A stretch of DNA of 61,197 nt from an uncultured Bacteroidota bacterium (lineage in GTDB: Bacteria > Bacteroidota > Bacteroidia > UKL13-3): the NCBI GenBank assembly GCA_903883965.1, contig CAISCU010000004.1:1-61197 (forward strand). Reading direction: 5' to 3'. A model generated the notes under the pieces. The model was not told the DNA's origin, did not search any database, and worked only from the letters and a program-made list of their open reading frames with translations. Every line of letters starts with the position of its first letter. Positions within the stretch are counted from its first letter, which is position 1. Below, piece after piece: positions 1 through 61,197 of the stretch. The position numbers and the translations under genes are program-made.

Positions 1-31
1 ATTCACGGAAGAATTATCTCAAATACAATTA

Positions 32-450
32 GGCTTCGCTTTTTATATGACACTCCTAACGGAGCGTGATGGCCTTTGGTTTTTTTAATGATATTTAACT
101 CCTATGGAGTTGTGTGAAGCATTGGTATTTTTTGAAAGCAAATTTTTTAGCTTAAAACACAATCACATTTCGGCTTCACTTTTTATATGTCACACCTAAC
201 GGCGTTTAAAGGCCCTTTATTGTTTTTTAGTAGTATTCAACTCCTACGGAGTTGGTTTAAGCATTGAAATTTTTATTAGCAATTATTTTAGCTTAAAACA
301 CAATCACATTTCGGCTTCACTTTTTATATGTCACACCTAACGGCGTTTAAAGGCCTTTTTATTGTTTTTTAGTAGTATTCAACTCCTACGGAGTTGATTC
401 CGAAAAGAATTATTTAAAACACAATCACATTTCGGCTACGCTCAATGTTC
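32..450. repeat. Tandem ~140 bp intergenic palindromic repeats (about three copies plus a stub)
   Basis: Three consecutive units start near 32, 152 and 293, and a truncated fourth near 414. Units two and three match over about 105 bases (152-256 versus 293-398) with one substitution and one inserted base; the first is more diverged. Each carries a palindrome: CAACTCC-TAC-GGAGTTG at 238-254 and 380-396, and AACTCC-TAT-GGAGTT at 97-111. A second stem-like element lies upstream in each, CTCC-TAAC-GGAG at 53-64 in unit one and decayed in the others. The spacing is about 140, 141 and 121 bases. No credible coding frame is present in bases 1-513. It looks like a composite REP-like mobile or structural element; its function is unknown. 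Confidence 0.85.
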
Positions 451-513
451 CTAAAAATTATCAGCAAACTTCCCATTTTCAGCAATGCCGTCTATCAACA
501 AATAATCTTAAAA

Positions 514-1503
514 TTAAGCCAATTCAAACAAGCCATTTGTTTCTTTTAACAAATGGTAAGGTTCATCGGCAACAATTAAACAGCCATCTAAATCGGCATA
601 GTCGGTAAGGGCAGCAAGGTAAAAAGCGCCTTGTATTCCCAATGTGGTTTCAACCATACAACCCACCATGGTTTGTAAATTTCTTTGTTTGGCTTCGTTG
701 ATAATGCGAATGCCATTTACAAAAGAACCTGCTTTCATTAACTTCATGTTGATGCCATGAAATTGATCAACCAAGAGGTCAAAATTAGGGTTGTTCAACA
801 CACTCTCATCGGCAAAAACGGGAACTGTTGCCTGTTGTTTTAAAATTTTATATTCTTCCACAAACTGGGCAGGCAAAGGCTGTTCTATAAATTTAATCGG
901 ATAAGCTGCTACAGTTTTTAAAAAAGCAACCACATCAGCAGCATTTTCCCAGGCTTCGTTTCCATCAATTAAAATGGGTTGTTTGCAAAAACTAGCAACA
1001 GCCTCAATGATTTCAGTTGCTTTGGCAGCATTCACTTTTACTTTGATGTACTGAAATCTTCCCAATTGGTGTTGCTCGTAAAATGCAGCCAGTTCTGATG
1101 TTTCCATCATTGGCAGGGTATAACAAGAGCCAATTTGTTTTTTTGTAGGAATTCCCAAAACTGCTGGAATGCTTTGTTTTTTTGTTTGCGCCAATAAGTT
1201 TACATACGCCGCTTCAATTCCAAATTGAAGGGCGTTAGGCAATTGAGATTGAAACAAATTACGCTCAAAATCGTCCCAATTTTCAATTGAAATTACTGAA
1301 CAGGTTAACTTAAAATCTTGAAATGCAGCAACGATGCTTTCTGGTGTTTCTTGGTAACGAATATTAGGAGCCACTTCGCCCAAACCTATCAAGCCATTTT
1401 GTTTGCATTGAACAATGAAATTCTGTTTATACTCGCTCGTGTTTCTTGAGATTTTCCAAGTGTATTTTAATTCAAGTTTAATTGGTATCAGTTCCCATTC
1501 CAT
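514..1503 (-). CDS. Dipeptide epimerase, enolase superfamily (L-Ala-D/L-Glu epimerase-like)
   Basis: This is a cytosolic muconate-lactonizing-type enolase-superfamily enzyme of 329 residues, normal for the family. The barrel residues are visible: a KVK pair at 154-156 (catalytic Lys), metal ligands D180 (in DGNEAW), E207 (in FIEQPLP) and D232 (in ADES), and the second acid/base Lys in NMKLMKAG (252-259). The NxKLMK signature, a VGCMVE stretch at 280-285 and a DLD motif at 304-306, which binds the substrate amino group, favour dipeptide epimerases over o-succinylbenzoate synthase. These enzymes typically racemise the second residue of L-Ala-D-Glu from recycled murein peptides. It is last in a minus-strand run, 83 bases after the FAD oxidoreductase. 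No menaquinone genes lie nearby. The exact dipeptide specificity is inferred. Confidence 0.85.
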   Translation of the reverse strand: MEWELIPIKLELKYTWKISRNTSEYKQNFIVQCKQNGLIGLGEVAPNIRYQETPESIVAAFQDFKLTCSVISIENWDDFERNLFQSQLPNALQFGIEAAYVNLLAQTKKQSIPAVLGIPTKKQIGSCYTLPMMETSELAAFYEQHQLGRFQYIKVKVNAAKATEIIEAVASFCKQPILIDGNEAWENAADVVAFLKTVAAYPIKFIEQPLPAQFVEEYKILKQQATVPVFADESVLNNPNFDLLVDQFHGINMKLMKAGSFVNGIRIINEAKQRNLQTMVGCMVETTLGIQGAFYLAALTDYADLDGCLIVADEPYHLLKETNGLFELA

Positions 1504-1586
1504 ACTGCCAAGTTAGTATCTGTAGTTATTACTTTCAGTTCAAGAAATCCCCAGCTTTTAAAAAGCGTAGTTTAAATTGGAATGCT

Positions 1587-2624
1587 TTAAAAGCGATTGA
1601 TAGAGATTGTATTTTCTACAAGTTTATTTTCAAACATCAACCCAATGAGTTGTTTGGATACATAAGGAGCCCACATGATTCCTTTAGTGCCCAGTCCATT
1701 GAAAACATACATATTTGCATATTTGGGGTGTTGCCCAATGATGGGCATACGGTCTTTACTTGCAGGTCTAATGCCAGATAAATGCGATACCACTTCAAAA
1801 GGAACATTTAATAATTGATTGACTTTTTCGAGCAGTTCTTGTTTGCCAGCTTCATCCGGTTCAGGATTTAATTTTCCCCATCTGTAAGTGGATCCCGCTT
1901 TGAACAAACCATCTCCAATTGGTACCAAATACACCCCTTTTTTCCAAATCCGGGTTTGTGGAATTTGATCGCATTTGATCACAAACACATCACCTTTTGC
2001 CGGTACCATAGGAACCCAATTAAAAAATGGATTTTCGGCAATGCCAATGCCCTGACAAAAAATAATTTTTTGAGTATGGTATGTTTGATAATGGAATCCA
2101 TCGGCTACAATTTTTAGTGAATTGTAATCAAAAGCTTCCTCCAAATACACCTCATTTGCTTTCCATTTGTTTTTTAAACAATGCAATAATTTTTCTGATT
2201 GTAGCCAACCAGTACTTAAAATTTCAAACGCACCCAATTCATCTTTGAACCCTAAATGATTTTCTGGTGATTCATTCAAATGCCCCATAAATGAATCATC
2301 TTCAGCTTTGATGCTAAAGTCATTTTGTTCTTTTACATTGCCAAAAAACTGAATGGTTGGGCAAAAGTTTAGAAAGCTATCGTTGTGTATTTTTTCTAAG
2401 CCTTGATAGGTATCGGTCAATTCTTTTAACAATTTTTCCCAATTCCAAGCCATTACCATGCGTTTACCTGAAACAGGGTTGAACATACCCGCAGCAACGG
2501 CGCTGGAATGGTGTTGAATGCTATTGTTAATAACCAGTACAGTTTTATTCATGGCCATTAATTGGCTTGCCAATATAGAACCTGCAATGCCTTGCCCTAT
2601 TACAATGCAATCAAAATGTTTCAT
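1587..2624 (-). CDS. FAD-dependent oxidoreductase (DAO family), MnmC C-terminal-domain-like
   Basis: A 345-residue DAO-superfamily flavoprotein. The N-terminal Rossmann dinucleotide motif GQGIAGS is at residues 10-16, and the C-terminal region has the typical SGIRPASKDRMPIIG stretch and a GLGTKG motif for FAD closure. No signal peptide or membrane segment is seen, so it is cytosolic. Its start codon lies inside the end of the MnmD methyltransferase gene (14-base overlap), so the two are translationally coupled. In enterobacterial MnmC the same two activities are fused: the FAD domain converts cmnm5(s2)U34 in tRNA to nm5(s2)U34, which the methyltransferase domain methylates. By family and context this is probably the oxidase half of a split MnmC; glycine oxidase (ThiO-like) or another amino-acid oxidase activity is the alternative. 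Confidence 0.75.
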   Translation of the reverse strand: MKHFDCIVIGQGIAGSILASQLMAMNKTVLVINNSIQHHSSAVAAGMFNPVSGKRMVMAWNWEKLLKELTDTYQGLEKIHNDSFLNFCPTIQFFGNVKEQNDFSIKAEDDSFMGHLNESPENHLGFKDELGAFEILSTGWLQSEKLLHCLKNKWKANEVYLEEAFDYNSLKIVADGFHYQTYHTQKIIFCQGIGIAENPFFNWVPMVPAKGDVFVIKCDQIPQTRIWKKGVYLVPIGDGLFKAGSTYRWGKLNPEPDEAGKQELLEKVNQLLNVPFEVVSHLSGIRPASKDRMPIIGQHPKYANMYVFNGLGTKGIMWAPYVSKQLIGLMFENKLVENTISINRF

Positions 2625-3312
2625 TTTGCAGGGGTTTAGTGGCTCTGAGCATGTGCCTTTTCATGGGCGGTCCTGGTAGTTTTTCCACCAAAAATCCTGC
2701 TTCCATGAGTCCTCTTTTAACAGTCCCTTTTGCGGTATAGGTGACCAATACGCCACCTGGTTTACAGAGATAAAAAAAATCTTTGTATAGCTTATTTTGC
2801 CACATGTCAGGTTGTTTGTCGGGAGCAAATGCATCCATTAAAATCAAATCAAATGATTCCAAATAAATTGAACTGTCAAATTCAAGAATGTCTGCCTGAA
2901 TCTTATTGATTTCAAAATAATCATTGACAATTGTTTTGGCATTCCAAGCTGCAAGATTCAATTGTTGAAACAAATCTGTTGTATGGAGAGGAATGATTTC
3001 TGAATAGTTTAACTGGGTTAAAATTGCTTCAGATAAAGGCAAAATATCTATACCAGTGTAATGCAATTTGATATTGTTTCCTATTGCATAATTGGCAAAA
3101 AGCAAAGCGTTTAATCCTGTTCCATAACCTATTTCTAGTATGGAAATGGTTGGTTGCCCATAATTGGTTAAATTGTTTAAATAATCGCCCAGGCCTTTCT
3201 CTAAAAAAACATATTTGCTTTCTTCAATGGCTCCAAATTTTGAATGATAGGTCTCATTCAAAGTAGGATGGTGGAGCGTGTGAGAACCATCGTTGGTAAG
3301 TAATAGCTCCAT
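2611..3312 (-). CDS. mnmD: tRNA U34 5-methylaminomethyl methyltransferase MnmD (stand-alone MnmC N-terminal domain)
   Basis: A 233-residue SAM-dependent methyltransferase. The SAM-binding motif LEIGYGTG is at residues 59-66, an acidic GID follows at 87-89, and the family-diagnostic DAFAPDKQPDMW is at 160-171. The C-terminal GPPMKRHMLRA block is also typical of the MnmC N-terminal domain. The enzyme makes the final methyl transfer to nm5(s2)U34 of wobble-modified tRNAs. It is a stand-alone domain, as known from MnmD of Bacillus and plants, and its gene overlaps the downstream FAD oxidoreductase gene by 14 bases. It starts 2 bases after the stop of the endonuclease/phosphatase gene, so all three probably share one transcript. 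Confidence 0.88.
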   Translation of the reverse strand: MELLLTNDGSHTLHHPTLNETYHSKFGAIEESKYVFLEKGLGDYLNNLTNYGQPTISILEIGYGTGLNALLFANYAIGNNIKLHYTGIDILPLSEAILTQLNYSEIIPLHTTDLFQQLNLAAWNAKTIVNDYFEINKIQADILEFDSSIYLESFDLILMDAFAPDKQPDMWQNKLYKDFFYLCKPGGVLVTYTAKGTVKRGLMEAGFLVEKLPGPPMKRHMLRATKPLQNETF

Positions 3313-3314
3313 GC

Positions 3315-4352
3315 TTATTCCAGCAATAAATCAATGCTTACTGGCAAGTGGTCGCTATACCCATTTAAGTATTTACTTCCTGCAAAAGTTCTTTTAGGAT
3401 TGCCTTTGAACCGCTCTTCAGTTTCGAGTAAGAAATCGTTTTTGATGATTTTAGCTGAATTTGAACTGTAAACAAAACCAGTTTTATTTTTTGTTAGGTT
3501 TGAATTGATTAAAATTTGATCGAGCACACCCCATTCTCCTTTGTATTTGTGAGACCCTAATCCATCGAGGTGCAATTTCCAAAACGGATTGTAAAAATCT
3601 GAATTACCCACTTCATCTATTTTTAATTTACCTGAAATGGTTTCTGACATAGATTTGTCATTGGGATGGTCGTTGAAATCGCCCATCATTATGACAGCGG
3701 CATTGTTGTTTATTTTGGTAATGCTATCTGTTATATTCTTTAATTTAGCAGCAACAGCTATTCGTTTGTATTCAGATTCCATTTGGCCTTCTCTTCTGCT
3801 TGGAAAATGATTCACTAACAGATTTAAAGGAGTTCCTTTTTTAGCTTGCAATTGGGCATATAAAATATTACGTGTATGGTCTCCACCAATTGTTGCCGGG
3901 TCAATAATATAAGAATGTTTGTTACTTACTTTAAATAAAGCAGTCTTATAAATCAATGCTACATCAATTCCTCTTTCATCTTGCCCTTCAAAAAAAACGT
4001 AATTGTAAACTTGTCCCGATTTTGCCAATTGTTTGCATAAGTCTTTCAATGCAATCTCGGTTTCAATTTCGCACATGCCTAATACATCAGGTCCTTTGCC
4101 ATTGTTGATTGCTAAAATAGAGGCCGACATATTGGCTAATTTGTTTGTGTATTTTTCAGTGTTCCAATTGGTTTTTGCACTGGGTAAATATTCTTCATCA
4201 ATTTTATTAGGAGTATCAATGGTATCAAATAGGTTTTCCATGTTATAGAAAGCAATGTTGATAGCCTGTTTTTGCTGACCATTAACAGTTGAGTAGTTTA
4301 AACCAAGAATGGTTAATACAATTGCGATAGGAAATACTTTCAATGCTTTCAT
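3315..4352 (-). CDS. Secreted endonuclease/exonuclease/phosphatase family protein
   Basis: A 345-residue metal-dependent hydrolase of the EEP (DNase I-like) fold. The ATG at 4352 gives a clean signal peptide (hydrophobic run ending NGQ around residue 26); the longer frame would need a TTG nine codons upstream. Catalytic motifs appear in order: NMENLFD, a metal Glu in MCEIETE, RGIDVALIY, NHFPSRREGQ, GDFNDHP (Asp/Asn pair), a VLDQIL stretch and the terminal SDHLP His. It is exported, probably to the periplasm or cell surface, where it could cleave nucleic acids or phosphodiester substrates; the substrate cannot be told from sequence. It is the first gene of the minus-strand run leading into mnmD, two bases upstream of it. 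Confidence 0.85.
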   Translation of the reverse strand: MKALKVFPIAIVLTILGLNYSTVNGQQKQAINIAFYNMENLFDTIDTPNKIDEEYLPSAKTNWNTEKYTNKLANMSASILAINNGKGPDVLGMCEIETEIALKDLCKQLAKSGQVYNYVFFEGQDERGIDVALIYKTALFKVSNKHSYIIDPATIGGDHTRNILYAQLQAKKGTPLNLLVNHFPSRREGQMESEYKRIAVAAKLKNITDSITKINNNAAVIMMGDFNDHPNDKSMSETISGKLKIDEVGNSDFYNPFWKLHLDGLGSHKYKGEWGVLDQILINSNLTKNKTGFVYSSNSAKIIKNDFLLETEERFKGNPKRTFAGSKYLNGYSDHLPVSIDLLLE

Positions 4353-4475
4353 TTTTATATTGATGCTTGTTTCAAGCAAATGTAAATGTTTGTGCTTTTT
4401 TTTAAAATGTATTTTTGAGATTTGAAGCCATTCACATGAGTTGAGTCAAATATTTACTCTTTTGGTTGGATTGTT

Positions 4476-4483
4476 TAAATTTG
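4476..4483 (+). promoter_or_regulatory. Candidate -7 box (TAAATTTG) for AMP nucleosidase gene
   Basis: TAAATTTG matches the Bacteroidota primary-sigma -7 consensus TAnnTTTG and ends 29 bases before the AMP nucleosidase ATG. A -33 TTTG at the ideal spacing is not evident, so this is a single-box prediction. Confidence 0.45.
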
Positions 4484-4512
4484 ATTAACTTGTTTAATGA
4501 AAGATAATAAAG

Positions 4513-5286
4513 ATGAAAACAAAAGAAGAAATAGTACAAGATTGGTTACCCCGTTATACTGGAAGAAGTTTAGATAGTTTTGGTGAATATATTTTACTCA
4601 CCAATTTTATCAATTATGTAGAATTGTTTGCTGAACGTTTCAATGTAGAAATTATGGGAAGAGACAAACCCATGCAGACAGCTACAGCCGATAACATTAC
4701 CATCATTAATTTTGGAATGGGCAGTGCCATGGCGGCAACCTGTATGGATTTATTGTCGGCAGTATCTCCTAAGGCAGCACTATTCTTAGGCAAATGCGGT
4801 GGTTTAAAAAAGAATACCCAGTTGGGAGATCTGATATTACCAATTGCAGCCATTAGAGGTGAGGGAACCAGTAACGATTATATCATGCAAGAAATTCCTG
4901 CATTGCCTTCATTTAGATTGCAAAAAGCTGTTTCTGCTGCCATTGTAGCTCATGATATGGACTATTGGACTGGAACTGTTTATACCACCAATAGAAGGGT
5001 TTGGGAGCACGATGAAGAATTTAAATCATATTTAAGGAAAACACGAGCCATGGGCATTGATATGGAAACAGCAACTATTTTTGTAGTTGGATTTGTGAAC
5101 CAAATTCCCAAAGGAGCACTCTTGTTGGTATCAGATAATCCAATGACTCCTGAGGGTGTAAAAACCTCAAAAAGCGATCAGTCTGTTACCTCTAATTATG
5201 TAAAAAAACACCTAGAAATTGGCATTGATGCCTTAATTGAACTCAGAGATTCAGGAGAGTCAGTTAAGCATTTACGCTTCGAATAA
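4513..5286 (+). CDS. amn: AMP nucleosidase (Bacteroidota short type)
   Basis: A 257-residue protein of the nucleoside phosphorylase superfamily (PF01048), resembling the short AMP nucleosidases of Bacteroidota that lack the extra N-terminal domain of Escherichia coli Amn. Visible features are the INFGMGSAMAA phosphate-site region (64-74), FLGKCGGL (91-98), DLILPIAAIRGEGTS (105-119), the GIDMETAT signature near 182-189 with its ribose-binding Met-Glu, and SDNP near 208-211. It hydrolyses AMP to adenine and ribose 5-phosphate, controlling the adenylate pool. It is a single gene with its own candidate promoter and ends directly against the convergent purine nucleoside phosphorylase gene (stop codons abut at 5286/5287), placing two purine-salvage genes tail to tail. 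Confidence 0.85.
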   Translation: MKTKEEIVQDWLPRYTGRSLDSFGEYILLTNFINYVELFAERFNVEIMGRDKPMQTATADNITIINFGMGSAMAATCMDLLSAVSPKAALFLGKCGGLKKNTQLGDLILPIAAIRGEGTSNDYIMQEIPALPSFRLQKAVSAAIVAHDMDYWTGTVYTTNRRVWEHDEEFKSYLRKTRAMGIDMETATIFVVGFVNQIPKGALLLVSDNPMTPEGVKTSKSDQSVTSNYVKKHLEIGIDALIELRDSGESVKHLRFE

Positions 5287-6102
5287 TTAGTCTAGTTTTC
5301 CTACCATGTAGTGAAATAATTGAATGAGGTTTGGTTCAGCTTTTTGAGCCGCTGCCAATACTTCTTCTAATCGCAAAGGTTTGAGTTGGTCTGGAATACA
5401 TTTGTCAGTAATGACAGAAACTGCAAAAACGGTTAATCCCATGTGTCTCGCAACAATGTTTTCTGGAATGGAACTCATACCAACTGCATCTGCACCTATG
5501 GTTCTGAGGTATTTGTATTCTGCTCTGGTTTCTAGGCAAGGCCCTTGAACACCTGCATAAACGCCTTTTTGTAAAACCATATTTTTTGTTTGGGCAAACT
5601 TTTCGGCAGTTTTTATGAAATCAAATGAATAGGGTTCACTCATATCAGGAAATCGAGGTCCAAATTGAGGGTTGTTGTGTCCTCTCAATGGGTTTTCTGG
5701 AAACAAGTTAATATGGTCATGGATCAACATCAATTCACCTATTTCAAAATCAGGATTCAAGCCACCTGCAGCATTGCTGATCATTAATTTTTTAATGCCC
5801 AAAAGCGCCATTATTCTAATTGGATAGGTGATTTGCTCCATGTCATATCCTTCATAATAATGAAATCGCCCTTGCATCACAAGCACTTCTTTACCAGCCA
5901 AAGTTCCAATAATCAAATAGCCTTGATGACTTTCTACGGTACTAAGTGGAAAATGAGGAATTTGTGCATAGGAGATTTGATGCCTGATTTGAATGTCTTT
6001 AACCAATCCTCCCAATCCTGTTCCCAATACGATACCGGTTTCGGGTTGCTCATTTAAAAATGGTTTTAAAAAAGCAATTGTTTCATTGTACTTGTTTGAC
6101 AT
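5287..6102 (-). CDS. punA: Purine nucleoside phosphorylase (trimeric class)
   Basis: A 271-residue trimeric-type PNP that splits purine nucleosides with phosphate. Motifs include LGTGLGGL (26-33, phosphate loop), ESHQGYLIIG (57-66), the QGRFHYYEGY block (77-86), ISNAAGGL (108-115) and the QGPCLETRAEY block with base-contacting E191, followed by GADAVGMSSIPE (203-214). The position that is Asn243 in human PNP (SLITNK) is Asp233 here (SVITDK); Asp at this site is the MTAP-like state associated with 6-aminopurines. The start overlaps the end of lpxK by 20 bases, so the two are co-transcribed and probably translationally coupled. Confidence 0.9.
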   Translation of the reverse strand: MSNKYNETIAFLKPFLNEQPETGIVLGTGLGGLVKDIQIRHQISYAQIPHFPLSTVESHQGYLIIGTLAGKEVLVMQGRFHYYEGYDMEQITYPIRIMALLGIKKLMISNAAGGLNPDFEIGELMLIHDHINLFPENPLRGHNNPQFGPRFPDMSEPYSFDFIKTAEKFAQTKNMVLQKGVYAGVQGPCLETRAEYKYLRTIGADAVGMSSIPENIVARHMGLTVFAVSVITDKCIPDQLKPLRLEEVLAAAQKAEPNLIQLFHYMVGKLD

Positions 6103-7135
6103 AATCTAAAATATGCTGCTTGAATTTGAATTGATTTTCCGTTCCAATTATTTCAATTGAAATAGGTAAAACACCCAATTGATTGGTGCTTAAAAAGGAA
6201 TTGTTTTCAGGAATATTGAGTTTGGCGAAATCTTTTTCTGTAGTTAGTAATTGCCAATCATTTCCAAGTTTTGACAATTGAGTTGAAATTTGATCAAGTA
6301 TTGATTTTTGATAAGATTGGTGGTCGTTGAAATGGATGCATTCAACAGTTTTATAAATTGATTTTAAGTATTGAATAGCTGGGTCAATGTTGGCAATACC
6401 TGCAAAAAACAAAACTTTATCTTTAGCTGAAATGGGCTGGCTGTTGTATAAGTATGGATTTGAATAATTGATACAAGAGAAATAAACAGATTGATGGGGG
6501 AGAGGTTTGAGTTTCTTCTTGCAATCTAATTGGGCCTCATGGCTCATGTTGGTTGGACATTTACTAACAACTATTACATGTGCTCTTTCAGCAGCAGCAG
6601 CATATTCTCTTAATGTTCCCATTGGAAAGAGGAAGTCATCTGTATACAATTTGTTGTAATCAGTTAAAAGAAGGTTTAAGCCTGGCTTTAAATAACGGTG
6701 TTGGAAACAATCATCTAACAATACAACAGCAGTTTCTGGGGCGTCTTGCAATAATTGAGGCAATCCCAATACACGGTCTTCGCAAACAGCCACTGCAGTT
6801 GCTGGAAATTTTTGTTTCAATTGCATGGGTTCGTCTCCAATAGTCTGTGCATTGTAATCAGATCCGGCAAAAACATACCCTTTGGTTTTTCGTTTGTAAC
6901 CTCTGCTTAAAACGGCAGTCTTGAACTGAGATTCTAAGAGGCTGATTAAAAATTCTATGTGCGGGGTTTTACCTGTTCCTCCAAAAGCTAAATTGCCAAC
7001 AGAAATGGTAGGAATATCGAATTGAGTTTCTTTTAGCAATCCAATGTTAAACATGAAATTCCTGAGCCTTAGTATCAGTTGATACATTAAAGAGAAGGGG
7101 GCACCAATGAGTTGTAGTATTCTAGGTATTTTCAT
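6083..7135 (-). CDS. lpxK: Tetraacyldisaccharide 4'-kinase LpxK
   Basis: A 350-residue lipid A kinase that phosphorylates the 4' position of the tetraacyldisaccharide 1-phosphate precursor at the inner membrane. The N-terminus is hydrophobic/amphipathic (residues 5-35), as expected for membrane attachment. The Walker A loop GNLAFGGTGKTP spans 47-58, followed by LSRGYKRKTKG (76-86), and the DDCFQH motif (141-146) carries the catalytic Asp and His region. Length is normal. The gene opens a two-gene operon with the purine nucleoside phosphorylase and is divergent from the lytic transglycosylase gene. It shows that the organism makes lipid A. Confidence 0.95.
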   Translation of the reverse strand: MKIPRILQLIGAPFSLMYQLILRLRNFMFNIGLLKETQFDIPTISVGNLAFGGTGKTPHIEFLISLLESQFKTAVLSRGYKRKTKGYVFAGSDYNAQTIGDEPMQLKQKFPATAVAVCEDRVLGLPQLLQDAPETAVVLLDDCFQHRYLKPGLNLLLTDYNKLYTDDFLFPMGTLREYAAAAERAHVIVVSKCPTNMSHEAQLDCKKKLKPLPHQSVYFSCINYSNPYLYNSQPISAKDKVLFFAGIANIDPAIQYLKSIYKTVECIHFNDHQSYQKSILDQISTQLSKLGNDWQLLTTEKDFAKLNIPENNSFLSTNQLGVLPISIEIIGTENQFKFKQHILDYVKQVQ

Positions 7136-7277
7136 GCAGATTCAAAAATAAGTGGATTCAGATTGATTTTAGGATTTAATTTACCTTTCTGTATCTTATT
7201 TTGGGCAGTCTTTTGTTGAATGTGGAAAAGCCCAGTTTATCTGCTAATTTTGTGAAGAATTTGTGCTTCAAATGCGG

Positions 7278-7285
7278 TATATTTG
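7278..7285 (+). promoter_or_regulatory. Candidate -7 box (TATATTTG) for LysM transglycosylase gene
   Basis: TATATTTG fits TAnnTTTG and ends 24 bases before the chosen ATG at 7310. It supports the ATG at 7310 over the in-frame codon at 7283, which would lie inside the promoter box. No well-spaced -33 element is obvious. Confidence 0.5.
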
Positions 7286-7309
7286 TTTTTAACCTCCATT
7301 AGAATTTAC

Positions 7310-8575
7310 ATGTACAAATATATATTGTTTCTGTTTTTAACTTGTTTATCAGCAAGTTCGGTGTTGAAAGGGCAGGGGCTGGTTGTAAAATCAGACCTTG
7401 AACTGCGTGCACGTGTTGCACAAATTGATTCTGCAACGGTCAAGCTTAGAAATAACAAATTATTCCCAATTTTCAATCAGGGCGACCTGAACATTTATGG
7501 TTACAATGAAGAGGATGTGCCATTGTTTTCTGACAGCGCTTATGCATACAGGCTTTCTTTATTAGAAACAGAAGTGCCATTAGATTACAATGAGTATGTA
7601 AAAAACTACATTGATTTGTATGCATTCAGAAGAAGGAAATTGGTAAGTAAGGTTTTGGCTCAATCAAGGCATTATTTCCCTGTTTTTGAAGAAATTTTTG
7701 ACAGGGAAAACATTCCTTTAGAGATGAAATACTTAGCTGTGATTGAATCGGCATTGAATCAAAATGCTGTTTCTCCTGTAGGTGCAACTGGAATGTGGCA
7801 ATTTATGGCTCCAACTGGAAGAATTTTTGGATTAAGAACAGACCATGCCTTAGATGAAAGACGCGATTTAATTCGTTCAACCGAAGCTGCAGTCAAATAT
7901 TTCAAAAATTCGTATAAAATTTATGGTGATTGGTTGCTAGTCATTGCATCTTACAATTGCGGTCCAGGCAACGTAAACAAGGCCATTAAACGCTCTGGTG
8001 GTAAAAGAAATTTCTGGGAAATTATGCCTTATCTGCCTAGAGAAACAAGAGGCTATGTGCCTGCATTTATTGCCGCTGCCTATGTGTTAAACTTTGCCGC
8101 TGAACACAATTTGTATCCTGCAGACATAGAAATCAATCCGTACTTAGATACCATTATGGTAGACAATAGAATGTCTATTGAACAATTGGCCATTGGTTTA
8201 CAAGTTTCACCAACTGAGTTGAAAGCTTGGAATCCTTCATTTAAGAAAGGTTACATCCCTTTTTCTCCAAACAAAGTGGTATTGAATTTGCCATATCACC
8301 ACGTTGTAAAATTGGTTGATTTAACAAATGATTCGGCTTTTAATGAGTCTTCACAACAAGCATTGGCTCAATTAAACAATGAAATCAGCGAACCTACTTT
8401 CCAATCAAAATCAAGCAAATTAAGACATCGTGTAAAGGCTGGAGAAAATCTAGCACAATTGGCTAAGAAATACGATGTAAGTATTGCAGAAATTAAGAAA
8501 TGGAACAAAGGTAAAATCCGTCATAACAGGTTAAACAAAGGTCAAACTATTGTAATCAGAACAGACAGGGCTTAA
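7310..8575 (+). CDS. Membrane-bound lytic murein transglycosylase, MltD-like, with LysM
   Basis: A 421-residue exported murein-cleaving enzyme. The ATG at 7310 gives a typical signal peptide (residues 1-21); the upstream in-frame codon adds nine residues that spoil it. The SLT domain (about 135-250) carries the catalytic Glu146 in VIESALN, the GATGMWQFM motif, the ASYNCGPGNV motif and PRETRGYVP, all typical of family 1D MltD. A degenerate LysM-like segment follows (about 285-330), then a clear C-terminal LysM (about 375-420, beginning RHRVKAGENLAQLA) for peptidoglycan binding. It would cut glycan strands with formation of 1,6-anhydroMurNAc ends. It is monocistronic and convergent with the methyltransferase gene, the two overlapping by 4 bases. 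Confidence 0.9.
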   Translation: MYKYILFLFLTCLSASSVLKGQGLVVKSDLELRARVAQIDSATVKLRNNKLFPIFNQGDLNIYGYNEEDVPLFSDSAYAYRLSLLETEVPLDYNEYVKNYIDLYAFRRRKLVSKVLAQSRHYFPVFEEIFDRENIPLEMKYLAVIESALNQNAVSPVGATGMWQFMAPTGRIFGLRTDHALDERRDLIRSTEAAVKYFKNSYKIYGDWLLVIASYNCGPGNVNKAIKRSGGKRNFWEIMPYLPRETRGYVPAFIAAAYVLNFAAEHNLYPADIEINPYLDTIMVDNRMSIEQLAIGLQVSPTELKAWNPSFKKGYIPFSPNKVVLNLPYHHVVKLVDLTNDSAFNESSQQALAQLNNEISEPTFQSKSSKLRHRVKAGENLAQLAKKYDVSIAEIKKWNKGKIRHNRLNKGQTIVIRTDRA

Positions 8576-9810
8576 TTGTTTGCTATTTTACTGCAATGGA
8601 AAAATAACTTTTCGCCAGCGGTATTTCTGCCAAAGAAAAAGTAATCATTGCCTCCTGTTTTTAATTTCAGGGTTTTTACAAGCGTATCTGCATCCATTCC
8701 AAAGTTTCTTGTGCTAATATTCATTTGATCAATGCCATTCATTTTCAAATACGTTGTAAATTTACTTTTACTGTAAATGCTTTCATGTATGATTTTGAAA
8801 AACCTTCCATGGTTTTGTAATGAAACAACGGCAGTAATCCCTTTAAAATAGAAGGTGTTTAACCCGATGGCTTTATATTGAAACTGGTTTAAGTATACAT
8901 GTGATAAACCGCTTTTAATGAGCGCAGCAGAGGGTTCAAAGAAAATGTTTTTAGATTCATTTGTTTGACCCAATGGTTCAAATTCTGATTGTTGTTGAGT
9001 TGAATTTAGTTCATGCGTTTTTCCGTTTTTATCAATTTCTATAACATGTATAGTTGGTGTTACATCCACATTTTTGTTAATGAAACAGAGCAATTCTTTT
9101 ACTTCATGCTGTATACTAACAATCCATATTTTGTTGATAAAGGGCAATGTTTTTAAGCAATAATTGATATCAATTAAGGGAGACAATTTCAAAAGTAATT
9201 GGCTACTCATTTGAAACAATTGTACTTGGATTTCAAAAAAGTTTGGAGTGCCCTCGTGTATGCCTAATTGTCTGTTGTTAGTTGACCTTCTATCTGCATC
9301 GAGGTATATCAAATCAAATTTTCTGTTTGTATTTTCTTGAATAAAAGCTTCGGCAGTTGTATCTAAACGAGTACAATGAAGGGTGTTTAATCTATGCCAG
9401 TTTAACCTTGCTAGCTCGTTCAATTGGGTATCTGGATCTAAAGATAAAACTGTTTCAAAAGATTGTGCAAATGCCCAGTCATCAACACCCAGGCCACCAG
9501 ACAAGTCTAATAAATGCACACCTTTAAATAAGGAGGATTTAAATAAAGCAGACGACTCACTACTCGACTGTTCATAACTTTTACCTGTAAACCAACAATG
9601 AGTTGCTGTAAAAGTAGGTAATTTGTGAACGGCTTTTGGATATGTTTTTAACTGCTCAGCTAAAAACCAATTTAGTTTTTTGGTGTTATATTTGCTGTGT
9701 AATAAAAAAGATTCAGGTTTGAGATGCTTATTTTCATTTAAAAAATTAGCTAAGTCAAACGCCCTGAGTAAACCAAAGTCAAAAGATTCATCGTTTATAT
9801 TGACTGACAT
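8572..9810 (-). CDS. Class I SAM-dependent methyltransferase with THUMP-like C-terminal domain
   Basis: A 412-residue cytosolic protein, counting from the ATG at 9810; a longer frame would need a TTG at 9867. The Rossmann core shows LLDLSGGLGVDDWAFA (SAM loop), LSLDPD (acidic residue at the end of strand 2) and a LIYLDADRR motif corresponding to the catalytic-loop strand. The C-terminal ~80 residues (ISTRNFGMDAD through the GGNDYFFFGRN block) resemble the THUMP-like domain found on a conserved bacterial family of methyltransferases. An RNA substrate is likely but not shown. Its start codon and that of the tiny lipoprotein gene share the tetranucleotide CATG on opposite strands. Confidence 0.8.
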   Translation of the reverse strand: MSVNINDESFDFGLLRAFDLANFLNENKHLKPESFLLHSKYNTKKLNWFLAEQLKTYPKAVHKLPTFTATHCWFTGKSYEQSSSESSALFKSSLFKGVHLLDLSGGLGVDDWAFAQSFETVLSLDPDTQLNELARLNWHRLNTLHCTRLDTTAEAFIQENTNRKFDLIYLDADRRSTNNRQLGIHEGTPNFFEIQVQLFQMSSQLLLKLSPLIDINYCLKTLPFINKIWIVSIQHEVKELLCFINKNVDVTPTIHVIEIDKNGKTHELNSTQQQSEFEPLGQTNESKNIFFEPSAALIKSGLSHVYLNQFQYKAIGLNTFYFKGITAVVSLQNHGRFFKIIHESIYSKSKFTTYLKMNGIDQMNISTRNFGMDADTLVKTLKLKTGGNDYFFFGRNTAGEKLFFHCSKIANN

Positions 9811-9925
9811 GAAAAAAATAGTATTAGGATTAAGTTTAATGGCTGTATTGAGCCTAAGTGCCTGCAAAGGATCATGCCCAAAATTTCAATTGAGTTTAAA
9901 GGCAATCCTTACTTCAGTTCTGTAA
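9809..9925 (+). CDS. Tiny (38 aa) predicted lipoprotein
   Basis: A 38-residue frame that is a complete lipoprotein signal: two lysines, a hydrophobic core, then the lipobox LSAC with Cys19, followed by KGSCPKF and a short tail. The resemblance to a true type II signal peptide is too good to dismiss, and very short lipoproteins with a CP motif after the lipobox occur in Bacteroidota (general recollection, not checked). The ATG overlaps the divergent methyltransferase ATG by two bases, and the 3' end overlaps the convergent osmC-like gene by 17 bases. TATATTG lies 6 bases before the ATG and could be a weak -7 box. It may be a genuine small gene or the start of a decayed longer one. Confidence 0.5.
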   Translation: MKKIVLGLSLMAVLSLSACKGSCPKFQLSLKAILTSVL

Positions 9926-10325
9926 ATTGAAATTGGAAATCTTGAATGAGTTCAGGATGTAGGCTTTTAGAAACTGGACAATTTAAACCTGTTTCAATTA
10001 ATTTTGCTTCTTGAAAGGAATCACAGCCTTTGTGTACAATGTTCATTTTTACTTCAATTTTAACAACCCTTCTTGGGTTTATTCCCATAGTTTTCTTTAC
10101 TTGAACACTACTGCCATCTATATTCACACCTAGTCTATTTGCTACAATACCCATTACCGTCAATGCACAGCTACCCAATGAGGTGGCCATTAAATCTGTC
10201 GGCGAAAAACGTTCACCTTTTCCATTGTTATCTGTTGGGGCATCGGTTTCAATCGTAGTTCCAGATTGAAGATGTGTGGCATTCGCTCTTAAATTGCCTT
10301 GATAAATCAACTCAGATGTGTACAT
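9909..10325 (-). CDS. OsmC/Ohr family peroxiredoxin-like protein
   Basis: A 138-residue OsmC-fold protein, the usual length. Both redox cysteines are present: C53 in SPTDLMATSLGSCAL and C116 in NCPVSKSL. These reduce organic hydroperoxides in OsmC/Ohr proteins; the ER.SPTDL and GSCA arrangement resembles the YhfA/OsmC branch more than Ohr. It is cytosolic with no signal peptide. The start codon is at 10325 and the divergent barrel gene's likely ATG is at 10316, so the 5' ends overlap and one of the two may start elsewhere. Its 3' end overlaps the tiny lipoprotein frame. Confidence 0.88.
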   Translation of the reverse strand: MYTSELIYQGNLRANATHLQSGTTIETDAPTDNNGKGERFSPTDLMATSLGSCALTVMGIVANRLGVNIDGSSVQVKKTMGINPRRVVKIEVKMNIVHKGCDSFQEAKLIETGLNCPVSKSLHPELIQDFQFQFTELK

Positions 10326-11110
10326 TCGTTTATAGTTTTAGCAAATTTAAGAAATTGACACACTTACAGCGATTTTTGTTGCTTTTTTTTAGTCTGATAC
10401 AATTGGTTTTGAAGGCTCAAAATATACCAATAAATGAGCCCGAAATGGTTTACAATAACCATTACCAATTTGGTTTAAATGCGAATTCTTTTGGACTAGG
10501 TGGCATTCAGTTTAAATACAACTGGCATCAAAATGCCCTCAAATCCACATTTTTTGAATCTGAATTGTGTAGGGTTAAGCATCCAAAGGAAATCAGAAGA
10601 AATGGTGCCATTACTGAGCAACCCAATCAATATACTTTTGGTAAATTAAATACTGTGTTTTTTATAAGAAATGGCATTGGACAAACCATTTTACTAACAG
10701 AAAGGCCATACAAGAATGCATTGTCATTGCGGTTTAATTATGCTGCTGGTGTAAATATTGCTTTGTTAAAACCGGTATACTTAGACATTTTTTACTCTTA
10801 TTCAAATGGAGCCCCAAGTGGGTATTTGGTTTCGGAAAGGTACGACCCCAATAAACATACAGATATTTACAGAATTTATGGGAATTCATCTTTCTTTGCA
10901 GGCATGAATGCAATTGATGCCCAATTGGGAGGATATGGAAGGGCTGGACTTGAGGTAGAATGGGGGCAATTCCCTGACGAAACCAAAAGTATTGAAACAG
11001 GAATTACATTTGATACATTTATTTCAGGAATTCCAATGATGGCACATTTACCTTATGAATCAAAATTCTTAGGTTTGTACTTGGCATTTAATTGGGGATT
11101 TAAAAACTAA
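10316..11110 (+). CDS. Predicted outer-membrane beta-barrel protein upstream of lipA
   Basis: A 264-residue exported protein that I do not recognise by name. From the ATG at 10316 it has a long n-region before a hydrophobic segment ([19 protein letters not shown]); a TTG at 10355 would give a shorter, better signal peptide and avoid overlap with the divergent osmC-like gene. The mature part is rich in alternating aromatic and polar residues, has [11 protein letters not shown] and ends in an aromatic strand ([13 protein letters not shown]), as expected for an outer-membrane barrel. It stops 2 bases before lipA and is probably co-transcribed with it. No function is proposed. Confidence 0.7.
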
Positions 11111-11112
11111 CA

Positions 11113-11979
11113 ATGATAGCATTACCAGTTTTAGGAGAAGAAAAAACAAAAAAACCAGCTTGGCTCAAGGTGAAACTACCAACTGGAGAAAATTATAAAA
11201 AAGTAAGACAACTCGTTGATCATTACCAATTACATACCATTTGCGAAAGTGGAAACTGCCCCAATATGGGTGAATGTTGGGGTGAGGGAACGGCTACTTT
11301 TATGATACTAGGAAATACCTGTACCCGTTCTTGTTCATTTTGTGCAGTTGCTACTGGAAGAGCAATGGGATACGATACTGATGAGCCCAAAAGGGTTGCT
11401 GAAGCCGTTAAATTAATGAAAGTGAAACATGCTGTCATTACTTCAGTTAACCGTGATGAATTGCCAGATAAAGGGGCCAAAGTATGGGCTGATACCATTC
11501 GTCTCATCAAACAAGAATGCCCAGGTACAACCATGGAAACCTTAATTCCTGATTTCATGACCAAATGGGATTTATTGTATCAAGTAATTGATGAGAAGCC
11601 AGAAGTTGTTTCACACAATATGGAAACGGTTAAAAGACTTTACCGTAAAGTAAGACCCCAAGCCAAATACGAACGCAGTTTAGAGCAAATTAGATTAACC
11701 AAAGAAAGAGGCCGAAGAACAAAAAGTGGCATCATGCTGGGTTTAGGAGAAACCGAACAAGAAGTGCTCGAAATAATGGATGACTTGGTGGCCAATGGTT
11801 GTGATGTTTTAACACTCGGACAATACCTTCAACCAACCAAAATGCATTTGAATGTAGAGGAATTTATTACACCAGAGCAATTTGCATTTTACAAAGAAGC
11901 AGGTATGAGTAAAGGCTTTAAATATGTTGAATCAGGGGCATTGGTAAGAAGTTCTTATCATGCAGAAAAACACATTTAA
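11113..11979 (+). CDS. lipA: Lipoyl synthase
   Basis: A 288-residue radical-SAM enzyme that inserts two sulfurs into octanoyl groups on lipoyl carrier domains. The auxiliary cluster cysteines C44, C49 and C55 lie in [14 protein letters not shown], and the radical-SAM cluster C70-x3-C74-x2-C77 in [10 protein letters not shown]. The C-terminal RSSYHAEKH (279-287) supplies the conserved Ser ligand of the auxiliary cluster. [11 protein letters not shown] is also conserved. It lies directly after the barrel gene (2-base gap) and its stop is immediately followed by the ATG of a small membrane protein, indicating an operon of three. Confidence 0.97.
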
Positions 11980-12414
11980 ATGTCTCAACAATTGATTCGT
12001 TTTTGGGATCTGCTCAAGTTGAATTTAAAGTTCGCAGTTTGGGCGGCAGTTTTCAATTGTTTTTGGGGCCTAGTTGTGGTGAAATTAGTTTCTATTAAAG
12101 GTTTGCCAAATGGATTCATGGTAGCAGTTGTTTTATCAACTTTTTTAGTTGCCTTCCTCTCTACAATTGGTTACTTTTTATTGAAAAAGTTTTTTACTAG
12201 AGGATTGTTCTTGTATTATTTTTTAGGTACATCTTTTTATATTTTTTGCAATTTTCCTGCTTTTGAATCTCAATTGCCAGATGGCTCACCAATACCCAAT
12301 TATTTTACATTGTTGGTTTTGCCCATGCATGCTATTTGTGCGTTCTTAATGGTGTATAAAATGCCTCAACAGGCTTTAAAGTTTACCAGTTTAAATGCGG
12401 ATAACTCAATTTAA
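11980..12414 (+). CDS. Four-helix membrane protein of unknown function
   Basis: A 144-residue inner-membrane protein with four hydrophobic segments, at about residues 15-38, 44-67, 73-95 and 103-126. I do not recognise a named family with confidence; it resembles the small four-TM DUF proteins common in Bacteroidota. The ATG immediately follows the lipA stop, so it is translated from the lipA transcript. Its last 32 bases overlap the convergent GSCFA gene. Confidence 0.7.
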   Translation: MSQQLIRFWDLLKLNLKFAVWAAVFNCFWGLVVVKLVSIKGLPNGFMVAVVLSTFLVAFLSTIGYFLLKKFFTRGLFLYYFLGTSFYIFCNFPAFESQLPDGSPIPNYFTLLVLPMHAICAFLMVYKMPQQALKFTSLNADNSI

Positions 12415-13327
12415 GTTTAGAGTATACTAGAGCTTTTTTGCTCTCGAAAGCTTGGTGTTCCTTGGTGTGGCTGTGTAAAATTCTGTGATTAATTAATTTG
12501 TAGTAAGCATGAATCTCATCCATGATAGTTTGTGTTTCTGGGTCAATACAATTGCTTTTAAACAAACTAAAAATATAGTCAATGGCTTGTGTGTTTGGAT
12601 GTGATAAGTCCTCATCATAAAACCGATAATCTCTTAATTCGTCTTGTAAAATTTCAAACGCCGGGAAATAATATGACTGCGATGATTTACAAATTTCATC
12701 AGCTAATATTAACAAGTTGGCCTTGCTGATATTGTTTTCGTGAATACCATCTTTGGTATATTTTACAGGACTAACAGAACAAATGAGTTGTATGGTTGGG
12801 TTGCATTGTTTTAATGCGGCTATACATTGATTCCAAATTGGAAGCATTGTTGTATGGCTGCTCATTGATTTAATAAACTTGGTAGATGGAACTTTGTGAC
12901 AATTGGCTACTGTGGTTCCTTCTTCTTTTAAATGGTACACATAACTACTGCCAAATGTAAATACCAAGAAGTTGCAAGTTTGAAGCATTTCTAAATCTTG
13001 CTGCATTTGCAGTTGTATGTTTTCCAACAATTCGGATTGAGACTTTGCCCATACCGAGCCATGGTGCATCCAAGAATACCATGTGTCATTGTGTTCAAAA
13101 ACCAAGTGTTGAGGAAAGTCATTCCCTTTCAAACAAAGCATGATATATTCTGCAATGACATTGGGATGAAAAATGATACCGTTTCCTAAAAAATGAGTAT
13201 GTAATTTGAATTGACTGAGTTTGTCAAAAATATGGTGCGCAAAACAAGAACCTGAAAAAACCACTTTTGAATGGTGGTTGATCAGTTGCGAATTGGGTTC
13301 AAACTGGAAATCAAATTTTAGTTTCAC
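12383..13327 (-). CDS. GSCFA domain protein
   Basis: A 314-residue protein with the defining GSCFA motif at residues 26-30 (VVFSGSCFAHHI), followed by a family-typical TFGSSYVY block and the SVSPVKYTKDGIHENN region; DEDLSHPN near 248-255 supplies a conserved Asp/His. GSCFA domains are SGNH-hydrolase-like and are usually assumed to act on acyl or acetyl esters of glycans, but the substrate is unknown. There is no signal peptide. It starts 4 bases after the TPR gene and is the last of seven closely spaced minus-strand genes beginning with the PqqD-like gene, so it is probably part of that operon, though the family also occurs alone. Confidence 0.85.
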   Translation of the reverse strand: MKLKFDFQFEPNSQLINHHSKVVFSGSCFAHHIFDKLSQFKLHTHFLGNGIIFHPNVIAEYIMLCLKGNDFPQHLVFEHNDTWYSWMHHGSVWAKSQSELLENIQLQMQQDLEMLQTCNFLVFTFGSSYVYHLKEEGTTVANCHKVPSTKFIKSMSSHTTMLPIWNQCIAALKQCNPTIQLICSVSPVKYTKDGIHENNISKANLLILADEICKSSQSYYFPAFEILQDELRDYRFYDEDLSHPNTQAIDYIFSLFKSNCIDPETQTIMDEIHAYYKLINHRILHSHTKEHQAFESKKALVYSKLKLSYPHLNW

Positions 13328-13331
13328 AGCT

Positions 13332-13943
13332 TTATTTGATCATTTTTAACCCAGAGTTGGCAGATTCATCTTCCATGTTAATGAACAGGCATTTTTCAAA
13401 TAAGGCTTTTGCTTCGGTATTGTGTCCTGCATACAAATGAGCCCATGCTGAAAGAATTAAATTGTCATAATTGAACGGATACAAATTGATGTTCTTTTGC
13501 AAATAGACAATTGCTTTTGCATATTCTTTTCTGTTATAGTAAATCAATCCAGTTCTGTAATTCACCAAATTGTTGTTGGGGTCAACTTTTAAAATTTTTA
13601 AATAAGTTTCTAAAACACTATCCCAATTTCCTAAATTAGAAAGTGGGTACACCAATCCTAATTTGGGTTCTATGGCATAAGGCATAATGGCAATTGCTTT
13701 TTCATAAAATTTAATGGAATTGATCATTTCACCTTCGTTGTAGTACAGCCAACCCATTCGCAAATTCATTTCATAATTGTGTTCTTGGTAAACGGCTTGG
13801 AGTTCTTTTCTGGCATTGGAAAAATCGCCTTTCTTTTCTAAGTTATAACTGTTATTAAAGGCAATTGCAATGGCATTGTTTTGGGCAATTAATGCTGTAC
13901 CAAATGCTGCAAATAAGAGTAAAAAGAGGCTTATTTTTTTCAT
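13332..13943 (-). CDS. Secreted tetratricopeptide-repeat protein
   Basis: A 203-residue exported protein. The signal peptide covers residues 1-20 (KKISLFLLLFAAFGTALIAQ). The rest is a chain of about four to five TPR units: NSYNLEKKGDFSNARKEL, LRMGWLYYNEGEMINSIKFY, and later repeats up to about residue 195. TPRs usually mediate protein-protein contacts, here in the periplasm. It lies between the TPR/barrel gene (3-base gap) and the GSCFA gene (4-base gap). Together with the upstream gene it looks like an envelope scaffold pair of the operon; no catalytic function is seen. Confidence 0.8.
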   Translation of the reverse strand: MKKISLFLLLFAAFGTALIAQNNAIAIAFNNSYNLEKKGDFSNARKELQAVYQEHNYEMNLRMGWLYYNEGEMINSIKFYEKAIAIMPYAIEPKLGLVYPLSNLGNWDSVLETYLKILKVDPNNNLVNYRTGLIYYNRKEYAKAIVYLQKNINLYPFNYDNLILSAWAHLYAGHNTEAKALFEKCLFINMEDESANSGLKMIK

Positions 13944-13946
13944 ATT

Positions 13947-15122
13947 TTAATTTTTTAGAGTATAACCGATGATGACAGTTTGAAAGGAATATGCTTGGTT
14001 GATTTCGGAATAATAAACAGGTTCTATATATTTTCTAGCTTTATTTTCGAACTGGTAACAAATATAAAAATCTTTGTTGTTTGCTGTTTTGTAATTGAGC
14101 ATTAAAGAAATTTTGTCTTTGGTTAGGTCGTAATTGTTGTTAACGATAAATCCCTCTTGTTCTATGTAATTGGTTGTATTGGCATAGGAATATGAACCTA
14201 TTAGCCAGGTGTTACTTTTTAATCTAACACTGATACCTGGATTGTAAATGACCGTGTATTGGTTGTCTTGGTTTTGGAGTATGGGATTGAACTGCAATCC
14301 CAATTTGTCGTTTCCTTTAGGGGCATACTTGAGGCTAGCACCAATTTGCCATTGTTGTTTTTTATTTAACCTACCTATAGTAGCATTTACTCCCAAATTG
14401 ACCTTGTTAAATTGCTTCTGAACCGCAATTGCTTCAGTATAATTGGAGATGGTTTGTTGGCTATTTTGTGTATGGTCATCAACCACGCATTGCAAGTAGG
14501 AGAGGCCTAGTTTAAACTGAACTGTTGGGCTTGCTATGATGTTTACCATTCCTAAATATTGGTGTTGAATGACATCATACAAAGTACTTTTTTGGGTGCA
14601 ATAAAAATAACCAAGGTAAGTTTCTATATTTTTATTCATGCTTAATAACAATCCTAAATGCGCATAATACATGTTTTGAATGGAGTCAGTTCTGTTACTC
14701 AATTTACTTCCAGTTTCAACATATATTTTTTGCAAGCGCTTATTAGCAATCCCTAAACTCGGGTTAAAGTAGTTGCTCAAGCCTGTTTGTCCAATTAAAA
14801 TGGCACATGTGCGCATGTTTTGAACGGCCATCAATGAAGAAGGGTCAAATTTAAATGCTTGGTTGTATTGGAAATAGGCATTCTGGTAATTGCCTAAATT
14901 CAAATAAGCATTTCCGAGACTCATTCTTAAACTGTAATAATCAATTTTATCATGAATGGCCAATTTACCCATTGCAATGAGTGCTGCATGGTTTTTACTA
15001 TTTTCGAGAACAGCAATAGAATCAGTCAGTTGTTTAAATGTACCTCTACTTTGTGCCTGTAATTTCAAAGAACAACATACAATACAGGTAATAAAAACAA
15101 TTTGTTTTAGTTGCTGATACAT
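13947..15122 (-). CDS. TPR domain plus C-terminal outer-membrane beta-barrel protein
   Basis: A 391-residue exported protein: signal peptide (1-23), an N-terminal TPR-like region (about 25-105, including LRMSLGNAYLNLGNYQNAYFQYNQAFKF), and a C-terminal ~240 residues of alternating strand pattern (TYLGYFYCTQ, VQFKLGLSYLQ, LGVNATIGRLN, WLIGSYSYANT) ending in an aromatic strand, typical of an outer-membrane barrel. The start overlaps the end of the urea-channel/M23 gene by 16 bases, implying translational coupling. The architecture suggests a periplasmic interaction module anchored in the outer membrane. I do not recognise a named family. Confidence 0.75.
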   Translation of the reverse strand: MYQQLKQIVFITCIVCCSLKLQAQSRGTFKQLTDSIAVLENSKNHAALIAMGKLAIHDKIDYYSLRMSLGNAYLNLGNYQNAYFQYNQAFKFDPSSLMAVQNMRTCAILIGQTGLSNYFNPSLGIANKRLQKIYVETGSKLSNRTDSIQNMYYAHLGLLLSMNKNIETYLGYFYCTQKSTLYDVIQHQYLGMVNIIASPTVQFKLGLSYLQCVVDDHTQNSQQTISNYTEAIAVQKQFNKVNLGVNATIGRLNKKQQWQIGASLKYAPKGNDKLGLQFNPILQNQDNQYTVIYNPGISVRLKSNTWLIGSYSYANTTNYIEQEGFIVNNNYDLTKDKISLMLNYKTANNKDFYICYQFENKARKYIEPVYYSEINQAYSFQTVIIGYTLKN

Positions 15123-17299
15123 GTAGCTGTTAATTGCTGTTTGTTATGGGTAATATGGAATTGTGAGAGTTGACCATTCTCAAATTCAATTTGAAATACC
15201 ATCAAAGCATTTTTACTGAAGAGTTTTCCTAATTCTATGCTGCCTTCCAATTTAATTTTAGGCGATTGTATGTCGTCATAGAAATAGGCATAATTAAGTT
15301 TGCTCTTGGCTTGTAAGTACAAGTAAAATGGGGCTATCCAATCTTGAAAAAATCGCTGAGTTGGCTTGTATATTTCACTAATGTCTAGTGGGTTTTCAAT
15401 ACTCAGATTTGGATAATAACTCAGTAGTATTTGTTGTGTTGCAATGTAAAAATGAAACAGCAAGGAGTTTTTATCGCCATAAAAGGCATTGGCTTCAAAA
15501 ACCAGATTGTCGTTTGTAAAATACAAAAAAGAAGCTGATTTAGGATCATACAAATACCTATTGTTAAAGGCATCAGTATGCGATTCCCAAATTTCAGTAA
15601 GGCCTGTTTGTTCAATTTGCCAAGTGTATTTTTTACCGGGTATAAATGACAATGATTCTTGAAGCAATTTATTAGGAATAGGGTTTTCTACCCAGTCGCC
15701 TTCATTTGGAATACCATTTCTTGTAAATCTAGGGACATCAATGCCCATTTGAACGTAGTTGCTGAGAGGGAAATTGAGTGTTGGCGAGCCAATATATGGT
15801 GTGCTTTGTAGCTGAAAGTGTAAATGGGGTTCAGGAGAACGCCCAGAGTTTCCAATTGCACCAATAGTTTTACCCAATGCAATCCATTCTCCTTCATAAA
15901 CTTTAATGGATCCGGGTTTTAAATGAGAGAGTTTGCTGTACAAATATGGGGCATGCTGAATGATAACCGTATTGCCCCAGTTTTCTGTCAGATTTACTTG
16001 ATTGATACCATTGTCTTTGACATGGTCTATTATTTTTACAACGGTTCCAGCAGCGGGTGCAACAACAGGTAAATTGTAGCAGTAATAATCTTCCACCAAC
16101 ATACCAGGTAAACGGTAGGTCCTGTTTTCGGCATCAGTTACATCAAAATCCCAGGCAAATTTCCAATCTGAGAGATGGGTAATTTTTCCTTCATGACCCT
16201 GAGAAATTCTCATTCTACCAATAATAGGTAAATGAATTTTAAATGCTGAATATCCAGAAAACCGCTTTGATTTATTTTGATAGCTATACAAGTTTTTTTC
16301 TGGTGAGGCAAATTGCTGTGGGGTGAGTTGTAGAAAAACCGCTTTCTCTCTAAAGTATAAAAAGAACAAGAATAAAATAACAAATATATTGAATGGCAAT
16401 GAAAGCAATGGCAATTGAAATACACCTAATATTTTTTCAGAACCAATTCCTATAATAGCAATAGTAGGGGCAATGATCAATGCCAACAGATATGACCACC
16501 TGCTTGGAATGAGGAAAAATCCGCCAAGAGCCATTCCACTCAGTATAAAATTAAAGCCTATAAATCCATAATTGAGGTCATTCATATTGGCGCCAATTAA
16601 TTGGTAGAACACATACCCTGAAATAAAGCTCAATACCGATAATGTAAAAGCAATTCTAGAATGAATGAAAATGGCAATTGAAACCAAAATTCCCGCACCT
16701 AAACTGTACTGAAACAATACGGCACCCAATGACCTAAAATAGACAGCTATTACTGGTGCAATTGGCAATTGTTCAATAGACAAATAGGTGTTGAGTAAGT
16801 GTTCACCTCCAACACGGTACAAGTGGTTGAAAACAAACAATTCATTTAAATTGGGAGCCAAATTACTCAAGCCTGTGGTTGCTAATTTTAGGAGCCAAAC
16901 ACATACCAAAAATGGCAAACTTAAAAAGGGCAGGTTTTTTTTACTAAGCCAATTTTCGAAGGCAATTGTAAACATCAAACACAAGATACTACCTGTTAAC
17001 AATATGAAAATTAAATAGGTGCTCCAAGTAAATGTATGTCCTATGAATAATCCAGTTAAAAGGGCGTTGTAACCCAATGTGCCTGATTTTATTTTAGCTT
17101 GATTGAGCTGAAATAAATAAGCAATGGCATTGGTTAATAAGGTCATTGCAAGGCCACAACTTCCAGCTATGGGGTCTATAAAGCTTGCAATGCCTATGAG
17201 TAAACCAGCTAATTGATTGGTAGAAAGAAATAACTGAGCATAGCTATTTGACAATCCTTGGAAAGACAGACTTGTTATTTGCTTGCTACTTTTAATCAT
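15107..17299 (-). CDS. Urea transporter-like channel fused to M23 metallopeptidase domain
   Basis: A 730-residue fusion. Residues ~20-320 are hydrophobic with about ten membrane segments and resemble the UT/urea transporter family (PF03253): DPIAGSCGLAMTLLTNAIAYLF at the first pore half and GYNALLTGLFIG at 76-87, with a second copy around GFIGFNFILSGMALGG. Residues ~360-515 are a LytM/M23 domain: THLSDWKFAWDFD (H375, D384), IIQH, LSHL (H459) and GRSPEPHLHFQ with the H492-x-H494 pair. The C-terminal ~200 residues are unassigned. The metal ligands look intact, so endopeptidase activity on peptidoglycan is possible. It abuts the decarboxylase gene (0-base gap) and overlaps the barrel gene. No urease genes lie in the window. 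Confidence 0.85.
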   Translation of the reverse strand: MIKSSKQITSLSFQGLSNSYAQLFLSTNQLAGLLIGIASFIDPIAGSCGLAMTLLTNAIAYLFQLNQAKIKSGTLGYNALLTGLFIGHTFTWSTYLIFILLTGSILCLMFTIAFENWLSKKNLPFLSLPFLVCVWLLKLATTGLSNLAPNLNELFVFNHLYRVGGEHLLNTYLSIEQLPIAPVIAVYFRSLGAVLFQYSLGAGILVSIAIFIHSRIAFTLSVLSFISGYVFYQLIGANMNDLNYGFIGFNFILSGMALGGFFLIPSRWSYLLALIIAPTIAIIGIGSEKILGVFQLPLLSLPFNIFVILFLFFLYFREKAVFLQLTPQQFASPEKNLYSYQNKSKRFSGYSAFKIHLPIIGRMRISQGHEGKITHLSDWKFAWDFDVTDAENRTYRLPGMLVEDYYCYNLPVVAPAAGTVVKIIDHVKDNGINQVNLTENWGNTVIIQHAPYLYSKLSHLKPGSIKVYEGEWIALGKTIGAIGNSGRSPEPHLHFQLQSTPYIGSPTLNFPLSNYVQMGIDVPRFTRNGIPNEGDWVENPIPNKLLQESLSFIPGKKYTWQIEQTGLTEIWESHTDAFNNRYLYDPKSASFLYFTNDNLVFEANAFYGDKNSLLFHFYIATQQILLSYYPNLSIENPLDISEIYKPTQRFFQDWIAPFYLYLQAKSKLNYAYFYDDIQSPKIKLEGSIELGKLFSKNALMVFQIEFENGQLSQFHITHNKQQLTATCISN

Positions 17300-18661
17300 T
17301 TATGATAAGGTGAATTCTTTTAAATACGCTGGCATTTCTTCAATGTTGTTGATGTATTCCAAAGTTTCTTTGTTTCTGATTAAATGAACTTTACTATCCA
17401 TATCAATCATGACAACATTTGGTCTCATGGCAATGAATTGCATCCATTGAGTCATGTTGTATGCTCCAACAGAATGTACAACTACATTGTCGCCTTTTTT
17501 CATTGGTGGCAAGGTAATATTTTCTCTGATGACATCTATATTCATACACAAAGGTCCATACACCACACCATCTTCGGTATAATGACTGAATTCTTGTGCT
17601 GGTGAAAGTTTGTGTTCATACCAGAACGAAGTAAACAAAATGTTAACGCCAAAATCCATAATGGTTGCTCTGCGGCCGTCACTCAATCTTTTGTTTGCCA
17701 AAACGGTTCCGCATAAAGAACCAGCATCGTCTATCAATGCTCTGCCTGTTTCTAATATCAATAAGGGCAATTCTTGTTTGCTGTATTCTGCATTTAATAA
17801 GGCACTACAAATGGCTTCAGCATAGTCGTCAAAGCTTGGAGAACTTACATTTCCTTGAAGGTAAGATCCTCTTAATGTGTTCTTAGAAGCAAAGCCACCA
17901 CCTAAATCTATATAAGTAATTTTCTTATTGAATTTTGCATGTATATGGTAGGCCAAATCGGCCAATTTAGAGGCAGCAATGGCATAGGCATTTGCTGTTA
18001 ACATGAAAGTTCCAATATGACAATGCAAGCCCACCAAATCCATTTGGTCGTTTAAAATGATTTTGTTGATGGCATCCCAAGCTTGACCAGTTTCGTAATT
18101 GAAACCAAATCGGTCCCACATTGGGTAAACTCCTGTATCCATATTCACACGAATGGCAACTCTTGGTCTTTTGTTCACTTCTTTGGTGATTTCCATGAGC
18201 CTGTACAATTCGTCTAAATGGTCAATATGAATCAAAGAATTGTGATCAATGGCTAATTTTAAATCATTGTCTGTTTTGTCAGGGCCATTGAAAATGATTT
18301 TATTGCCAGGAACTCCATTTTGAAGCGCTTTGTTGTATTCAAATCCAGAAACAACCTCGGCCCATGAACCTTCTTGGTGAAACACATTACACACCGCATT
18401 GATATAATTGGTTTTGTAGCTCCATGCCATTTGTACCCTGGGGTACCTATTGGTAAAAGCTCTTTTGCAATCTTGGTAGGTTTGGCGAATGGTTCTTTCA
18501 GAAATGACAAATAGGGGTGAACCGTATTGCCCTATGAGTTCTTTTACTGAAACACCATCAATATGGGTTACAGGATTGTATTCAGTTCTTGTTCCAAATT
18601 TATTCATCATGCCGGTGTTTAATTTTTTTACAACCGGTCTTTCGTATCTTAATTTTTCCAT
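17300..18661 (-). CDS. Fold-type III PLP-dependent decarboxylase (Orn/DAP/Arg decarboxylase family 2), not canonical LysA
   Basis: A 453-residue alanine-racemase-fold PLP enzyme. K83 in the SYKTN motif is the Schiff-base Lys; GLHCHIG, YIDLGGGF and LILETGRALID supply the PLP phosphate and pyridine contacts, and a PLCMNIDV segment replaces the substrate Cys-Glu-Ser-Asp motif of DAP decarboxylases. It is therefore a relative of LysA/SpeC-type enzymes with a different specificity pocket; a bona fide lysA is encoded elsewhere in the window at 44572. An extra N-terminal ~35 residues precede the barrel. The gene sits 5 bases after the ATP-grasp gene and directly against the urea-channel/M23 gene. 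The substrate is unknown; a product of, or precursor for, the ATP-grasp ligase is a reasonable inference. Confidence 0.82.
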   Translation of the reverse strand: MEKLRYERPVVKKLNTGMMNKFGTRTEYNPVTHIDGVSVKELIGQYGSPLFVISERTIRQTYQDCKRAFTNRYPRVQMAWSYKTNYINAVCNVFHQEGSWAEVVSGFEYNKALQNGVPGNKIIFNGPDKTDNDLKLAIDHNSLIHIDHLDELYRLMEITKEVNKRPRVAIRVNMDTGVYPMWDRFGFNYETGQAWDAINKIILNDQMDLVGLHCHIGTFMLTANAYAIAASKLADLAYHIHAKFNKKITYIDLGGGFASKNTLRGSYLQGNVSSPSFDDYAEAICSALLNAEYSKQELPLLILETGRALIDDAGSLCGTVLANKRLSDGRRATIMDFGVNILFTSFWYEHKLSPAQEFSHYTEDGVVYGPLCMNIDVIRENITLPPMKKGDNVVVHSVGAYNMTQWMQFIAMRPNVVMIDMDSKVHLIRNKETLEYINNIEEMPAYLKEFTLS

Positions 18662-18666
18662 AAGTT

Positions 18667-19722
18667 TTATGATAGTTCTCCCAATGTGGAGATTTGTTCA
18701 AATTCTTTTAAATCTACAATTAAATCGTATGAGTAACGGACAAACATTTTACCCACTTCATAATTTTTGAATGGTTCTACTGTTTCTCCTAAAGCCATTC
18801 TTACCAATGCCTCCGGATGGTTCTGTCCACAACCTTTTGCCAAATACACCCATGCTGGGAAACGTGGATTTATTTCTAGAAGGTAGTAATCATTTTCGGC
18901 GGTTTTAATAAACTCCAGTTCCATGCCACCTCTCCATTTAGACGATGCAATGAGTTTGTTTGCAATTTGAACCAATTTGTCATCATCTAATGAAATACCC
19001 GCCCAAGCTTTGCCTTTGTCTGTAATGTATAACTTTCTCATTGGAACTGCACCTATGGCATTGCCATTGCCATCACCAATTGCAGTCACATTGACTTCGC
19101 TTCCAAATACATATTGTTGGATAATAATTGGCAATCCCCATTTTGAAGTGAGTTTGTTAAAATAGCTATGAATTTGTTCAATGTTATAAGCAATATATGC
19201 TTCGTAATATTTGCCTTTTACTACTATAGGAAAAGAAAATTCATTCAACAAAGCAGGAATTTCTGCGGTACTAAAAATCATTTTGCTATAAGGCACTTTG
19301 ATGCCATGTTTCAAACCAAATTCAAATAAATTTGATTTGTGTCGTTCGTCAAATTGGTCTTGAGTAGGCAAAAACATTTTAATGCCAAATTCTGCTAACA
19401 ATCTATTTTCAAGTTTCATGAAATTGCTTAGCTCAGCATCAAAATTAGGGATGATGACAGATATGTTTTCGCATTGATGAATGTATGAAATTCGCTCTAT
19501 GAGTGCATCGGTACCAGCAGAAGGAAAAGGCACCTGATAAGATTTGTCGACCAAATTGTGCATGTACAAACCTGGTTCAAGTGCTTCATAAGAAAGCCCA
19601 ATGATTCTGACATCAAAAAGAGTGCTTTCTTTCAATGCCCTAATAACAGGTATTCCAGGGCCTGGACTATCTATATTGTTCAAGCCTGAAACTGCAATGG
19701 TTAGCTGTTTTTTTGCTGTCAT
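18667..19722 (-). CDS. ATP-grasp carboxylate-amine ligase-like enzyme
   Basis: A 351-residue ATP-grasp protein of the CarB/biotin-carboxylase-like branch. The N-terminal Rossmann-like part begins VSGLNNIDSPGPGIPVIRAL (residues ~13-32). The ATP-binding Lys is in FPIVVKGKYYEAY, the hinge stretch is IIIQQYVFGSEVNV, and the metal ligands lie in MELEFIK and LLEINPRFPAW. Such enzymes join a carboxylate to an amine or thiol through an acyl phosphate. It starts 2 bases after the PqqD-like gene and ends 5 bases before the PLP decarboxylase, so the three look like a pathway unit. The substrates are unknown; a peptide or amino-acid conjugate is inferred from the neighbours. Confidence 0.82.
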   Translation of the reverse strand: MTAKKQLTIAVSGLNNIDSPGPGIPVIRALKESTLFDVRIIGLSYEALEPGLYMHNLVDKSYQVPFPSAGTDALIERISYIHQCENISVIIPNFDAELSNFMKLENRLLAEFGIKMFLPTQDQFDERHKSNLFEFGLKHGIKVPYSKMIFSTAEIPALLNEFSFPIVVKGKYYEAYIAYNIEQIHSYFNKLTSKWGLPIIIQQYVFGSEVNVTAIGDGNGNAIGAVPMRKLYITDKGKAWAGISLDDDKLVQIANKLIASSKWRGGMELEFIKTAENDYYLLEINPRFPAWVYLAKGCGQNHPEALVRMALGETVEPFKNYEVGKMFVRYSYDLIVDLKEFEQISTLGELS

Positions 19723-19724
19723 GA

Positions 19725-19967
19725 TTATTCTTCTGCTATTTGTGAATTTTGAAGCAGAGTAGAGAAGTCATAAAAATCTTTTTCAAATGTTGACTCATCT
19801 ACCGCATACCGACTCAAGATGGTTTGTTTGATTTCCTCTTTGTTTTTATCTTCTTTCAATAAATGGATGATTTCAAAACCAATTGGATTGGTTGAGAATG
19901 AGTCTCCAGTTGTTGGATTGAAAATAAATCCAGATTCACTAATGGCGATGTTTTTTTTAATTTTCAT
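19725..19967 (-). CDS. PqqD-like protein (RiPP recognition element fold)
   Basis: An 80-residue protein with the PqqD pattern: an N-terminal strand with SESGFIFNPTTGDSFSTN (residues 10-27), a helix with NPIGFEIIHLL, then EEIKQTILSRY and a final helix with DFYDFSTLLQ. PqqD domains bind leader peptides of ribosomal natural products, but stand-alone relatives also occur with no known peptide. It is the first of seven minus-strand genes and ends 2 bases before the ATP-grasp gene. No radical-SAM gene and no obvious precursor-peptide frame is visible beside it. An inverted repeat lies about 20 bases upstream of its ATG. Confidence 0.75.
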   Translation of the reverse strand: MKIKKNIAISESGFIFNPTTGDSFSTNPIGFEIIHLLKEDKNKEEIKQTILSRYAVDESTFEKDFYDFSTLLQNSQIAEE

Positions 19968-19987
19968 AGAGGTCGCATTTCATACAA

Positions 19988-20011
19988 ATTACTTCATATA
20001 CAAAAAGTAAT
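19988..20011. promoter_or_regulatory. Inverted repeat upstream of the PqqD-like gene
   Basis: ATTACTT at 19988-19994 and AAGTAAT at 20005-20011 form an inverted repeat with a 10-base spacer, about 20 bases before the PqqD-like ATG. It is a candidate operator or a leader hairpin for the operon; A/T-only arms make chance a real possibility. Confidence 0.35.
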
Positions 20012-20043
20012 GTGTTATAGGATTATTTGTTTAATGTATAAAT

Positions 20044-20619
20044 TTAAGGAATTAATTCGTCTAAAGGAGTTCTAGGCTTTATTTTGAGGGCTTTGAATTC
20101 ACTGACACTCATTCCTGTTACTTGTTTAAATTGGTTTGATAAGTGCTGTACACTGCTATATCCCATTTGGTATGAAATTTCACTCAAAGTCATTTCGTTG
20201 TAGCTCAAGAGTTCTTTCACGCGTTCTAGTTTTACAAGAATAATGTATTTCTCAATGGTATGGCCTGTTGTATCGCTAAAGTGCTTGCTAATGTAGGCGT
20301 ATGATTTGCCAATTTTATCGCTTAAATAATCAGAGTTTCTAATGATGGTATTGAGGTTATTCCCAAAATAGATCATTTCTAAAACGGCCAATTTAATCTG
20401 CTCAATCAATTGTTGCTCTTTGTCTATCAAAATTTCAAAACCCGCTTGTTGAATAGCGAGCTTTAATTCGTTTTTTTGAGCGGGTTCAATTGGTTTTTGA
20501 AGTTCTATACTACCTAAATTTACTTTGTTAAATGGTAAGCGCATATCTACCAAAATCTGCTGCACAGTTTGTAGACAGCGTTTGCTGACCATGTTTTTTA
20601 TGTAAATTGTTTGAGGCAT
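20044..20619 (-). CDS. AraC-family regulator with degenerate heavy-metal-associated N-terminal domain
   Basis: A 191-residue transcription factor. The C-terminal ~100 residues form a double HTH of AraC type (LSDKIGKSYAYISKHF and LSEISYQMGYSSVQHLSNQFKQVTGMSVSEFK). The N-terminal ~75 residues (IYIKNMVSKRCLQTVQQIL onwards, with VNLGSIEL) match the HMA-like domain found on a Bacteroidota AraC subfamily. The usual metal motif MVCxxC is MVSKRC here, so one of the two Cys ligands is replaced by Ser. It lies 76 bases upstream of the PqqD-like gene on the same strand and is divergent from DUF3467, so it could control either. Confidence 0.85.
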   Translation of the reverse strand: MPQTIYIKNMVSKRCLQTVQQILVDMRLPFNKVNLGSIELQKPIEPAQKNELKLAIQQAGFEILIDKEQQLIEQIKLAVLEMIYFGNNLNTIIRNSDYLSDKIGKSYAYISKHFSDTTGHTIEKYIILVKLERVKELLSYNEMTLSEISYQMGYSSVQHLSNQFKQVTGMSVSEFKALKIKPRTPLDELIP

Positions 20620-20660
20620 GTTTCACAATATTAATTGCTTTTTGCTCAATTGATTGTTAA

Positions 20661-20732
20661 TGATTCCAGCAATTTGTTATAATTTTTAAAACTTAGTAAA
20701 AATTCAGTAAATATTTTTTTGATTCCAGCAAT
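20661..20732. promoter_or_regulatory. Direct-repeat pair (candidate AraC operator) in the AraC/DUF3467 intergenic region
   Basis: The 13-mer TGATTCCAGCAAT occurs at 20661-20673 and again at 20720-20732, 59 bases apart. The second copy sits within the predicted -33/-7 spacing of the DUF3467 promoter. Two AGTAAA copies lie between them. AraC-family proteins bind direct repeats, so these are plausible sites for the adjacent regulator. Confidence 0.45.
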
Positions 20733-20749
20733 GCTTGCAATTACATTCG
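20718..20749 (+). promoter_or_regulatory. Candidate promoter of the DUF3467 gene
   Basis: TTTG at 20718-20721, 20 bases, then TACATTCG at 20742-20749: the Bacteroidota TTTG-N19-21-TAnnTTTG pattern with one mismatch in the -7 box. The ATG follows 17 bases later at 20766. Confidence 0.5.
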
Positions 20750-20765
20750 TAATAAAAAAAGTAAT

Positions 20766-21083
20766 ATGGAAAACAAAGAATCAGAAAATAACCAACTCAA
20801 TATAGAATTAACAGAAGAGATGGCAGAGGGTACTTACTCAAATTTGGCAATCATTACGCATTCAAATTCTGAATTTGTGCTTGACTTTATAAGGGTCATG
20901 CCGGGTGTACCTAAGGCAAAAGTAAAGTCTAGAATTGTACTAACACCTGATCATGCCAAAAGACTCATGTTTGCATTGAATGACAATATCAGAAAATTTG
21001 AAGAGCACAATGGAACCATACAAATCAATGAGCAAGCACCACCTTACCCAATGAATTTTGGTGGGTCTATGGGGCAGGCTTAA
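20766..21083 (+). CDS. DUF3467 domain protein
   Basis: A 105-residue cytosolic protein of the DUF3467 family: LNIELTEEMAEGTYSNLAIITHSNSEFVLDF followed by a conserved RVMPGVPKAKVKSRIVLTPDHAKRL core and a C-terminal tail rich in Pro and Gly (PPYPMNFGG). The function of the family is unknown; homologues are common and conserved in Bacteroidota. It is monocistronic, bounded upstream by the direct repeats and downstream by a strong bidirectional terminator. Confidence 0.85.
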   Translation: MENKESENNQLNIELTEEMAEGTYSNLAIITHSNSEFVLDFIRVMPGVPKAKVKSRIVLTPDHAKRLMFALNDNIRKFEEHNGTIQINEQAPPYPMNFGGSMGQA

Positions 21084-21100
21084 GTAAATAAGTTGTGTAC

Positions 21101-21140
21101 AAAAGACACGGGCGGGCCTTTGGCCCGCCCGTGTCTTTTT
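21101..21140. terminator. Strong bidirectional intrinsic terminator
   Basis: An 18-bp perfect stem, left arm 21101-21118 (core GACACGGGCGGGCC), 3-base loop TTT, right arm 21122-21139, flanked by A and T runs on both sides. It serves the convergent DUF3467 and HtrA genes. The GC-rich stem stands out in this AT-rich window. Confidence 0.95.
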
Positions 21141-21152
21141 TTGTAGCCCCAA

Positions 21153-22625
21153 TTAGTTAATTCCAAATCCGTAGTAACCTTTTGATCCATCAGGGTTGAT
21201 TCCTTCCAACAACACACCACCTTTTCGGCCTTCAAGTGCATTTTTTACTTCAGAGCTAGTACTTACATTGGTTTTATCAATTTGTATTATGACAAAACCA
21301 ATTGGAACACCTGCCTTTTTCAAGGGGCTTTTCTCACCAATCTTTTTCACTTTAACCCCATTTGAAATTTTAAGTTTGAGTCTTTCTTCTCTTGCAATGG
21401 TTTCAAATTCACAATCTAAAACTTTGTTTGATTCTATTTTTTCAGACTTCACAATACCTGTTTTGCCATCTTTGTTCTTGAGAGTTACTTCAAATTCAAG
21501 GGCTTTGTTGTTTCTTAAAATTCCCACTTTTACTTTTTCACCTGGGCTTCTTTTACCTACTTTTTCCTGCAATTCATTTGAGCTATTTACTTTTTCATCA
21601 TCTATCGAAACAATGACATCCTTGTCTTTGATACCTGCATCATCTGCTGCCGAATTTTCATTTACTTTGGCTATGTATACCCCCTTCACATCTTTCAGTC
21701 CTTCTTTATCGGCCAATTCACTGGTTACATCCTGAATTTGAACCCCCAGTAAGCCTCTTTGAACCTCTCCGTATTTTAACAAATCGTCTATTACTTTTTT
21801 CATTAAATTTACCGGAATGGCAAAAGAATAGCCTGCATATTGACCTGTTTCACTGGCTATGGCGGCATTGATTCCAATTAGTTTGCCATCAGCTGCAACC
21901 AATGCACCTCCACTGTTTCCCGGGTTTACAGCTGCATCGGTCTGAATAAATGCTTCTATGGCATATTGTGTTTCAGGATTTCTTGGGTCTCTGAGTAAAT
22001 TCAAGCCCCTTCCTTTTGCACTGACAATACCAGCAGTAACAGTAGAAGTTAAATTAAAAGGATTGCCAACAGCCAATACCCATTGCCCAACTTTAACATC
22101 GTCTGAATTACCCTGAATGGCAAAAGGGAGGTTCTTTTCATCAATTTTTAAGAGGGCTAAGTCAGTGTTTCTGTCTTTTCCAATTAATTCAGCAGCATAT
22201 TCTCTTTTGTCGTTCAAAACCACTTTAATTTTATTTGCTCCATCTACCACATGGTTATTTGTAACTATATATCCATCGGGTGAAATAATGACACCAGAAC
22301 CGGAACCACCTCTCGGAATCATCTGTTGCGGCTCTATTTTAAATCCAAAATCTTTGAAAAAACCATAAGGGTCGTTCAGTTGCGCATTGTCGTTTCTTGT
22401 TCCGTCTACTGTAGTTAAAATATGCACAACTGTTGGTGTTACCAATTCAGCTACTGTAACAAAGTCAGGTCTGTCAGTTTCAACTGAAAGGCTGGCATAT
22501 TTTGCCATGTAGGCTTCTTTAAACTCAGTATCAGATTTTTTGTCAAAAAGCTTTCCAATACCAATTGCTGCAAGCCCTCCAAGGGTTGCAACCAATACAA
22601 ATGTTAAGATTTTTTTAGTATTCAT
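21153..22625 (-). CDS. degP: HtrA/DegP-family periplasmic serine protease
   Basis: A 490-residue envelope protease/chaperone. Residues 1-28 form a signal or anchor segment. The trypsin-like domain carries the triad H125 (TNNHVV), D155 (NTDLALLK) and S238 (GNSGGAL). Two PDZ domains follow, at about 290-390 (beginning GLLGVQIQDVT) and about 410-490 (ISNGVKVKKIGEKSPLKKAGV). This is the usual DegP/DegQ layout, which degrades or refolds misfolded periplasmic proteins. It is monocistronic, ends against a strong bidirectional terminator, and its start is 157 bases from the divergent anti-sigma-like gene. Confidence 0.92.
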   Translation of the reverse strand: MNTKKILTFVLVATLGGLAAIGIGKLFDKKSDTEFKEAYMAKYASLSVETDRPDFVTVAELVTPTVVHILTTVDGTRNDNAQLNDPYGFFKDFGFKIEPQQMIPRGGSGSGVIISPDGYIVTNNHVVDGANKIKVVLNDKREYAAELIGKDRNTDLALLKIDEKNLPFAIQGNSDDVKVGQWVLAVGNPFNLTSTVTAGIVSAKGRGLNLLRDPRNPETQYAIEAFIQTDAAVNPGNSGGALVAADGKLIGINAAIASETGQYAGYSFAIPVNLMKKVIDDLLKYGEVQRGLLGVQIQDVTSELADKEGLKDVKGVYIAKVNENSAADDAGIKDKDVIVSIDDEKVNSSNELQEKVGKRSPGEKVKVGILRNNKALEFEVTLKNKDGKTGIVKSEKIESNKVLDCEFETIAREERLKLKISNGVKVKKIGEKSPLKKAGVPIGFVIIQIDKTNVSTSSEVKNALEGRKGGVLLEGINPDGSKGYYGFGIN

Positions 22626-22781
22626 AGTTTTGAGATTTTAAATTTTTTCTATTCAAAAATTATTCCAAATTTTATAAGAAATAAAACGCAACCCGAATGG
22701 CTTTTATTGTTTGTGCAGATAAATCGTAATTTACTGGCGAAAAAGTTTTTAAAATCCGTTTAATTTATCAATTTTGAACCT

Positions 22782-23681
22782 GTGCATCTCGATCCAGAAA
22801 CATACCACTATATATTTGAAAAATACCTGCGGGTAGAGCTGGGTCAATCTGAATTGGAAATGTTTGAGGAAAAGCTCAATCAAGATCCAGAATTCAAAAA
22901 ACAATTTCAGCAATACAAACTTCACAGAACAGAAATACTTAGAAGAGAATTGGCCGCTTATGAAGCGCCAATGATAGCTACTCAATCTCCCAAAAATATG
23001 GGTTGGCTGTATTTAATGGTTTCAATTTTAGGCATTGTGTTGGTATTTGATTACTTTATCAATACCAAATACAACAATTCTTTAAACCCTCCTAAAAGCA
23101 TCATCAGTAGATCTATTGGTTTGTTTAAACCCAATAAAAAAGCAGTTCAATCAGACAAGATAGCCAAATTGGATTCCTATGCTCAAACAAGTGGAAATTC
23201 TGATTTATTACTTCCCTCAGATTCAAGTGCCGACAATCGTTTGATGGAACAAGATTCATTCAGTATCTCCGAACAACAGCACATAGAAAAACTTCCTCTT
23301 CAAATAGAAGAAGAGGTGTTTGTAGCAGATAGCAATTTTGAATGTTTCTCCTATACCGTCTGGAACGAATTATTGGAATCGGTCTCTTACGAGGTAGATT
23401 CAGTACTTTCAGATTCTATCATGATGACGCGCTCTTTGTTGTTATTATCCAAAAAGAAACAAACAAAATCACAACCCGTTTTGGTTGAATACTGGCAATC
23501 AGCCAATCAGTTCAAGGGCTATGCGTTTAATGAGCATAAACTTGTACTGTATGGTTTATCCACTCAAACTAATTTTTACCTACTATTTGATGAGGAAAAA
23601 TCGGCCTATTTTATAATTCAAAATGCACGTATTTTTCAATTGACTCAAAACAACCATTTACACCGAATACCACTACAGTGA
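22782..23681 (+). CDS. Anti-sigma-factor-like single-pass membrane protein
   Basis: A 299-residue protein starting with GTG at 22782. Residues 1-60 form a charged helical domain (FEKYLRVELGQSELEMFEEKLNQD) like the N-termini of Bacteroidota anti-sigma factors, then a membrane segment at 74-90, then a ~200-residue periplasmic part, which is Ser/Asp-rich with no recognised domain. No ECF sigma gene lies nearby, so the anti-sigma role is inferred from layout only. A -7-like sequence (CAATTTTG, one mismatch) ends 5 bases before the GTG, suggesting a leaderless transcript. The stop overlaps the dapF GTG (GTGA). Confidence 0.6.
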   Translation: MHLDPETYHYIFEKYLRVELGQSELEMFEEKLNQDPEFKKQFQQYKLHRTEILRRELAAYEAPMIATQSPKNMGWLYLMVSILGIVLVFDYFINTKYNNSLNPPKSIISRSIGLFKPNKKAVQSDKIAKLDSYAQTSGNSDLLLPSDSSADNRLMEQDSFSISEQQHIEKLPLQIEEEVFVADSNFECFSYTVWNELLESVSYEVDSVLSDSIMMTRSLLLLSKKKQTKSQPVLVEYWQSANQFKGYAFNEHKLVLYGLSTQTNFYLLFDEEKSAYFIIQNARIFQLTQNNHLHRIPLQ

Positions 23682-24475
23682 ACCAAATTTTTTATAAATA
23701 CCAAGGAACCGGAAATGATTTTATTTTAATTGATGACAGGGACAAAACATTTCCTGCTTCTGATCAAAAACTAATTGCACACTTGTGCCACAGAAGGTAT
23801 GGAATAGGAGCAGATGGGCTCATTTTACTTCAATCAGATGAGCAATCAGATTTTTACATGCAATATTTTAACAGTGATGGCTCAGAGAGTACCATGTGTG
23901 GTAATGGAGGAAGGTGCATTGTTAAATTTGCACATGACTTACAAATTGTAACAGAAAGTATGCAATTTAGAGCCATAGATGGCATGCATGAAAGTCATAT
24001 CAATGGCAACGATTTGGTTGCCCTTCAAATGAAAGATGTAACAACTGTTTTAGAAGAACCCAATGGCGTTTTTATATTAAACACAGGTTCGCCACATTAT
24101 GTACAATTTATCAATGACAACATTGCACAAATAGACATTGTACAAATGGCCAGAGCAATCAGGTATTCAGATAGGTTTGCTGCAGAAGGAATCAATGTGA
24201 ATTTTGTTCAAGTAATGCCCGACAGTAGTTTGGCAGTTAGAACCTATGAAAGGGGAGTAGAGGATGAAACCTACAGTTGTGGTACAGGAGTTACCGCATC
24301 CGCAATTGCATTTGCCTCAATTCAAGACCGAATTTTACCCAGTTATACAGTAAGGTTGGGTACCCCTGGTGGTGCACTTCGAGTAACATTTGAAAAAACT
24401 GAAAACGCCTCATATAAAGCAATTTGGCTAGAAGGGCCTGCAAAATTTGTTTACCAAGGAGTTTATACACTTTAA
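23678..24475 (+). CDS. dapF: Diaminopimelate epimerase
   Basis: A 265-residue cytosolic racemase converting LL- to meso-diaminopimelate for lysine and peptidoglycan. Both catalytic cysteines are present: C74 in MCGNGGRC and C201 in YSCGTGVTA, with the YQGTGNDF N-terminus, the GIGADGL motif and the ERGVEDET block. The start is a GTG whose last two bases overlap the preceding stop (GTGA at 23678-23681), so it is translationally coupled to the anti-sigma-like gene. dapA and lysA are elsewhere in the window on their own. Confidence 0.96.
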   Translation: MNQIFYKYQGTGNDFILIDDRDKTFPASDQKLIAHLCHRRYGIGADGLILLQSDEQSDFYMQYFNSDGSESTMCGNGGRCIVKFAHDLQIVTESMQFRAIDGMHESHINGNDLVALQMKDVTTVLEEPNGVFILNTGSPHYVQFINDNIAQIDIVQMARAIRYSDRFAAEGINVNFVQVMPDSSLAVRTYERGVEDETYSCGTGVTASAIAFASIQDRILPSYTVRLGTPGGALRVTFEKTENASYKAIWLEGPAKFVYQGVYTL

Positions 24476-24529
24476 ACTTTTTTTAAATTGATTTCTTACT
24501 TACCTTAGCTAACTTAATGTAAGTAGTTT

Positions 24530-27500
24530 TTGATTGTAGTTAACACACAACCCTTTGCTTTGGTATTCACTTTGGTGGAGCATGCCCAATTGGGCTTAAT
24601 GCTTGAGCCTCATGTTGTTCAGCAGAATAGCAAAGGTGCCTTTACGCTTACACACCAACGGGTATTTTCAAAAACTGCAGATTACTTTTCAAAAAACATT
24701 TCTGAATCAGAATTTGAAATCATCAAAATTCTTGATGAAGTTGATGACGATTTCTTATTCCGAAAATTCAATACAGAAACCAAGAAAAAAATAAGAACCG
24801 CTGAGTTTTTCAATAAATATTGCCCCACTCAGTTATTGGAAGAAAAAATCAAACCTTTTTTTCAAGCAAAAATGAACAAGGTGTTTGAACTGTTAAGAGG
24901 CAAACACATCTACAAAACGGGCAATGACAACAATCCCATTTCCCAAAAAATAACCATTGCTGAAGAATCAGCCCAGGTACTCTTTCATTTCAAACAAAAC
25001 GAAGACGGCATTCGCTATTACCCAACCATAAAGTATCAATCCGAAAAAATAGAATTCATGTACAAAGGTTCTCTACTGGTAGGGTTGTTTCCGGCTTGGT
25101 TATTGGTGAACAATCAATTGTATTCTTTTGCTAAAAAATTAGATGGTAAAAAATTACAACCCTTTTTAAACAAGAGATACATTTTAATTCCACAAAATGC
25201 AGAAGAAAATTACCTGCAAAAATTTGTATCGCATCTAGTTGAAAAATACGATGTCAGGTCTGACTGTTTTGGCATTCAAACCCTTTCTGGCCAATTCAAA
25301 GCAGTTTTGCAAATGGTGCATTTTTATGAAGATGAAATTGCATTGAAATTGCAATTCGAATACCACCATGCTTTTTTTGATTATGACTCAGGACAAAAAA
25401 TCATTGCTCAACTCATTAAAAACAATGGCAAATATTCCTTCAACAGAATTGTGAGGGATGAAAATGCTGAGAAAACTACTGCAAATGCACTCGTAAAAAT
25501 GGGCTTGCAATACAGCCAATCGGCTTTTTTTAAACTACCTCAAACTGCCGAACATAAAATGAAGGATGTATTATTGGGCACAGAAGTTACCAATAAGTAC
25601 ATTTTTTTAGATTGGCTCAACGAAAAGCACCAGGATTTAGCAGCATTGGGCATCTCCATTAACCAACAAGACGAACCCAATAAGTATTATTTTGGTCCAA
25701 GAGAAATTAAAATTGAGGTGAAGGAACAAAGAGATTGGTTTGATGTGAGTGCAATTGTGCAATTTGGAGAATACACCTTTTCTTTTCTAACGCTCAAAGA
25801 ATACATACTTAGGGGCAAAAGAGAATTTATTTTACCCAATGGCATGTTGGCCATTATACCAGAAGAATGGTTTGGAAATTTAACCGGCATACTTGAATTT
25901 AGTACTGGCGAGGAGGAAATAAAATTAGAAAAACAACATGTTGGCTTGTTGGAAGAAATTGCCAATCAAGGGGGTAAATACCTGAATTTAAGTGATAAAT
26001 TGCTTCAATTAAGAGAGGGTGGTGGCGTTGTTGAAACTGAACCTCCTGTTCATTTTAAAGGTTCACTCAGGCCTTATCAGAAAGCAGGTTTAGACTGGTT
26101 TTACTTTTTAAAAACAAACCAATTTGGAGGCTGTTTAGCTGATGACATGGGCTTAGGAAAAACCATTCAAACCTTGTCCTTACTACAAAAGGAAAAAGAA
26201 AATTACCAACAAGAAAATGCCAGCAATGCACCTGTTTTTGAACCTCTTCCAAAATCAGAGCTAATCGTCAATGGTATGGCAGTGCAAATGGACTTATTTA
26301 GCCAAGCCAATGAATCGCAAAACCGAACTCAATTTTTGCAAACTGGGGGTATTTTGGCACCCAAAGACCCAGTTGTTATTGCCGCTGCCAATAAGCAAAC
26401 AAACATCAGGTGTTCATTGATTGTTGTTCCCAATTCATTGGTGTTTAACTGGTACCAAGAAGCACTCAAATTTACACCTGAATTAAAAATATTGGTTTAT
26501 ACAGGCGTGAATAGGTATAAAAATGCAGCCCAGTTTGCCAATTACGATTTGGTTATTTCTACCTATGGAACCATTCGGGTTGACATTGAAATTGTCAAAG
26601 AATTTAAATTCAATTACCTCATTTTAGACGAAAGTCAGGCCATCAAAAATCCCAACTCACAATCGGCAAAAGCAGTTAAAATGCTCAAAGCAAGCAATAA
26701 ATTGGTTTTAACTGGAACGCCCATAGAAAACAGTGTTCAGGAACTATGGAGCCAGCTTTCGTTTGTTAATCCAGGTTTGTTGGGTGGTTTGAATAGTTTT
26801 ACGGAGCGCTTTGTCATTCCTATTGAAAAGCAAAAAGATATCAGAAAATTACAGCAGTTAAAAGCCATTATAAAGCCTTTTATTCTGAGAAGAACAAAAG
26901 ACCAAGTAGCCAAAGATTTGCCGCTTAAAATGGAGCAATTGGTGTATTGCCAAATGAGTGAAGAGCAAAAAGAAGCCTATGAGAAAGTAAAATCGCATTA
27001 CAGGAACGAAATACTCAATGCCATCAAAGAATTAGGCATCAACAAAAGTCATTTTACTTTATTACAAGGTTTAACCAAACTCAGGCAAATAGCCAACCAT
27101 CCTTTGTTGGTGAATCCTGAATTTGAAGGACAGAGTGGAAAATTTAAAGAGGTCACTTATATGGCCGAAACGGCTATGGCAGAAGGGCATAAGGTGCTTA
27201 TTTTTTCACAATTTGTATCTCAGTTAAGTATTTACAGAAATTGGCTCAACGAAAAAGGCATAGACCATTGTTACCTCGATGGTACCATGAGCAACGATGA
27301 ACGCCAAAAAATGGTGAACAGCTTTCAGAATGGTCAAATTCCATTCTTTTTAATTTCTTTGAAAGCAGGTGGCTTTGGACTGAATTTAACCCAGGCCGAT
27401 TATGTATTTATGTTAGACCCATGGTGGAACCCCGCAGTTGAAAGACAGGCTGTTGACCGTGCCCACCGCATAGGCCAAGAAAAACCCGTTTTTATTTATA

Positions 27501-27643
27501 AGTTCATTTCTAAAGAAACGGTAGAAGAGAAAATATTGCTACTCCAACAAAAGAAAACCGAATTGGCCAATAGCTTAATTGAAACGGATGAAGCTGTTAT
27601 CAAGCAAATTGACATTGATGAAATTTTGGCTTTGTTAGATTAG
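24530..27643 (+). CDS. SNF2-family DEAD/DEAH-box helicase/ATPase
   Basis: A 1037-residue SWI2/SNF2 ATPase. A ~480-residue N-terminal region of the bacterial SNF2 type precedes the motor. Motor motifs run in order: ADDMGLGKT (Walker A, about residue 537), DESQ (Walker B), LTGTPIENSVQELWSQL (motif III), LRRTKDQVAKDLP, then lobe 2 with KVLIFSQFVSQL, KAGGFGLNLTQADYVFMLDPWWNPAVE (motif V) and DRAHRIGQ (motif VI). It would translocate on double-stranded DNA without strand separation. The start is TTG at 24530: an ATG just upstream runs straight into a stop and the next in-frame ATG (24599) would cut conserved residues. Confidence 0.92.
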   Translation: MIVVNTQPFALVFTLVEHAQLGLMLEPHVVQQNSKGAFTLTHQRVFSKTADYFSKNISESEFEIIKILDEVDDDFLFRKFNTETKKKIRTAEFFNKYCPTQLLEEKIKPFFQAKMNKVFELLRGKHIYKTGNDNNPISQKITIAEESAQVLFHFKQNEDGIRYYPTIKYQSEKIEFMYKGSLLVGLFPAWLLVNNQLYSFAKKLDGKKLQPFLNKRYILIPQNAEENYLQKFVSHLVEKYDVRSDCFGIQTLSGQFKAVLQMVHFYEDEIALKLQFEYHHAFFDYDSGQKIIAQLIKNNGKYSFNRIVRDENAEKTTANALVKMGLQYSQSAFFKLPQTAEHKMKDVLLGTEVTNKYIFLDWLNEKHQDLAALGISINQQDEPNKYYFGPREIKIEVKEQRDWFDVSAIVQFGEYTFSFLTLKEYILRGKREFILPNGMLAIIPEEWFGNLTGILEFSTGEEEIKLEKQHVGLLEEIANQGGKYLNLSDKLLQLREGGGVVETEPPVHFKGSLRPYQKAGLDWFYFLKTNQFGGCLADDMGLGKTIQTLSLLQKEKENYQQENASNAPVFEPLPKSELIVNGMAVQMDLFSQANESQNRTQFLQTGGILAPKDPVVIAAANKQTNIRCSLIVVPNSLVFNWYQEALKFTPELKILVYTGVNRYKNAAQFANYDLVISTYGTIRVDIEIVKEFKFNYLILDESQAIKNPNSQSAKAVKMLKASNKLVLTGTPIENSVQELWSQLSFVNPGLLGGLNSFTERFVIPIEKQKDIRKLQQLKAIIKPFILRRTKDQVAKDLPLKMEQLVYCQMSEEQKEAYEKVKSHYRNEILNAIKELGINKSHFTLLQGLTKLRQIANHPLLVNPEFEGQSGKFKEVTYMAETAMAEGHKVLIFSQFVSQLSIYRNWLNEKGIDHCYLDGTMSNDERQKMVNSFQNGQIPFFLISLKAGGFGLNLTQADYVFMLDPWWNPAVERQAVDRAHRIGQEKPVFIYKFISKETVEEKILLLQQKKTELANSLIETDEAVIKQIDIDEILALLD

Positions 27644-27677
27644 ATGGGGGAAAAAAGTTGTAAAGCCTCAAAACAAA

Positions 27678-27707
27678 AAAAAAGCCGTCAAAATTGACGA
27701 CTTTTTT
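27678..27707. terminator. Intrinsic terminator between SNF2 gene and tRNA-Met
   Basis: The stem is A-run + G with CGTCAA (27686-27691), loop AA, TTGACG (27694-27699), one C/A mismatch, then C + T-run. It ends transcription of the SNF2 gene and, with its A/T flanks, also of the minus-strand tRNA gene. Confidence 0.8.
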
Positions 27708-27712
27708 ATTTG

Positions 27713-27786
27713 TAGCGGGGAGCAGGATCGAACTGCCCACCTTAGGGTTATGAATCCTACGCTCTAACCAACTGAGCTACCCCGCC
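27713..27786 (-). tRNA. tRNA-Met (CAT), elongator type
   Basis: A 74-base cloverleaf on the minus strand: acceptor GGCGGGG paired with CCCCGCT (G1-U72), D arm GCTC/GAGC, anticodon stem TAGGA/CCCTA with an A-C mismatch at 31-39, loop TTCATAA with anticodon CAT, and T arm GGCAG-TTCGATC-CTGCT. Discriminator A; CCA is not encoded. The G1-U72 pair matches elongator tRNA-Met (as in Bacillus) rather than the initiator; a lysidine-modified tRNA-Ile2 is a less likely alternative. Confidence 0.93.
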
Positions 27787-27972
27787 ATTGAACCTAATCG
27801 GGGTGCAAAACTAAGGATACTAAATAGAATACAAAATATTTTTTCTGATTTTTTGGAAAACGCTCAAAATCTGTACACTTTTTTGAGTTATGCACCGTTA
27901 AATTCACATTAAAAATCCACAGGCTATGCACATTTTTACAGAATTCAGTAAATTTGTTAAAATCATTTAAGT

Positions 27973-28746
27973 ATGAAAAAGAGAAGCGCATGGTATCTGG
28001 TTGGTTCTGCAATTACCTTTACGGTAGCAGGTTTTTTAGTGTTGGTATATCCACCTGCAGCCAAAAGCAGCGCCGCTAAATCTGAAAAAAGGGTAGACTA
28101 CCCCGGTTTTGGAATTTGGTTGCCACCAGATTACGAAGTTCATGGAATTGATGTGTCTAGACACCAAGGAAGAATTAACTGGGAGTCGGTGAGTGAACAT
28201 ACCCATAACAATATTGGAATTAACTTTGCTTTCATTAAGGCCTCAGAAGGTAGAAGTATCAGAGATAATTTTTTCAACGAAAATTGGGAAGCAGCAAAAG
28301 ATCAAAACATTTTAAGAGGAGCATACCATTTTTTTAGACCTCATTTAACTGCCGAAGAACAATTTGATTTGTTCAGATCTCAAGTTAAAATTGAACGTGA
28401 AGATTTACCTCCTGTATTAGACATTGAATTGAGAGGCAGTTGCCCTCCTGAAAGGTTGAGGAAAAATGTAAAGCGTTGGTTGGTATTGGCAGAAAAGCAA
28501 TACAATGTAACACCTATTTTATACACTTCTTATTCGTTCTATAAAAACTATTTCAGTGGTCCTGAATTTAAAAGATACCCATTGTGGATAGCGCATTATG
28601 CCACCGATAACTTAAACCGTTTAACTGAAAATTGGCAGTTCTGGCAACACAACGAGAGCGGAAGGGTAAAAGGAATTAGGGGTGATGTAGATTTCAATGT
28701 GTTTAAAGGCGGCTATGATGAGTTACTTCGTCTTTGCAAGAAATAA
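27973..28746 (+). CDS. Glycoside hydrolase family 25 lysozyme
   Basis: A 257-residue membrane-anchored or exported muramidase that hydrolyses MurNAc-GlcNAc bonds. Residues 8-26 are a signal/anchor segment. The GH25 barrel starts at HGIDVSRHQG (57-66, Asp60), followed by INFAFIKASEG (83-93), GAYHFFRP, and the catalytic acid pair in VLDIE (D150, E152), then LWIAHYA, WQFWQH and GDVDFNVF. The layout matches the family (about 200 residues). It is flanked by a tRNA gene upstream and an intrinsic terminator shared with the convergent ligase gene downstream. Confidence 0.92.
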   Translation: MKKRSAWYLVGSAITFTVAGFLVLVYPPAAKSSAAKSEKRVDYPGFGIWLPPDYEVHGIDVSRHQGRINWESVSEHTHNNIGINFAFIKASEGRSIRDNFFNENWEAAKDQNILRGAYHFFRPHLTAEEQFDLFRSQVKIEREDLPPVLDIELRGSCPPERLRKNVKRWLVLAEKQYNVTPILYTSYSFYKNYFSGPEFKRYPLWIAHYATDNLNRLTENWQFWQHNESGRVKGIRGDVDFNVFKGGYDELLRLCKK

Positions 28747-28767
28747 TCAATAAGTTTTAAACAAAAC

Positions 28768-28796
28768 AAAAAAGACAGCTATAAGCTGTCTTTTTT
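28768..28796. terminator. Bidirectional intrinsic terminator overlapping the end of the double-Ddl gene
   Basis: A-run + GACAGCT (28774-28780), loop ATA, AGCTGTC (28784-28790) + T-run. The last codons and stop of the convergent ligase gene (stop at 28779-28781) lie inside this hairpin. Confidence 0.9.
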
Positions 28797-31472
28797 GTTT
28801 TTACTCAATTTCAATCTTTCAGCTCCAAATTGGAGAATGCCATCAATGAATTCATAAGGCTTGTAACCATTGAGTGCACATTGGTGAAATATAGCAGTTG
28901 CTGGGGTCATGCCGGGCAACGAATTAATTTCTATGATGAACACTTCTATTTTGTTGTTCTTGTATATTTTAACAAAGGCATCAATTCGGCAATAACCTTC
29001 AACTTTTAATGTTTGTGCAACAGCCTTCAGTACTTTTTGTACTTCTGTGCTAATTTTTTTACTCTTCACCAAATTGGCATCGTACCTGGCTGGAGTAATG
29101 TTTTGGCCTTGACCGGCTAAGAATTTCTCTTCTAAAGAAAGAATTTCACCTTCTGCCAATGTTTCACTGGGTTCAAAAGTTTCATAAACCAATTTACCTG
29201 CTTTGTAATGGGTCATTAAGCCACCAGTTACTTCTAAAAAATGAACTGCTTTTCCTTTTTCTACAAATTTTTCAACCAAAAAATGCGGCTTAATAGGGAA
29301 TTCTTCTTTAGGTTGTAACCCCAGTTCTTTGATAGAATGGCTTGGAATATTTGCTAATGAGGACCTAAATGTTGCAGCTGCAAATGCTTCGAGTTGTTTT
29401 CTTGTTTTAATTTTCTTTACCGCACTGCTACAGCCATCATCAGCAGGTTTGGCAATCAATGGATAGCCAATAGCCTCTATTTTTTTGATACAATTGGCTG
29501 CAGATTTTGTCCAGTCGTCTTTGAATATGAGCGCTTGGTCAGCAACTAAAAAACCTTTCTTTCTGAGCAATTGATTGGTGTTGTATTTGTTAATTGTCAA
29601 TTGTGAACTTTCAACTCCCGATCCATTAAAAGGCAACTTCACGTTGATCAATTCTTTTTGGATGGTCCCGTCTTCTCCTGGTCTGCCATGAAGGGCAATA
29701 AATACAGTGTCGGCTAGTGTTTTTAACTCCTTGTAGCTGATTTGTTTGGGTTGAAGAATTTGGTTGCTACTGTATTTTGAAACGGTTGCAGAAAGCTGTT
29801 CTGCAATTACATTCATGATGGCTGGTCTTTTGTAGTTTTTTACTTTTTCGAGAATGTCATCTGCATTGTCTTTGAGCATGATATGGAAAGGAAGCAAATA
29901 CAATTGGTGAGCCTGGTCATCTCCAGAAACAAATACAGGAAATGGCGCATACTTTTCAGATGAAGCCAGTTTTTCAAAAATATTACGGCCACTTTCAACA
30001 GAAATATGTCTTTCAGAACTATAACCTCCCATCATTACGGCCACTCTAATTTTCTTGGCTTTTTTAGCACTCAATAACACCAAATTTTTATCCAATTGAT
30101 TGAGCAACGATTTTTCGTTGAAATGATTGGGTAAACTGTTCATCCTTTCATACAACGAGCTTCTAATAATAAATGTTAAAAACTGAGATGGATTTAGGCC
30201 AATTTCTGCTGCTTGGTGAAAAAAGAATGAAGAAGGCATCATGCCCGAAGTGGTATTGGGGTCGTTTAAATACAGTTTGCCATCGTTCCCTAAAAAACCA
30301 TCTATGCGGGCATACACATGAAAATTGAACAAATTAAATAGTTTTTCACATGCCAGTCGGATTGCTTGAATTTGTTTGTCTGAAGTTTCAATTGGGGTTA
30401 CTTTTCTGCTCAACCCTGGCAAATATTTGCTGCGGTAGTCAAACACCTCTTTGCCTTTTATAATTTCGGTAGGAGGAAGACTAATTGCTACCCCATTTTC
30501 ATCTCTGATAACTATACATGAAAACTCTCTGCCTTCAATAAATGATTCTATGAGTACTTCGGTTTCACTTTGAAGACTCTCTAAAAATACATTTTCTTCT
30601 TTTTTGAATAACCTGTTCAAGGTTTTTAGCAAAACATCAGGGTGTCTGATAATTTCCTGTTTGCAGATTAACGGAAGTCCAATGCCTTCTTTGATATCTG
30701 TTAGCTTTTGAACGAAAGCAAATTGCTCAGCATTTGAAAAACGCTTCCAGTCTTTTTGTTTCAAATGAAGCATGAACAATGCTTTGTGACAAGCCTTTTC
30801 AAAACTTTCAAAATCCTTGTCATACAATGCAGTTACTCCAACGGAACTTCCTTGATTGGCGGGCTTTACTATAAAGGGCAAACCTACAGTTTTTAAAATA
30901 CGCTGATGGATGGCTTTTAATTGAGGAAGTTCTGTTTTTAAAAAAGAATCATATTTTGGAACAGGCATACCTGATGCCTCCATTAAAGTTTTTTGGATGC
31001 GTTTATTCATGCCCAAAGCACTTGGCATGATACCAGAACCGGTATAAGGTATGTGGTGCCATTCTAACAAACCTTGAATGGTACCATCTTCGCCAAAATT
31101 TCCATGTAAAGCTAGAAATGCAAGGTCTATGAGTTGTTTGATTTGTTTAGGATCAATTGGCTTCCCAATTTTTTTACCCATTGCCAATGCTTCGTTATTT
31201 GCATTGTCTGTGATATTTTCTGCATACACTTGGAATGAACTAGGTTGTTGAAGCAATGCATCAACTGGCGGATAAAAATCTCTGATAGATCCTTTGTAAA
31301 TGTATTTCCAATCTAACAAGATAAATTGATTGAAACTATCTACAAAAATTGGAATGGCTTCAAATAAACTTTTGTCAAGGTTATCATAAACTGTTCTTCC
31401 TCCGGCAAAAGAAACTTCTCTTTCTCTTGAATTCCCTCCAAAAAAAATACCAATTCGCATGCGTTTGCTCAT
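28779..31472 (-). CDS. Tandem double D-alanine-D-alanine ligase (two ATP-grasp ligase units)
   Basis: An 897-residue fusion of two Ddl-like ligases; a single Ddl is about 300-370 residues. The first unit (1-~440) has FFGGNSREREVS, ALHGNFGEDGTIQ, YTGSG, FIVKPANQGSSVGV, REFSCIV, YARIDGF and a metal motif NDPNTTSGM (403-411) in place of the usual ExNTxPGMT. The second (~475-897) has MMGGYSSERHIS, ALHGRPGEDGTIQ, FNGSG, LIAKPADDGCSSAV and a standard EINSLPGMT. The first also carries an extra ~75-residue insertion near 230-305. It should supply D-Ala-D-Ala for peptidoglycan, but the division of labour is unknown. It is monocistronic, with its 3' end in a shared terminator. Confidence 0.88.
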   Translation of the reverse strand: MSKRMRIGIFFGGNSREREVSFAGGRTVYDNLDKSLFEAIPIFVDSFNQFILLDWKYIYKGSIRDFYPPVDALLQQPSSFQVYAENITDNANNEALAMGKKIGKPIDPKQIKQLIDLAFLALHGNFGEDGTIQGLLEWHHIPYTGSGIMPSALGMNKRIQKTLMEASGMPVPKYDSFLKTELPQLKAIHQRILKTVGLPFIVKPANQGSSVGVTALYDKDFESFEKACHKALFMLHLKQKDWKRFSNAEQFAFVQKLTDIKEGIGLPLICKQEIIRHPDVLLKTLNRLFKKEENVFLESLQSETEVLIESFIEGREFSCIVIRDENGVAISLPPTEIIKGKEVFDYRSKYLPGLSRKVTPIETSDKQIQAIRLACEKLFNLFNFHVYARIDGFLGNDGKLYLNDPNTTSGMMPSSFFFHQAAEIGLNPSQFLTFIIRSSLYERMNSLPNHFNEKSLLNQLDKNLVLLSAKKAKKIRVAVMMGGYSSERHISVESGRNIFEKLASSEKYAPFPVFVSGDDQAHQLYLLPFHIMLKDNADDILEKVKNYKRPAIMNVIAEQLSATVSKYSSNQILQPKQISYKELKTLADTVFIALHGRPGEDGTIQKELINVKLPFNGSGVESSQLTINKYNTNQLLRKKGFLVADQALIFKDDWTKSAANCIKKIEAIGYPLIAKPADDGCSSAVKKIKTRKQLEAFAAATFRSSLANIPSHSIKELGLQPKEEFPIKPHFLVEKFVEKGKAVHFLEVTGGLMTHYKAGKLVYETFEPSETLAEGEILSLEEKFLAGQGQNITPARYDANLVKSKKISTEVQKVLKAVAQTLKVEGYCRIDAFVKIYKNNKIEVFIIEINSLPGMTPATAIFHQCALNGYKPYEFIDGILQFGAERLKLSKNKKDSL

Positions 31473-31541
31473 AGTTCAAACATACAAGAATGTAATGGAA
31501 TAAATATCAACGGAGTGCAGCTTTATATCATCATTTTTCCA

Positions 31542-31549
31542 TAATTTTG
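31542..31549 (+). promoter_or_regulatory. Candidate -7 box (TAATTTTG) upstream of the TlpA gene
   Basis: TAATTTTG matches TAnnTTTG in the divergent region between the double-Ddl and TlpA genes. It would give a leader of roughly 115 bases to the ATG at 31668. No convincing -33 partner. Confidence 0.4.
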
Positions 31550-31667
31550 TGTTGAAAATTCATATTTTTTGATTGTCAAATCTGTTTAATTGGAAGCTTT
31601 TGTTAATTTGGCAAGAAAATTGAACTTCAAATTCAAGCGCATTTTCAACCGAGATAAAAATAATTGT

Positions 31668-32168
31668 ATGAGAAAATTCAACACCCTTCTTTGTTTTCTG
31701 TTGCTATCAATAGGAATCATGGCACAAAATTCAGTTCAAACAATGCCTAATTTGGTGTTAAAAGACATCAATGGAAAGTCGAAGAATTTAGCAGAATATT
31801 CAAAAAACGGAAAAATAACCATTGTGAGTTTTTGGGCAACTTGGTGTGCACCATGTAAAAAAGAGCTCAACAGCATCAATGAAATTTACGATGAATGGAA
31901 AACCAAATATGGTTTAGAATTGGTTGCCATTTGCACAGACAATGCCAGGAATACACCCAAAGTTAAACCATACGTAGATGGCCAAGGCTGGGAATATGAT
32001 GTTATGATGGACATCAATCAAGATTTTCAAAGGGCTATGAATGTGGTTCAAATTCCACATACATTTTTATTGGATCAAACAGGTAAAATTGTCTATCAAC
32101 ACAGTGGTTATGTGGAGGGCGATGAGTTTATGCTGGAAGAAAAAATAAAGCAATTAATCACTAAATAA
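31668..32168 (+). CDS. TlpA-family thiol-disulfide oxidoreductase
   Basis: A 166-residue exported thioredoxin-fold protein. The ATG at 31668 opens a clean signal peptide ending MAQ at residue 20; an upstream in-frame codon would add a basic 26-residue tail that disrupts it. The redox motif WATWCAPCKKEL holds C60 and C63, with a conserved cis-Pro region QIPHTFLLD later. It likely keeps cysteines of periplasmic proteins or cytochrome c apoproteins reduced. Six bases separate it from the T9SS-sorted protein gene downstream. Confidence 0.88.
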   Translation: MRKFNTLLCFLLLSIGIMAQNSVQTMPNLVLKDINGKSKNLAEYSKNGKITIVSFWATWCAPCKKELNSINEIYDEWKTKYGLELVAICTDNARNTPKVKPYVDGQGWEYDVMMDINQDFQRAMNVVQIPHTFLLDQTGKIVYQHSGYVEGDEFMLEEKIKQLITK

Positions 32169-32173
32169 TTTTT

Positions 32174-32821
32174 GTGCAGTTTTTTAGATTTTCTGTAGCT
32201 TTCTTTTTTTGCATCTATTTCCCTTTTACTACAATTGCTCAGCATACACTTGTAAAATGGGGTGATTTTACCATTCAACAAACAACAGATACTGCAATAT
32301 TATTGAAATGGACAACCCATTTAGAAGTCAATACAAACACATATGTCATTGAACGTTCTATTGATGACAATACCTACACTAAAATTGATTCTATAAAAGC
32401 AAGTGGAAATAGTTTGTCTAGGATTTCCTATAGTTTTATAGACAACGACACCAATTTGTTAAAGTTGCCAGTTAAGCTGTATTACAAATTATCAGCCATT
32501 GGAATGAATGGGGAAACTGCCAATCAATTGTTGGGTTCTTTGAATCACAACCAACAATTGACTTTGCCTTGGAAAATAGAAGCACCATTGTACCCAAACC
32601 CTTTCAAAGGGTATTTTAGGATAAAATTTACCACTACTTTCCCTTATCCAATCAAACTTACTTTGTTTAAGTTGACAGGTGAAATTGCGCAAGAAGAATA
32701 CATTGATATTTCTCAAAATTCATTGGCTGAGGTGGTCACTTTGAATTTACCTACTGGAGCCTATGTAATTAGGTTGCAATATGAAAACGCCGTACAATAT
32801 TTAAGAGCCGTTAAGAATTAA
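32174..32821 (+). CDS. Secreted protein with T9SS type A C-terminal sorting domain
   Basis: A 215-residue exported protein starting with GTG at 32174. A signal peptide (residues 1-22) is followed by a fibronectin-like strand module (LLKWTTHLEVNTNTYVIERSID), typical of the segment before Bacteroidota sorting domains. The C-terminal ~80 residues carry LYPNPFKGYF and LPTGAYVIRLQYEN, ending LRAVKN: a standard T9SS type A sorting domain for export and surface attachment. The stretch between the signal and the sorting domain is short, so little else is present. It follows the TlpA gene closely and overlaps the convergent dapA by 4 bases. Confidence 0.85.
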   Translation: MQFFRFSVAFFFCIYFPFTTIAQHTLVKWGDFTIQQTTDTAILLKWTTHLEVNTNTYVIERSIDDNTYTKIDSIKASGNSLSRISYSFIDNDTNLLKLPVKLYYKLSAIGMNGETANQLLGSLNHNQQLTLPWKIEAPLYPNPFKGYFRIKFTTTFPYPIKLTLFKLTGEIAQEEYIDISQNSLAEVVTLNLPTGAYVIRLQYENAVQYLRAVKN

Positions 32822-33690
32822 TTGCGCTTCAGTTGCTGGTGCAATTCATGTAAATAAGTATATACTTCTTGCTTAACAGGAGCTAATGGGAGTCTTACAT
32901 ATTGGCTACAAACTCCTTGGATTTCTAAGAGCGCTTTTATTCCACCTGGATTTCCATCCATGAAAATGGCTTTCATCATGTTATACAATTGGTAATGAAT
33001 TATTTTAGCTTCAGTAATTTCTCCGTTTAGACCCAGTTGAACCATATTTGAAAATGCTTGAGGGTATGCTTGCGCTATCACAGAAATTACTCCAGACATG
33101 CCCATTGCTACAAAAGGTAGTGTGAGGTTATCATCACCACTGATGACATAAAAATTAGCAGGCTTAGCTTGAATAATATCCATGAATTGTTCAGGATTTC
33201 CACTGGCTTCTTTAATGGCTACTATATTTTGATTTTCAGCCAATTTGAGTGTAGTAGCTACAGACATATTGCTTCCGGTTCTTCCGGGTACATTGTATAG
33301 GATTACAGGAACCTTACTATGAGCAGCTACTTCTGTGTAATGTAGAAAAATGCCTTCTTGATTTGGCTTATTATAATAGGGGCTTACTGAAAGAATGGCA
33401 TCAAAACCTTCGTAATTGAATTGGTCCAATGTGCTACAAACGGTTCGAGTGTCATTGCCTCCAATGCCTGCAACACAAGGTACTCGCTTATTTACCTGTT
33501 CTACAATGAATCTGTAAATTTGATTTTTTTCAGTTTCATTTAAAGTTGCGGTTTCTCCAGTAGTACCTAATGCTACCAAGTAATTGACACCACCAGAAAT
33601 ACAATTTTCTATGATATTTGACAAAGCGTCAAAATCAATTGATAGGTCTTTTTTAAATGGTGTTATTAGTGCAACTCCTGTTCCTTTCAT
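32818..33690 (-). CDS. dapA: 4-hydroxy-tetrahydrodipicolinate synthase
   Basis: A 290-residue (beta/alpha)8 aldolase that condenses pyruvate with aspartate semialdehyde, the committed step to diaminopimelate and lysine. Visible residues are GTTGET (42-47), Y132 and R137 in LYNVPGRTG, and the Schiff-base K160 in VAIKEASGN. The ATG at 33690 (MKGTGVALITPF) is preferred; a TTG seven codons upstream lies within the -7 box. It is monocistronic, with a promoter box and a long palindrome upstream. Confidence 0.95.
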   Translation of the reverse strand: MKGTGVALITPFKKDLSIDFDALSNIIENCISGGVNYLVALGTTGETATLNETEKNQIYRFIVEQVNKRVPCVAGIGGNDTRTVCSTLDQFNYEGFDAILSVSPYYNKPNQEGIFLHYTEVAAHSKVPVILYNVPGRTGSNMSVATTLKLAENQNIVAIKEASGNPEQFMDIIQAKPANFYVISGDDNLTLPFVAMGMSGVISVIAQAYPQAFSNMVQLGLNGEITEAKIIHYQLYNMMKAIFMDGNPGGIKALLEIQGVCSQYVRLPLAPVKQEVYTYLHELHQQLKRN

Positions 33691-33708
33691 AATTGTTATA
33701 TTGGTTTT

Positions 33709-33716
33709 CAAATTTA
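33709..33716 (-). promoter_or_regulatory. Candidate -7 box of dapA (TAAATTTG on minus strand)
   Basis: On the minus strand TAAATTTG ends 18 bases before the dapA ATG at 33690. It fits TAnnTTTG. The region where a -33 box would sit is taken up by the palindrome at 33727-33749. Confidence 0.55.
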
Positions 33717-33726
33717 GTTAATTATT

Positions 33727-33756
33727 CAATTTAAGGTTACCTTAAATTGTACAATT
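33727..33756. promoter_or_regulatory. Overlapping palindromes in the dapA/exonuclease divergent region (candidate operator)
   Basis: CAATTTAAGGT (33727-33737), one central base, ACCTTAAATTG (33739-33749) is a perfect 11+1+11 palindrome. AATTGTACAATT at 33745-33756 is a second perfect palindrome overlapping its right arm. They lie 10 bases upstream of the dapA -7 box, where a repressor would block the -33 region. There is no T-run, so a terminator is unlikely. Confidence 0.6.
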
Positions 33757-33827
33757 CAGGTATTGAATTTGTTTAAAGGTGAATAAATACGCAAATACGA
33801 ATTAAACTTAGGGCGTAATTTCGAATT

Positions 33828-35216
33828 GTGTTTGCCATTGTAGATATTGAAACTACAGGAGGTCAGCCTTCTGCCAATGCCATAACGGAAATTGCCGTCT
33901 ATATCACTGACGGTCAAAAAGTACTTCAACAGTTTGAAACATTGGTGAATCCAGAAATTCCTATTCCTCTTTATATTCAAAGTTTTACGGGCATTTCTCA
34001 GTCTATGGTAGACAATGCGCCTACTTTTAATCAGATAGCTCCCAACTTGTTTGAAATTCTGAACGGAAAAATATTTGTGGCTCACAATGTGAATTTTGAC
34101 TATGCATTTATCAAAAATCAATTTGAATTAGCGGGTATTCAATACAATGCGTCTAAGTTATGTACGGTTAGGCTCAGTAGAAAAATCATTCCGGGTAAAT
34201 CTTCATATGCTTTAGGTAACTTATGTGGGTCTATAGGAATTCCCTTACAAAATAGACATAGAGCAGCAGGTGATGCATTTGCAACGGTTCAACTGTTTCA
34301 TCTTTTAATAGAAAAAGACAGCACGCAATTCATTAGTGAAAGCCTAAAAAAAGGGAGTAAAGAATATGTATTACCTCCCAATTTACCCAAAGAAGAAGTC
34401 GAAAAACTGCCTAAAAATCCTGGAATTTATTATTTCATAGACAACAAAGGATTGGCCATCTATGTAGGCAAAGCCAAAAATATTAAAAATAGAGTCATTA
34501 GCCATTTTACAGGAAATATAAATAGCAGTCAAAAGCAAAATTTATTAAGAAATGTATATGGATTGAGCTGTGTACAAACAGGAAATGAATTATTGGCTTT
34601 GTTATTAGAAAGTCAAGAAATTAAACGGTTATGGCCTGATGAAAACAGGGCTCAAAAGAAATTTCAAACGGTTTATGGTTTGTATGATTACTTAGACCAA
34701 AATGGAAAAATCAGGTTTGGAGTTGATAAGGTTAGAAAAGAATTGAAGCCATTGGTTACTTTCTCAAATAGGTCTGAAGCATTGTTATATGTAGAAAGTT
34801 TAATTGAGGAATTTGGATTGTGTCCAAAACTTTGTAACCATCAAACCAATTTACTTCCTTGTTATTCAGTAGAAAAGGAAATTTGTTCAGGTAGCTGTCT
34901 GGCAAATGAGAACATAGCTTTTTATAACCAAAAAGCCCAAGCATTTTTTGATAAGTTGAATGCCGAAAAAAAGGCTTATTTTATTGTTGGTAAAGGAAGA
35001 AATCACAAGGAGCAAGTGGTAATTGTCTATGAGCCAGGTGTTTTCGTGGGTTTTTGTTATACCAGTAATAAAGTTCAATTAGATTTTGATGTTTTAAGAG
35101 ATGAGGCTCAGCCCTTAAAATTAAACCACACAATGGAAGCCATTTTAGCTCCTTTTATCAATACTGTATCCAAAGAATACAAGGTGTACGCACAGTTACG
35201 CATGACTTTGAAATAA
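33828..35216 (+). CDS. DnaQ-like 3'-5' exonuclease fused to GIY-YIG nuclease domain
   Basis: A 462-residue cytosolic protein with a GTG start at 33828. The N-terminal DEDDh exonuclease domain (1-165) shows VDIETTGG (D6, E8), HNVNFDYAF and HRAAGDA. The GIY-YIG domain (about 200-285) begins NPGIYYFIDNKGLAIYVGKAKNIKNRV, as in UvrC and Cho. A ~170-residue C-terminal region follows with a cysteine cluster (PKLCNH, CYSVEKEICSGSC). The same architecture is known in several bacteria and is thought to act in repair, but its role is not settled. A -7-like TAATTTCG ends 4 bases before the GTG, so the transcript may be leaderless. Confidence 0.85.
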   Translation: MFAIVDIETTGGQPSANAITEIAVYITDGQKVLQQFETLVNPEIPIPLYIQSFTGISQSMVDNAPTFNQIAPNLFEILNGKIFVAHNVNFDYAFIKNQFELAGIQYNASKLCTVRLSRKIIPGKSSYALGNLCGSIGIPLQNRHRAAGDAFATVQLFHLLIEKDSTQFISESLKKGSKEYVLPPNLPKEEVEKLPKNPGIYYFIDNKGLAIYVGKAKNIKNRVISHFTGNINSSQKQNLLRNVYGLSCVQTGNELLALLLESQEIKRLWPDENRAQKKFQTVYGLYDYLDQNGKIRFGVDKVRKELKPLVTFSNRSEALLYVESLIEEFGLCPKLCNHQTNLLPCYSVEKEICSGSCLANENIAFYNQKAQAFFDKLNAEKKAYFIVGKGRNHKEQVVIVYEPGVFVGFCYTSNKVQLDFDVLRDEAQPLKLNHTMEAILAPFINTVSKEYKVYAQLRMTLK

Positions 35217-35273
35217 GTCAAATACGCTATCATAATTTAACAATTTTTTAGTATTAAATCGGCTGAAGCAAAT

Positions 35274-35281
35274 TAACTTTG
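35274..35281 (+). promoter_or_regulatory. Candidate -7 box (TAACTTTG) for the giant secreted protein gene
   Basis: TAACTTTG fits TAnnTTTG. It would leave a leader of about 150 bases before the ATG at 35434. The 217-base gap 35217-35433 holds nothing else that I can identify. Confidence 0.45.
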
Positions 35282-35433
35282 ACAGCTGTTTGACATCCAA
35301 CGTGCTTTAAAAAAAAACTTAAAAATTGAAATGTGTATTAGTTGTTTGAATCTATGCAATTTCAAAATCTAACTTGCGCACAATTAAGACGTTAAAATAT
35401 TAAATCAAACCATACAATTATACCATGTTTACC

Positions 35434-38400
35434 ATGAAATCTAGTTTTTTAAAATTTTTGTTTCTTGTTATTTCAGTAATAACAATGAATCAATTGAGCG
35501 CTCAAACAATTTTGAGTTCCTATGACTTTAATCCAATCACAGCTACTCAGACATTTGGCCCAAGTCCATATGCAGGTTCTGCTGCTGCCAATGTAACAGC
35601 TGGTGGTTTAACCAGGGGGCCTGGAGTTTTAACAAGCGGAACACCTGCCGCAAGAGGTTGGGGAGGGGTTAGTTGGCAAGCAACAAGTGGTGCCAATGCA
35701 GTAACGGCCAATCAATTTTTTACATTTACCGTGAAAGCCAACGCCGGTTACAAATTAAGCATTGACTCATTAAGGTTTCCTTATAGGAGATCTGCATCAG
35801 GGCCAGCATCTGGAATGTTAGATTATTCGTTAAATGGAACAACTTTTACAACAGCTGCAACACTTTCATTCACAAACACTACTTCTGGAGGTGCAATTCT
35901 AAAGGTTGATTTAAGTGCCATTGCAGCGTTAAAAAATGTACCTTCCTCTGCTACCATTACGTTCAGAATTGCAGGATATGGTGGAACAGCATCAGCAGGA
36001 ACTTTTTATTGCTATGATGTGGTAAATTCAACTGCTCCAGACTTGTGTGTAGTGGGTAGTGTTACTCCCTCTAGCGGTCCTTTGGTAGTAGCTACTGGTA
36101 CATTAAAAGAATTTGCAAGTCCAGGAATTGGCTTGCCATCAAATGAGCAAACAATAACAGTTTCCGGTTCAAATTTAACCAATGATTTGGTTGTAAATGC
36201 ACCTACAGGATATGAAGTTTCATTGTCATCAGGTGCTGGATTTGCCTCATCAATTACCATTACACCTAGTGTTGGAGTTGTTGGCAATACCACCATTTAT
36301 GTCAGGTATAACCCTACAGCATTAACTGATCAGTCAACAGTTGTGTTAACAGCAACGAGTTCAGGCTCTCCAACTCAAAGTATTGACTGTTTGGGTTCAA
36401 TATATAATTTAAACTTCAATGACATTGCCATCATTGGTATGAACACTTCTTCAAAGAATGTCATTTCATTTGTTGTTGTCAATACCATTCCAGCCAATAC
36501 CAAAATTAAGTTTACAGACAATGGTTACAGTGACCCTACAACTCAAATGCTAACTGAGGGGACATTGATTTATACTGCACCAACATCCCTTACTTCGGGA
36601 ACTGTTGTTACTTGGACAAATGGAATGACCATAACTGGAACAGGATGGAACTCAGCAGCCCCTTCTAATTTTACATTGGCTGTTAATGGAGATCAATTAT
36701 TTGCATACCAAGGAACATGGGGAATTAGTGGTGGTAACACCAGCTTATTGGGTGGAATGATGACAGGAGGTACTTGGGTAACAACAGGTACAATTACCAA
36801 CGTCACTACCAATTCTTATTTGCCAGCGGCTTTAACTGTTGGTGTAAATGCCATGAGTGTCTTTAATCCAAATGCGTATTACCTTAACAATACAGCCAAT
36901 ACAACAATCAGTCAGTTGAATTTACCTGCCAGAACAAAAGATTCAACCAATTGGAATACCAGTTCAACCCAAATTTATCCAACACCATCATGGGTATTCA
37001 ATATCATTGCTGAGGAACCTACTGGCCAAGCTTATTTTCAAAACACAACCAATATTTCAACCAACAGCATGACCTTAAATTTTGCTGGAGGAAATGGTGG
37101 AAATTATTTAGTAGTTGTTAAAAATGGTTCTCCTGTAACAGGTATTCCTATTGATGCTACCACTTATACAGCCGATACCAATTTTAGTTTTGGTTCAAGT
37201 ATTGCAGTAGGTGAATATGTTGTATACAATGGTTCAAGTGCTGTAAATACTGTATCAATTTCAGGATTGACATTTGGTACCAATTATTATTATGCAATTT
37301 TCCCTTACAATGGAACAGGAAATAAGTCAAATTATTTGACTGATAATCCAGGTAATGGAGTGGATATGACCAATGGTATACCAAACTCAACTTCATCAGA
37401 CATTATTGCTGATACCAGCTTTTATGAGCCTGAAAATATTGCTTATCAAAATTTCCAAGACACTACAGATGTAACGTATTTGAATTCAATTGAAGTGGCA
37501 AGATTTCAAATTAGAGATGGCGGTTTTGGAGCAGATATGGATACTGCTTCAACGGTATTAACGAGCATTGGATTTGCTGTTCAAGGTAATCAGTCGTTGA
37601 GTAGATTGGCGTTGTACAATGGCATTACTGAAATTGCTGATCTACCGGTATCAGATACACTCATTAATTTTACCAATTTGAGTTTCTATACCCATGACAA
37701 TACCATTGAAAATTTGAGTATAAGGGCAACCTTTAAATCAAAAGTTACAGACAATGCTCAATTTGGCTTCACCATCAGAAGTGCAGCCAATTCAGCTACT
37801 GGATCTTCATTTTACTTATATGATGCCGGAGCTGCAGCTACTTCATTATTAGGAGATAAAAATAGAATTGAAGTTTCATCTATTCAACTCAGGTTTATAC
37901 AACAACCAACCAAAACTGTTACTAATTATCCAATTAGCCCAAGTATTGTAGTTGCAGCTGTAGACAACCTGAATAATATAGATTTAGATTATGTAACTGA
38001 TATGACTTTGACTTCATCTGTTCAGGTGTCAAATAATGCAACCTTGGTGGTAACTCCAATTTTAGGTGTTGGAACTTTTTCAAATGTGATGTATGCTGCT
38101 ACGCAAACAGGTATTACCATTGAAGTGAGTTCAGGTACTCTAACAAGCACAGGAATGAGTGCAAGTTTTGATGTAATTAAAGCATTAGAAGTTGGTGATT
38201 TGTCAATAATGGGTTACAGTGGAACCAATCCAGATAAATTCTCTTTTATGTTACATTCAGATATACCTGCTGGTTCTGTCATTACTTTTACAGATAATGC
38301 GTTCAATGGTACATCTTTAACTAGCAACGAAGGTGTTGTAGTTTGGACCTCTCCAAACAGGGTATTGCCTTCAGGTACAGTTGTAACCATATCAATTCCG

Positions 38401-40425
38401 TTAACCAATACTGTAGTTGTAGACAGTTCTAATGGTTTGCCAAATGGTACTGTAACCATGACATCAAACTTTGCATTGGCAACCGCAGGTGACCAATTGT
38501 TGTGTTACAGAGGAACATCATTTGCACCAATTTTCTTAACTGCATTTTCATCTACTCCATGGGTAAATGTTGGAGCAACAATCAATACAAATAACTCAGT
38601 ACTCCCAACTGGTTTGGTTGCTGGTATTACAGCCTCTAATACTGGAGTAACATTTACGAATGGGTATTATAATAACACCACAACAGGTTCTAACTATTTA
38701 TTAAGGTCTTTAATTAATAACAAAGATAATTGGGTAACTAGTTCATCATTACAAGCGGCTTATCCAAAATATGTGACTACATTTTCAACCAAAACACAAA
38801 TCTCAGCGAATGCCTCTATTACTGAATTGGCAATTTTAAATACAGATACCTTTGCATTGGGTAATTTTAAGTTGACATTGAATGGAGTAGCTTCAGGAAC
38901 AGGTGTGTTAAGAGGAAGTTCATTGGCCAGTTTAACTGTTACAGGTGCAGGAAACCATGGGGTGCTTAACTTTGATCAATCTATCAATGGAAGTACCAAT
39001 ACCATCAAAGATTTTGTGTTAACAAGTGGCGGAGTGAGTATAGGCAATTTGCTCAATAATACCGGAACTTTAACCCTAACTGCAGGTAATTTAGTAATTG
39101 ATGCTGCTGCCGTATTAAATTTCTCAGGTACAACAATAAACAGAACTTCTGGTGTAATAGATTTCAAAGTTTTAAACGCGGAATTGAAATTTAAGAACAC
39201 CTCAGCATTGGTATTACCGAGTGGAATGTTTGCTGGGGCAGTGCCAATTTTTACAGTTGAAGGTGCTCAAATTACATTGGGTTCTGCATTGACTGTTTCT
39301 AACAAGCTTAATTTAAATGGAGGAAACTTAATAGGAAGTGCTTCCAATACCGTATCTGTAACAAACAATCAATCGGATGCTATTTACAGAACCAGTGGGT
39401 ATATCAATGCGCCTTTAATTAGAACAGTATCTATGATGTTAACCAATGGTCCGAGTTATCTTTTCCCAGTTGGAAAAAATATTTACAATGCATTTGAGTT
39501 GGTTGAGCCGAATACCAATGGTTTTGGTGATTTTGATATGAAAGTGAATTTAATTGATACCAATACCGGAGCTACAACAGGTACTGGTATGAACACAATT
39601 AACTCAAATTTTATTTGGGAAGCTCAAATTCTAACCGCAAACAATAGTTTTGTGAGTGCAAAAGTTAAATTGTCAGACACAAGTATTTATGCAGGAGCTA
39701 ATGATGCTATTGCATTCAGTCTATTGTCAAATGGTGCTTTTGATAACATTGATGCCAGTATTCCAACTGCTAACGATTTATTGACAAATAACCAATTGAC
39801 CTCACTTGGCTATTTTGCTTTGGGAGTGAAAACTTCTGCTACTCCTCAGTTGGCGGCCATTGATTTAAAAGCATATATTCAAGGGTTGTATTTAGGAAAT
39901 GGAACAATGGCTGCTGCTTTGTTTAATTCAGATCCAACATTGTCCGATACCATTGCTGATTCTATAGAAGTAGAATTGCATGAAGCATTTGGTTCTTATT
40001 TAACTATATATAGCCAAAAAGCGGTACTTAATACGAGCGGAGTTTGTAATTTAACTTTCCCTTCTGCAGTTGTTGGAAATAGCTACTATATTGTAGTGAA
40101 ACATAGAAATTCTATTCCTGTATGGAGTGCTACACCTATTACCTTAACTTTTACCAATTCAATCAATTTTACTGTTAATGCCACTGATGCATATGGAGCT
40201 AATTTAGCTGAATTAGAAACTGGTATTTTTGGCATGTATTCTGGAGATATCAACCAAGATGGTTTCATAGATGGTAACGATTTCATTGATGTAGACAATG
40301 ACAATACTAACTTTGCATCAGGTTATTTGGTAACTGATGTAAATGGTGACGCATTTGTGGATGGAAACGATTTTATTGTAATTGACAATAACAATACTTT
40401 GTTTATTGGAGTTGCAAATCCTTAA
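35434..40425 (+). CDS. Giant secreted protein with duplicated tail-like modules and dockerin-like C-terminus
   Basis: A 1663-residue exported protein with a signal peptide ending around residue 21 (LSAQ); an ATG three codons earlier is equally in frame. Beta-rich modules include an anchor-type N-terminal domain (~25-210), an Ig-like domain (~215-325), a lamin-tail-like module starting IAIIGMNTSSKNVISFVVV (~330-530) and a second copy starting LSIMGYSGTNPDKFSFMLH (~920-1085), each with FTDN, VxWT and a GDQLxxYxG block. The last ~65 residues hold two EF-hand-like loops, GDINQDGFIDGNDF and DVNGDAFVDGNDF, with DNDNT and DNNNT spacers, ending VANP. No classical T9SS sorting domain is seen. It is probably a surface adhesin or scaffold; Thr, Ser and Asn dominate. 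Confidence 0.8.
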   Translation: MKSSFLKFLFLVISVITMNQLSAQTILSSYDFNPITATQTFGPSPYAGSAAANVTAGGLTRGPGVLTSGTPAARGWGGVSWQATSGANAVTANQFFTFTVKANAGYKLSIDSLRFPYRRSASGPASGMLDYSLNGTTFTTAATLSFTNTTSGGAILKVDLSAIAALKNVPSSATITFRIAGYGGTASAGTFYCYDVVNSTAPDLCVVGSVTPSSGPLVVATGTLKEFASPGIGLPSNEQTITVSGSNLTNDLVVNAPTGYEVSLSSGAGFASSITITPSVGVVGNTTIYVRYNPTALTDQSTVVLTATSSGSPTQSIDCLGSIYNLNFNDIAIIGMNTSSKNVISFVVVNTIPANTKIKFTDNGYSDPTTQMLTEGTLIYTAPTSLTSGTVVTWTNGMTITGTGWNSAAPSNFTLAVNGDQLFAYQGTWGISGGNTSLLGGMMTGGTWVTTGTITNVTTNSYLPAALTVGVNAMSVFNPNAYYLNNTANTTISQLNLPARTKDSTNWNTSSTQIYPTPSWVFNIIAEEPTGQAYFQNTTNISTNSMTLNFAGGNGGNYLVVVKNGSPVTGIPIDATTYTADTNFSFGSSIAVGEYVVYNGSSAVNTVSISGLTFGTNYYYAIFPYNGTGNKSNYLTDNPGNGVDMTNGIPNSTSSDIIADTSFYEPENIAYQNFQDTTDVTYLNSIEVARFQIRDGGFGADMDTASTVLTSIGFAVQGNQSLSRLALYNGITEIADLPVSDTLINFTNLSFYTHDNTIENLSIRATFKSKVTDNAQFGFTIRSAANSATGSSFYLYDAGAAATSLLGDKNRIEVSSIQLRFIQQPTKTVTNYPISPSIVVAAVDNLNNIDLDYVTDMTLTSSVQVSNNATLVVTPILGVGTFSNVMYAATQTGITIEVSSGTLTSTGMSASFDVIKALEVGDLSIMGYSGTNPDKFSFMLHSDIPAGSVITFTDNAFNGTSLTSNEGVVVWTSPNRVLPSGTVVTISIPLTNTVVVDSSNGLPNGTVTMTSNFALATAGDQLLCYRGTSFAPIFLTAFSSTPWVNVGATINTNNSVLPTGLVAGITASNTGVTFTNGYYNNTTTGSNYLLRSLINNKDNWVTSSSLQAAYPKYVTTFSTKTQISANASITELAILNTDTFALGNFKLTLNGVASGTGVLRGSSLASLTVTGAGNHGVLNFDQSINGSTNTIKDFVLTSGGVSIGNLLNNTGTLTLTAGNLVIDAAAVLNFSGTTINRTSGVIDFKVLNAELKFKNTSALVLPSGMFAGAVPIFTVEGAQITLGSALTVSNKLNLNGGNLIGSASNTVSVTNNQSDAIYRTSGYINAPLIRTVSMMLTNGPSYLFPVGKNIYNAFELVEPNTNGFGDFDMKVNLIDTNTGATTGTGMNTINSNFIWEAQILTANNSFVSAKVKLSDTSIYAGANDAIAFSLLSNGAFDNIDASIPTANDLLTNNQLTSLGYFALGVKTSATPQLAAIDLKAYIQGLYLGNGTMAAALFNSDPTLSDTIADSIEVELHEAFGSYLTIYSQKAVLNTSGVCNLTFPSAVVGNSYYIVVKHRNSIPVWSATPITLTFTNSINFTVNATDAYGANLAELETGIFGMYSGDINQDGFIDGNDFIDVDNDNTNFASGYLVTDVNGDAFVDGNDFIVIDNNNTLFIGVANP

Positions 40426-40439
40426 TCGTAAGTTATTTA

Positions 40440-40478
40440 TTCATAAAAAAAGGGGCCTTGAGCCCCTTTTTTTATGAA
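40440..40478. terminator. Strong bidirectional terminator after the giant secreted protein gene
   Basis: TTCAT + A-run + GGGGC (to 40456), loop CTTGA, GCCCC + T-run + ATGAA. The convergent transporter gene stops at 40472-40474, inside the right arm. Confidence 0.93.
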
Positions 40479-41236
40479 TCTTTTTGCGCTTCTTCCATCA
40501 TAGCATGAGCCAATTCTTTGCCCAAATAGGCATCAATTAAATTGTGTATGAAATAAAGTACTGGAGTGAGTATAACAGCAACTGTAAATTTATACATGTA
40601 ATTGACAATGCCAATTCCCAATACCAGTTTGATGTCCCAGCCTGCACCTATGTAAAATGCAATAATTAATACAACAAAACTGTCAATCAATTGAGAAACC
40701 AGTGTAGAACCTGTAGACCTTAACCAAAGCATTTTGTTTCCAGTTTTATTTTTTAGAAAATGAAATACAGAAACATCAATAAACTGACCCACTAAAAAGG
40801 CTACCAATGAGCCTATAATTATCCATAAGCCTTGACCAAAAATTTGGCTGTAAGCCTGCTGCATATTCACTTTTCCTTCACTTGTTTCTTTAATTATCCA
40901 GAAATCGGCTGGTTCCAATTGAATGGCAAAAAATAAAGTTAAGAAGGTATAGACAATGAGCCCTATGGCAATATAAGTGAATAATCTCACCCCACTTTTA
41001 CCAAAATACTCATTGATAATATCGGTCATGATAAATACCATTGGCCATAATATTACACCAGCTGTCATATTAAATGAAAATGAATTTCCTAGCAGATCAA
41101 TAGATAGGGGAGACATACCAATTGATTTTTCTAATGAAAATATTTTTACGCCAATCATTTCAGCAATGATTGCATTGGCAATGAAAAACGCTCCAAGAGC
41201 CAAAAATAATTTATTGCGTTTAGGTTCTTTGCTCAT
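40472..41236 (-). CDS. yhhQ: Queuosine precursor transporter, YhhQ family
   Basis: A 254-residue inner-membrane protein of the YhhQ/VUT family (PF02592), which imports deazaguanine queuosine precursors such as preQ0/preQ1. About six membrane segments are visible: ~10-28, 48-72, 80-104, 135-158, 180-203 and 215-240. The family signature ITDIINEYFGKSGVRLF (71-87) and LVAFLVGQFIDVSVFHFLK (~139-157) are recognisable, as is LVSQLIDSF. It starts one base after the stop of the DDAH-like hydrolase gene and so lies in the same operon. The last codons overlap a bidirectional terminator. Confidence 0.88.
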   Translation of the reverse strand: MSKEPKRNKLFLALGAFFIANAIIAEMIGVKIFSLEKSIGMSPLSIDLLGNSFSFNMTAGVILWPMVFIMTDIINEYFGKSGVRLFTYIAIGLIVYTFLTLFFAIQLEPADFWIIKETSEGKVNMQQAYSQIFGQGLWIIIGSLVAFLVGQFIDVSVFHFLKNKTGNKMLWLRSTGSTLVSQLIDSFVVLIIAFYIGAGWDIKLVLGIGIVNYMYKFTVAVILTPVLYFIHNLIDAYLGKELAHAMMEEAQKDS

Positions 41237-41237
41237 T

Positions 41238-42113
41238 TTAGTAAATCATCATTTTCATACAAAATACCGAACCTCCAGATTTCATAAATGCACTGGTTTC
41301 AATTTCATCAATTTCATACCCTTCAGCTTGTAATGCTTGAATTGCTTGCACACTTCCTTTTTGCAATACAGCTACTTTTTTAGTATTTTCAGGGTAGTTG
41401 ATTACATGTGCGTTCAAACAAAATGTTTCGATAGCTTCTGTAGCATCTATATAGTAAATCTTTTTAAAATAACTTTGGATTTGATTCAAACCTTCAATTG
41501 TAAATGCTTCTTTACATAGCATTACTGCATCTTCGGATAAAGGAACAAAACAAGTATCTAAGTGGTAAAAATTTTCACTAATGAGTTCCAATTGCACTAT
41601 TGGTGTAGCTGTTATGGCACCGATTTCTTGGTAAGCATTTGCATGGCTTCTATGTCCATATCCACCATAGTACAATTGTTTACCTGGGTGAGGAATGGTA
41701 TCTCCCATGCCTTCAAATAAATCTGTATGGGTAAGTTCTATGCATTTATAGTCAAGTTTTTGATAAAATTCTTTGAAGAATGGAACTTCTTTTTGTCTAG
41801 AAGGGTGTTTCATTTTACTCAGAATCACACTTTTTACTCCATTTAAATCCATGAATGGAAAACTCTGATTGGCACAAAACACCATGTCTTCACATCCTTC
41901 CGCTCCATCTATTACCAGTACTTCGTCTAAGTACCCTTGGTCTACCCATTTTAAATAAACCTGTTTGAGCATTTCCCATTGATGCAATACTTCTTGTTTG
42001 TTTACTTTTCCATTCTGACCTTCCATATAAGGATTTTTTACGTCTATAATGTCAAAATATTCAGGATGACACATGAGTACTTTTCTGGGTTCTATTCGTT
42101 GTTTGACTTCCAT
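41238..42113 (-). CDS. Arginine deiminase/DDAH-superfamily hydrolase
   Basis: A 291-residue cytosolic protein of the guanidino-modifying superfamily, close to dimethylarginine dimethylaminohydrolase-type enzymes. The substrate-loop FCANQSF (79-85), EGMGDTI (135-141), YGGYGHRSHA (149-158), the H184-x-D186 pair in FYHLDTCFVP and the catalytic Cys285 in SGGSVFCMKM near the C-terminus are in order. It would hydrolyse arginine or a substituted guanidine to citrulline or ornithine products. It is the first of a two-gene operon with the YhhQ transporter (1-base gap); the functional link between the two is unclear. Confidence 0.83.
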   Translation of the reverse strand: MEVKQRIEPRKVLMCHPEYFDIIDVKNPYMEGQNGKVNKQEVLHQWEMLKQVYLKWVDQGYLDEVLVIDGAEGCEDMVFCANQSFPFMDLNGVKSVILSKMKHPSRQKEVPFFKEFYQKLDYKCIELTHTDLFEGMGDTIPHPGKQLYYGGYGHRSHANAYQEIGAITATPIVQLELISENFYHLDTCFVPLSEDAVMLCKEAFTIEGLNQIQSYFKKIYYIDATEAIETFCLNAHVINYPENTKKVAVLQKGSVQAIQALQAEGYEIDEIETSAFMKSGGSVFCMKMMIY

Positions 42114-42198
42114 TTCTTTAATTTATTTTTAAGCTACATTGCTTTGGATACCTTGAATTTTATAACGATGTTGGTTGATTAAACAAACATATTCAAAT

Positions 42199-44034
42199 AT
42201 GAGGTACATTTTTACAATTGCCATGTTATTTCTAAACATGCTCGCAAGTGATGCACAGAATTTTAATTTCAGAGGGCATAAACCGGTTGCTAAAACTTCA
42301 GCTGAAAAGCAACTAACATTGAATCGCAAACAACAAGGTGGTTTTCAATCATTGGGTAAATCTTTTCCAACAGATATTGTATTGCCTGGTGAATTTGAAG
42401 AATCTCAAGCAGTCGCTATTTCGTGGTCGTTTGAATACGACAACAATGGAAATGTAATTGGTGCAGATACAACAAGTAGCTATGGTTTTGTATCGGCTCA
42501 ATTGGCTTATTACATTCAAGAAGAATGTAAAGTGTATATCAGAGTCAATGCAGCAGCTGATACCATTGCCGTTAAAGCTTTCATGAACAGTTTAGAAGCG
42601 CCACTTACCAATTATGAATTTATTGTTTCTGCTGGTGAAGATTGGTGGACCCGTGATTATGGACCCATGGCATTTTATTACAACAATTTAGACTCTATTG
42701 GCTTTGCAGATATGAAATATTATGATGGTCGTGACAATGACAATTTGTTTCCTGGGGTATTGGCTAACAGAATGAATTTACCCAATTTTGTAAGCCCTCT
42801 AAATGCTGAAGGAGGTAATTTAATGACGGATGGTTTTGGTAAAATGGTTTACAGCGATATCATAGGCCAAGCTAACAAAGATGCATTGGGTTGGACATTT
42901 ACAAAAACAGAAGAAACGCTTAAAAATATATTTGGTACGCAAGAATTAATTGAACTAAAAGCCTTACAGTGCGATGGCGGAACGGGCCATATTGATTTGT
43001 ACACCAAATTTATAGATGAACAAACTTTATTGGTAGCACAATATCCAAATGAAGTGACTGCTCAAGACAAACAAATCATAGAAGACAATTACCAAGCCTT
43101 AACCAATTTAAAATCTACTTATAACAGGCCATTTAGAATTATTAGGGTAGAACACCCAACCAATGATTCCGGAACTTACACAGACATTACATGCGACCAA
43201 ATTAACAACGATGCCCGAAATTTCATCAATGGTATAACGCTAAACAATTCTTTTATTTTCCCTGATTATTACGATGGGTATTCTGGTAACAAAGAACAAG
43301 ATGACAGGGTAATTGCATTTCTAGAGAAAACAATGCCTGGATATAAAATCATACCAATTGATAGCCGCGACTTGTCTCCACTTGGAGGAGCAATACATTG
43401 TATAACCATGCAAATTCCTGCAGCTAATCCTCTCAGAATTTGGCATCCATCGGTAGATGGCATTCAGCCCAATTTGCCTAAATACCACATTGTAGCCAAA
43501 GTAACTACACCAAGTGGAACCCAAACCGTCAACTGTATTTGGAAAAAAAATAAAGGTAGCTGGAACACAGTTACATTGTCGGATTCTGCTGGATTTTGGA
43601 TTGGCGATATTACAAATCCAGGCATACAAGGAACAGATTATATTGAATATTATATTGAAGCAACTTCAACAAATGGCAAAAAAGGAACTAAGCCTTATAC
43701 TGCAGGAAACGGTGGGTATTTTAAGTTGAAATTGATGGAAATAACGGGTGTTGAAGATTCATACGTAACTAGAAAAAATCATTTGTTTACAGCTTATCCT
43801 AACCCTGCCAATGGCATTGTAAACATCAACTACCAATTGGTTCAGGACGCCAAAGTAAAATTGAGCATTTTTGATTACAATGGGAAAGAAATTTGGAGTC
43901 AAGAAACAAGCAATGTGCCTGCAGGTTTGCATACCCAAACAATATCTGTAGAACAAATCCCATCAGGGTTATACCTCTATTCTATTCAAATAGATAACCA
44001 AACCAGGTTAACTAAAAAGATGAGAATCGAATAA
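42199..44034 (+). CDS. Secreted agmatine/peptidylarginine deiminase-family protein with T9SS type A sorting domain
   Basis: A 611-residue exported protein. The ATG at 42199 is chosen because it directly opens the signal peptide (MRYIFTIAMLFLNML); a TTG eight codons upstream would extend it. The catalytic domain (~55-420) of the PAD_porph/agmatine deiminase family carries D153 (WWTRDYGP), NAEGGNLM, H264 and D266 (GTGHIDLY) and Cys401 (GGAIHC). An Ig-like domain (~430-530) and a T9SS type A domain (AYPNPANG to IPSGLYLYSIQ) follow. The same order (signal, deiminase, Ig-like, sorting domain) is that of Porphyromonas gingivalis PPAD, which citrullinates proteins. Whether this one acts on proteins is inferred. 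An intrinsic terminator follows. Confidence 0.85.
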   Translation: MRYIFTIAMLFLNMLASDAQNFNFRGHKPVAKTSAEKQLTLNRKQQGGFQSLGKSFPTDIVLPGEFEESQAVAISWSFEYDNNGNVIGADTTSSYGFVSAQLAYYIQEECKVYIRVNAAADTIAVKAFMNSLEAPLTNYEFIVSAGEDWWTRDYGPMAFYYNNLDSIGFADMKYYDGRDNDNLFPGVLANRMNLPNFVSPLNAEGGNLMTDGFGKMVYSDIIGQANKDALGWTFTKTEETLKNIFGTQELIELKALQCDGGTGHIDLYTKFIDEQTLLVAQYPNEVTAQDKQIIEDNYQALTNLKSTYNRPFRIIRVEHPTNDSGTYTDITCDQINNDARNFINGITLNNSFIFPDYYDGYSGNKEQDDRVIAFLEKTMPGYKIIPIDSRDLSPLGGAIHCITMQIPAANPLRIWHPSVDGIQPNLPKYHIVAKVTTPSGTQTVNCIWKKNKGSWNTVTLSDSAGFWIGDITNPGIQGTDYIEYYIEATSTNGKKGTKPYTAGNGGYFKLKLMEITGVEDSYVTRKNHLFTAYPNPANGIVNINYQLVQDAKVKLSIFDYNGKEIWSQETSNVPAGLHTQTISVEQIPSGLYLYSIQIDNQTRLTKKMRIE

Positions 44035-44054
44035 AGATATTTTTTTTGAAACAA

Positions 44055-44495
44055 CTAAGAAGTATGGTCCATTACGATGTACCATACTTTTTTTATTTTC
44101 TTAAAGTGTAAAGTGAAATATCCACCTTTCTCGGTATTGTCTCCTTTAATTTTCCAAGATCCAACTACCAATGCATCATTTTTAGAAAGCAGGTCAATTG
44201 CTTTAATTTCAAAGCTTAGTCCTCCCATACTGCTAGCTGTTGGGTAACTTTTTAGGTAGTTGTTTTTTATGTTTTCCCAACCATAAGTAATGCCATTTTT
44301 ACTCACAAAACGCAGGTCTGGACTGTTCCAGTAATATTTCATAAAACCTTCAATATTTTGCTGATTCCAAGCAAATACTTGTTGTTGTAATATGCCTTTT
44401 ATGGCAGCTTTGTCTGGATGGTGATCGTGTTGGGCCTGGACATTCAAAAGCCCAATAGTGCAGATAACAAGTAATATGAATAGGAACTTTTTCAT
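44055..44495 (-). CDS. SnoaL/DUF4440-like exported protein
   Basis: A 146-residue protein with a signal peptide (1-21, ending VQA) and an NTF2-like alpha+beta-barrel domain. Typical stretches are FAWNQQNIEGFMKYYWNSPDLRFVSKNGITYGWENIKNNYLKSYP and a final VGSWKIKGDNTEKGGYFTLHFKKIKKVWYIVMDHTS. The family covers small isomerases, ligand binders and assembly factors, so no reaction can be given. It is monocistronic; its 3' end contains the terminator of the convergent gene. Confidence 0.8.
   Translation of the reverse strand: MKKFLFILLVICTIGLLNVQAQHDHHPDKAAIKGILQQQVFAWNQQNIEGFMKYYWNSPDLRFVSKNGITYGWENIKNNYLKSYPTASSMGGLSFEIKAIDLLSKNDALVVGSWKIKGDNTEKGGYFTLHFKKIKKVWYIVMDHTS
44060..44096 (+). terminator. 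Intrinsic terminator for the secreted deiminase gene
   Basis: AAGTATGGT (44060-44068), 12-base loop, ACCATACTT (44081-44089) followed by a T-run. It lies inside the last codons of the convergent SnoaL-like gene. Confidence 0.75.
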
Positions 44496-44534
44496 ATGTT
44501 TATTTTTTAGTGAAACTACAAAAAAAATAATTCA

Positions 44535-44566
44535 TTTGAACTAAGACCAAGGTTTGAATACCTTTG
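44535..44566 (+). promoter_or_regulatory. lysA promoter (TTTG-N20-TACCTTTG)
   Basis: TTTG at 44535-44538, 20-base spacer, TACCTTTG at 44559-44566: a full match to the Bacteroidota promoter pattern. The lysA ATG is only 5 bases downstream, so the mRNA is probably leaderless. Confidence 0.75.
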
Positions 44567-44571
44567 CGGCT

Positions 44572-45783
44572 ATGATTTTAGATAAAGATTTACTTTCAAT
44601 CGTTGAAGAGTTTGGTGCCCCTGTTTATGTATACGATGCAAATACCATTGCTGCGCAATACACCCGTTTAAAAAATGCATTCAATCCAATTGATGTTAAA
44701 ATTAAATACGCATGTAAAGCGCTCAATAATTCAGCCATATTGAAACTTCTAAAATCAATGGGGAGTGGTTTAGATACAGTTTCTATCAATGAAGTAAAAT
44801 TGGGTTTACATGCTGGGTTTTTACCGCATGAAATTATTTTTACCCCAAATTGTGTCAGTATTGAAGAAATTCAAGAAGCCGTTTCCTTAGGTGTACATAT
44901 CAATATTGATAACATTTCAATTTTGGAACAATTTGGTGCTATTTATGGCAATTCTGTTCCTTGTTGTATTCGTCTTAATCCGCATATTTTGGCTGGTGGA
45001 AACAATAAAATTTCAACGGGTCATATCGATTCAAAATTTGGTATCTCTGTTTATCAATTGAGACATGTTTTAAGGATAGTAGAAAGTCAAAAAATAAAAG
45101 TCAATGGCTTACATATGCATACTGGATCCGATATTTTAGATGCTGGCGTTTTTTTACAAGGTGCAGAAATTTTGTTAGATGCGGCTGTCCAGTTCAAAGA
45201 TTTAACATTTATTGATTTTGGCTCAGGATTCAAAGTTGCATACAAAGTTGGAGACATTACAACCGATATTGAAGAATTGGGTCAATCTATTGCTATAAGG
45301 TTCTTAGAATTTTGTAAAGAATATGGCAGAGACTTAGAGTTATGGTTTGAGCCGGGTAAATTTTTAGTGAGTGAGGCGGGTGTTTTTTTAGCCAAAGTAA
45401 ATGTCTTAAAACAAACAACTGCTACTGTATTTGCAGGAGTTGATAGTGGGTTAAATCATTTAATCAGGCCAATGTTATACGATTCTTATCACCACATTCT
45501 AAATATATCTAATCCAACTGGAAAAGAAAGAATATATACAGTTGTTGGCTATATCTGTGAAACCGACACTTTTGGGTGGGATAGAAAAATTAATGAAATC
45601 AGAGAGGGCGATATTTTATGTTTTAAAAATGCAGGTGCTTATGGTTTTACAATGAGCAGCAACTACAATGCAAGATACAGACCAGCGGAGGTATTGATAT
45701 ACAAAGGCGAAGCCAAATTGATTAGAAGGAGAGAAAACTTTGAAGATTTACTTCGCAATGAAGTTCAAATAGAATTAAACTAA
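44572..45783 (+). CDS. lysA: Diaminopimelate decarboxylase
   Basis: A 403-residue fold-III PLP decarboxylase forming lysine from meso-diaminopimelate. Lys49 in KYACKALNN is the PLP lysine; further motifs are GLHMHTGSD, FIDFGSGFKV, WFEPGKFLVSEAG, YICETDTFGW (the Cys-Glu-x-Asp substrate motif) and the family-diagnostic AGAYGFTMSSNYNARYRPAEVL. The ATG at 44572 is preferred over a TTG at 44554, which would fall within the promoter. It is monocistronic and convergent with the gliding-motility-type protein gene. Confidence 0.95.
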   Translation: MILDKDLLSIVEEFGAPVYVYDANTIAAQYTRLKNAFNPIDVKIKYACKALNNSAILKLLKSMGSGLDTVSINEVKLGLHAGFLPHEIIFTPNCVSIEEIQEAVSLGVHINIDNISILEQFGAIYGNSVPCCIRLNPHILAGGNNKISTGHIDSKFGISVYQLRHVLRIVESQKIKVNGLHMHTGSDILDAGVFLQGAEILLDAAVQFKDLTFIDFGSGFKVAYKVGDITTDIEELGQSIAIRFLEFCKEYGRDLELWFEPGKFLVSEAGVFLAKVNVLKQTTATVFAGVDSGLNHLIRPMLYDSYHHILNISNPTGKERIYTVVGYICETDTFGWDRKINEIREGDILCFKNAGAYGFTMSSNYNARYRPAEVLIYKGEAKLIRRRENFEDLLRNEVQIELN

Positions 45784-45789
45784 ACTCAA

Positions 45790-48210
45790 CTACCTTACTA
45801 AAGTAACAGATCCTCTGTAATTGAATTCTTTCCCATTTACACCTTTTGCGTATATATGGTAAAAATAGACACCTTCAGCACATTGACTGCCGTTGTAATT
45901 GCCATCCCAACCTTTGGTTTCTGATGGGTCTGTTGTTTCAAATACCAATTGTCCCCAACGGTTAAATATTTCCATTTTAAATGATTTTATACCAATGGTT
46001 TTGGCATAAAAATAATCATTGTACTCATCTGTATTTGGCGAGAAAACATTTGGTATGATTAATGATGGTTTATCGGATACTTTGATGCTTTTAGACACGG
46101 TATCTATACAACCATACCCATTCCGAACTGTTAACAATGTTCGGTATTCTCCCTCTGTTAAATATACTGCTCTAGGATCTTTCAATTGACTGGTATCTGA
46201 ATTGCCAAATTCCCAATGGTAAGATGTGGCGTCTTTACCTGTAAATTTAAATTGTACAGAATCTAGCGAAATAGGTTCTAATGGTTCAAAATCAAAATTA
46301 GCAGTAGGTTTTGGGTTTACCAGAATATGTATGCTTGAACTGTCAGTACAAATGCCATTGGCAATGGTATAAACTAATTTAAAACTGCCTACACTGTCTG
46401 GAAAGAACTTAAGTAGGTTCAGTTTTACTCCTGAAAATATACCTCCTGTTTGCAAAACTTGAATAGCAACAGCAGGGTCGCCCAAACACAAAATACTGTC
46501 ACTCATTGTGAATTTTGAATTTGGTCTCTTCAATACATGCAATTTTTGAGAAGTAGAATCAACACAACCTTTGTTGTTTAAAATATAAGTAAAAGTGAAC
46601 AAGCCAGAATCAATAGATTGGAATACATTTCCACTGAAGGGAGTTCCTTTCCAAATACCACCTTTTTGAATGGGATTGATTTGTACCTGTTGGTCGTTAC
46701 AAATTTCGTTGCTGCTCAAAGTAAATTGGGAATTAGGAAACCCATTTACTCTAATTTGATGCACCATAGAATCAACACATCCGGCTTCGTTGATGAGGTA
46801 TTTGATAGTAAACAAGCCAGTATCTGTAGGGTTAAATTGATTGCCAGGTTGTTGAATGGGTGCTCCAGAAAAAATACCATTGTTTTGAATTGGGTTCATG
46901 GCAATTGGATTGGCTCCTTTACACACACTAAATTGATCAGGATTAAAGTTGGCATTGGGTCCAAAAATACGCACACGAATACTGTCAGCAATTGAACCAC
47001 AAGAATTGCTTTGTTTTACTTTAAACCAAAATAGTCCATTGTCAAGGGTTTTGTTGGGCTGGTAAATGGCATTTAATGCTGTAGAATCGGTAAATTTACC
47101 TTTTCCTGTTGTGGTCCAAATGACAGGGTTCGATGTACTTGAATTGGCAGCTATTTGTAATGGGGTGTATTTACACCAAACCGTATCGGTAGAGGAAATT
47201 GAAAGCGTTCCAATTGTGGCATTCACGTCAAAAATTACAGAATCTTTATAGTCTCCACAATTCAATTTTGCAACTAAGTAAAGCTTACATTTTCCGATGA
47301 AATTAGTTGCCAAAGTAAAGGTGGTTGACAGATTTAGGGAGTCTGCAAATTTACCTGATAACAGGTTGTCACTTTTCCAATAATAACAACTACTTCCATT
47401 GTATGTGCCATTTAAGTTGACGGTACTGCCTGAACAATATACAGGTAATACTGAACCCGCATCAATTGTTTGAATTGGAATAGGAATTTTGCAACCAGGA
47501 TTGGTATAAGTTGCCGTTCCATTAAAAGTGTAATTAACAGTTGCGCCATCTTCTGGACCTTTAACAAGGTTTTGGTCTAGTAATTTGTTGGCATCATAAG
47601 AAACCGTATCGCTACAAGAAGGGCCAAGCAATACAAATTTTCTCAATTCTGTAGTTGTTTTGTAATTTACAAAATGCCCAGCTTGATTGTCGTTTGGGTC
47701 GGCACTTTGAAAAATCACATATAAAGAATCTTGCAAACTGCTAAAATCTTGTGCTGTTGGATTAAATGCTGTACTGGTAATAATTAATAAATTGGCACCT
47801 GCTGGAATATAATCTGTTTTATTTTTAGGTATCAAAACCCCACAATTTCCTTTTGCTTTGATTCGTTTATTGATGGTATCTACTTTTACTAAAGTGGACG
47901 AAGTTAAATTGGCCCAGCCAAAGAATGGATTGGTTGAAGATCCTGTTCCCCAGTTAACAGTTATGCCAGGATTACAAGGGCCGGGCGCCAAAGTAGACAT
48001 CAGTAGTGGATTTGGCCCAATTTTAATCCGGATCATTTCATTCTTACCTTCGTTACTGCCATCACAAGCATCAACCAAAATACCCATTATTTCGAAGCAT
48101 TTTGAAGGCACAGTGCCAGGACCACTTGCATTGGTGCATGGTTGTGCAAAAGCTATTTTGCTGAAACAACCAATAATTAAAAACAATAATATCCGCGTTT
48201 TGCTACTCAT
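45790..48210 (-). CDS. T9SS type B surface protein (gliding-motility-associated C-terminal domain)
   Basis: An 806-residue exported protein with a signal peptide (1-22) and an N-terminal lamin-tail-like part (CFEIMGILVDACDGSNEGKNEMIRI). Several Ig-like/SprB-like repeats follow (~240-640), each containing a Cys, GCVDS and a GTF/GIFSG strand, then a PKD domain (~645-715, YHWEFGNSDTSQLKDPRAVY, VRNGYGCIDTVS). The C-terminal ~85 residues are the CHU_C sorting domain: IPNVFSPNTDEYNDYFY, IFNRWGQLVFETTD, GWDGNYNG, GVYFYHIYAKG, YRGSVTLVR. Such proteins are exported by T9SS and bound to the cell surface; the ligand is unknown. Confidence 0.9.
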   Translation of the reverse strand: MSSKTRILLFLIIGCFSKIAFAQPCTNASGPGTVPSKCFEIMGILVDACDGSNEGKNEMIRIKIGPNPLLMSTLAPGPCNPGITVNWGTGSSTNPFFGWANLTSSTLVKVDTINKRIKAKGNCGVLIPKNKTDYIPAGANLLIITSTAFNPTAQDFSSLQDSLYVIFQSADPNDNQAGHFVNYKTTTELRKFVLLGPSCSDTVSYDANKLLDQNLVKGPEDGATVNYTFNGTATYTNPGCKIPIPIQTIDAGSVLPVYCSGSTVNLNGTYNGSSCYYWKSDNLLSGKFADSLNLSTTFTLATNFIGKCKLYLVAKLNCGDYKDSVIFDVNATIGTLSISSTDTVWCKYTPLQIAANSSTSNPVIWTTTGKGKFTDSTALNAIYQPNKTLDNGLFWFKVKQSNSCGSIADSIRVRIFGPNANFNPDQFSVCKGANPIAMNPIQNNGIFSGAPIQQPGNQFNPTDTGLFTIKYLINEAGCVDSMVHQIRVNGFPNSQFTLSSNEICNDQQVQINPIQKGGIWKGTPFSGNVFQSIDSGLFTFTYILNNKGCVDSTSQKLHVLKRPNSKFTMSDSILCLGDPAVAIQVLQTGGIFSGVKLNLLKFFPDSVGSFKLVYTIANGICTDSSSIHILVNPKPTANFDFEPLEPISLDSVQFKFTGKDATSYHWEFGNSDTSQLKDPRAVYLTEGEYRTLLTVRNGYGCIDTVSKSIKVSDKPSLIIPNVFSPNTDEYNDYFYAKTIGIKSFKMEIFNRWGQLVFETTDPSETKGWDGNYNGSQCAEGVYFYHIYAKGVNGKEFNYRGSVTLVR

Positions 48211-48299
48211 TCATTCAAATCATTCACTACGAAATAAATGAAATAATAGCAAAAAAGATGTTGTTTTTGCATTTAAAACAAAAACTTGATAAAGGTCAA

Positions 48300-49940
<1,641 letters not shown>

Positions 49941-50021
49941 TTAGGTCAATTCTCTGAATAATCTGAATTGGATTCTATGATCGGCTGATTTTCGTGAACT
50001 TCAAACAATTTCTTAAATGGG

Positions 50022-50681
50022 CTATTGATGTTGAGGATAGTAAAACTGTTGTTTGAATTCAGGATATTTTTCAAGGTCATGTTGAACTTGAATTTCAATT
50101 GACCATACCGTCTTTTTAGCCAATGAAATAGCCAGTTGTTTGAGATGTGTATCGTCTAAAATAACATAGAAATTTTTATTGTTGTAGGTAATGGTGTTTT
50201 GTGAAGGCGTTTTTGCCCATTCGGGTATTGGCTCCCCAATGGCATTGTTTAAAGGTATCATATGAGAAACTAGGCTGTCAGAACTGATTAAAAATTGCGA
50301 ATGATAGCCTTTTAAAATGCCGCCAATACTTGCCTTTAATGCAATAGCATATTGATTATTAGAAGTGTCAATCATTTCCAAGTTAAATGCAATTGCTGGT
50401 TTATTCAATACATAACAAATGAGGGTATTAGACACTGATTTTGTGTTGATTTTTTTTTCTTTAAATTGTTTTTTTACTTCATTTAAATAATACCAATCAA
50501 ATAAGTCAATTTGTTTGTTGTTGAACTGGAAGCCTTCAATGAAACTTTGTTGGGTGTAATTTAAATTGGAGTCTATGATTTGAATACAAACTTTGCCAAA
50601 AGAAGGTTTAAAAACTTGGCATGATGAGACAGTTAAAACCAATAAATATAAGGGAATCAAATATGAAATGGCTTTTTTCAA
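50022..50681 (-). CDS. Hypothetical lipoprotein
   Basis: A 219-residue protein with a lipoprotein signal: KKAISYLIPLYLLVLTVSSC, the lipid Cys at 21. No domain is recognised in the rest; it contains a Ser/Thr/Asn-rich strand pattern and ends HDLEKYPEFKQQFYYPQHQ. It stands alone between the ABC-F gene (105-base gap) and thrS, divergent from thrS. It is probably in the periplasm or outer membrane. Confidence 0.72.
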   Translation of the reverse strand: MKKAISYLIPLYLLVLTVSSCQVFKPSFGKVCIQIIDSNLNYTQQSFIEGFQFNNKQIDLFDWYYLNEVKKQFKEKKINTKSVSNTLICYVLNKPAIAFNLEMIDTSNNQYAIALKASIGGILKGYHSQFLISSDSLVSHMIPLNNAIGEPIPEWAKTPSQNTITYNNKNFYVILDDTHLKQLAISLAKKTVWSIEIQVQHDLEKYPEFKQQFYYPQHQ

Positions 50682-50792
50682 TGGATGTTTTGTATAGATT
50701 GATATTTACAAAAATAGGACCTTGATTGAACAACAGTCATTTTGTACTAAATTTTATTTTTCTGTTTCACTAGTAACATGTATTTTGCGGCT

Positions 50793-52718
50793 ATGATTAA
50801 TATAACATTACCAGATGGGTCCGTTCGTTCGTATGAGCGGGGCATTACCGGACTGGAGATTGCAAAGTCAATCAGCGAAGGATTGGCAAGAAATGTGCTT
50901 GCTGCAAAAATCAATGGAGAAGTATGGGATCTAGCTCGTCCTATTCATACTGATGCGAACCTCCAGTTATTAACCTGGTCAGACAAAGATGGTAAATCAA
51001 CTTTTTGGCACAGTTCAGCCCATTTGATGGCTGAAGCCTTAGAGTCATTGTATCCCGGAGTTAAATTTGGAATTGGACCAGCAGTAGACAACGGATACTA
51101 CTATGATGTTGATTTCAATGGACAAGCTTTTTCAGTTGAGGATCTCAAAAAAATTGAGGACAAAATGCTGGAATTGGCTAAGACTAACAGCAACTTTACC
51201 CGCAAAGAAGTGAGTAAATCAGATGCCATTGCCTATTTCACCGAGAAAGGTGATGAATACAAATTGGAACTCTTACAAGACCTTCAAGATGGAAACATTA
51301 CCTTTTACGAACAAGGAAAATTTGTAGATTTATGTAAAGGTCCACATATTCCAAATACTGGATTCATTAAGGCAATTAAGTTAATGAGTGTTGCTGGAGC
51401 CTATTGGAGAGGCGACGAAAAAAACAAGCAATTGACGCGTATTTACGGGATCACTTTTCCAAAGAAATCTGAATTGGAAGAATACCTTGTAATGCTTGAA
51501 GAGGCCAAAAAGCGTGACCACAGAAAGTTAGGAAAAGAACTCGAAATTTTTACATTTGATGATGATGTAGGTCCAGGTTTGCCTTTGTGGTTGCCAAATG
51601 GAGCTGCAATCATAGAATTGTTGGAAGGCTTTGCTAAAAAAACAGAAGAAGATGCTGGGTATGTAAGGGTAAAAACCCCACACATTGCCAAAGAAAGCAT
51701 GTATATCAAGAGTGGACACTTGCCTTATTACAAAGAAAGCATGTTTCCACCAATGGAAATGGACGGAGATACCTATTACCTGAAAGCCATGAATTGTCCG
51801 CATCACCATAAGATATTTGCGGCTACTCCAAAATCTTACAGAGATTTACCTTTGAGGTATGCTGAATATGGTACTTGTTACCGTTACGAACAAAGTGGCG
51901 AACTCTTTGGTTTGATGCGTGTACGTTCTTTGCAAATGAATGATGCACACATTTATTGTACCGAAGCTCAGTTTGAAGAAGAATTCAAGAGTGTCAATAA
52001 TTTGTATTTAAAATATTTCAAGGTATTTGGCATTGATAACTATGTCATGCGTTTTTCTAAGCATGACCCACAAAAATTGGGACAGAAATACATCAATTCA
52101 CCTGAACTTTGGTTAAAAACCGAAGATATGGTTCGTAAGGTGCTTCAGAACTTAGGCGTTAATTTCATAGAAGTAGAAGATGAAGCCGCATTTTACGGAC
52201 CTAAAATTGATATTCAAATTTACAGCGCAATAGGCAGAGAATTTACGTTGGCAACCAATCAGGTAGATTTTGCCCAAGCCGAACGCTTTGATTTGAGCTT
52301 CAACAATGAGAAAAACGAGAAAGAAAGGCCGCTAATAATTCACAGGGCTCCATTGAGTACCCATGAAAGGTTTATTGGATTTTTGTTAGAACACTATGCC
52401 GGAAATCTTCCAGTTTGGTTGTCGCCAAAACAAGTTTCAGTACTCCCAATTAGCGATAAGTATGTTCCTTATGCTCAAAAACTTGCAGAAATTCTAAAAA
52501 AATCCGATATTCGCGCCCTCTATGATGATAGAAACGAGAAAATTGGCAAGAAAATTCGTGATGCAGAAATGAAAAAAATCCCTTACATGTTAGTTGTAGG
52601 AGAGCAAGAAATGCAAAACGAAACAGTTTCTGTAAGAAAACACGGAACTGGTGATATTGGAACCCTTTCAATCGCTTCATTCATCGAACAGATCAAACAA
52701 GAATCAACCATTAACTAA
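50793..52718 (+). CDS. thrS: Threonyl-tRNA synthetase
   Basis: A 641-residue class II synthetase, the standard bacterial length. The N-terminal TGS domain begins [10 protein letters not shown]; the editing domain has [11 protein letters not shown] and [12 protein letters not shown] with its zinc-type ligands; the catalytic core has MNCPHHH (the Cys of the zinc site), [15 protein letters not shown] (motif 2) and [11 protein letters not shown] (motif 3); the anticodon-binding domain is C-terminal ([27 protein letters not shown]). The ATG at 50793 is chosen, since the preceding MYFAA overlaps a -7-like box. It heads thrS-infC-rpmI-rplT. The leader is short, and no T-box or tRNA-like operator is visible. 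Confidence 0.95.
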
Positions 52719-52725
52719 AAAATAT

Positions 52726-53319
52726 TTGGCAGCACCAGTTACACCAGGCGGAGGCTCACAGCCCGGACAAAGACCAATGTACAACAGAGGTAGAAGAAGT
52801 CTAGAGCCCGAGCACAAAATCAACAACCGAATTCAGGCTTCACAAGTTCGATTGGTAGGAGAGAACATTACAGTTGGCGTTTATTCGTTGGCTGAAGCCT
52901 TAAAAATTGCAGATGCACAAGAACTGGATTTGGTAGAAATTTCACCAAATGCAGACCCACCAGTGTGTAGGGTCGTTGATTACAAAAAGTTCCTTTACGA
53001 ACAGAAAAAAAAGAAGAAGGAGCAAAAAGCGAATCAAGCCAAACAAGATGTAAAAGAAATCAGGTTTGGTCCCAATACAGATGAGCATGATTTTGAATTC
53101 AAATTGAAACATGCCGAAAACTTTATTCAAGAAGGACACAAGGTTAGAGCTTATGTGTTTTTCAAAGGAAGAGCAATTGTTTACAAAGAAAGAGGAGAGG
53201 TCCTTTTGTTACAATTGGCTCAAAAGTTGCAAGAAATTGCAAAAGTAGAACAGTTACCTAGACTAGAAGGCAAAAAAATGTTTTTAATGCTCAGTCCAAA
53301 AGGTAAAGTAACCAAGTAA
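52726..53319 (+). CDS. infC: Translation initiation factor IF-3
   Basis: A 197-residue IF-3 that keeps 30S subunits free and checks start-codon pairing. The N-domain runs [33 protein letters not shown] and the [18 protein letters not shown] linker; the C-domain runs [25 protein letters not shown] to [17 protein letters not shown]. The start is not an ATG: TTG at 52726, 7 bases after the thrS stop, is best placed; the first in-frame ATG (52777) would remove a Gly/Pro-rich tail only. Non-standard starts are typical of infC, where IF-3 limits its own translation. Confidence 0.9.
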
Positions 53320-53358
53320 AAAGCCGTTAATCACTATAAAAAAGGAGAAATCAAGAAG

Positions 53359-53559
53359 ATGCCAAAGGTAAAAACAAACAAAGCTGCAGCAAAACGTTTT
53401 AAAGTTACCCCTAGTGGTAAAATTAAAAGAGCGCAAGCTTACAAAAACCACATCTTGACCAAGAAAACCACCAAGCAAAAGCGTGCACTTGCCAAATTGG
53501 TAACTGTATCTGATGCTGACATGGGGTTGGTTAAGAACTTGTTAGGAATCGGCAAGTAA
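53359..53559 (+). CDS. rpmI: 50S ribosomal protein L35
   Basis: A 66-residue basic protein ([27 protein letters not shown]), full length for L35. An unusually clear Shine-Dalgarno-like AAAGGAG precedes the ATG by about 11 bases, notable because most genes here have none. It follows infC after 39 bases in the translation operon. Confidence 0.95.
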
Positions 53560-53560
53560 A

Positions 53561-53574
53561 TCAACGAAAGTTGA
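53561..53574 (+). other. Small GAAA-tetraloop hairpin between rpmI and rplT
   Basis: TCAAC-GAAA-GTTGA (53561-53574) forms a 5-bp stem closed by a GNRA tetraloop at the start of the 112-base rpmI-rplT spacer. It could be part of an L20 autoregulatory site or an mRNA-processing feature; nothing else clear lies in the spacer. Confidence 0.35.
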
Positions 53575-53671
53575 GATTCCATGGTTTTATTTTTAATTCG
53601 TTAACCCGAACCAGAGCACCAAAGAATTAGGAAACTAATCGCTTAGGTTCAAAAAACACAAAAAACACACT

Positions 53672-54016
53672 ATGCCACGTTCAGTCAATTCAGTCGCGTC
53701 TCGCAGACGCAGAAAAAAACTTCTCAAGTTAGCCAAAGGTTATTGGGGAAAAAGAAAAAATGTATTAACCATAGCCAAGCATACCATTGACAAAGGTTTA
53801 GGGTATGCTTACCGTGACCGTAAAACCAAAAAACGTAATTTCCGTAGTTTATGGATAGTACGTATCAATGCTGGTTCAAGGTTACATGGCTTTAGCTATA
53901 GCCAATTCATGGGTATGGTTCACAAAAAAGGTTTAAGCTTAAACAGAAAAGTTTTAGCTGACATGGCCATGAACCATCCTGAAACCTTCAAAGCGATTGT
54001 TGATTCAGTAAAATAA
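53672..54016 (+). CDS. rplT: 50S ribosomal protein L20
   Basis: A 114-residue basic protein ([30 protein letters not shown]) of normal length; RNINAG-type motif [17 protein letters not shown] is conserved. L20 binds 23S rRNA early in 50S assembly and represses its own operon in several bacteria. It ends the thrS-infC-rpmI-rplT operon, followed by a terminator. Confidence 0.96.
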
Positions 54017-54032
54017 GTAATTTAACGGCTGT

Positions 54033-54062
54033 AAAAGTCCCTCAATGAGGGACTTTTTTTTT
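54033..54062 (+). terminator. Intrinsic terminator after rplT
   Basis: AAAAGTCCCT (54033-54042), loop CAATG, AGGGACTTTT with a further T-run. It closes the translation operon. The rest of the 54063-54216 gap shows nothing I can name. Confidence 0.92.
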
Positions 54063-54216
54063 GCTATAAATGGTATTCTCAAAACTGGTTTTTGGGGTTC
54101 AAAATGGGAATGAATTTGGTTTAAAAAATGTGTCAAAACCCTTGAAAGTATTCTAAAATGCAGGTTTTCATAGGTGTATTGATTTTTGGCATGTGAGTTG
54201 CTTCATGTGTGTACGC

Positions 54217-56316
54217 ATGCACAAATCAAACATTCACATAATTTTTACTTTACTGACCTTATTGGCGGTAAGTGCATGCCGTAAATCCTTAGATCACGAT
54301 GAGCAACTTGCGGGTACAGACTCATCAGTTCTGGATATCAGAGAAATTAAAGTGCCTGCAGGTTTTGATTGGTCAACTACTTCTATTTACCATATTTCAA
54401 TTTCGCTTAAATCACCCAATGATGAAGCCGTAGACAAGGCCGAAATATCTTTTACGGCAGATACCCGTTCAAACAATGGAAGGGTAATAGTAAAAGGTTT
54501 AACCAATAGCCAAGGCGTGCTTTTGGCAACAGTAGAGGTGCCAAGTTATTTTGACAAAGTGGTTTTAAATACCGATCAGCTGCATGTTCCCCAAAATATT
54601 TTGGTTCGATTAAATCAACCACACATTCAAATCAATTTGGGTGGAAGCAATCCTGATGAAGTAGAAACAATCTCTGGAAATTCTCCTATGTATACTTCAT
54701 TAGATGACAATAATGGGGGCAATTCCAGTGGAGATAAAGATGTTGGTGCTGAAGATGAAATAGATAATGCCAATGACAATCCAAAAAGTAAATCAGAAAT
54801 AGTAGAATATCAAAAGTTTATTAGCCCAACTAATAGAACTTGGAATAATGATGGATTACCTAATTATTTTGAAGAAGATGAGAAAATCTCAACCGAACTT
54901 TTAACTCAAATTGCCCAGCAATTACCAGAGAGAACGATGAGTTTAAATGCACCTTTTTTATCCAATGCTTGTAGTAAATTCATAGTATTAAAGCAAGATG
55001 CAGATGTATATGTTAGTTTGTTAGGTGAAAGCACTAATAATAAGAATGCCTTATTATATTATACGTATGATAAAAATAGAGCCCCAGCTTCTGTGAATGA
55101 TATCAGTAAGTTAAATGTGGTTTTTCCGAATATGTCTTTTACAAGTTCAGGTGGAAACATGAAATGCGGACACAGGGTTAAACTAGGAAATTTTAAAGCA
55201 GGAACAGTAATTGCATATTGCATTGCTACCAATGGTTGGAAAGGAGGTATTGAAGGATACCAAGGCATTACAAAGGGTAAACACATTATTTATACGAATC
55301 AAGATTTTAACCCTGAAAATGACGACAATAAGCGCCAGCATCTGGTTTCGTTTTGTGATGTAAGTAGAAAGAAATTCATCATGGGCTTTGAAGATACCAA
55401 AAGAGACAACGGAAGTGATGAGGATTTCAATGATGCGATTATTTGTACATCAGCCATTCCATCAAGTGCAATTGATGATGGCAATAGTTGTGTTTTAACA
55501 GGTCAGACTGATACCGACGGTGATGGTGTAACAGATGAAGCAGATGATTACCCGAACGATATTTCTAAAGCATTTGACAACAGTACTGCTGCCGGATCTG
55601 TTTCTTTTGAAGACAATTGGCCTTATACTGGTGATTACGATTTAAATGATTTAGTAATTGATTATTTATATAATGTAATAACCAATGCCTCAAACCAAGT
55701 TGTAAGGGTTGAAGGCACATTGACACTTCGTGCAACAGGTGGTGCTTATGGGAATGGATTTGGGGTACAGTTTCCAATAGCAGTAAATAAAGTATCAGGT
55801 GTTACAGGCGCTACTTTAGAGGCTGGTCAAAGCAAAGCGGTATTGGTATTATTTGATAACATGAGAACTCAAATGAGTGATTGGAATACATTTGAAAATA
55901 GTGCTGGAGATGTCAAGCAATTTAACATAGCATTTAACGTAGCAAATGGCCCTACTTTAAGCTCATTTGGTTTAGGTTGCTACAATCCATTTATTTGGAA
56001 TGGTAGTTTGGGTAGAGGAGCTGAAATACATTTACCTAATTATGCTCCTACCGATTTAGCCGATTTGAGTTTGTTTGGAAAAGCCGAAGATGGTACCAAC
56101 CAAAATACAGGAACAACTTATGTAAGTAAGGAAAATAATTTACCTTGGGCCATTCATACACCAGAACCATTTGTGTATCCTATAGAAAAGGCTTCTATTG
56201 TATTGGGTCATAAAAAGTTTGCCAATTGGGTAAAATCAGGAGGGAATACATACCCAGATTGGTATACCAATCAAGATGGTTACCGTAATACAAAAGAATT
56301 ACACCAAAAGAAATAA
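54217..56316 (+). CDS. LruC domain lipoprotein
   Basis: A 699-residue lipoprotein. The ATG at 54217 gives MHKSNIHIIFTLLTLLAVSAC with the lipid Cys at 21; upstream in-frame codons only lengthen the n-region. The middle part contains a DUF4114-like calcium-binding segment (FIMGFEDTKRDNGSDEDFNDAI) and a thrombospondin-type DTDGDGVTDEADDYPND loop. The C-terminal ~230 residues (beginning SVSFEDNWPYTGDYDLNDLVIDY) are the LruC domain, common in leucine-rich-repeat or environmental surface lipoproteins. It is monocistronic, with a terminator directly after. Its ligand is unknown. Confidence 0.87.
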   Translation: MHKSNIHIIFTLLTLLAVSACRKSLDHDEQLAGTDSSVLDIREIKVPAGFDWSTTSIYHISISLKSPNDEAVDKAEISFTADTRSNNGRVIVKGLTNSQGVLLATVEVPSYFDKVVLNTDQLHVPQNILVRLNQPHIQINLGGSNPDEVETISGNSPMYTSLDDNNGGNSSGDKDVGAEDEIDNANDNPKSKSEIVEYQKFISPTNRTWNNDGLPNYFEEDEKISTELLTQIAQQLPERTMSLNAPFLSNACSKFIVLKQDADVYVSLLGESTNNKNALLYYTYDKNRAPASVNDISKLNVVFPNMSFTSSGGNMKCGHRVKLGNFKAGTVIAYCIATNGWKGGIEGYQGITKGKHIIYTNQDFNPENDDNKRQHLVSFCDVSRKKFIMGFEDTKRDNGSDEDFNDAIICTSAIPSSAIDDGNSCVLTGQTDTDGDGVTDEADDYPNDISKAFDNSTAAGSVSFEDNWPYTGDYDLNDLVIDYLYNVITNASNQVVRVEGTLTLRATGGAYGNGFGVQFPIAVNKVSGVTGATLEAGQSKAVLVLFDNMRTQMSDWNTFENSAGDVKQFNIAFNVANGPTLSSFGLGCYNPFIWNGSLGRGAEIHLPNYAPTDLADLSLFGKAEDGTNQNTGTTYVSKENNLPWAIHTPEPFVYPIEKASIVLGHKKFANWVKSGGNTYPDWYTNQDGYRNTKELHQKK

Positions 56317-56347
56317 AAAAGTCCTCAATAAATTGAGGACTTTTTTT
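56315..56347. terminator. Bidirectional terminator between LruC gene and tRNA-Leu
   Basis: A-run + GTCCTCAA (56321-56328), loop region TAAA, TTGAGGAC (56333-56340) + T-run. It starts on the LruC stop and ends just before the tRNA-Leu 3' end. Confidence 0.92.
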
Positions 56348-56348
56348 G

Positions 56349-56433
56349 TACCCAGAGCCGGGGTCGAACCGGCACGAGGGTTGAGCTCACTGGTGTTTGA
56401 GACCAGCGCGTCTACCAATTCCGCCATCTGGGC
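56349..56433 (-). tRNA. tRNA-Leu (CAA)
   Basis: An 85-base class II tRNA on the minus strand: acceptor GCCCAGA/TCTGGGT (G1-U72), D arm with GAATTGGTAGAC, anticodon stem CTGGT/ACCAG around loop CTCAAAC (anticodon CAA), a long variable arm TGAGCTC..., and T arm GCCGG-TTCGACC-CCGGC. CCA is not encoded. Confidence 0.95.
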
Positions 56434-56513
56434 ATCTATTCATTACTGAACAGGGTGGCAAAAATAACTTTAATCGGCAATTATCCAAAAAAGAATTCGA
56501 TAAAATTAAAAGT

Positions 56514-57284
56514 TTAATGGTCTGCAGTTTTACTTTTACTAATTAAGCTTTTGATTTTCACGGCAGGAACCCAAATTTTAGATAAAAAATATTTCAATGG
56601 ATTTTCTTTTTTTACATGCCAAACTGTGGTTCTTGGTGCCTCTAAATGGTCTTTGTGTAGCGTATAGGCGTAAGCAGCTATTGAAGTTCTAAACATGTTT
56701 TCTGGAAACTGAATAGGGTCATAACCATGTAACGTATAACTTCTGCAGTGCATAATAGCTAGTCTATTAAAAGGTACATCCACTTCAGTTTTTACTCCTG
56801 TTCTGCCATCTTCTAATTTTAATTCGCCACCATATTCTTTTTTCCAATCTTTGTTCATGTAAATCAACAGATTCAGGTTTCGGTACCAATCTTCATTCAA
56901 TGGATGGTAATTGAAATCGGCATGCATATCTAAAAAACTCCCTTTTTTACCTTGGTGAATGCCTCCGCCATAAAATGCAGCATCTATGAAAATATTTTCG
57001 TTAGTAATAAATGAGATGAGTTCAGCAAAACGCGGATTCGTTAAATCATCATACAATTCTTTGAAAACACCACCCAGTTCCCAAAATTTACTCTTTTCAA
57101 ATTTTGCTTTTGCAAATACGTAGTCCGCACTGGGAGTTTCTATGTTTGGAATATTGTTGTATAATTCTAACAATTTGGTTTCATCACAAAAATTGTCAAT
57201 ACCTATATGGGGGAATGGTTTGGCATTTAAGAAATCTTGTCTGAGTTTTTCTTTGTTTTGCTCTAGATAATCAAATCTAATCAT
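56514..57284 (-). CDS. 2OG-Fe(II) oxygenase (prolyl-4-hydroxylase-like)
   Basis: A 256-residue cytosolic dioxygenase. The iron-binding triad is H121-x-D123 in MHADFNYHP and H186 in SYTLHGYDP, with R199 in MFRTS as the 2-oxoglutarate salt-bridge residue. The N-terminal FPHIGIDNFCDE (24-35) and the LNLLIYMNKDWKKEYGGELKLED block match 2OG-Fe(II)_Oxy_3 proteins. The substrate is not evident; an exopolysaccharide or peptide hydroxylation role is possible. It is monocistronic and divergent from the TonB receptor gene. Confidence 0.85.
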   Translation of the reverse strand: MIRFDYLEQNKEKLRQDFLNAKPFPHIGIDNFCDETKLLELYNNIPNIETPSADYVFAKAKFEKSKFWELGGVFKELYDDLTNPRFAELISFITNENIFIDAAFYGGGIHQGKKGSFLDMHADFNYHPLNEDWYRNLNLLIYMNKDWKKEYGGELKLEDGRTGVKTEVDVPFNRLAIMHCRSYTLHGYDPIQFPENMFRTSIAAYAYTLHKDHLEAPRTTVWHVKKENPLKYFLSKIWVPAVKIKSLISKSKTADH

Positions 57285-57399
57285 GGCTTTTTAATTTAAT
57301 GCTTAGGCAATGTTACGCAACAAATTCATTATTTTTTATGATTTCAGTCAAGAAATTTTAAAGTGAATAACAATTAAAATAGGTATCATAAAATTAATA

Positions 57400-57407
57400 T
57401 AATTTTG
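57400..57407 (+). promoter_or_regulatory. Candidate -7 box (TAATTTTG) of the TonB receptor gene
   Basis: TAATTTTG ends 6 bases before the ATG at 57414, which would make the transcript leaderless or nearly so. No good -33 partner is visible. Confidence 0.55.
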
Positions 57408-57413
57408 CTGTAT

Positions 57414-59807
57414 ATGAGCTTTAATAAAGTTGTTTTGAGCATTTTAATAGTAGGATTGATAGTTGCACAAACTTCTATAAAAATGTATGCCCAAACTAAA
57501 CATGAAATAGCTGGATATGTTAGAGATGCTTCAAACGGAGAAACACTCATAGGAGCAACGATTCGATTAATAGGCTCAAAGAAAGCAGTTCAAACAAACA
57601 CTTACGGTTATTTTTCAATTGATTTGCCCAATCAATCAGATAGTATTGCCATTTCTTATATTGGATATGTAACTTCATTTGTAGGAATTCATTCAGGAGC
57701 CAATCAAAAGCTCACTGTTGATTTGAAACCCATTCCAATTCATTCAAAAGAAGTTGTTATTACAGGTGAAAAAAGCAATAAGCAAATTACCAGTACCACT
57801 ATGAGCATAGCCGAAATTAGCGGTGAAAAGCTCAAATCATTACCGGTTATTTTAGGAGAACAAGATGTGCTCAAAGCCATTACTTTGCTTCCAGGTATAA
57901 AAAGTGGAGGAGAAGCAGGAACCGGTTTTTATGTGAGAGGCGGTGGGCCAGATCAGAATTTAATTTTAATGGATGAAGCTGTTGTTTATAACCCCTCTCA
58001 TTTATTTGGTTTTTTATCTGTTTTTAATTCAGATGCCGTTAAAAATATTGAAATCATCAAAGGTGGGATGCCTGCAAATTATGGTGGTCGTTTGTCTTCT
58101 ATTTTGAACGTGAGTATGCGAGAAGGAAACAATAAAAAAATGCAATCGAGTGGGGGTGTTGGTCTCATATCTAGCAGATTTACGGTTGAAGGTCCTCTTC
58201 GGAAAGGGAGTAGTAGCTTTTTGGTTTCAGGCAGAAGAACTTATATAGACATTCTTGCCAAGCCTTTTGTACCAGCTAGTTTGCAAGGTAACAGTTATTA
58301 TTTCTATGATTTAAATGTAAAAACTAATTGGGTATTGAATGACAAAAACAGGTTGTACTTTTCGGGTTATTTTGGAAGAGATATTTTAAATTTTCAAAGC
58401 CCCAGAAACAAAGATGTGTTTTTTAATTTTGGATGGGGAAACAGCACAGCCACACTAAGGTGGAACCATTTGTTTAACAAACACCTGTTTTTGAACACGA
58501 GTTTTATATATAACAGGTACGATTTGTTCAATAATTTTACTTTTGGCAACAATGGTTTCAATGTTAAAAGTGGCGTAGAGGATATTAACCTTAAAATGGA
58601 TTTCAATTGGTTTGGCCTAAACAATCATTCCATTAAATTTGGATACAATTATACGTTTCACCAATTTCAACCGGGTATATTATCGGGAAGTATTGGAACT
58701 ACCAATTTAAACCAGGCTGTTAATTCGCAATATGCTCATGAATTTGCAGCCTATTTAGCTGATGAATGGAAGCTGAGCCAAAGAATTGCCTTGAACATAG
58801 GTTTAAGGGCTGTTGCATTTAATTTGGTGGGGCCATATGAACAAAAGGAATATGATACCGATACAGGTTTGCCAACGGGTTTATCTAAAACTTATAAAAC
58901 TGCTGAATCAATAGCTTTTTATCCAGTATTTGAACCTAGAGCAAGTGTTACTTATTTGATCAACGAAGCCAGTTCTGTAAAAGCTTCATTTACTCAAACC
59001 TACCAGTTTTTACATTTGGCAACAACAAGTGGAGCTCAGTTTCCGGTTGATTTATGGGTGCCTAGTTCCAAAAAAATAAAACCACAGCTGGCTTATCAGT
59101 ATGCCATCGGCTATTACAGGAATTTCTTAAACGATGTCATTGAAACCTCCGTTGAAGCCTATTACAAGCCTATGTTCAACCAAATTGAATTCAAGCCTGG
59201 GGCGCAATTGTTCTTTAATCAGAATTTAGAAAATGAAATGGTTTTTGGAAAAGGCTTGAGCTATGGCATTGAGTTTTTGCTTCGTAAAACCAGCGGTAGG
59301 CTCAATGGTTGGGTTGGCTATACCTGGAGTAAATCAACCCGACAATTTGATCAATTGAACCAAGGACAGGTTTATTTTTACAGATACGACCGTACACATG
59401 ATATGTCTTTGACTCTTTCTTATCAAATCAATCAAAAATGGACTGCCAATTTTGTTTTTGTATTTGGAACTGGAAATGCTGTTACACTTCCTTCCGGAAG
59501 ATATGCCTATAGATTTGGATATAACCAAACCGAAAACAAGCCTGAATTTGTATTTGTAGATGTGTATGATAAAATTAACTCATACCGATTGCCTGCCTAC
59601 CACAGGGCCGATATTTCATTGACTTATCTTCGTAAGAAAACCGAAAAATGGGAAAGCAGCTGGAATTTCTCAGTCTATAATTTGTACAATAGGGCCAATC
59701 CGTATTTTATTTATTTTTATCCAGACATAGATTTGGGTCAAGTTAAAGCATACATGGTGTATTTGTTTCCAATTTTGCCTTCTGTTCAGTGGAATTTTAA
59801 ATTTTAA
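57414..59807 (+). CDS. TonB-dependent outer-membrane receptor
   Basis: A 797-residue outer-membrane transporter. The ATG at 57414 gives a signal peptide ending YAQ near residue 27. A carboxypeptidase-regulatory-like domain follows (HEIAGYVRDASNGETLIGATI, ~30-110), then the plug (~120-230: FYVRGGGPDQNLILMDEAVVYNP and NIEIIKGGMPANYGGRLSSILNVSMREG), then a 22-strand-type barrel to the aromatic end QWNFKF. It is shorter than SusC-type proteins, and a DUF4249 lipoprotein follows instead of SusD, so it is the TonB-DUF4249 pairing rather than a glycan locus. The substrate is unknown. Confidence 0.92.
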   Translation: MSFNKVVLSILIVGLIVAQTSIKMYAQTKHEIAGYVRDASNGETLIGATIRLIGSKKAVQTNTYGYFSIDLPNQSDSIAISYIGYVTSFVGIHSGANQKLTVDLKPIPIHSKEVVITGEKSNKQITSTTMSIAEISGEKLKSLPVILGEQDVLKAITLLPGIKSGGEAGTGFYVRGGGPDQNLILMDEAVVYNPSHLFGFLSVFNSDAVKNIEIIKGGMPANYGGRLSSILNVSMREGNNKKMQSSGGVGLISSRFTVEGPLRKGSSSFLVSGRRTYIDILAKPFVPASLQGNSYYFYDLNVKTNWVLNDKNRLYFSGYFGRDILNFQSPRNKDVFFNFGWGNSTATLRWNHLFNKHLFLNTSFIYNRYDLFNNFTFGNNGFNVKSGVEDINLKMDFNWFGLNNHSIKFGYNYTFHQFQPGILSGSIGTTNLNQAVNSQYAHEFAAYLADEWKLSQRIALNIGLRAVAFNLVGPYEQKEYDTDTGLPTGLSKTYKTAESIAFYPVFEPRASVTYLINEASSVKASFTQTYQFLHLATTSGAQFPVDLWVPSSKKIKPQLAYQYAIGYYRNFLNDVIETSVEAYYKPMFNQIEFKPGAQLFFNQNLENEMVFGKGLSYGIEFLLRKTSGRLNGWVGYTWSKSTRQFDQLNQGQVYFYRYDRTHDMSLTLSYQINQKWTANFVFVFGTGNAVTLPSGRYAYRFGYNQTENKPEFVFVDVYDKINSYRLPAYHRADISLTYLRKKTEKWESSWNFSVYNLYNRANPYFIYFYPDIDLGQVKAYMVYLFPILPSVQWNFKF

Positions 59808-60643
59808 TGATGAGAATTATTGTCTTTTCAGTGCTGTTTCTATTTTTTATTTCCTGCGAAAAGGAAATAGCAATTCAGGTGAGTGATGTGCAACAACAAT
59901 ATGTAGTAGAGGCATCTATTAACCAGTTGTTTCCAACATTGAATTATGTATACATTACTCAAACCATCGACTATTTTAAGCCTGAATTTTCATTAAACGG
60001 TTTAACAGATGCTGACGTTAAAATTACAGAAGGAGCAGTTGTAGGTGTGGATACATTTTTCAATGGTACTGTTTTTAATTTTATACCGGTTTCTGATTCA
60101 ATCTTACCAGGAATTTATACCAATCCGTTGTTTCAAGGTAAATTGAACACACCTTATTTGTTAACAATTGCTCTTACAGATGGAAGTAAAATCAGCGGTA
60201 GTACTTTTATTGGAAAGCCACCAGTAATAGACAGTTTGGTTAATTGGTCTACCATTCAAGATAAAGATACCAGTTGTTACTTTTGGATGCAGTGGAAGGA
60301 TGGTCCAGAGCAGAACAATTACAGAATGGCAGTATACAATGGGTATGATTCTTTGTTATTGGGTTGGGGGGCTGCTCAACGATTTTATACATTCGATGAC
60401 CAGCTTATTAACAATACCACAAGGCCATTCCGTTCTTTAAGACCATATGCCTTTGGCGATACCATCAGCATTTACCTCAGTGAAATTGGAAGAAAAGAGT
60501 TTTTGTTTTGGCAATCATTTGGGACCGCAGTTAACAATAATGGGCCATTTGCAAGTCCTGTTTCGGTTAAATCAACAGTTAAGGGTGCAGTTGGTTCTTT
60601 TACAGGTTATGCCATTGCACAAAAGAAATTCATTATTAAATAA
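59807..60643 (+). CDS. DUF4249 lipoprotein
   Basis: A 278-residue lipoprotein (signal FLFFISC, lipid Cys17) of the DUF4249 family. It overlaps the TonB receptor stop by one base (TAATG), so it is translationally coupled. The family co-occurs with TonB receptors and probably acts as a surface partner, with a beta-rich fold (VEASINQLFPTLNYVYITQT, PPVIDSLVNW and a final barrel-like strand). Its ligand is not known. Confidence 0.85.
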   Translation: MMRIIVFSVLFLFFISCEKEIAIQVSDVQQQYVVEASINQLFPTLNYVYITQTIDYFKPEFSLNGLTDADVKITEGAVVGVDTFFNGTVFNFIPVSDSILPGIYTNPLFQGKLNTPYLLTIALTDGSKISGSTFIGKPPVIDSLVNWSTIQDKDTSCYFWMQWKDGPEQNNYRMAVYNGYDSLLLGWGAAQRFYTFDDQLINNTTRPFRSLRPYAFGDTISIYLSEIGRKEFLFWQSFGTAVNNNGPFASPVSVKSTVKGAVGSFTGYAIAQKKFIIK

Positions 60644-60677
60644 CTACTTTAATTAATTTATTAATTATGTTTTAGAT

Positions 60678-61121
60678 CTAAATCTTTTTATGGTAATATA
60701 CTGTATTAAAGTTTTTACTATGCTTGCTATTATCAAACATTTGGTATTTAGTTTCAAATTGCAAACTAATATTATTTTGATCAAAGTCAATTATCTTTAC
60801 TGTATCAACAAATTCATTTGTGGTTAGAAAAAGAGTATCATTTTTGATATTAAAATCAATAACATCTTTTAATCCAGTATAGTTTGATTCATATATAAAT
60901 GCTTCTTGATACTTAGTAAATTCTATCAAATTAGGATTTGATTTACTTCCAATCCACATTTTTTTAGTTTCTTCCAATTTTACTAAATTTTCTTTACCGT
61001 TGAAATAGATTAACATAGAATCAGGTTCCCATATCCCAACCACTGAATCATTATTTGGTCTATTTTTTTTACAGGATAACGTAAAAATAATTAAACTAAA
61101 AATTAAAAATATTTTTTTCAT
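60678..61121 (-). CDS. Hypothetical lipoprotein, lipocalin-like
   Basis: A 147-residue lipoprotein: MKKIFLIFSLIIFTLSC with the lipid Cys at 17. The mature part starts near GIWEPDSMLIYFNG and is a run of short strands resembling the lipocalin-like DUF proteins of Bacteroidota, but the match is only by pattern. It is more AT-rich than its neighbours. The following 61122-61197 edge is nearly all A/T and shows no gene. Confidence 0.7.
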   Translation of the reverse strand: MKKIFLIFSLIIFTLSCKKNRPNNDSVVGIWEPDSMLIYFNGKENLVKLEETKKMWIGSKSNPNLIEFTKYQEAFIYESNYTGLKDVIDFNIKNDTLFLTTNEFVDTVKIIDFDQNNISLQFETKYQMFDNSKHSKNFNTVYYHKKI

Positions 61122-61197
61122 TATTACAATTTATTATTAACAGTTATAATTGTTATTAAAATTACAAATAAATAATGATAAATAAAATAAAAAAAAT

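Follow-up and report, generated by a model that had tools for sequence, protein, structure and literature searches.

Six genes, encoding a PqqD-like protein, an ATP-grasp ligase, a PLP-dependent decarboxylase, a fusion of a urea-transporter (UT) channel to an M23 peptidase, a TPR-porin, and a further TPR protein, recur in the same order in distant genomes, which is far beyond chance. They form a self-contained cassette that occurs across Bacteroidota and close relatives. The example analyzed here lies in a 61,197-nucleotide stretch of DNA from an uncultured Bacteroidota bacterium (the window; Table 1). We tentatively propose that this is a regulated, self-contained biosynthesis-and-export cassette, in which a RiPP-recognition element (RRE) scaffolds the production of a small amide-type metabolite that is exported through a channel.

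Table 1. Features of the cassette and its surroundings in the window
Feature	Position	Strand	Basis
AraC-type regulator (probable), degenerate HMA-like N-terminus	20044..20619	-	Pfam
PqqD-like discrete RRE, 80 aa	19725..19967	-	Pfam PF05402 7e-8; nearest solved chain TbiB1
ATP-grasp ligase, PRK12767/CPSase-like, PylC-like N domain	18667..19722	-	Weak Pfam; PRK12767 match; alignment
PLP-dependent AR-fold decarboxylase	17300..18661	-	Pfam Orn/DAP/Arg decarboxylase 2e-30
Decarboxylase leader-like N-terminal tail, residues 1-30	18572..18661	-	Motif counts, alignment
Urea-transporter (SLC14/UT) channel domain, residues 1-345	16265..17299	-	Pfam UT 2e-53; structural match to UT-B
M23 zinc-peptidase domain, residues 352-530, predicted cytoplasmic	15710..16246	-	Pfam 5e-14; structural match
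C-terminal beta-rich domain of UT-M23 protein, residues 540-730	15110..15682	-	AF2 model
Signal peptide, TPRs and porin-type outer-membrane barrel	13947..15122	-	AF2 model, structural match
Periplasmic TPR protein with signal peptide	13332..13943	-	Pfam; conserved in most loci
GSCFA-family protein, genus-specific add-on	12383..13327	-	Pfam 1e-74

The initial annotation had reported seven minus-strand open reading frames that behave as a unit. Their coordinates were reproduced exactly, with gaps of 2, 5, 0, -16, 3, and 4 bases, and the domain assignments (PqqD, ATP-grasp, decarboxylase, UT and M23, TPRs, and GSCFA) are backed by Pfam, weakly so for ATP-grasp. Action as a unit is likewise supported, given that the same order recurs elsewhere. 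However, the GSCFA gene was seen only in the window's genus (the window and loci L032 and L033), and thus the unit comprises six genes rather than seven. A scan for sigma-70 promoters gave a score below the shuffled mean and was thus uninformative, no Rfam riboswitch was found near the cassette in the window or in six other loci, and none of the PADLOC anti-phage defense families matched any of the seven proteins.

A search for co-occurrence in other genomes found the six genes together in distant genomes with different flanks, clearly the opposite of the outcome that would have refuted the initial annotation. Their order is constant in approximately 130 sampled loci whose flanks are unrelated, and a contig scan yielded at least 555 relatives. 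Among the loci of relatives, the PqqD (23/23), decarboxylase (25/25), UT-M23 (25/25), barrel (23/23), and TPR (21/22) genes are almost always present, and gene presence is similar in 80 contig-scan loci and 26 loci from a phylum-wide sample. No further gene is common to the flanks of these three sets. The cassette was found in 27 of the 296 genomes of the phylum-wide sample (nine per cent) and in 73 of the 394 genomes of a class sample (19 per cent), and in only one of 98 genomes of the class of genome G062. No function has been assigned to this six-gene block, whose gene order is nearly invariant. In the open-access literature searched, we found no paper that includes both PqqD and a urea transporter, nor any description of scaffolded synthesis combined with a peptidase-fused channel. 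The individual parts all come from known families; the novelty lies in the system as a whole.

Perhaps an RRE reads a leader-like tag on a biosynthetic enzyme, and a cytoplasmic line of ATP-grasp, decarboxylase, and M23 activities feeds a repurposed UT channel. The PqqD-like RRE would bind the YxxPxI tail of the decarboxylase in the cytoplasm, thereby bringing that enzyme and the ATP-grasp ligase together. The ligase would join an amino acid to a partner as an amide, where the partner might be a small acid or a tail residue such as the invariant Lys21, and the decarboxylase would presumably then take the alpha-carboxylate off the conjugate. The M23 domain, fused to the cytoplasmic end of the UT-type channel, would cleave the conjugate at the channel mouth. 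A small, probably neutral product could then leave by diffusion, first through the channel and then through the TPR-tethered outer-membrane porin. Biosynthesis plus export, as proposed earlier, is still the most economical reading; the binding of the tail by the RRE, the order of the chemical steps, the product, and the outward direction are what we infer. If correct, the cassette would stand for a class of RRE-dependent synthesis and export of metabolites that has not been described before and is widespread in Bacteroidota, and the role of RREs would extend beyond guiding precursor peptides. Furthermore, a zinc peptidase fold that has long been associated with the cell wall would act at the mouth of a channel on its cytoplasmic side, and in many Bacteroidota genomes the genes that annotation would label urea transporter or DAP decarboxylase would be misnamed.

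Judged by its sequence, the PqqD-like protein is an RRE with leader-contact residues. The only PDB match is to TbiB1, a lasso RRE (5v1u; 9e-8). In RRE-leader structures, Asp70 holds the leader Tyr, Asn33 and Val35 hold the Pro, and Phe74 splits the two pockets (PMC13381572). The equivalents in the cassette protein are kept as D64, N27/I29, and F68, with N27 (codon 19887-19889) present in 166/166 aligned rows, D64 (19776-19778) in 143/168, and F68 (19764-19766) in 157/168. The match to TbiB1 and these retained YxxP-leader contacts bear out the earlier view of PqqD as a peptide-recognition fold. A role as a carrier protein with a LysW-like C-terminal Glu is ruled out because the C-terminus of the PqqD protein is not conserved.

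The partner of this protein is likely the decarboxylase's own N-terminal tail. The motif [Y/F]xxPx[hydrophobic] is a leader motif of published RRE systems (PMC13381572, PMC12710340). A tail consensus of [Y/F]E[R/K]PxI…NKFG is carried by 117 of 129 cassette decarboxylases, compared with 0 of 1064 flanking ORFs, and the motif is absent from the other cassette proteins. The window's tail carries the RRE-binding-type motif YERPVV (18629-18646), of the leader form YxxPx[LVIFA], and in the aligned rows P9 (168/168), K21 (168/168; codon 18599-18601), and G23 (167/168; codon 18593-18595) are nearly or fully invariant. Where decarboxylase Tyr6 is replaced by Phe, PqqD Asp64 is found in 0/21 cases, compared with 143/147 where Tyr6 is kept; this correlation reflects only three to four changes on the tree, even with added loci, which puts significance out of reach, and we give the count without a p-value. 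As an alternative to RRE binding, the tail could fold onto the decarboxylase itself.

The discrete RREs of lasso and LPP systems (TbiB1, FusB1, and LppB, which read YxxP leaders) have in common with the cassette protein the PqqD fold and the Asn/Asp/Phe leader contacts, and their partner motif is likewise encoded next door. In those systems the motif is on a precursor peptide, whereas in the cassette it is on the N-terminus of the decarboxylase, and neither a B2 protease nor a cyclase is present. The decarboxylase N-terminus might nevertheless be a precursor in its own right, with a YxxPxI leader followed by a modified NKFG... segment, such that the ATP-grasp modifies it, the M23 domain excises it, and a small peptide is exported. 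An architectural parallel would then exist in the borosins, in which precursor and enzyme are one chain. The leader motif and the invariant K21 and G23 do lie outside the known enzyme fold, and the cassette holds both an RRE and a peptidase. Moreover, no conserved ORF of 15-75 aa that might be a separate RiPP precursor was found within 1.6 kb upstream, where the only large cluster of small ORFs is an out-of-frame shadow of PqqD. We nonetheless regard a fused precursor as unlikely, since it would be wasteful to spend a whole enzyme molecule on each product, the UT-type pore is narrow for peptides, and the modification site is only putative.

For the scaffolded metabolite that we favor, the channel and porin would form the exit. 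The UT-M23 gene (15107-17299, minus strand) encodes both domains in one protein by Pfam. Its UT domain has the complete fold of SLC14/UT channels such as dvUT and UT-B (VIA-align Z 38 over ~314 residues against UT-B), and most of the hydrophobic (Phe) slot residues and one polar site are still present. We take Q24 and E187 of dvUT to be the urea-binding polar residues. Whereas Q24 is kept in 133/152 proteins, E187 corresponds to A193 in the window, and this column, which holds Ala, Ser, or other replacements, is never Glu or Gln among the residues listed for 151/152. The cassette protein further differs from dvUT and UT-B in its fused M23 domain, and no urease was found above cut-off in 58 related genomes, which led us to reject urea catabolism as the role of the cassette. 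The arginase/agmatinase family is present in all 58 and is therefore uninformative for any correlation with urea export. Thus, the UT fold named in the initial annotation is confirmed, but a plain urea channel no longer fits, given the lost urea-site acid and the lack of an accompanying urease.

The adjacent gene encodes a protein with a signal peptide, about three TPRs (residues 25-126), and a barrel of about 14 strands (residues 127-391), for which the AF2 model (pLDDT 86) gives Z scores of ~20 to FadL, CymA, and OmpG barrels and ~15 to TPR modules. This model confirms the earlier TPR/barrel call and predicts a TPR-plus-porin architecture. In the deep branch, the gene for the periplasmic TPR protein precedes a separate barrel-sized gene.

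Pores of the UT type are passive as well as narrow, which limits the size of the product and leaves its direction unfixed. Either direction is possible for such channels, and the TPR-porin and channel might therefore let in a nutrient, such as a small amide or a urea-like compound, to be processed by the cytoplasmic M23 domain, ligase, and decarboxylase. The resemblance of the outer barrel to the uptake porins FadL and CymA and the retention of Gln24 in most proteins are consistent with this idea. However, an ATP-consuming ligase and an RRE fit poorly in catabolism, no catabolic genes recur beside the cassette, and the lack of urease noted above also argues against assimilation, which we consider rather improbable.

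The decarboxylase has the PLP Lys83 and catalytic Cys372. Its nearest solved chain is the N-citrylornithine decarboxylase 7kh2 (6e-59), to which the alignment starts only at residue 31. Assignment as diaminopimelate decarboxylase (LysA) was rejected (225 bits against a cut-off of 298), with CMN replacing the CES substrate motif; the genome's own LysA lies at 44554-45783 and scores 389 bits against the lysA model. Assignment as FslC/FigC was also rejected (242 against 500 bits), with the citrate contacts H357, R387, and N389 replaced by I375, Q405, and M407. When mapped on PMC7857480, the enzyme has Cys-Met as in FigC, but neither the Asp found in enzymes for basic amino acids nor the Arg that DAP decarboxylase has. 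It has in common with the clade-2 enzymes FigC/FslC, SbnH, AcsE, MccE, and BtrK the fold, the PLP Lys, and the catalytic Cys-then-Met, and like them it has lost the acidic residue to which a free side-chain amine binds. Clade-2 AR-fold decarboxylases are mostly specialized-metabolite enzymes. Unlike the FigC/FslC group, the cassette enzyme carries a 30-residue leader-like tail, and its ligase partner is an ATP-grasp rather than an NIS enzyme. Synthesis of a siderophore or metallophore related to rhizoferrin and staphyloferrin B is suggested by this nearest relative and by Spy/heavy-metal-resistance or HMA-AraC regulators in some flanks. It is improbable, since the citrate contacts are replaced, no NIS synthetase is among the conserved or recurring neighboring genes, and passage through a UT pore is unlikely.

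The ATP-grasp protein is of CPSase-like/PylC-N type by a weak Pfam match and matches NCBIfam PRK12767 at 4e-26; E283 and N285 of its EINPRFPAW motif are invariant across the alignment. The catalytic residues of all three enzymes (ATP-grasp, decarboxylase, and M23) are conserved. Carrier-based ATP-grasp pathways such as LysW/LysX/LysK and BtrI/BtrJ/BtrK combine ATP-grasp loading, a PLP step, and, in the LysW route, release by a hydrolase. The cassette shares this logic, but no carrier protein with a conserved C-terminal Glu or a phosphopantetheine site is present.

The M23 domain matches LytM, LasA, and DipM (Z 13-14) and carries H375, D384, H459, H492, and H494. The first three are present in 152/152 proteins, and the HxH motif is found in every untruncated protein. 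Loop charges alternate in a manner that indicates an N-in/C-in topology, and for this reason, together with UT homology, the domain is predicted to be cytoplasmic, contrary to the envelope peptidoglycan peptidase that had been suggested initially. Although most M23 domains whose zinc site is intact hydrolyze the cell wall, a role for the cassette in peptidoglycan remodeling, with M23 acting on the wall and the enzymes modifying wall peptide, is very improbable in view of this predicted location and of locus L140, where M23 is encoded by an ORF of its own (possibly through a frameshift) that lacks a signal peptide or membrane helix. The C-terminal domain of the fusion is modeled by AF2 at a pLDDT of ~90 and was not detected in loci L160 and L163.

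The regulation included in our proposal might involve the AraC-family gene, whose end lies 76 bp upstream of the cassette. This gene has the same orientation, may be co-transcribed with the cassette, and probably encodes its regulator. A homologue is upstream in 7/22 relatives and 18/63 contig-scan loci. A survey of neighboring genes returned mostly regulators and unrelated genes, with no recurring pathway. Other loci carry response regulators, LytTR proteins, histidine kinases, or Spy-like proteins.

Seven minus-strand open reading frames separated by gaps of 2, 5, 0, -16, 3 and 4 bases had been described in the initial annotation, and both the spacing and the family names assigned to the genes hold, the former reproduced exactly and the latter borne out by Pfam and NCBIfam. 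The accompanying interpretation, a pathway that makes an amino-acid or peptide conjugate and handles it at the envelope, is partly supported but is substantially revised here.

Features of the window, with coordinates and strand
Feature	Position	Strand	Remark
GSCFA gene	12383-13327	minus
TPR gene	13332-13943	minus
TPR-barrel gene	13947-15122	minus
UT-M23 gene	15107-17299	minus	urea-transporter channel fused to M23 zinc-peptidase domain
PLP decarboxylase gene	17300-18661	minus
Decarboxylase tail	18572-18661	minus	residues 1-30
ATP-grasp ligase gene	18667-19722	minus
PqqD gene	19725-19967	minus
AraC-type gene	20044-20619	minus	same strand as cassette, ends 76 bp upstream of it
DapF gene	23678-24475	plus
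1666-aa ORF	35425-40425	plus
Queuosine-precursor transporter gene	40472-41236	minus	adjoins next gene
Arginine dihydrolase/dimethylargininase-like gene	41238-42113	minus
Housekeeping LysA gene	44554-45783	plus

The conserved unit is six genes. The window and 24 fetched neighbourhoods share one gene order, PqqD, ATP-grasp, PLP decarboxylase, UT-M23, TPR-barrel, TPR (except at L046, where the TPR gene sits upstream); flanking genes vary except among close relatives, and GSCFA is limited to the genus of the window. A full or contig-cut UT-M23 protein occurs in 26 of 58 related genomes, and a contig scan returned at least 555 confirmed relatives. Among the best 80 of these loci, counting only those whose contig extends far enough, we found PqqD in 74/75, the decarboxylase in 76/77, UT in 68/69, M23 in 65/66, the barrel in 55/56 and the downstream TPR in 49/56. 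The neighbourhood and contig-scan sets are not independent because some loci represent the same genomes (e.g., L060/L037, L077/L046, L081/L054 and L083/L055). In a phylum-wide draw, 27 of 296 genomes carried the ligase, with the decarboxylase and UT-M23 adjoining it at every fetched locus; PqqD was truly absent beside the ligase only at L159, where its gene lies one ORF further upstream. A class-wide draw gave 73/394.

Carriers in the contig scan include Petrimonas sp. IBARAKI, Algoriphagus sp. CAU 1675 and Cyclobacterium sp. SYSU L10401, as well as Chlorobi, Ignavibacteria and Kapaibacterium records. The cassette also appears in metagenome-assembled records (L067, L070, L071, L078) titled Bifidobacterium breve, Chryseobacterium gleum or Sphingobacterium thalpophilum, of which at least the first looks misnamed. 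At four loci, an unrelated gene, named by eye, lies between the decarboxylase and UT-M23: a leucine-rich-repeat-like secreted protein (L092:12946-15024), an initiation-factor-2B-like protein (L093:12461-13369), an ECF sigma factor (L112:12564-13139) and an ATPase (L132:7209-8381).

Judging from its sequence, the 80-aa PqqD protein is a RiPP-recognition element (RRE); its only PDB sequence match is the lasso-peptide RRE TbiB1. PqqD probably binds the tail of the decarboxylase, the approximately 30 residues preceding the region that aligns with N-citrylornithine decarboxylase. YxxP is an established recognition motif of RREs (PMC12710340), and the tail consensus is K..[Y/F]E[R/K]PxI.....G..NKFG, with P9 and K21 each in 168/168 and G23 in 167/168 non-redundant rows. 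An N-terminal [Y/F]xxPx-hydrophobic...G pattern is present in 117 of 129 cassette decarboxylases versus 0 of 1064 flanking ORFs; no other cassette protein carries it, and the housekeeping LysA of the window lacks such a tail. In RRE-leader structures, the leader Tyr lies by Asp70 (LppB numbering) and the Pro by Asn33 and Val35, with Phe74 separating the two pockets (PMC13381572). The PqqD equivalents, mapped by motif position rather than from a solved complex, are D64, N27/I29 and F68. From this contact we predicted, before counting, that Asp64 should be freed when the tail lacks the tyrosine hydroxyl. Among 168 rows, Tyr6 is paired with Asp64 in 143/147 and Phe6 in 0/21, where residue 64 is Tyr (17), Ser (3) or His (1). 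When the tail is left out of the tree, residue 6 changes only four times and Asp64 three times, and so the pairing is consistent with the prediction but is not statistically independent evidence. A conserved short ORF that might encode a separate precursor was sought within 1.6 kb upstream, and none was found. The chief rival to the model given below treats the tail itself as a modified precursor.

The decarboxylase falls below the NCBIfam cut-offs for lysA and FslC. The true LysA of the genome scores 389 bits and shares 25 per cent identity with the cassette enzyme; its presence in the window shows that the latter is not the decarboxylase of the lysine pathway. When residues are mapped on FigC (PMC7857480) through the alignment to N-citrylornithine decarboxylase, catalytic Cys354 and Met355 are kept (C372, M373), whereas the citrate contacts His357, Arg387 and Asn389 become I375, Q405 and M407. 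The specificity helix (T344, W347, Y348) lacks both the Asp of ornithine/arginine enzymes and the Arg of DAP decarboxylase. We infer that the substrate is a conjugated, non-citryl amino acid. Enzymes of this clade, DAPDC/D-ODC excepted, have been argued from a published tree to act likely in specialised metabolism (PMC7857480).

In the AF2 model of UT-M23 (pLDDT 86.8), the UT fold is complete (Z about 38) and the M23 domain (Z 13-14) comes after it. Loop charges alternate in the N-in/C-in sense, with net +3.1 at the C-terminal junction, in agreement with the cytoplasmic termini of the urea channel UT-B; the M23 domain is thus predicted to lie in the cytoplasm. Its zinc and catalytic residues do not vary. 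The His-to-Asp spacing exceeds that of LytM, but the structural matches include LasA-type enzymes, whose spacing is likewise longer. Aligned to the urea channel dvUT, the Glu187 site is Ala, Ser or another non-acid, whereas Gln24 and the Phe slot are largely retained. No urease scored above the cut-off in 58 relatives. In one single-contig genome (L140:6944-9198), UT and M23 are two ORFs with a 4-base overlap at the domain junction, the M23 half having neither signal peptide nor membrane helix; this single case could be a natural split or a frameshift.

In the TPR-barrel model, a signal peptide and about three TPRs precede a porin-type barrel of roughly 14 strands that, as modelled, resembles FadL, CymA and OmpG. 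The TPR gene of the deepest branch lies before a separate barrel-sized gene, and two such genes match the barrel profile. Thus, the constant feature seems to be a periplasmic TPR combined with an outer-membrane barrel.

The cassette fits no known kind tested, the literature covered being open-access. LysA, FslC, the urea channel, a wall hydrolase, a standard RiPP cluster and an NIS siderophore cluster each have at least one defining feature that the cassette lacks, although the RRE is common to the cassette and RiPP clusters. The most economical model is RRE-docked synthesis with channel release, whose binding, chemistry, product and direction we infer. The RRE would dock decarboxylase and ligase, an amide conjugate would be formed and then decarboxylated, M23 would free it at the channel mouth, the channel would pass small, probably neutral molecules, and the TPR-linked porin would be the last stage of the route. 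After the tail as precursor, the next rival is that the cassette serves uptake.

AraC is upstream in 22 of 126 loci; response regulators, LytTR proteins and histidine kinases are other frequent upstream neighbours, as are Spy/heavy-metal-resistance proteins accompanied by an ECF sigma factor. Given these regulators, the cassette is probably conditionally expressed, and metal or envelope stress might just possibly be the inducer. At L040, L041, L043, L045 and L048, an ECF sigma factor, a Spy/CpxP-like periplasmic protein and a short protein, possibly an anti-sigma, are encoded directly upstream of PqqD. At L064, L066, L068, L077 and L084, the barrel is followed by a 229-234 aa ORF and PqqD is preceded by a 730-745 aa ORF; in L077, the one read, these are a LytTR-type response regulator and a hybrid histidine kinase, and there, at least, the TPR gene is shifted upstream.
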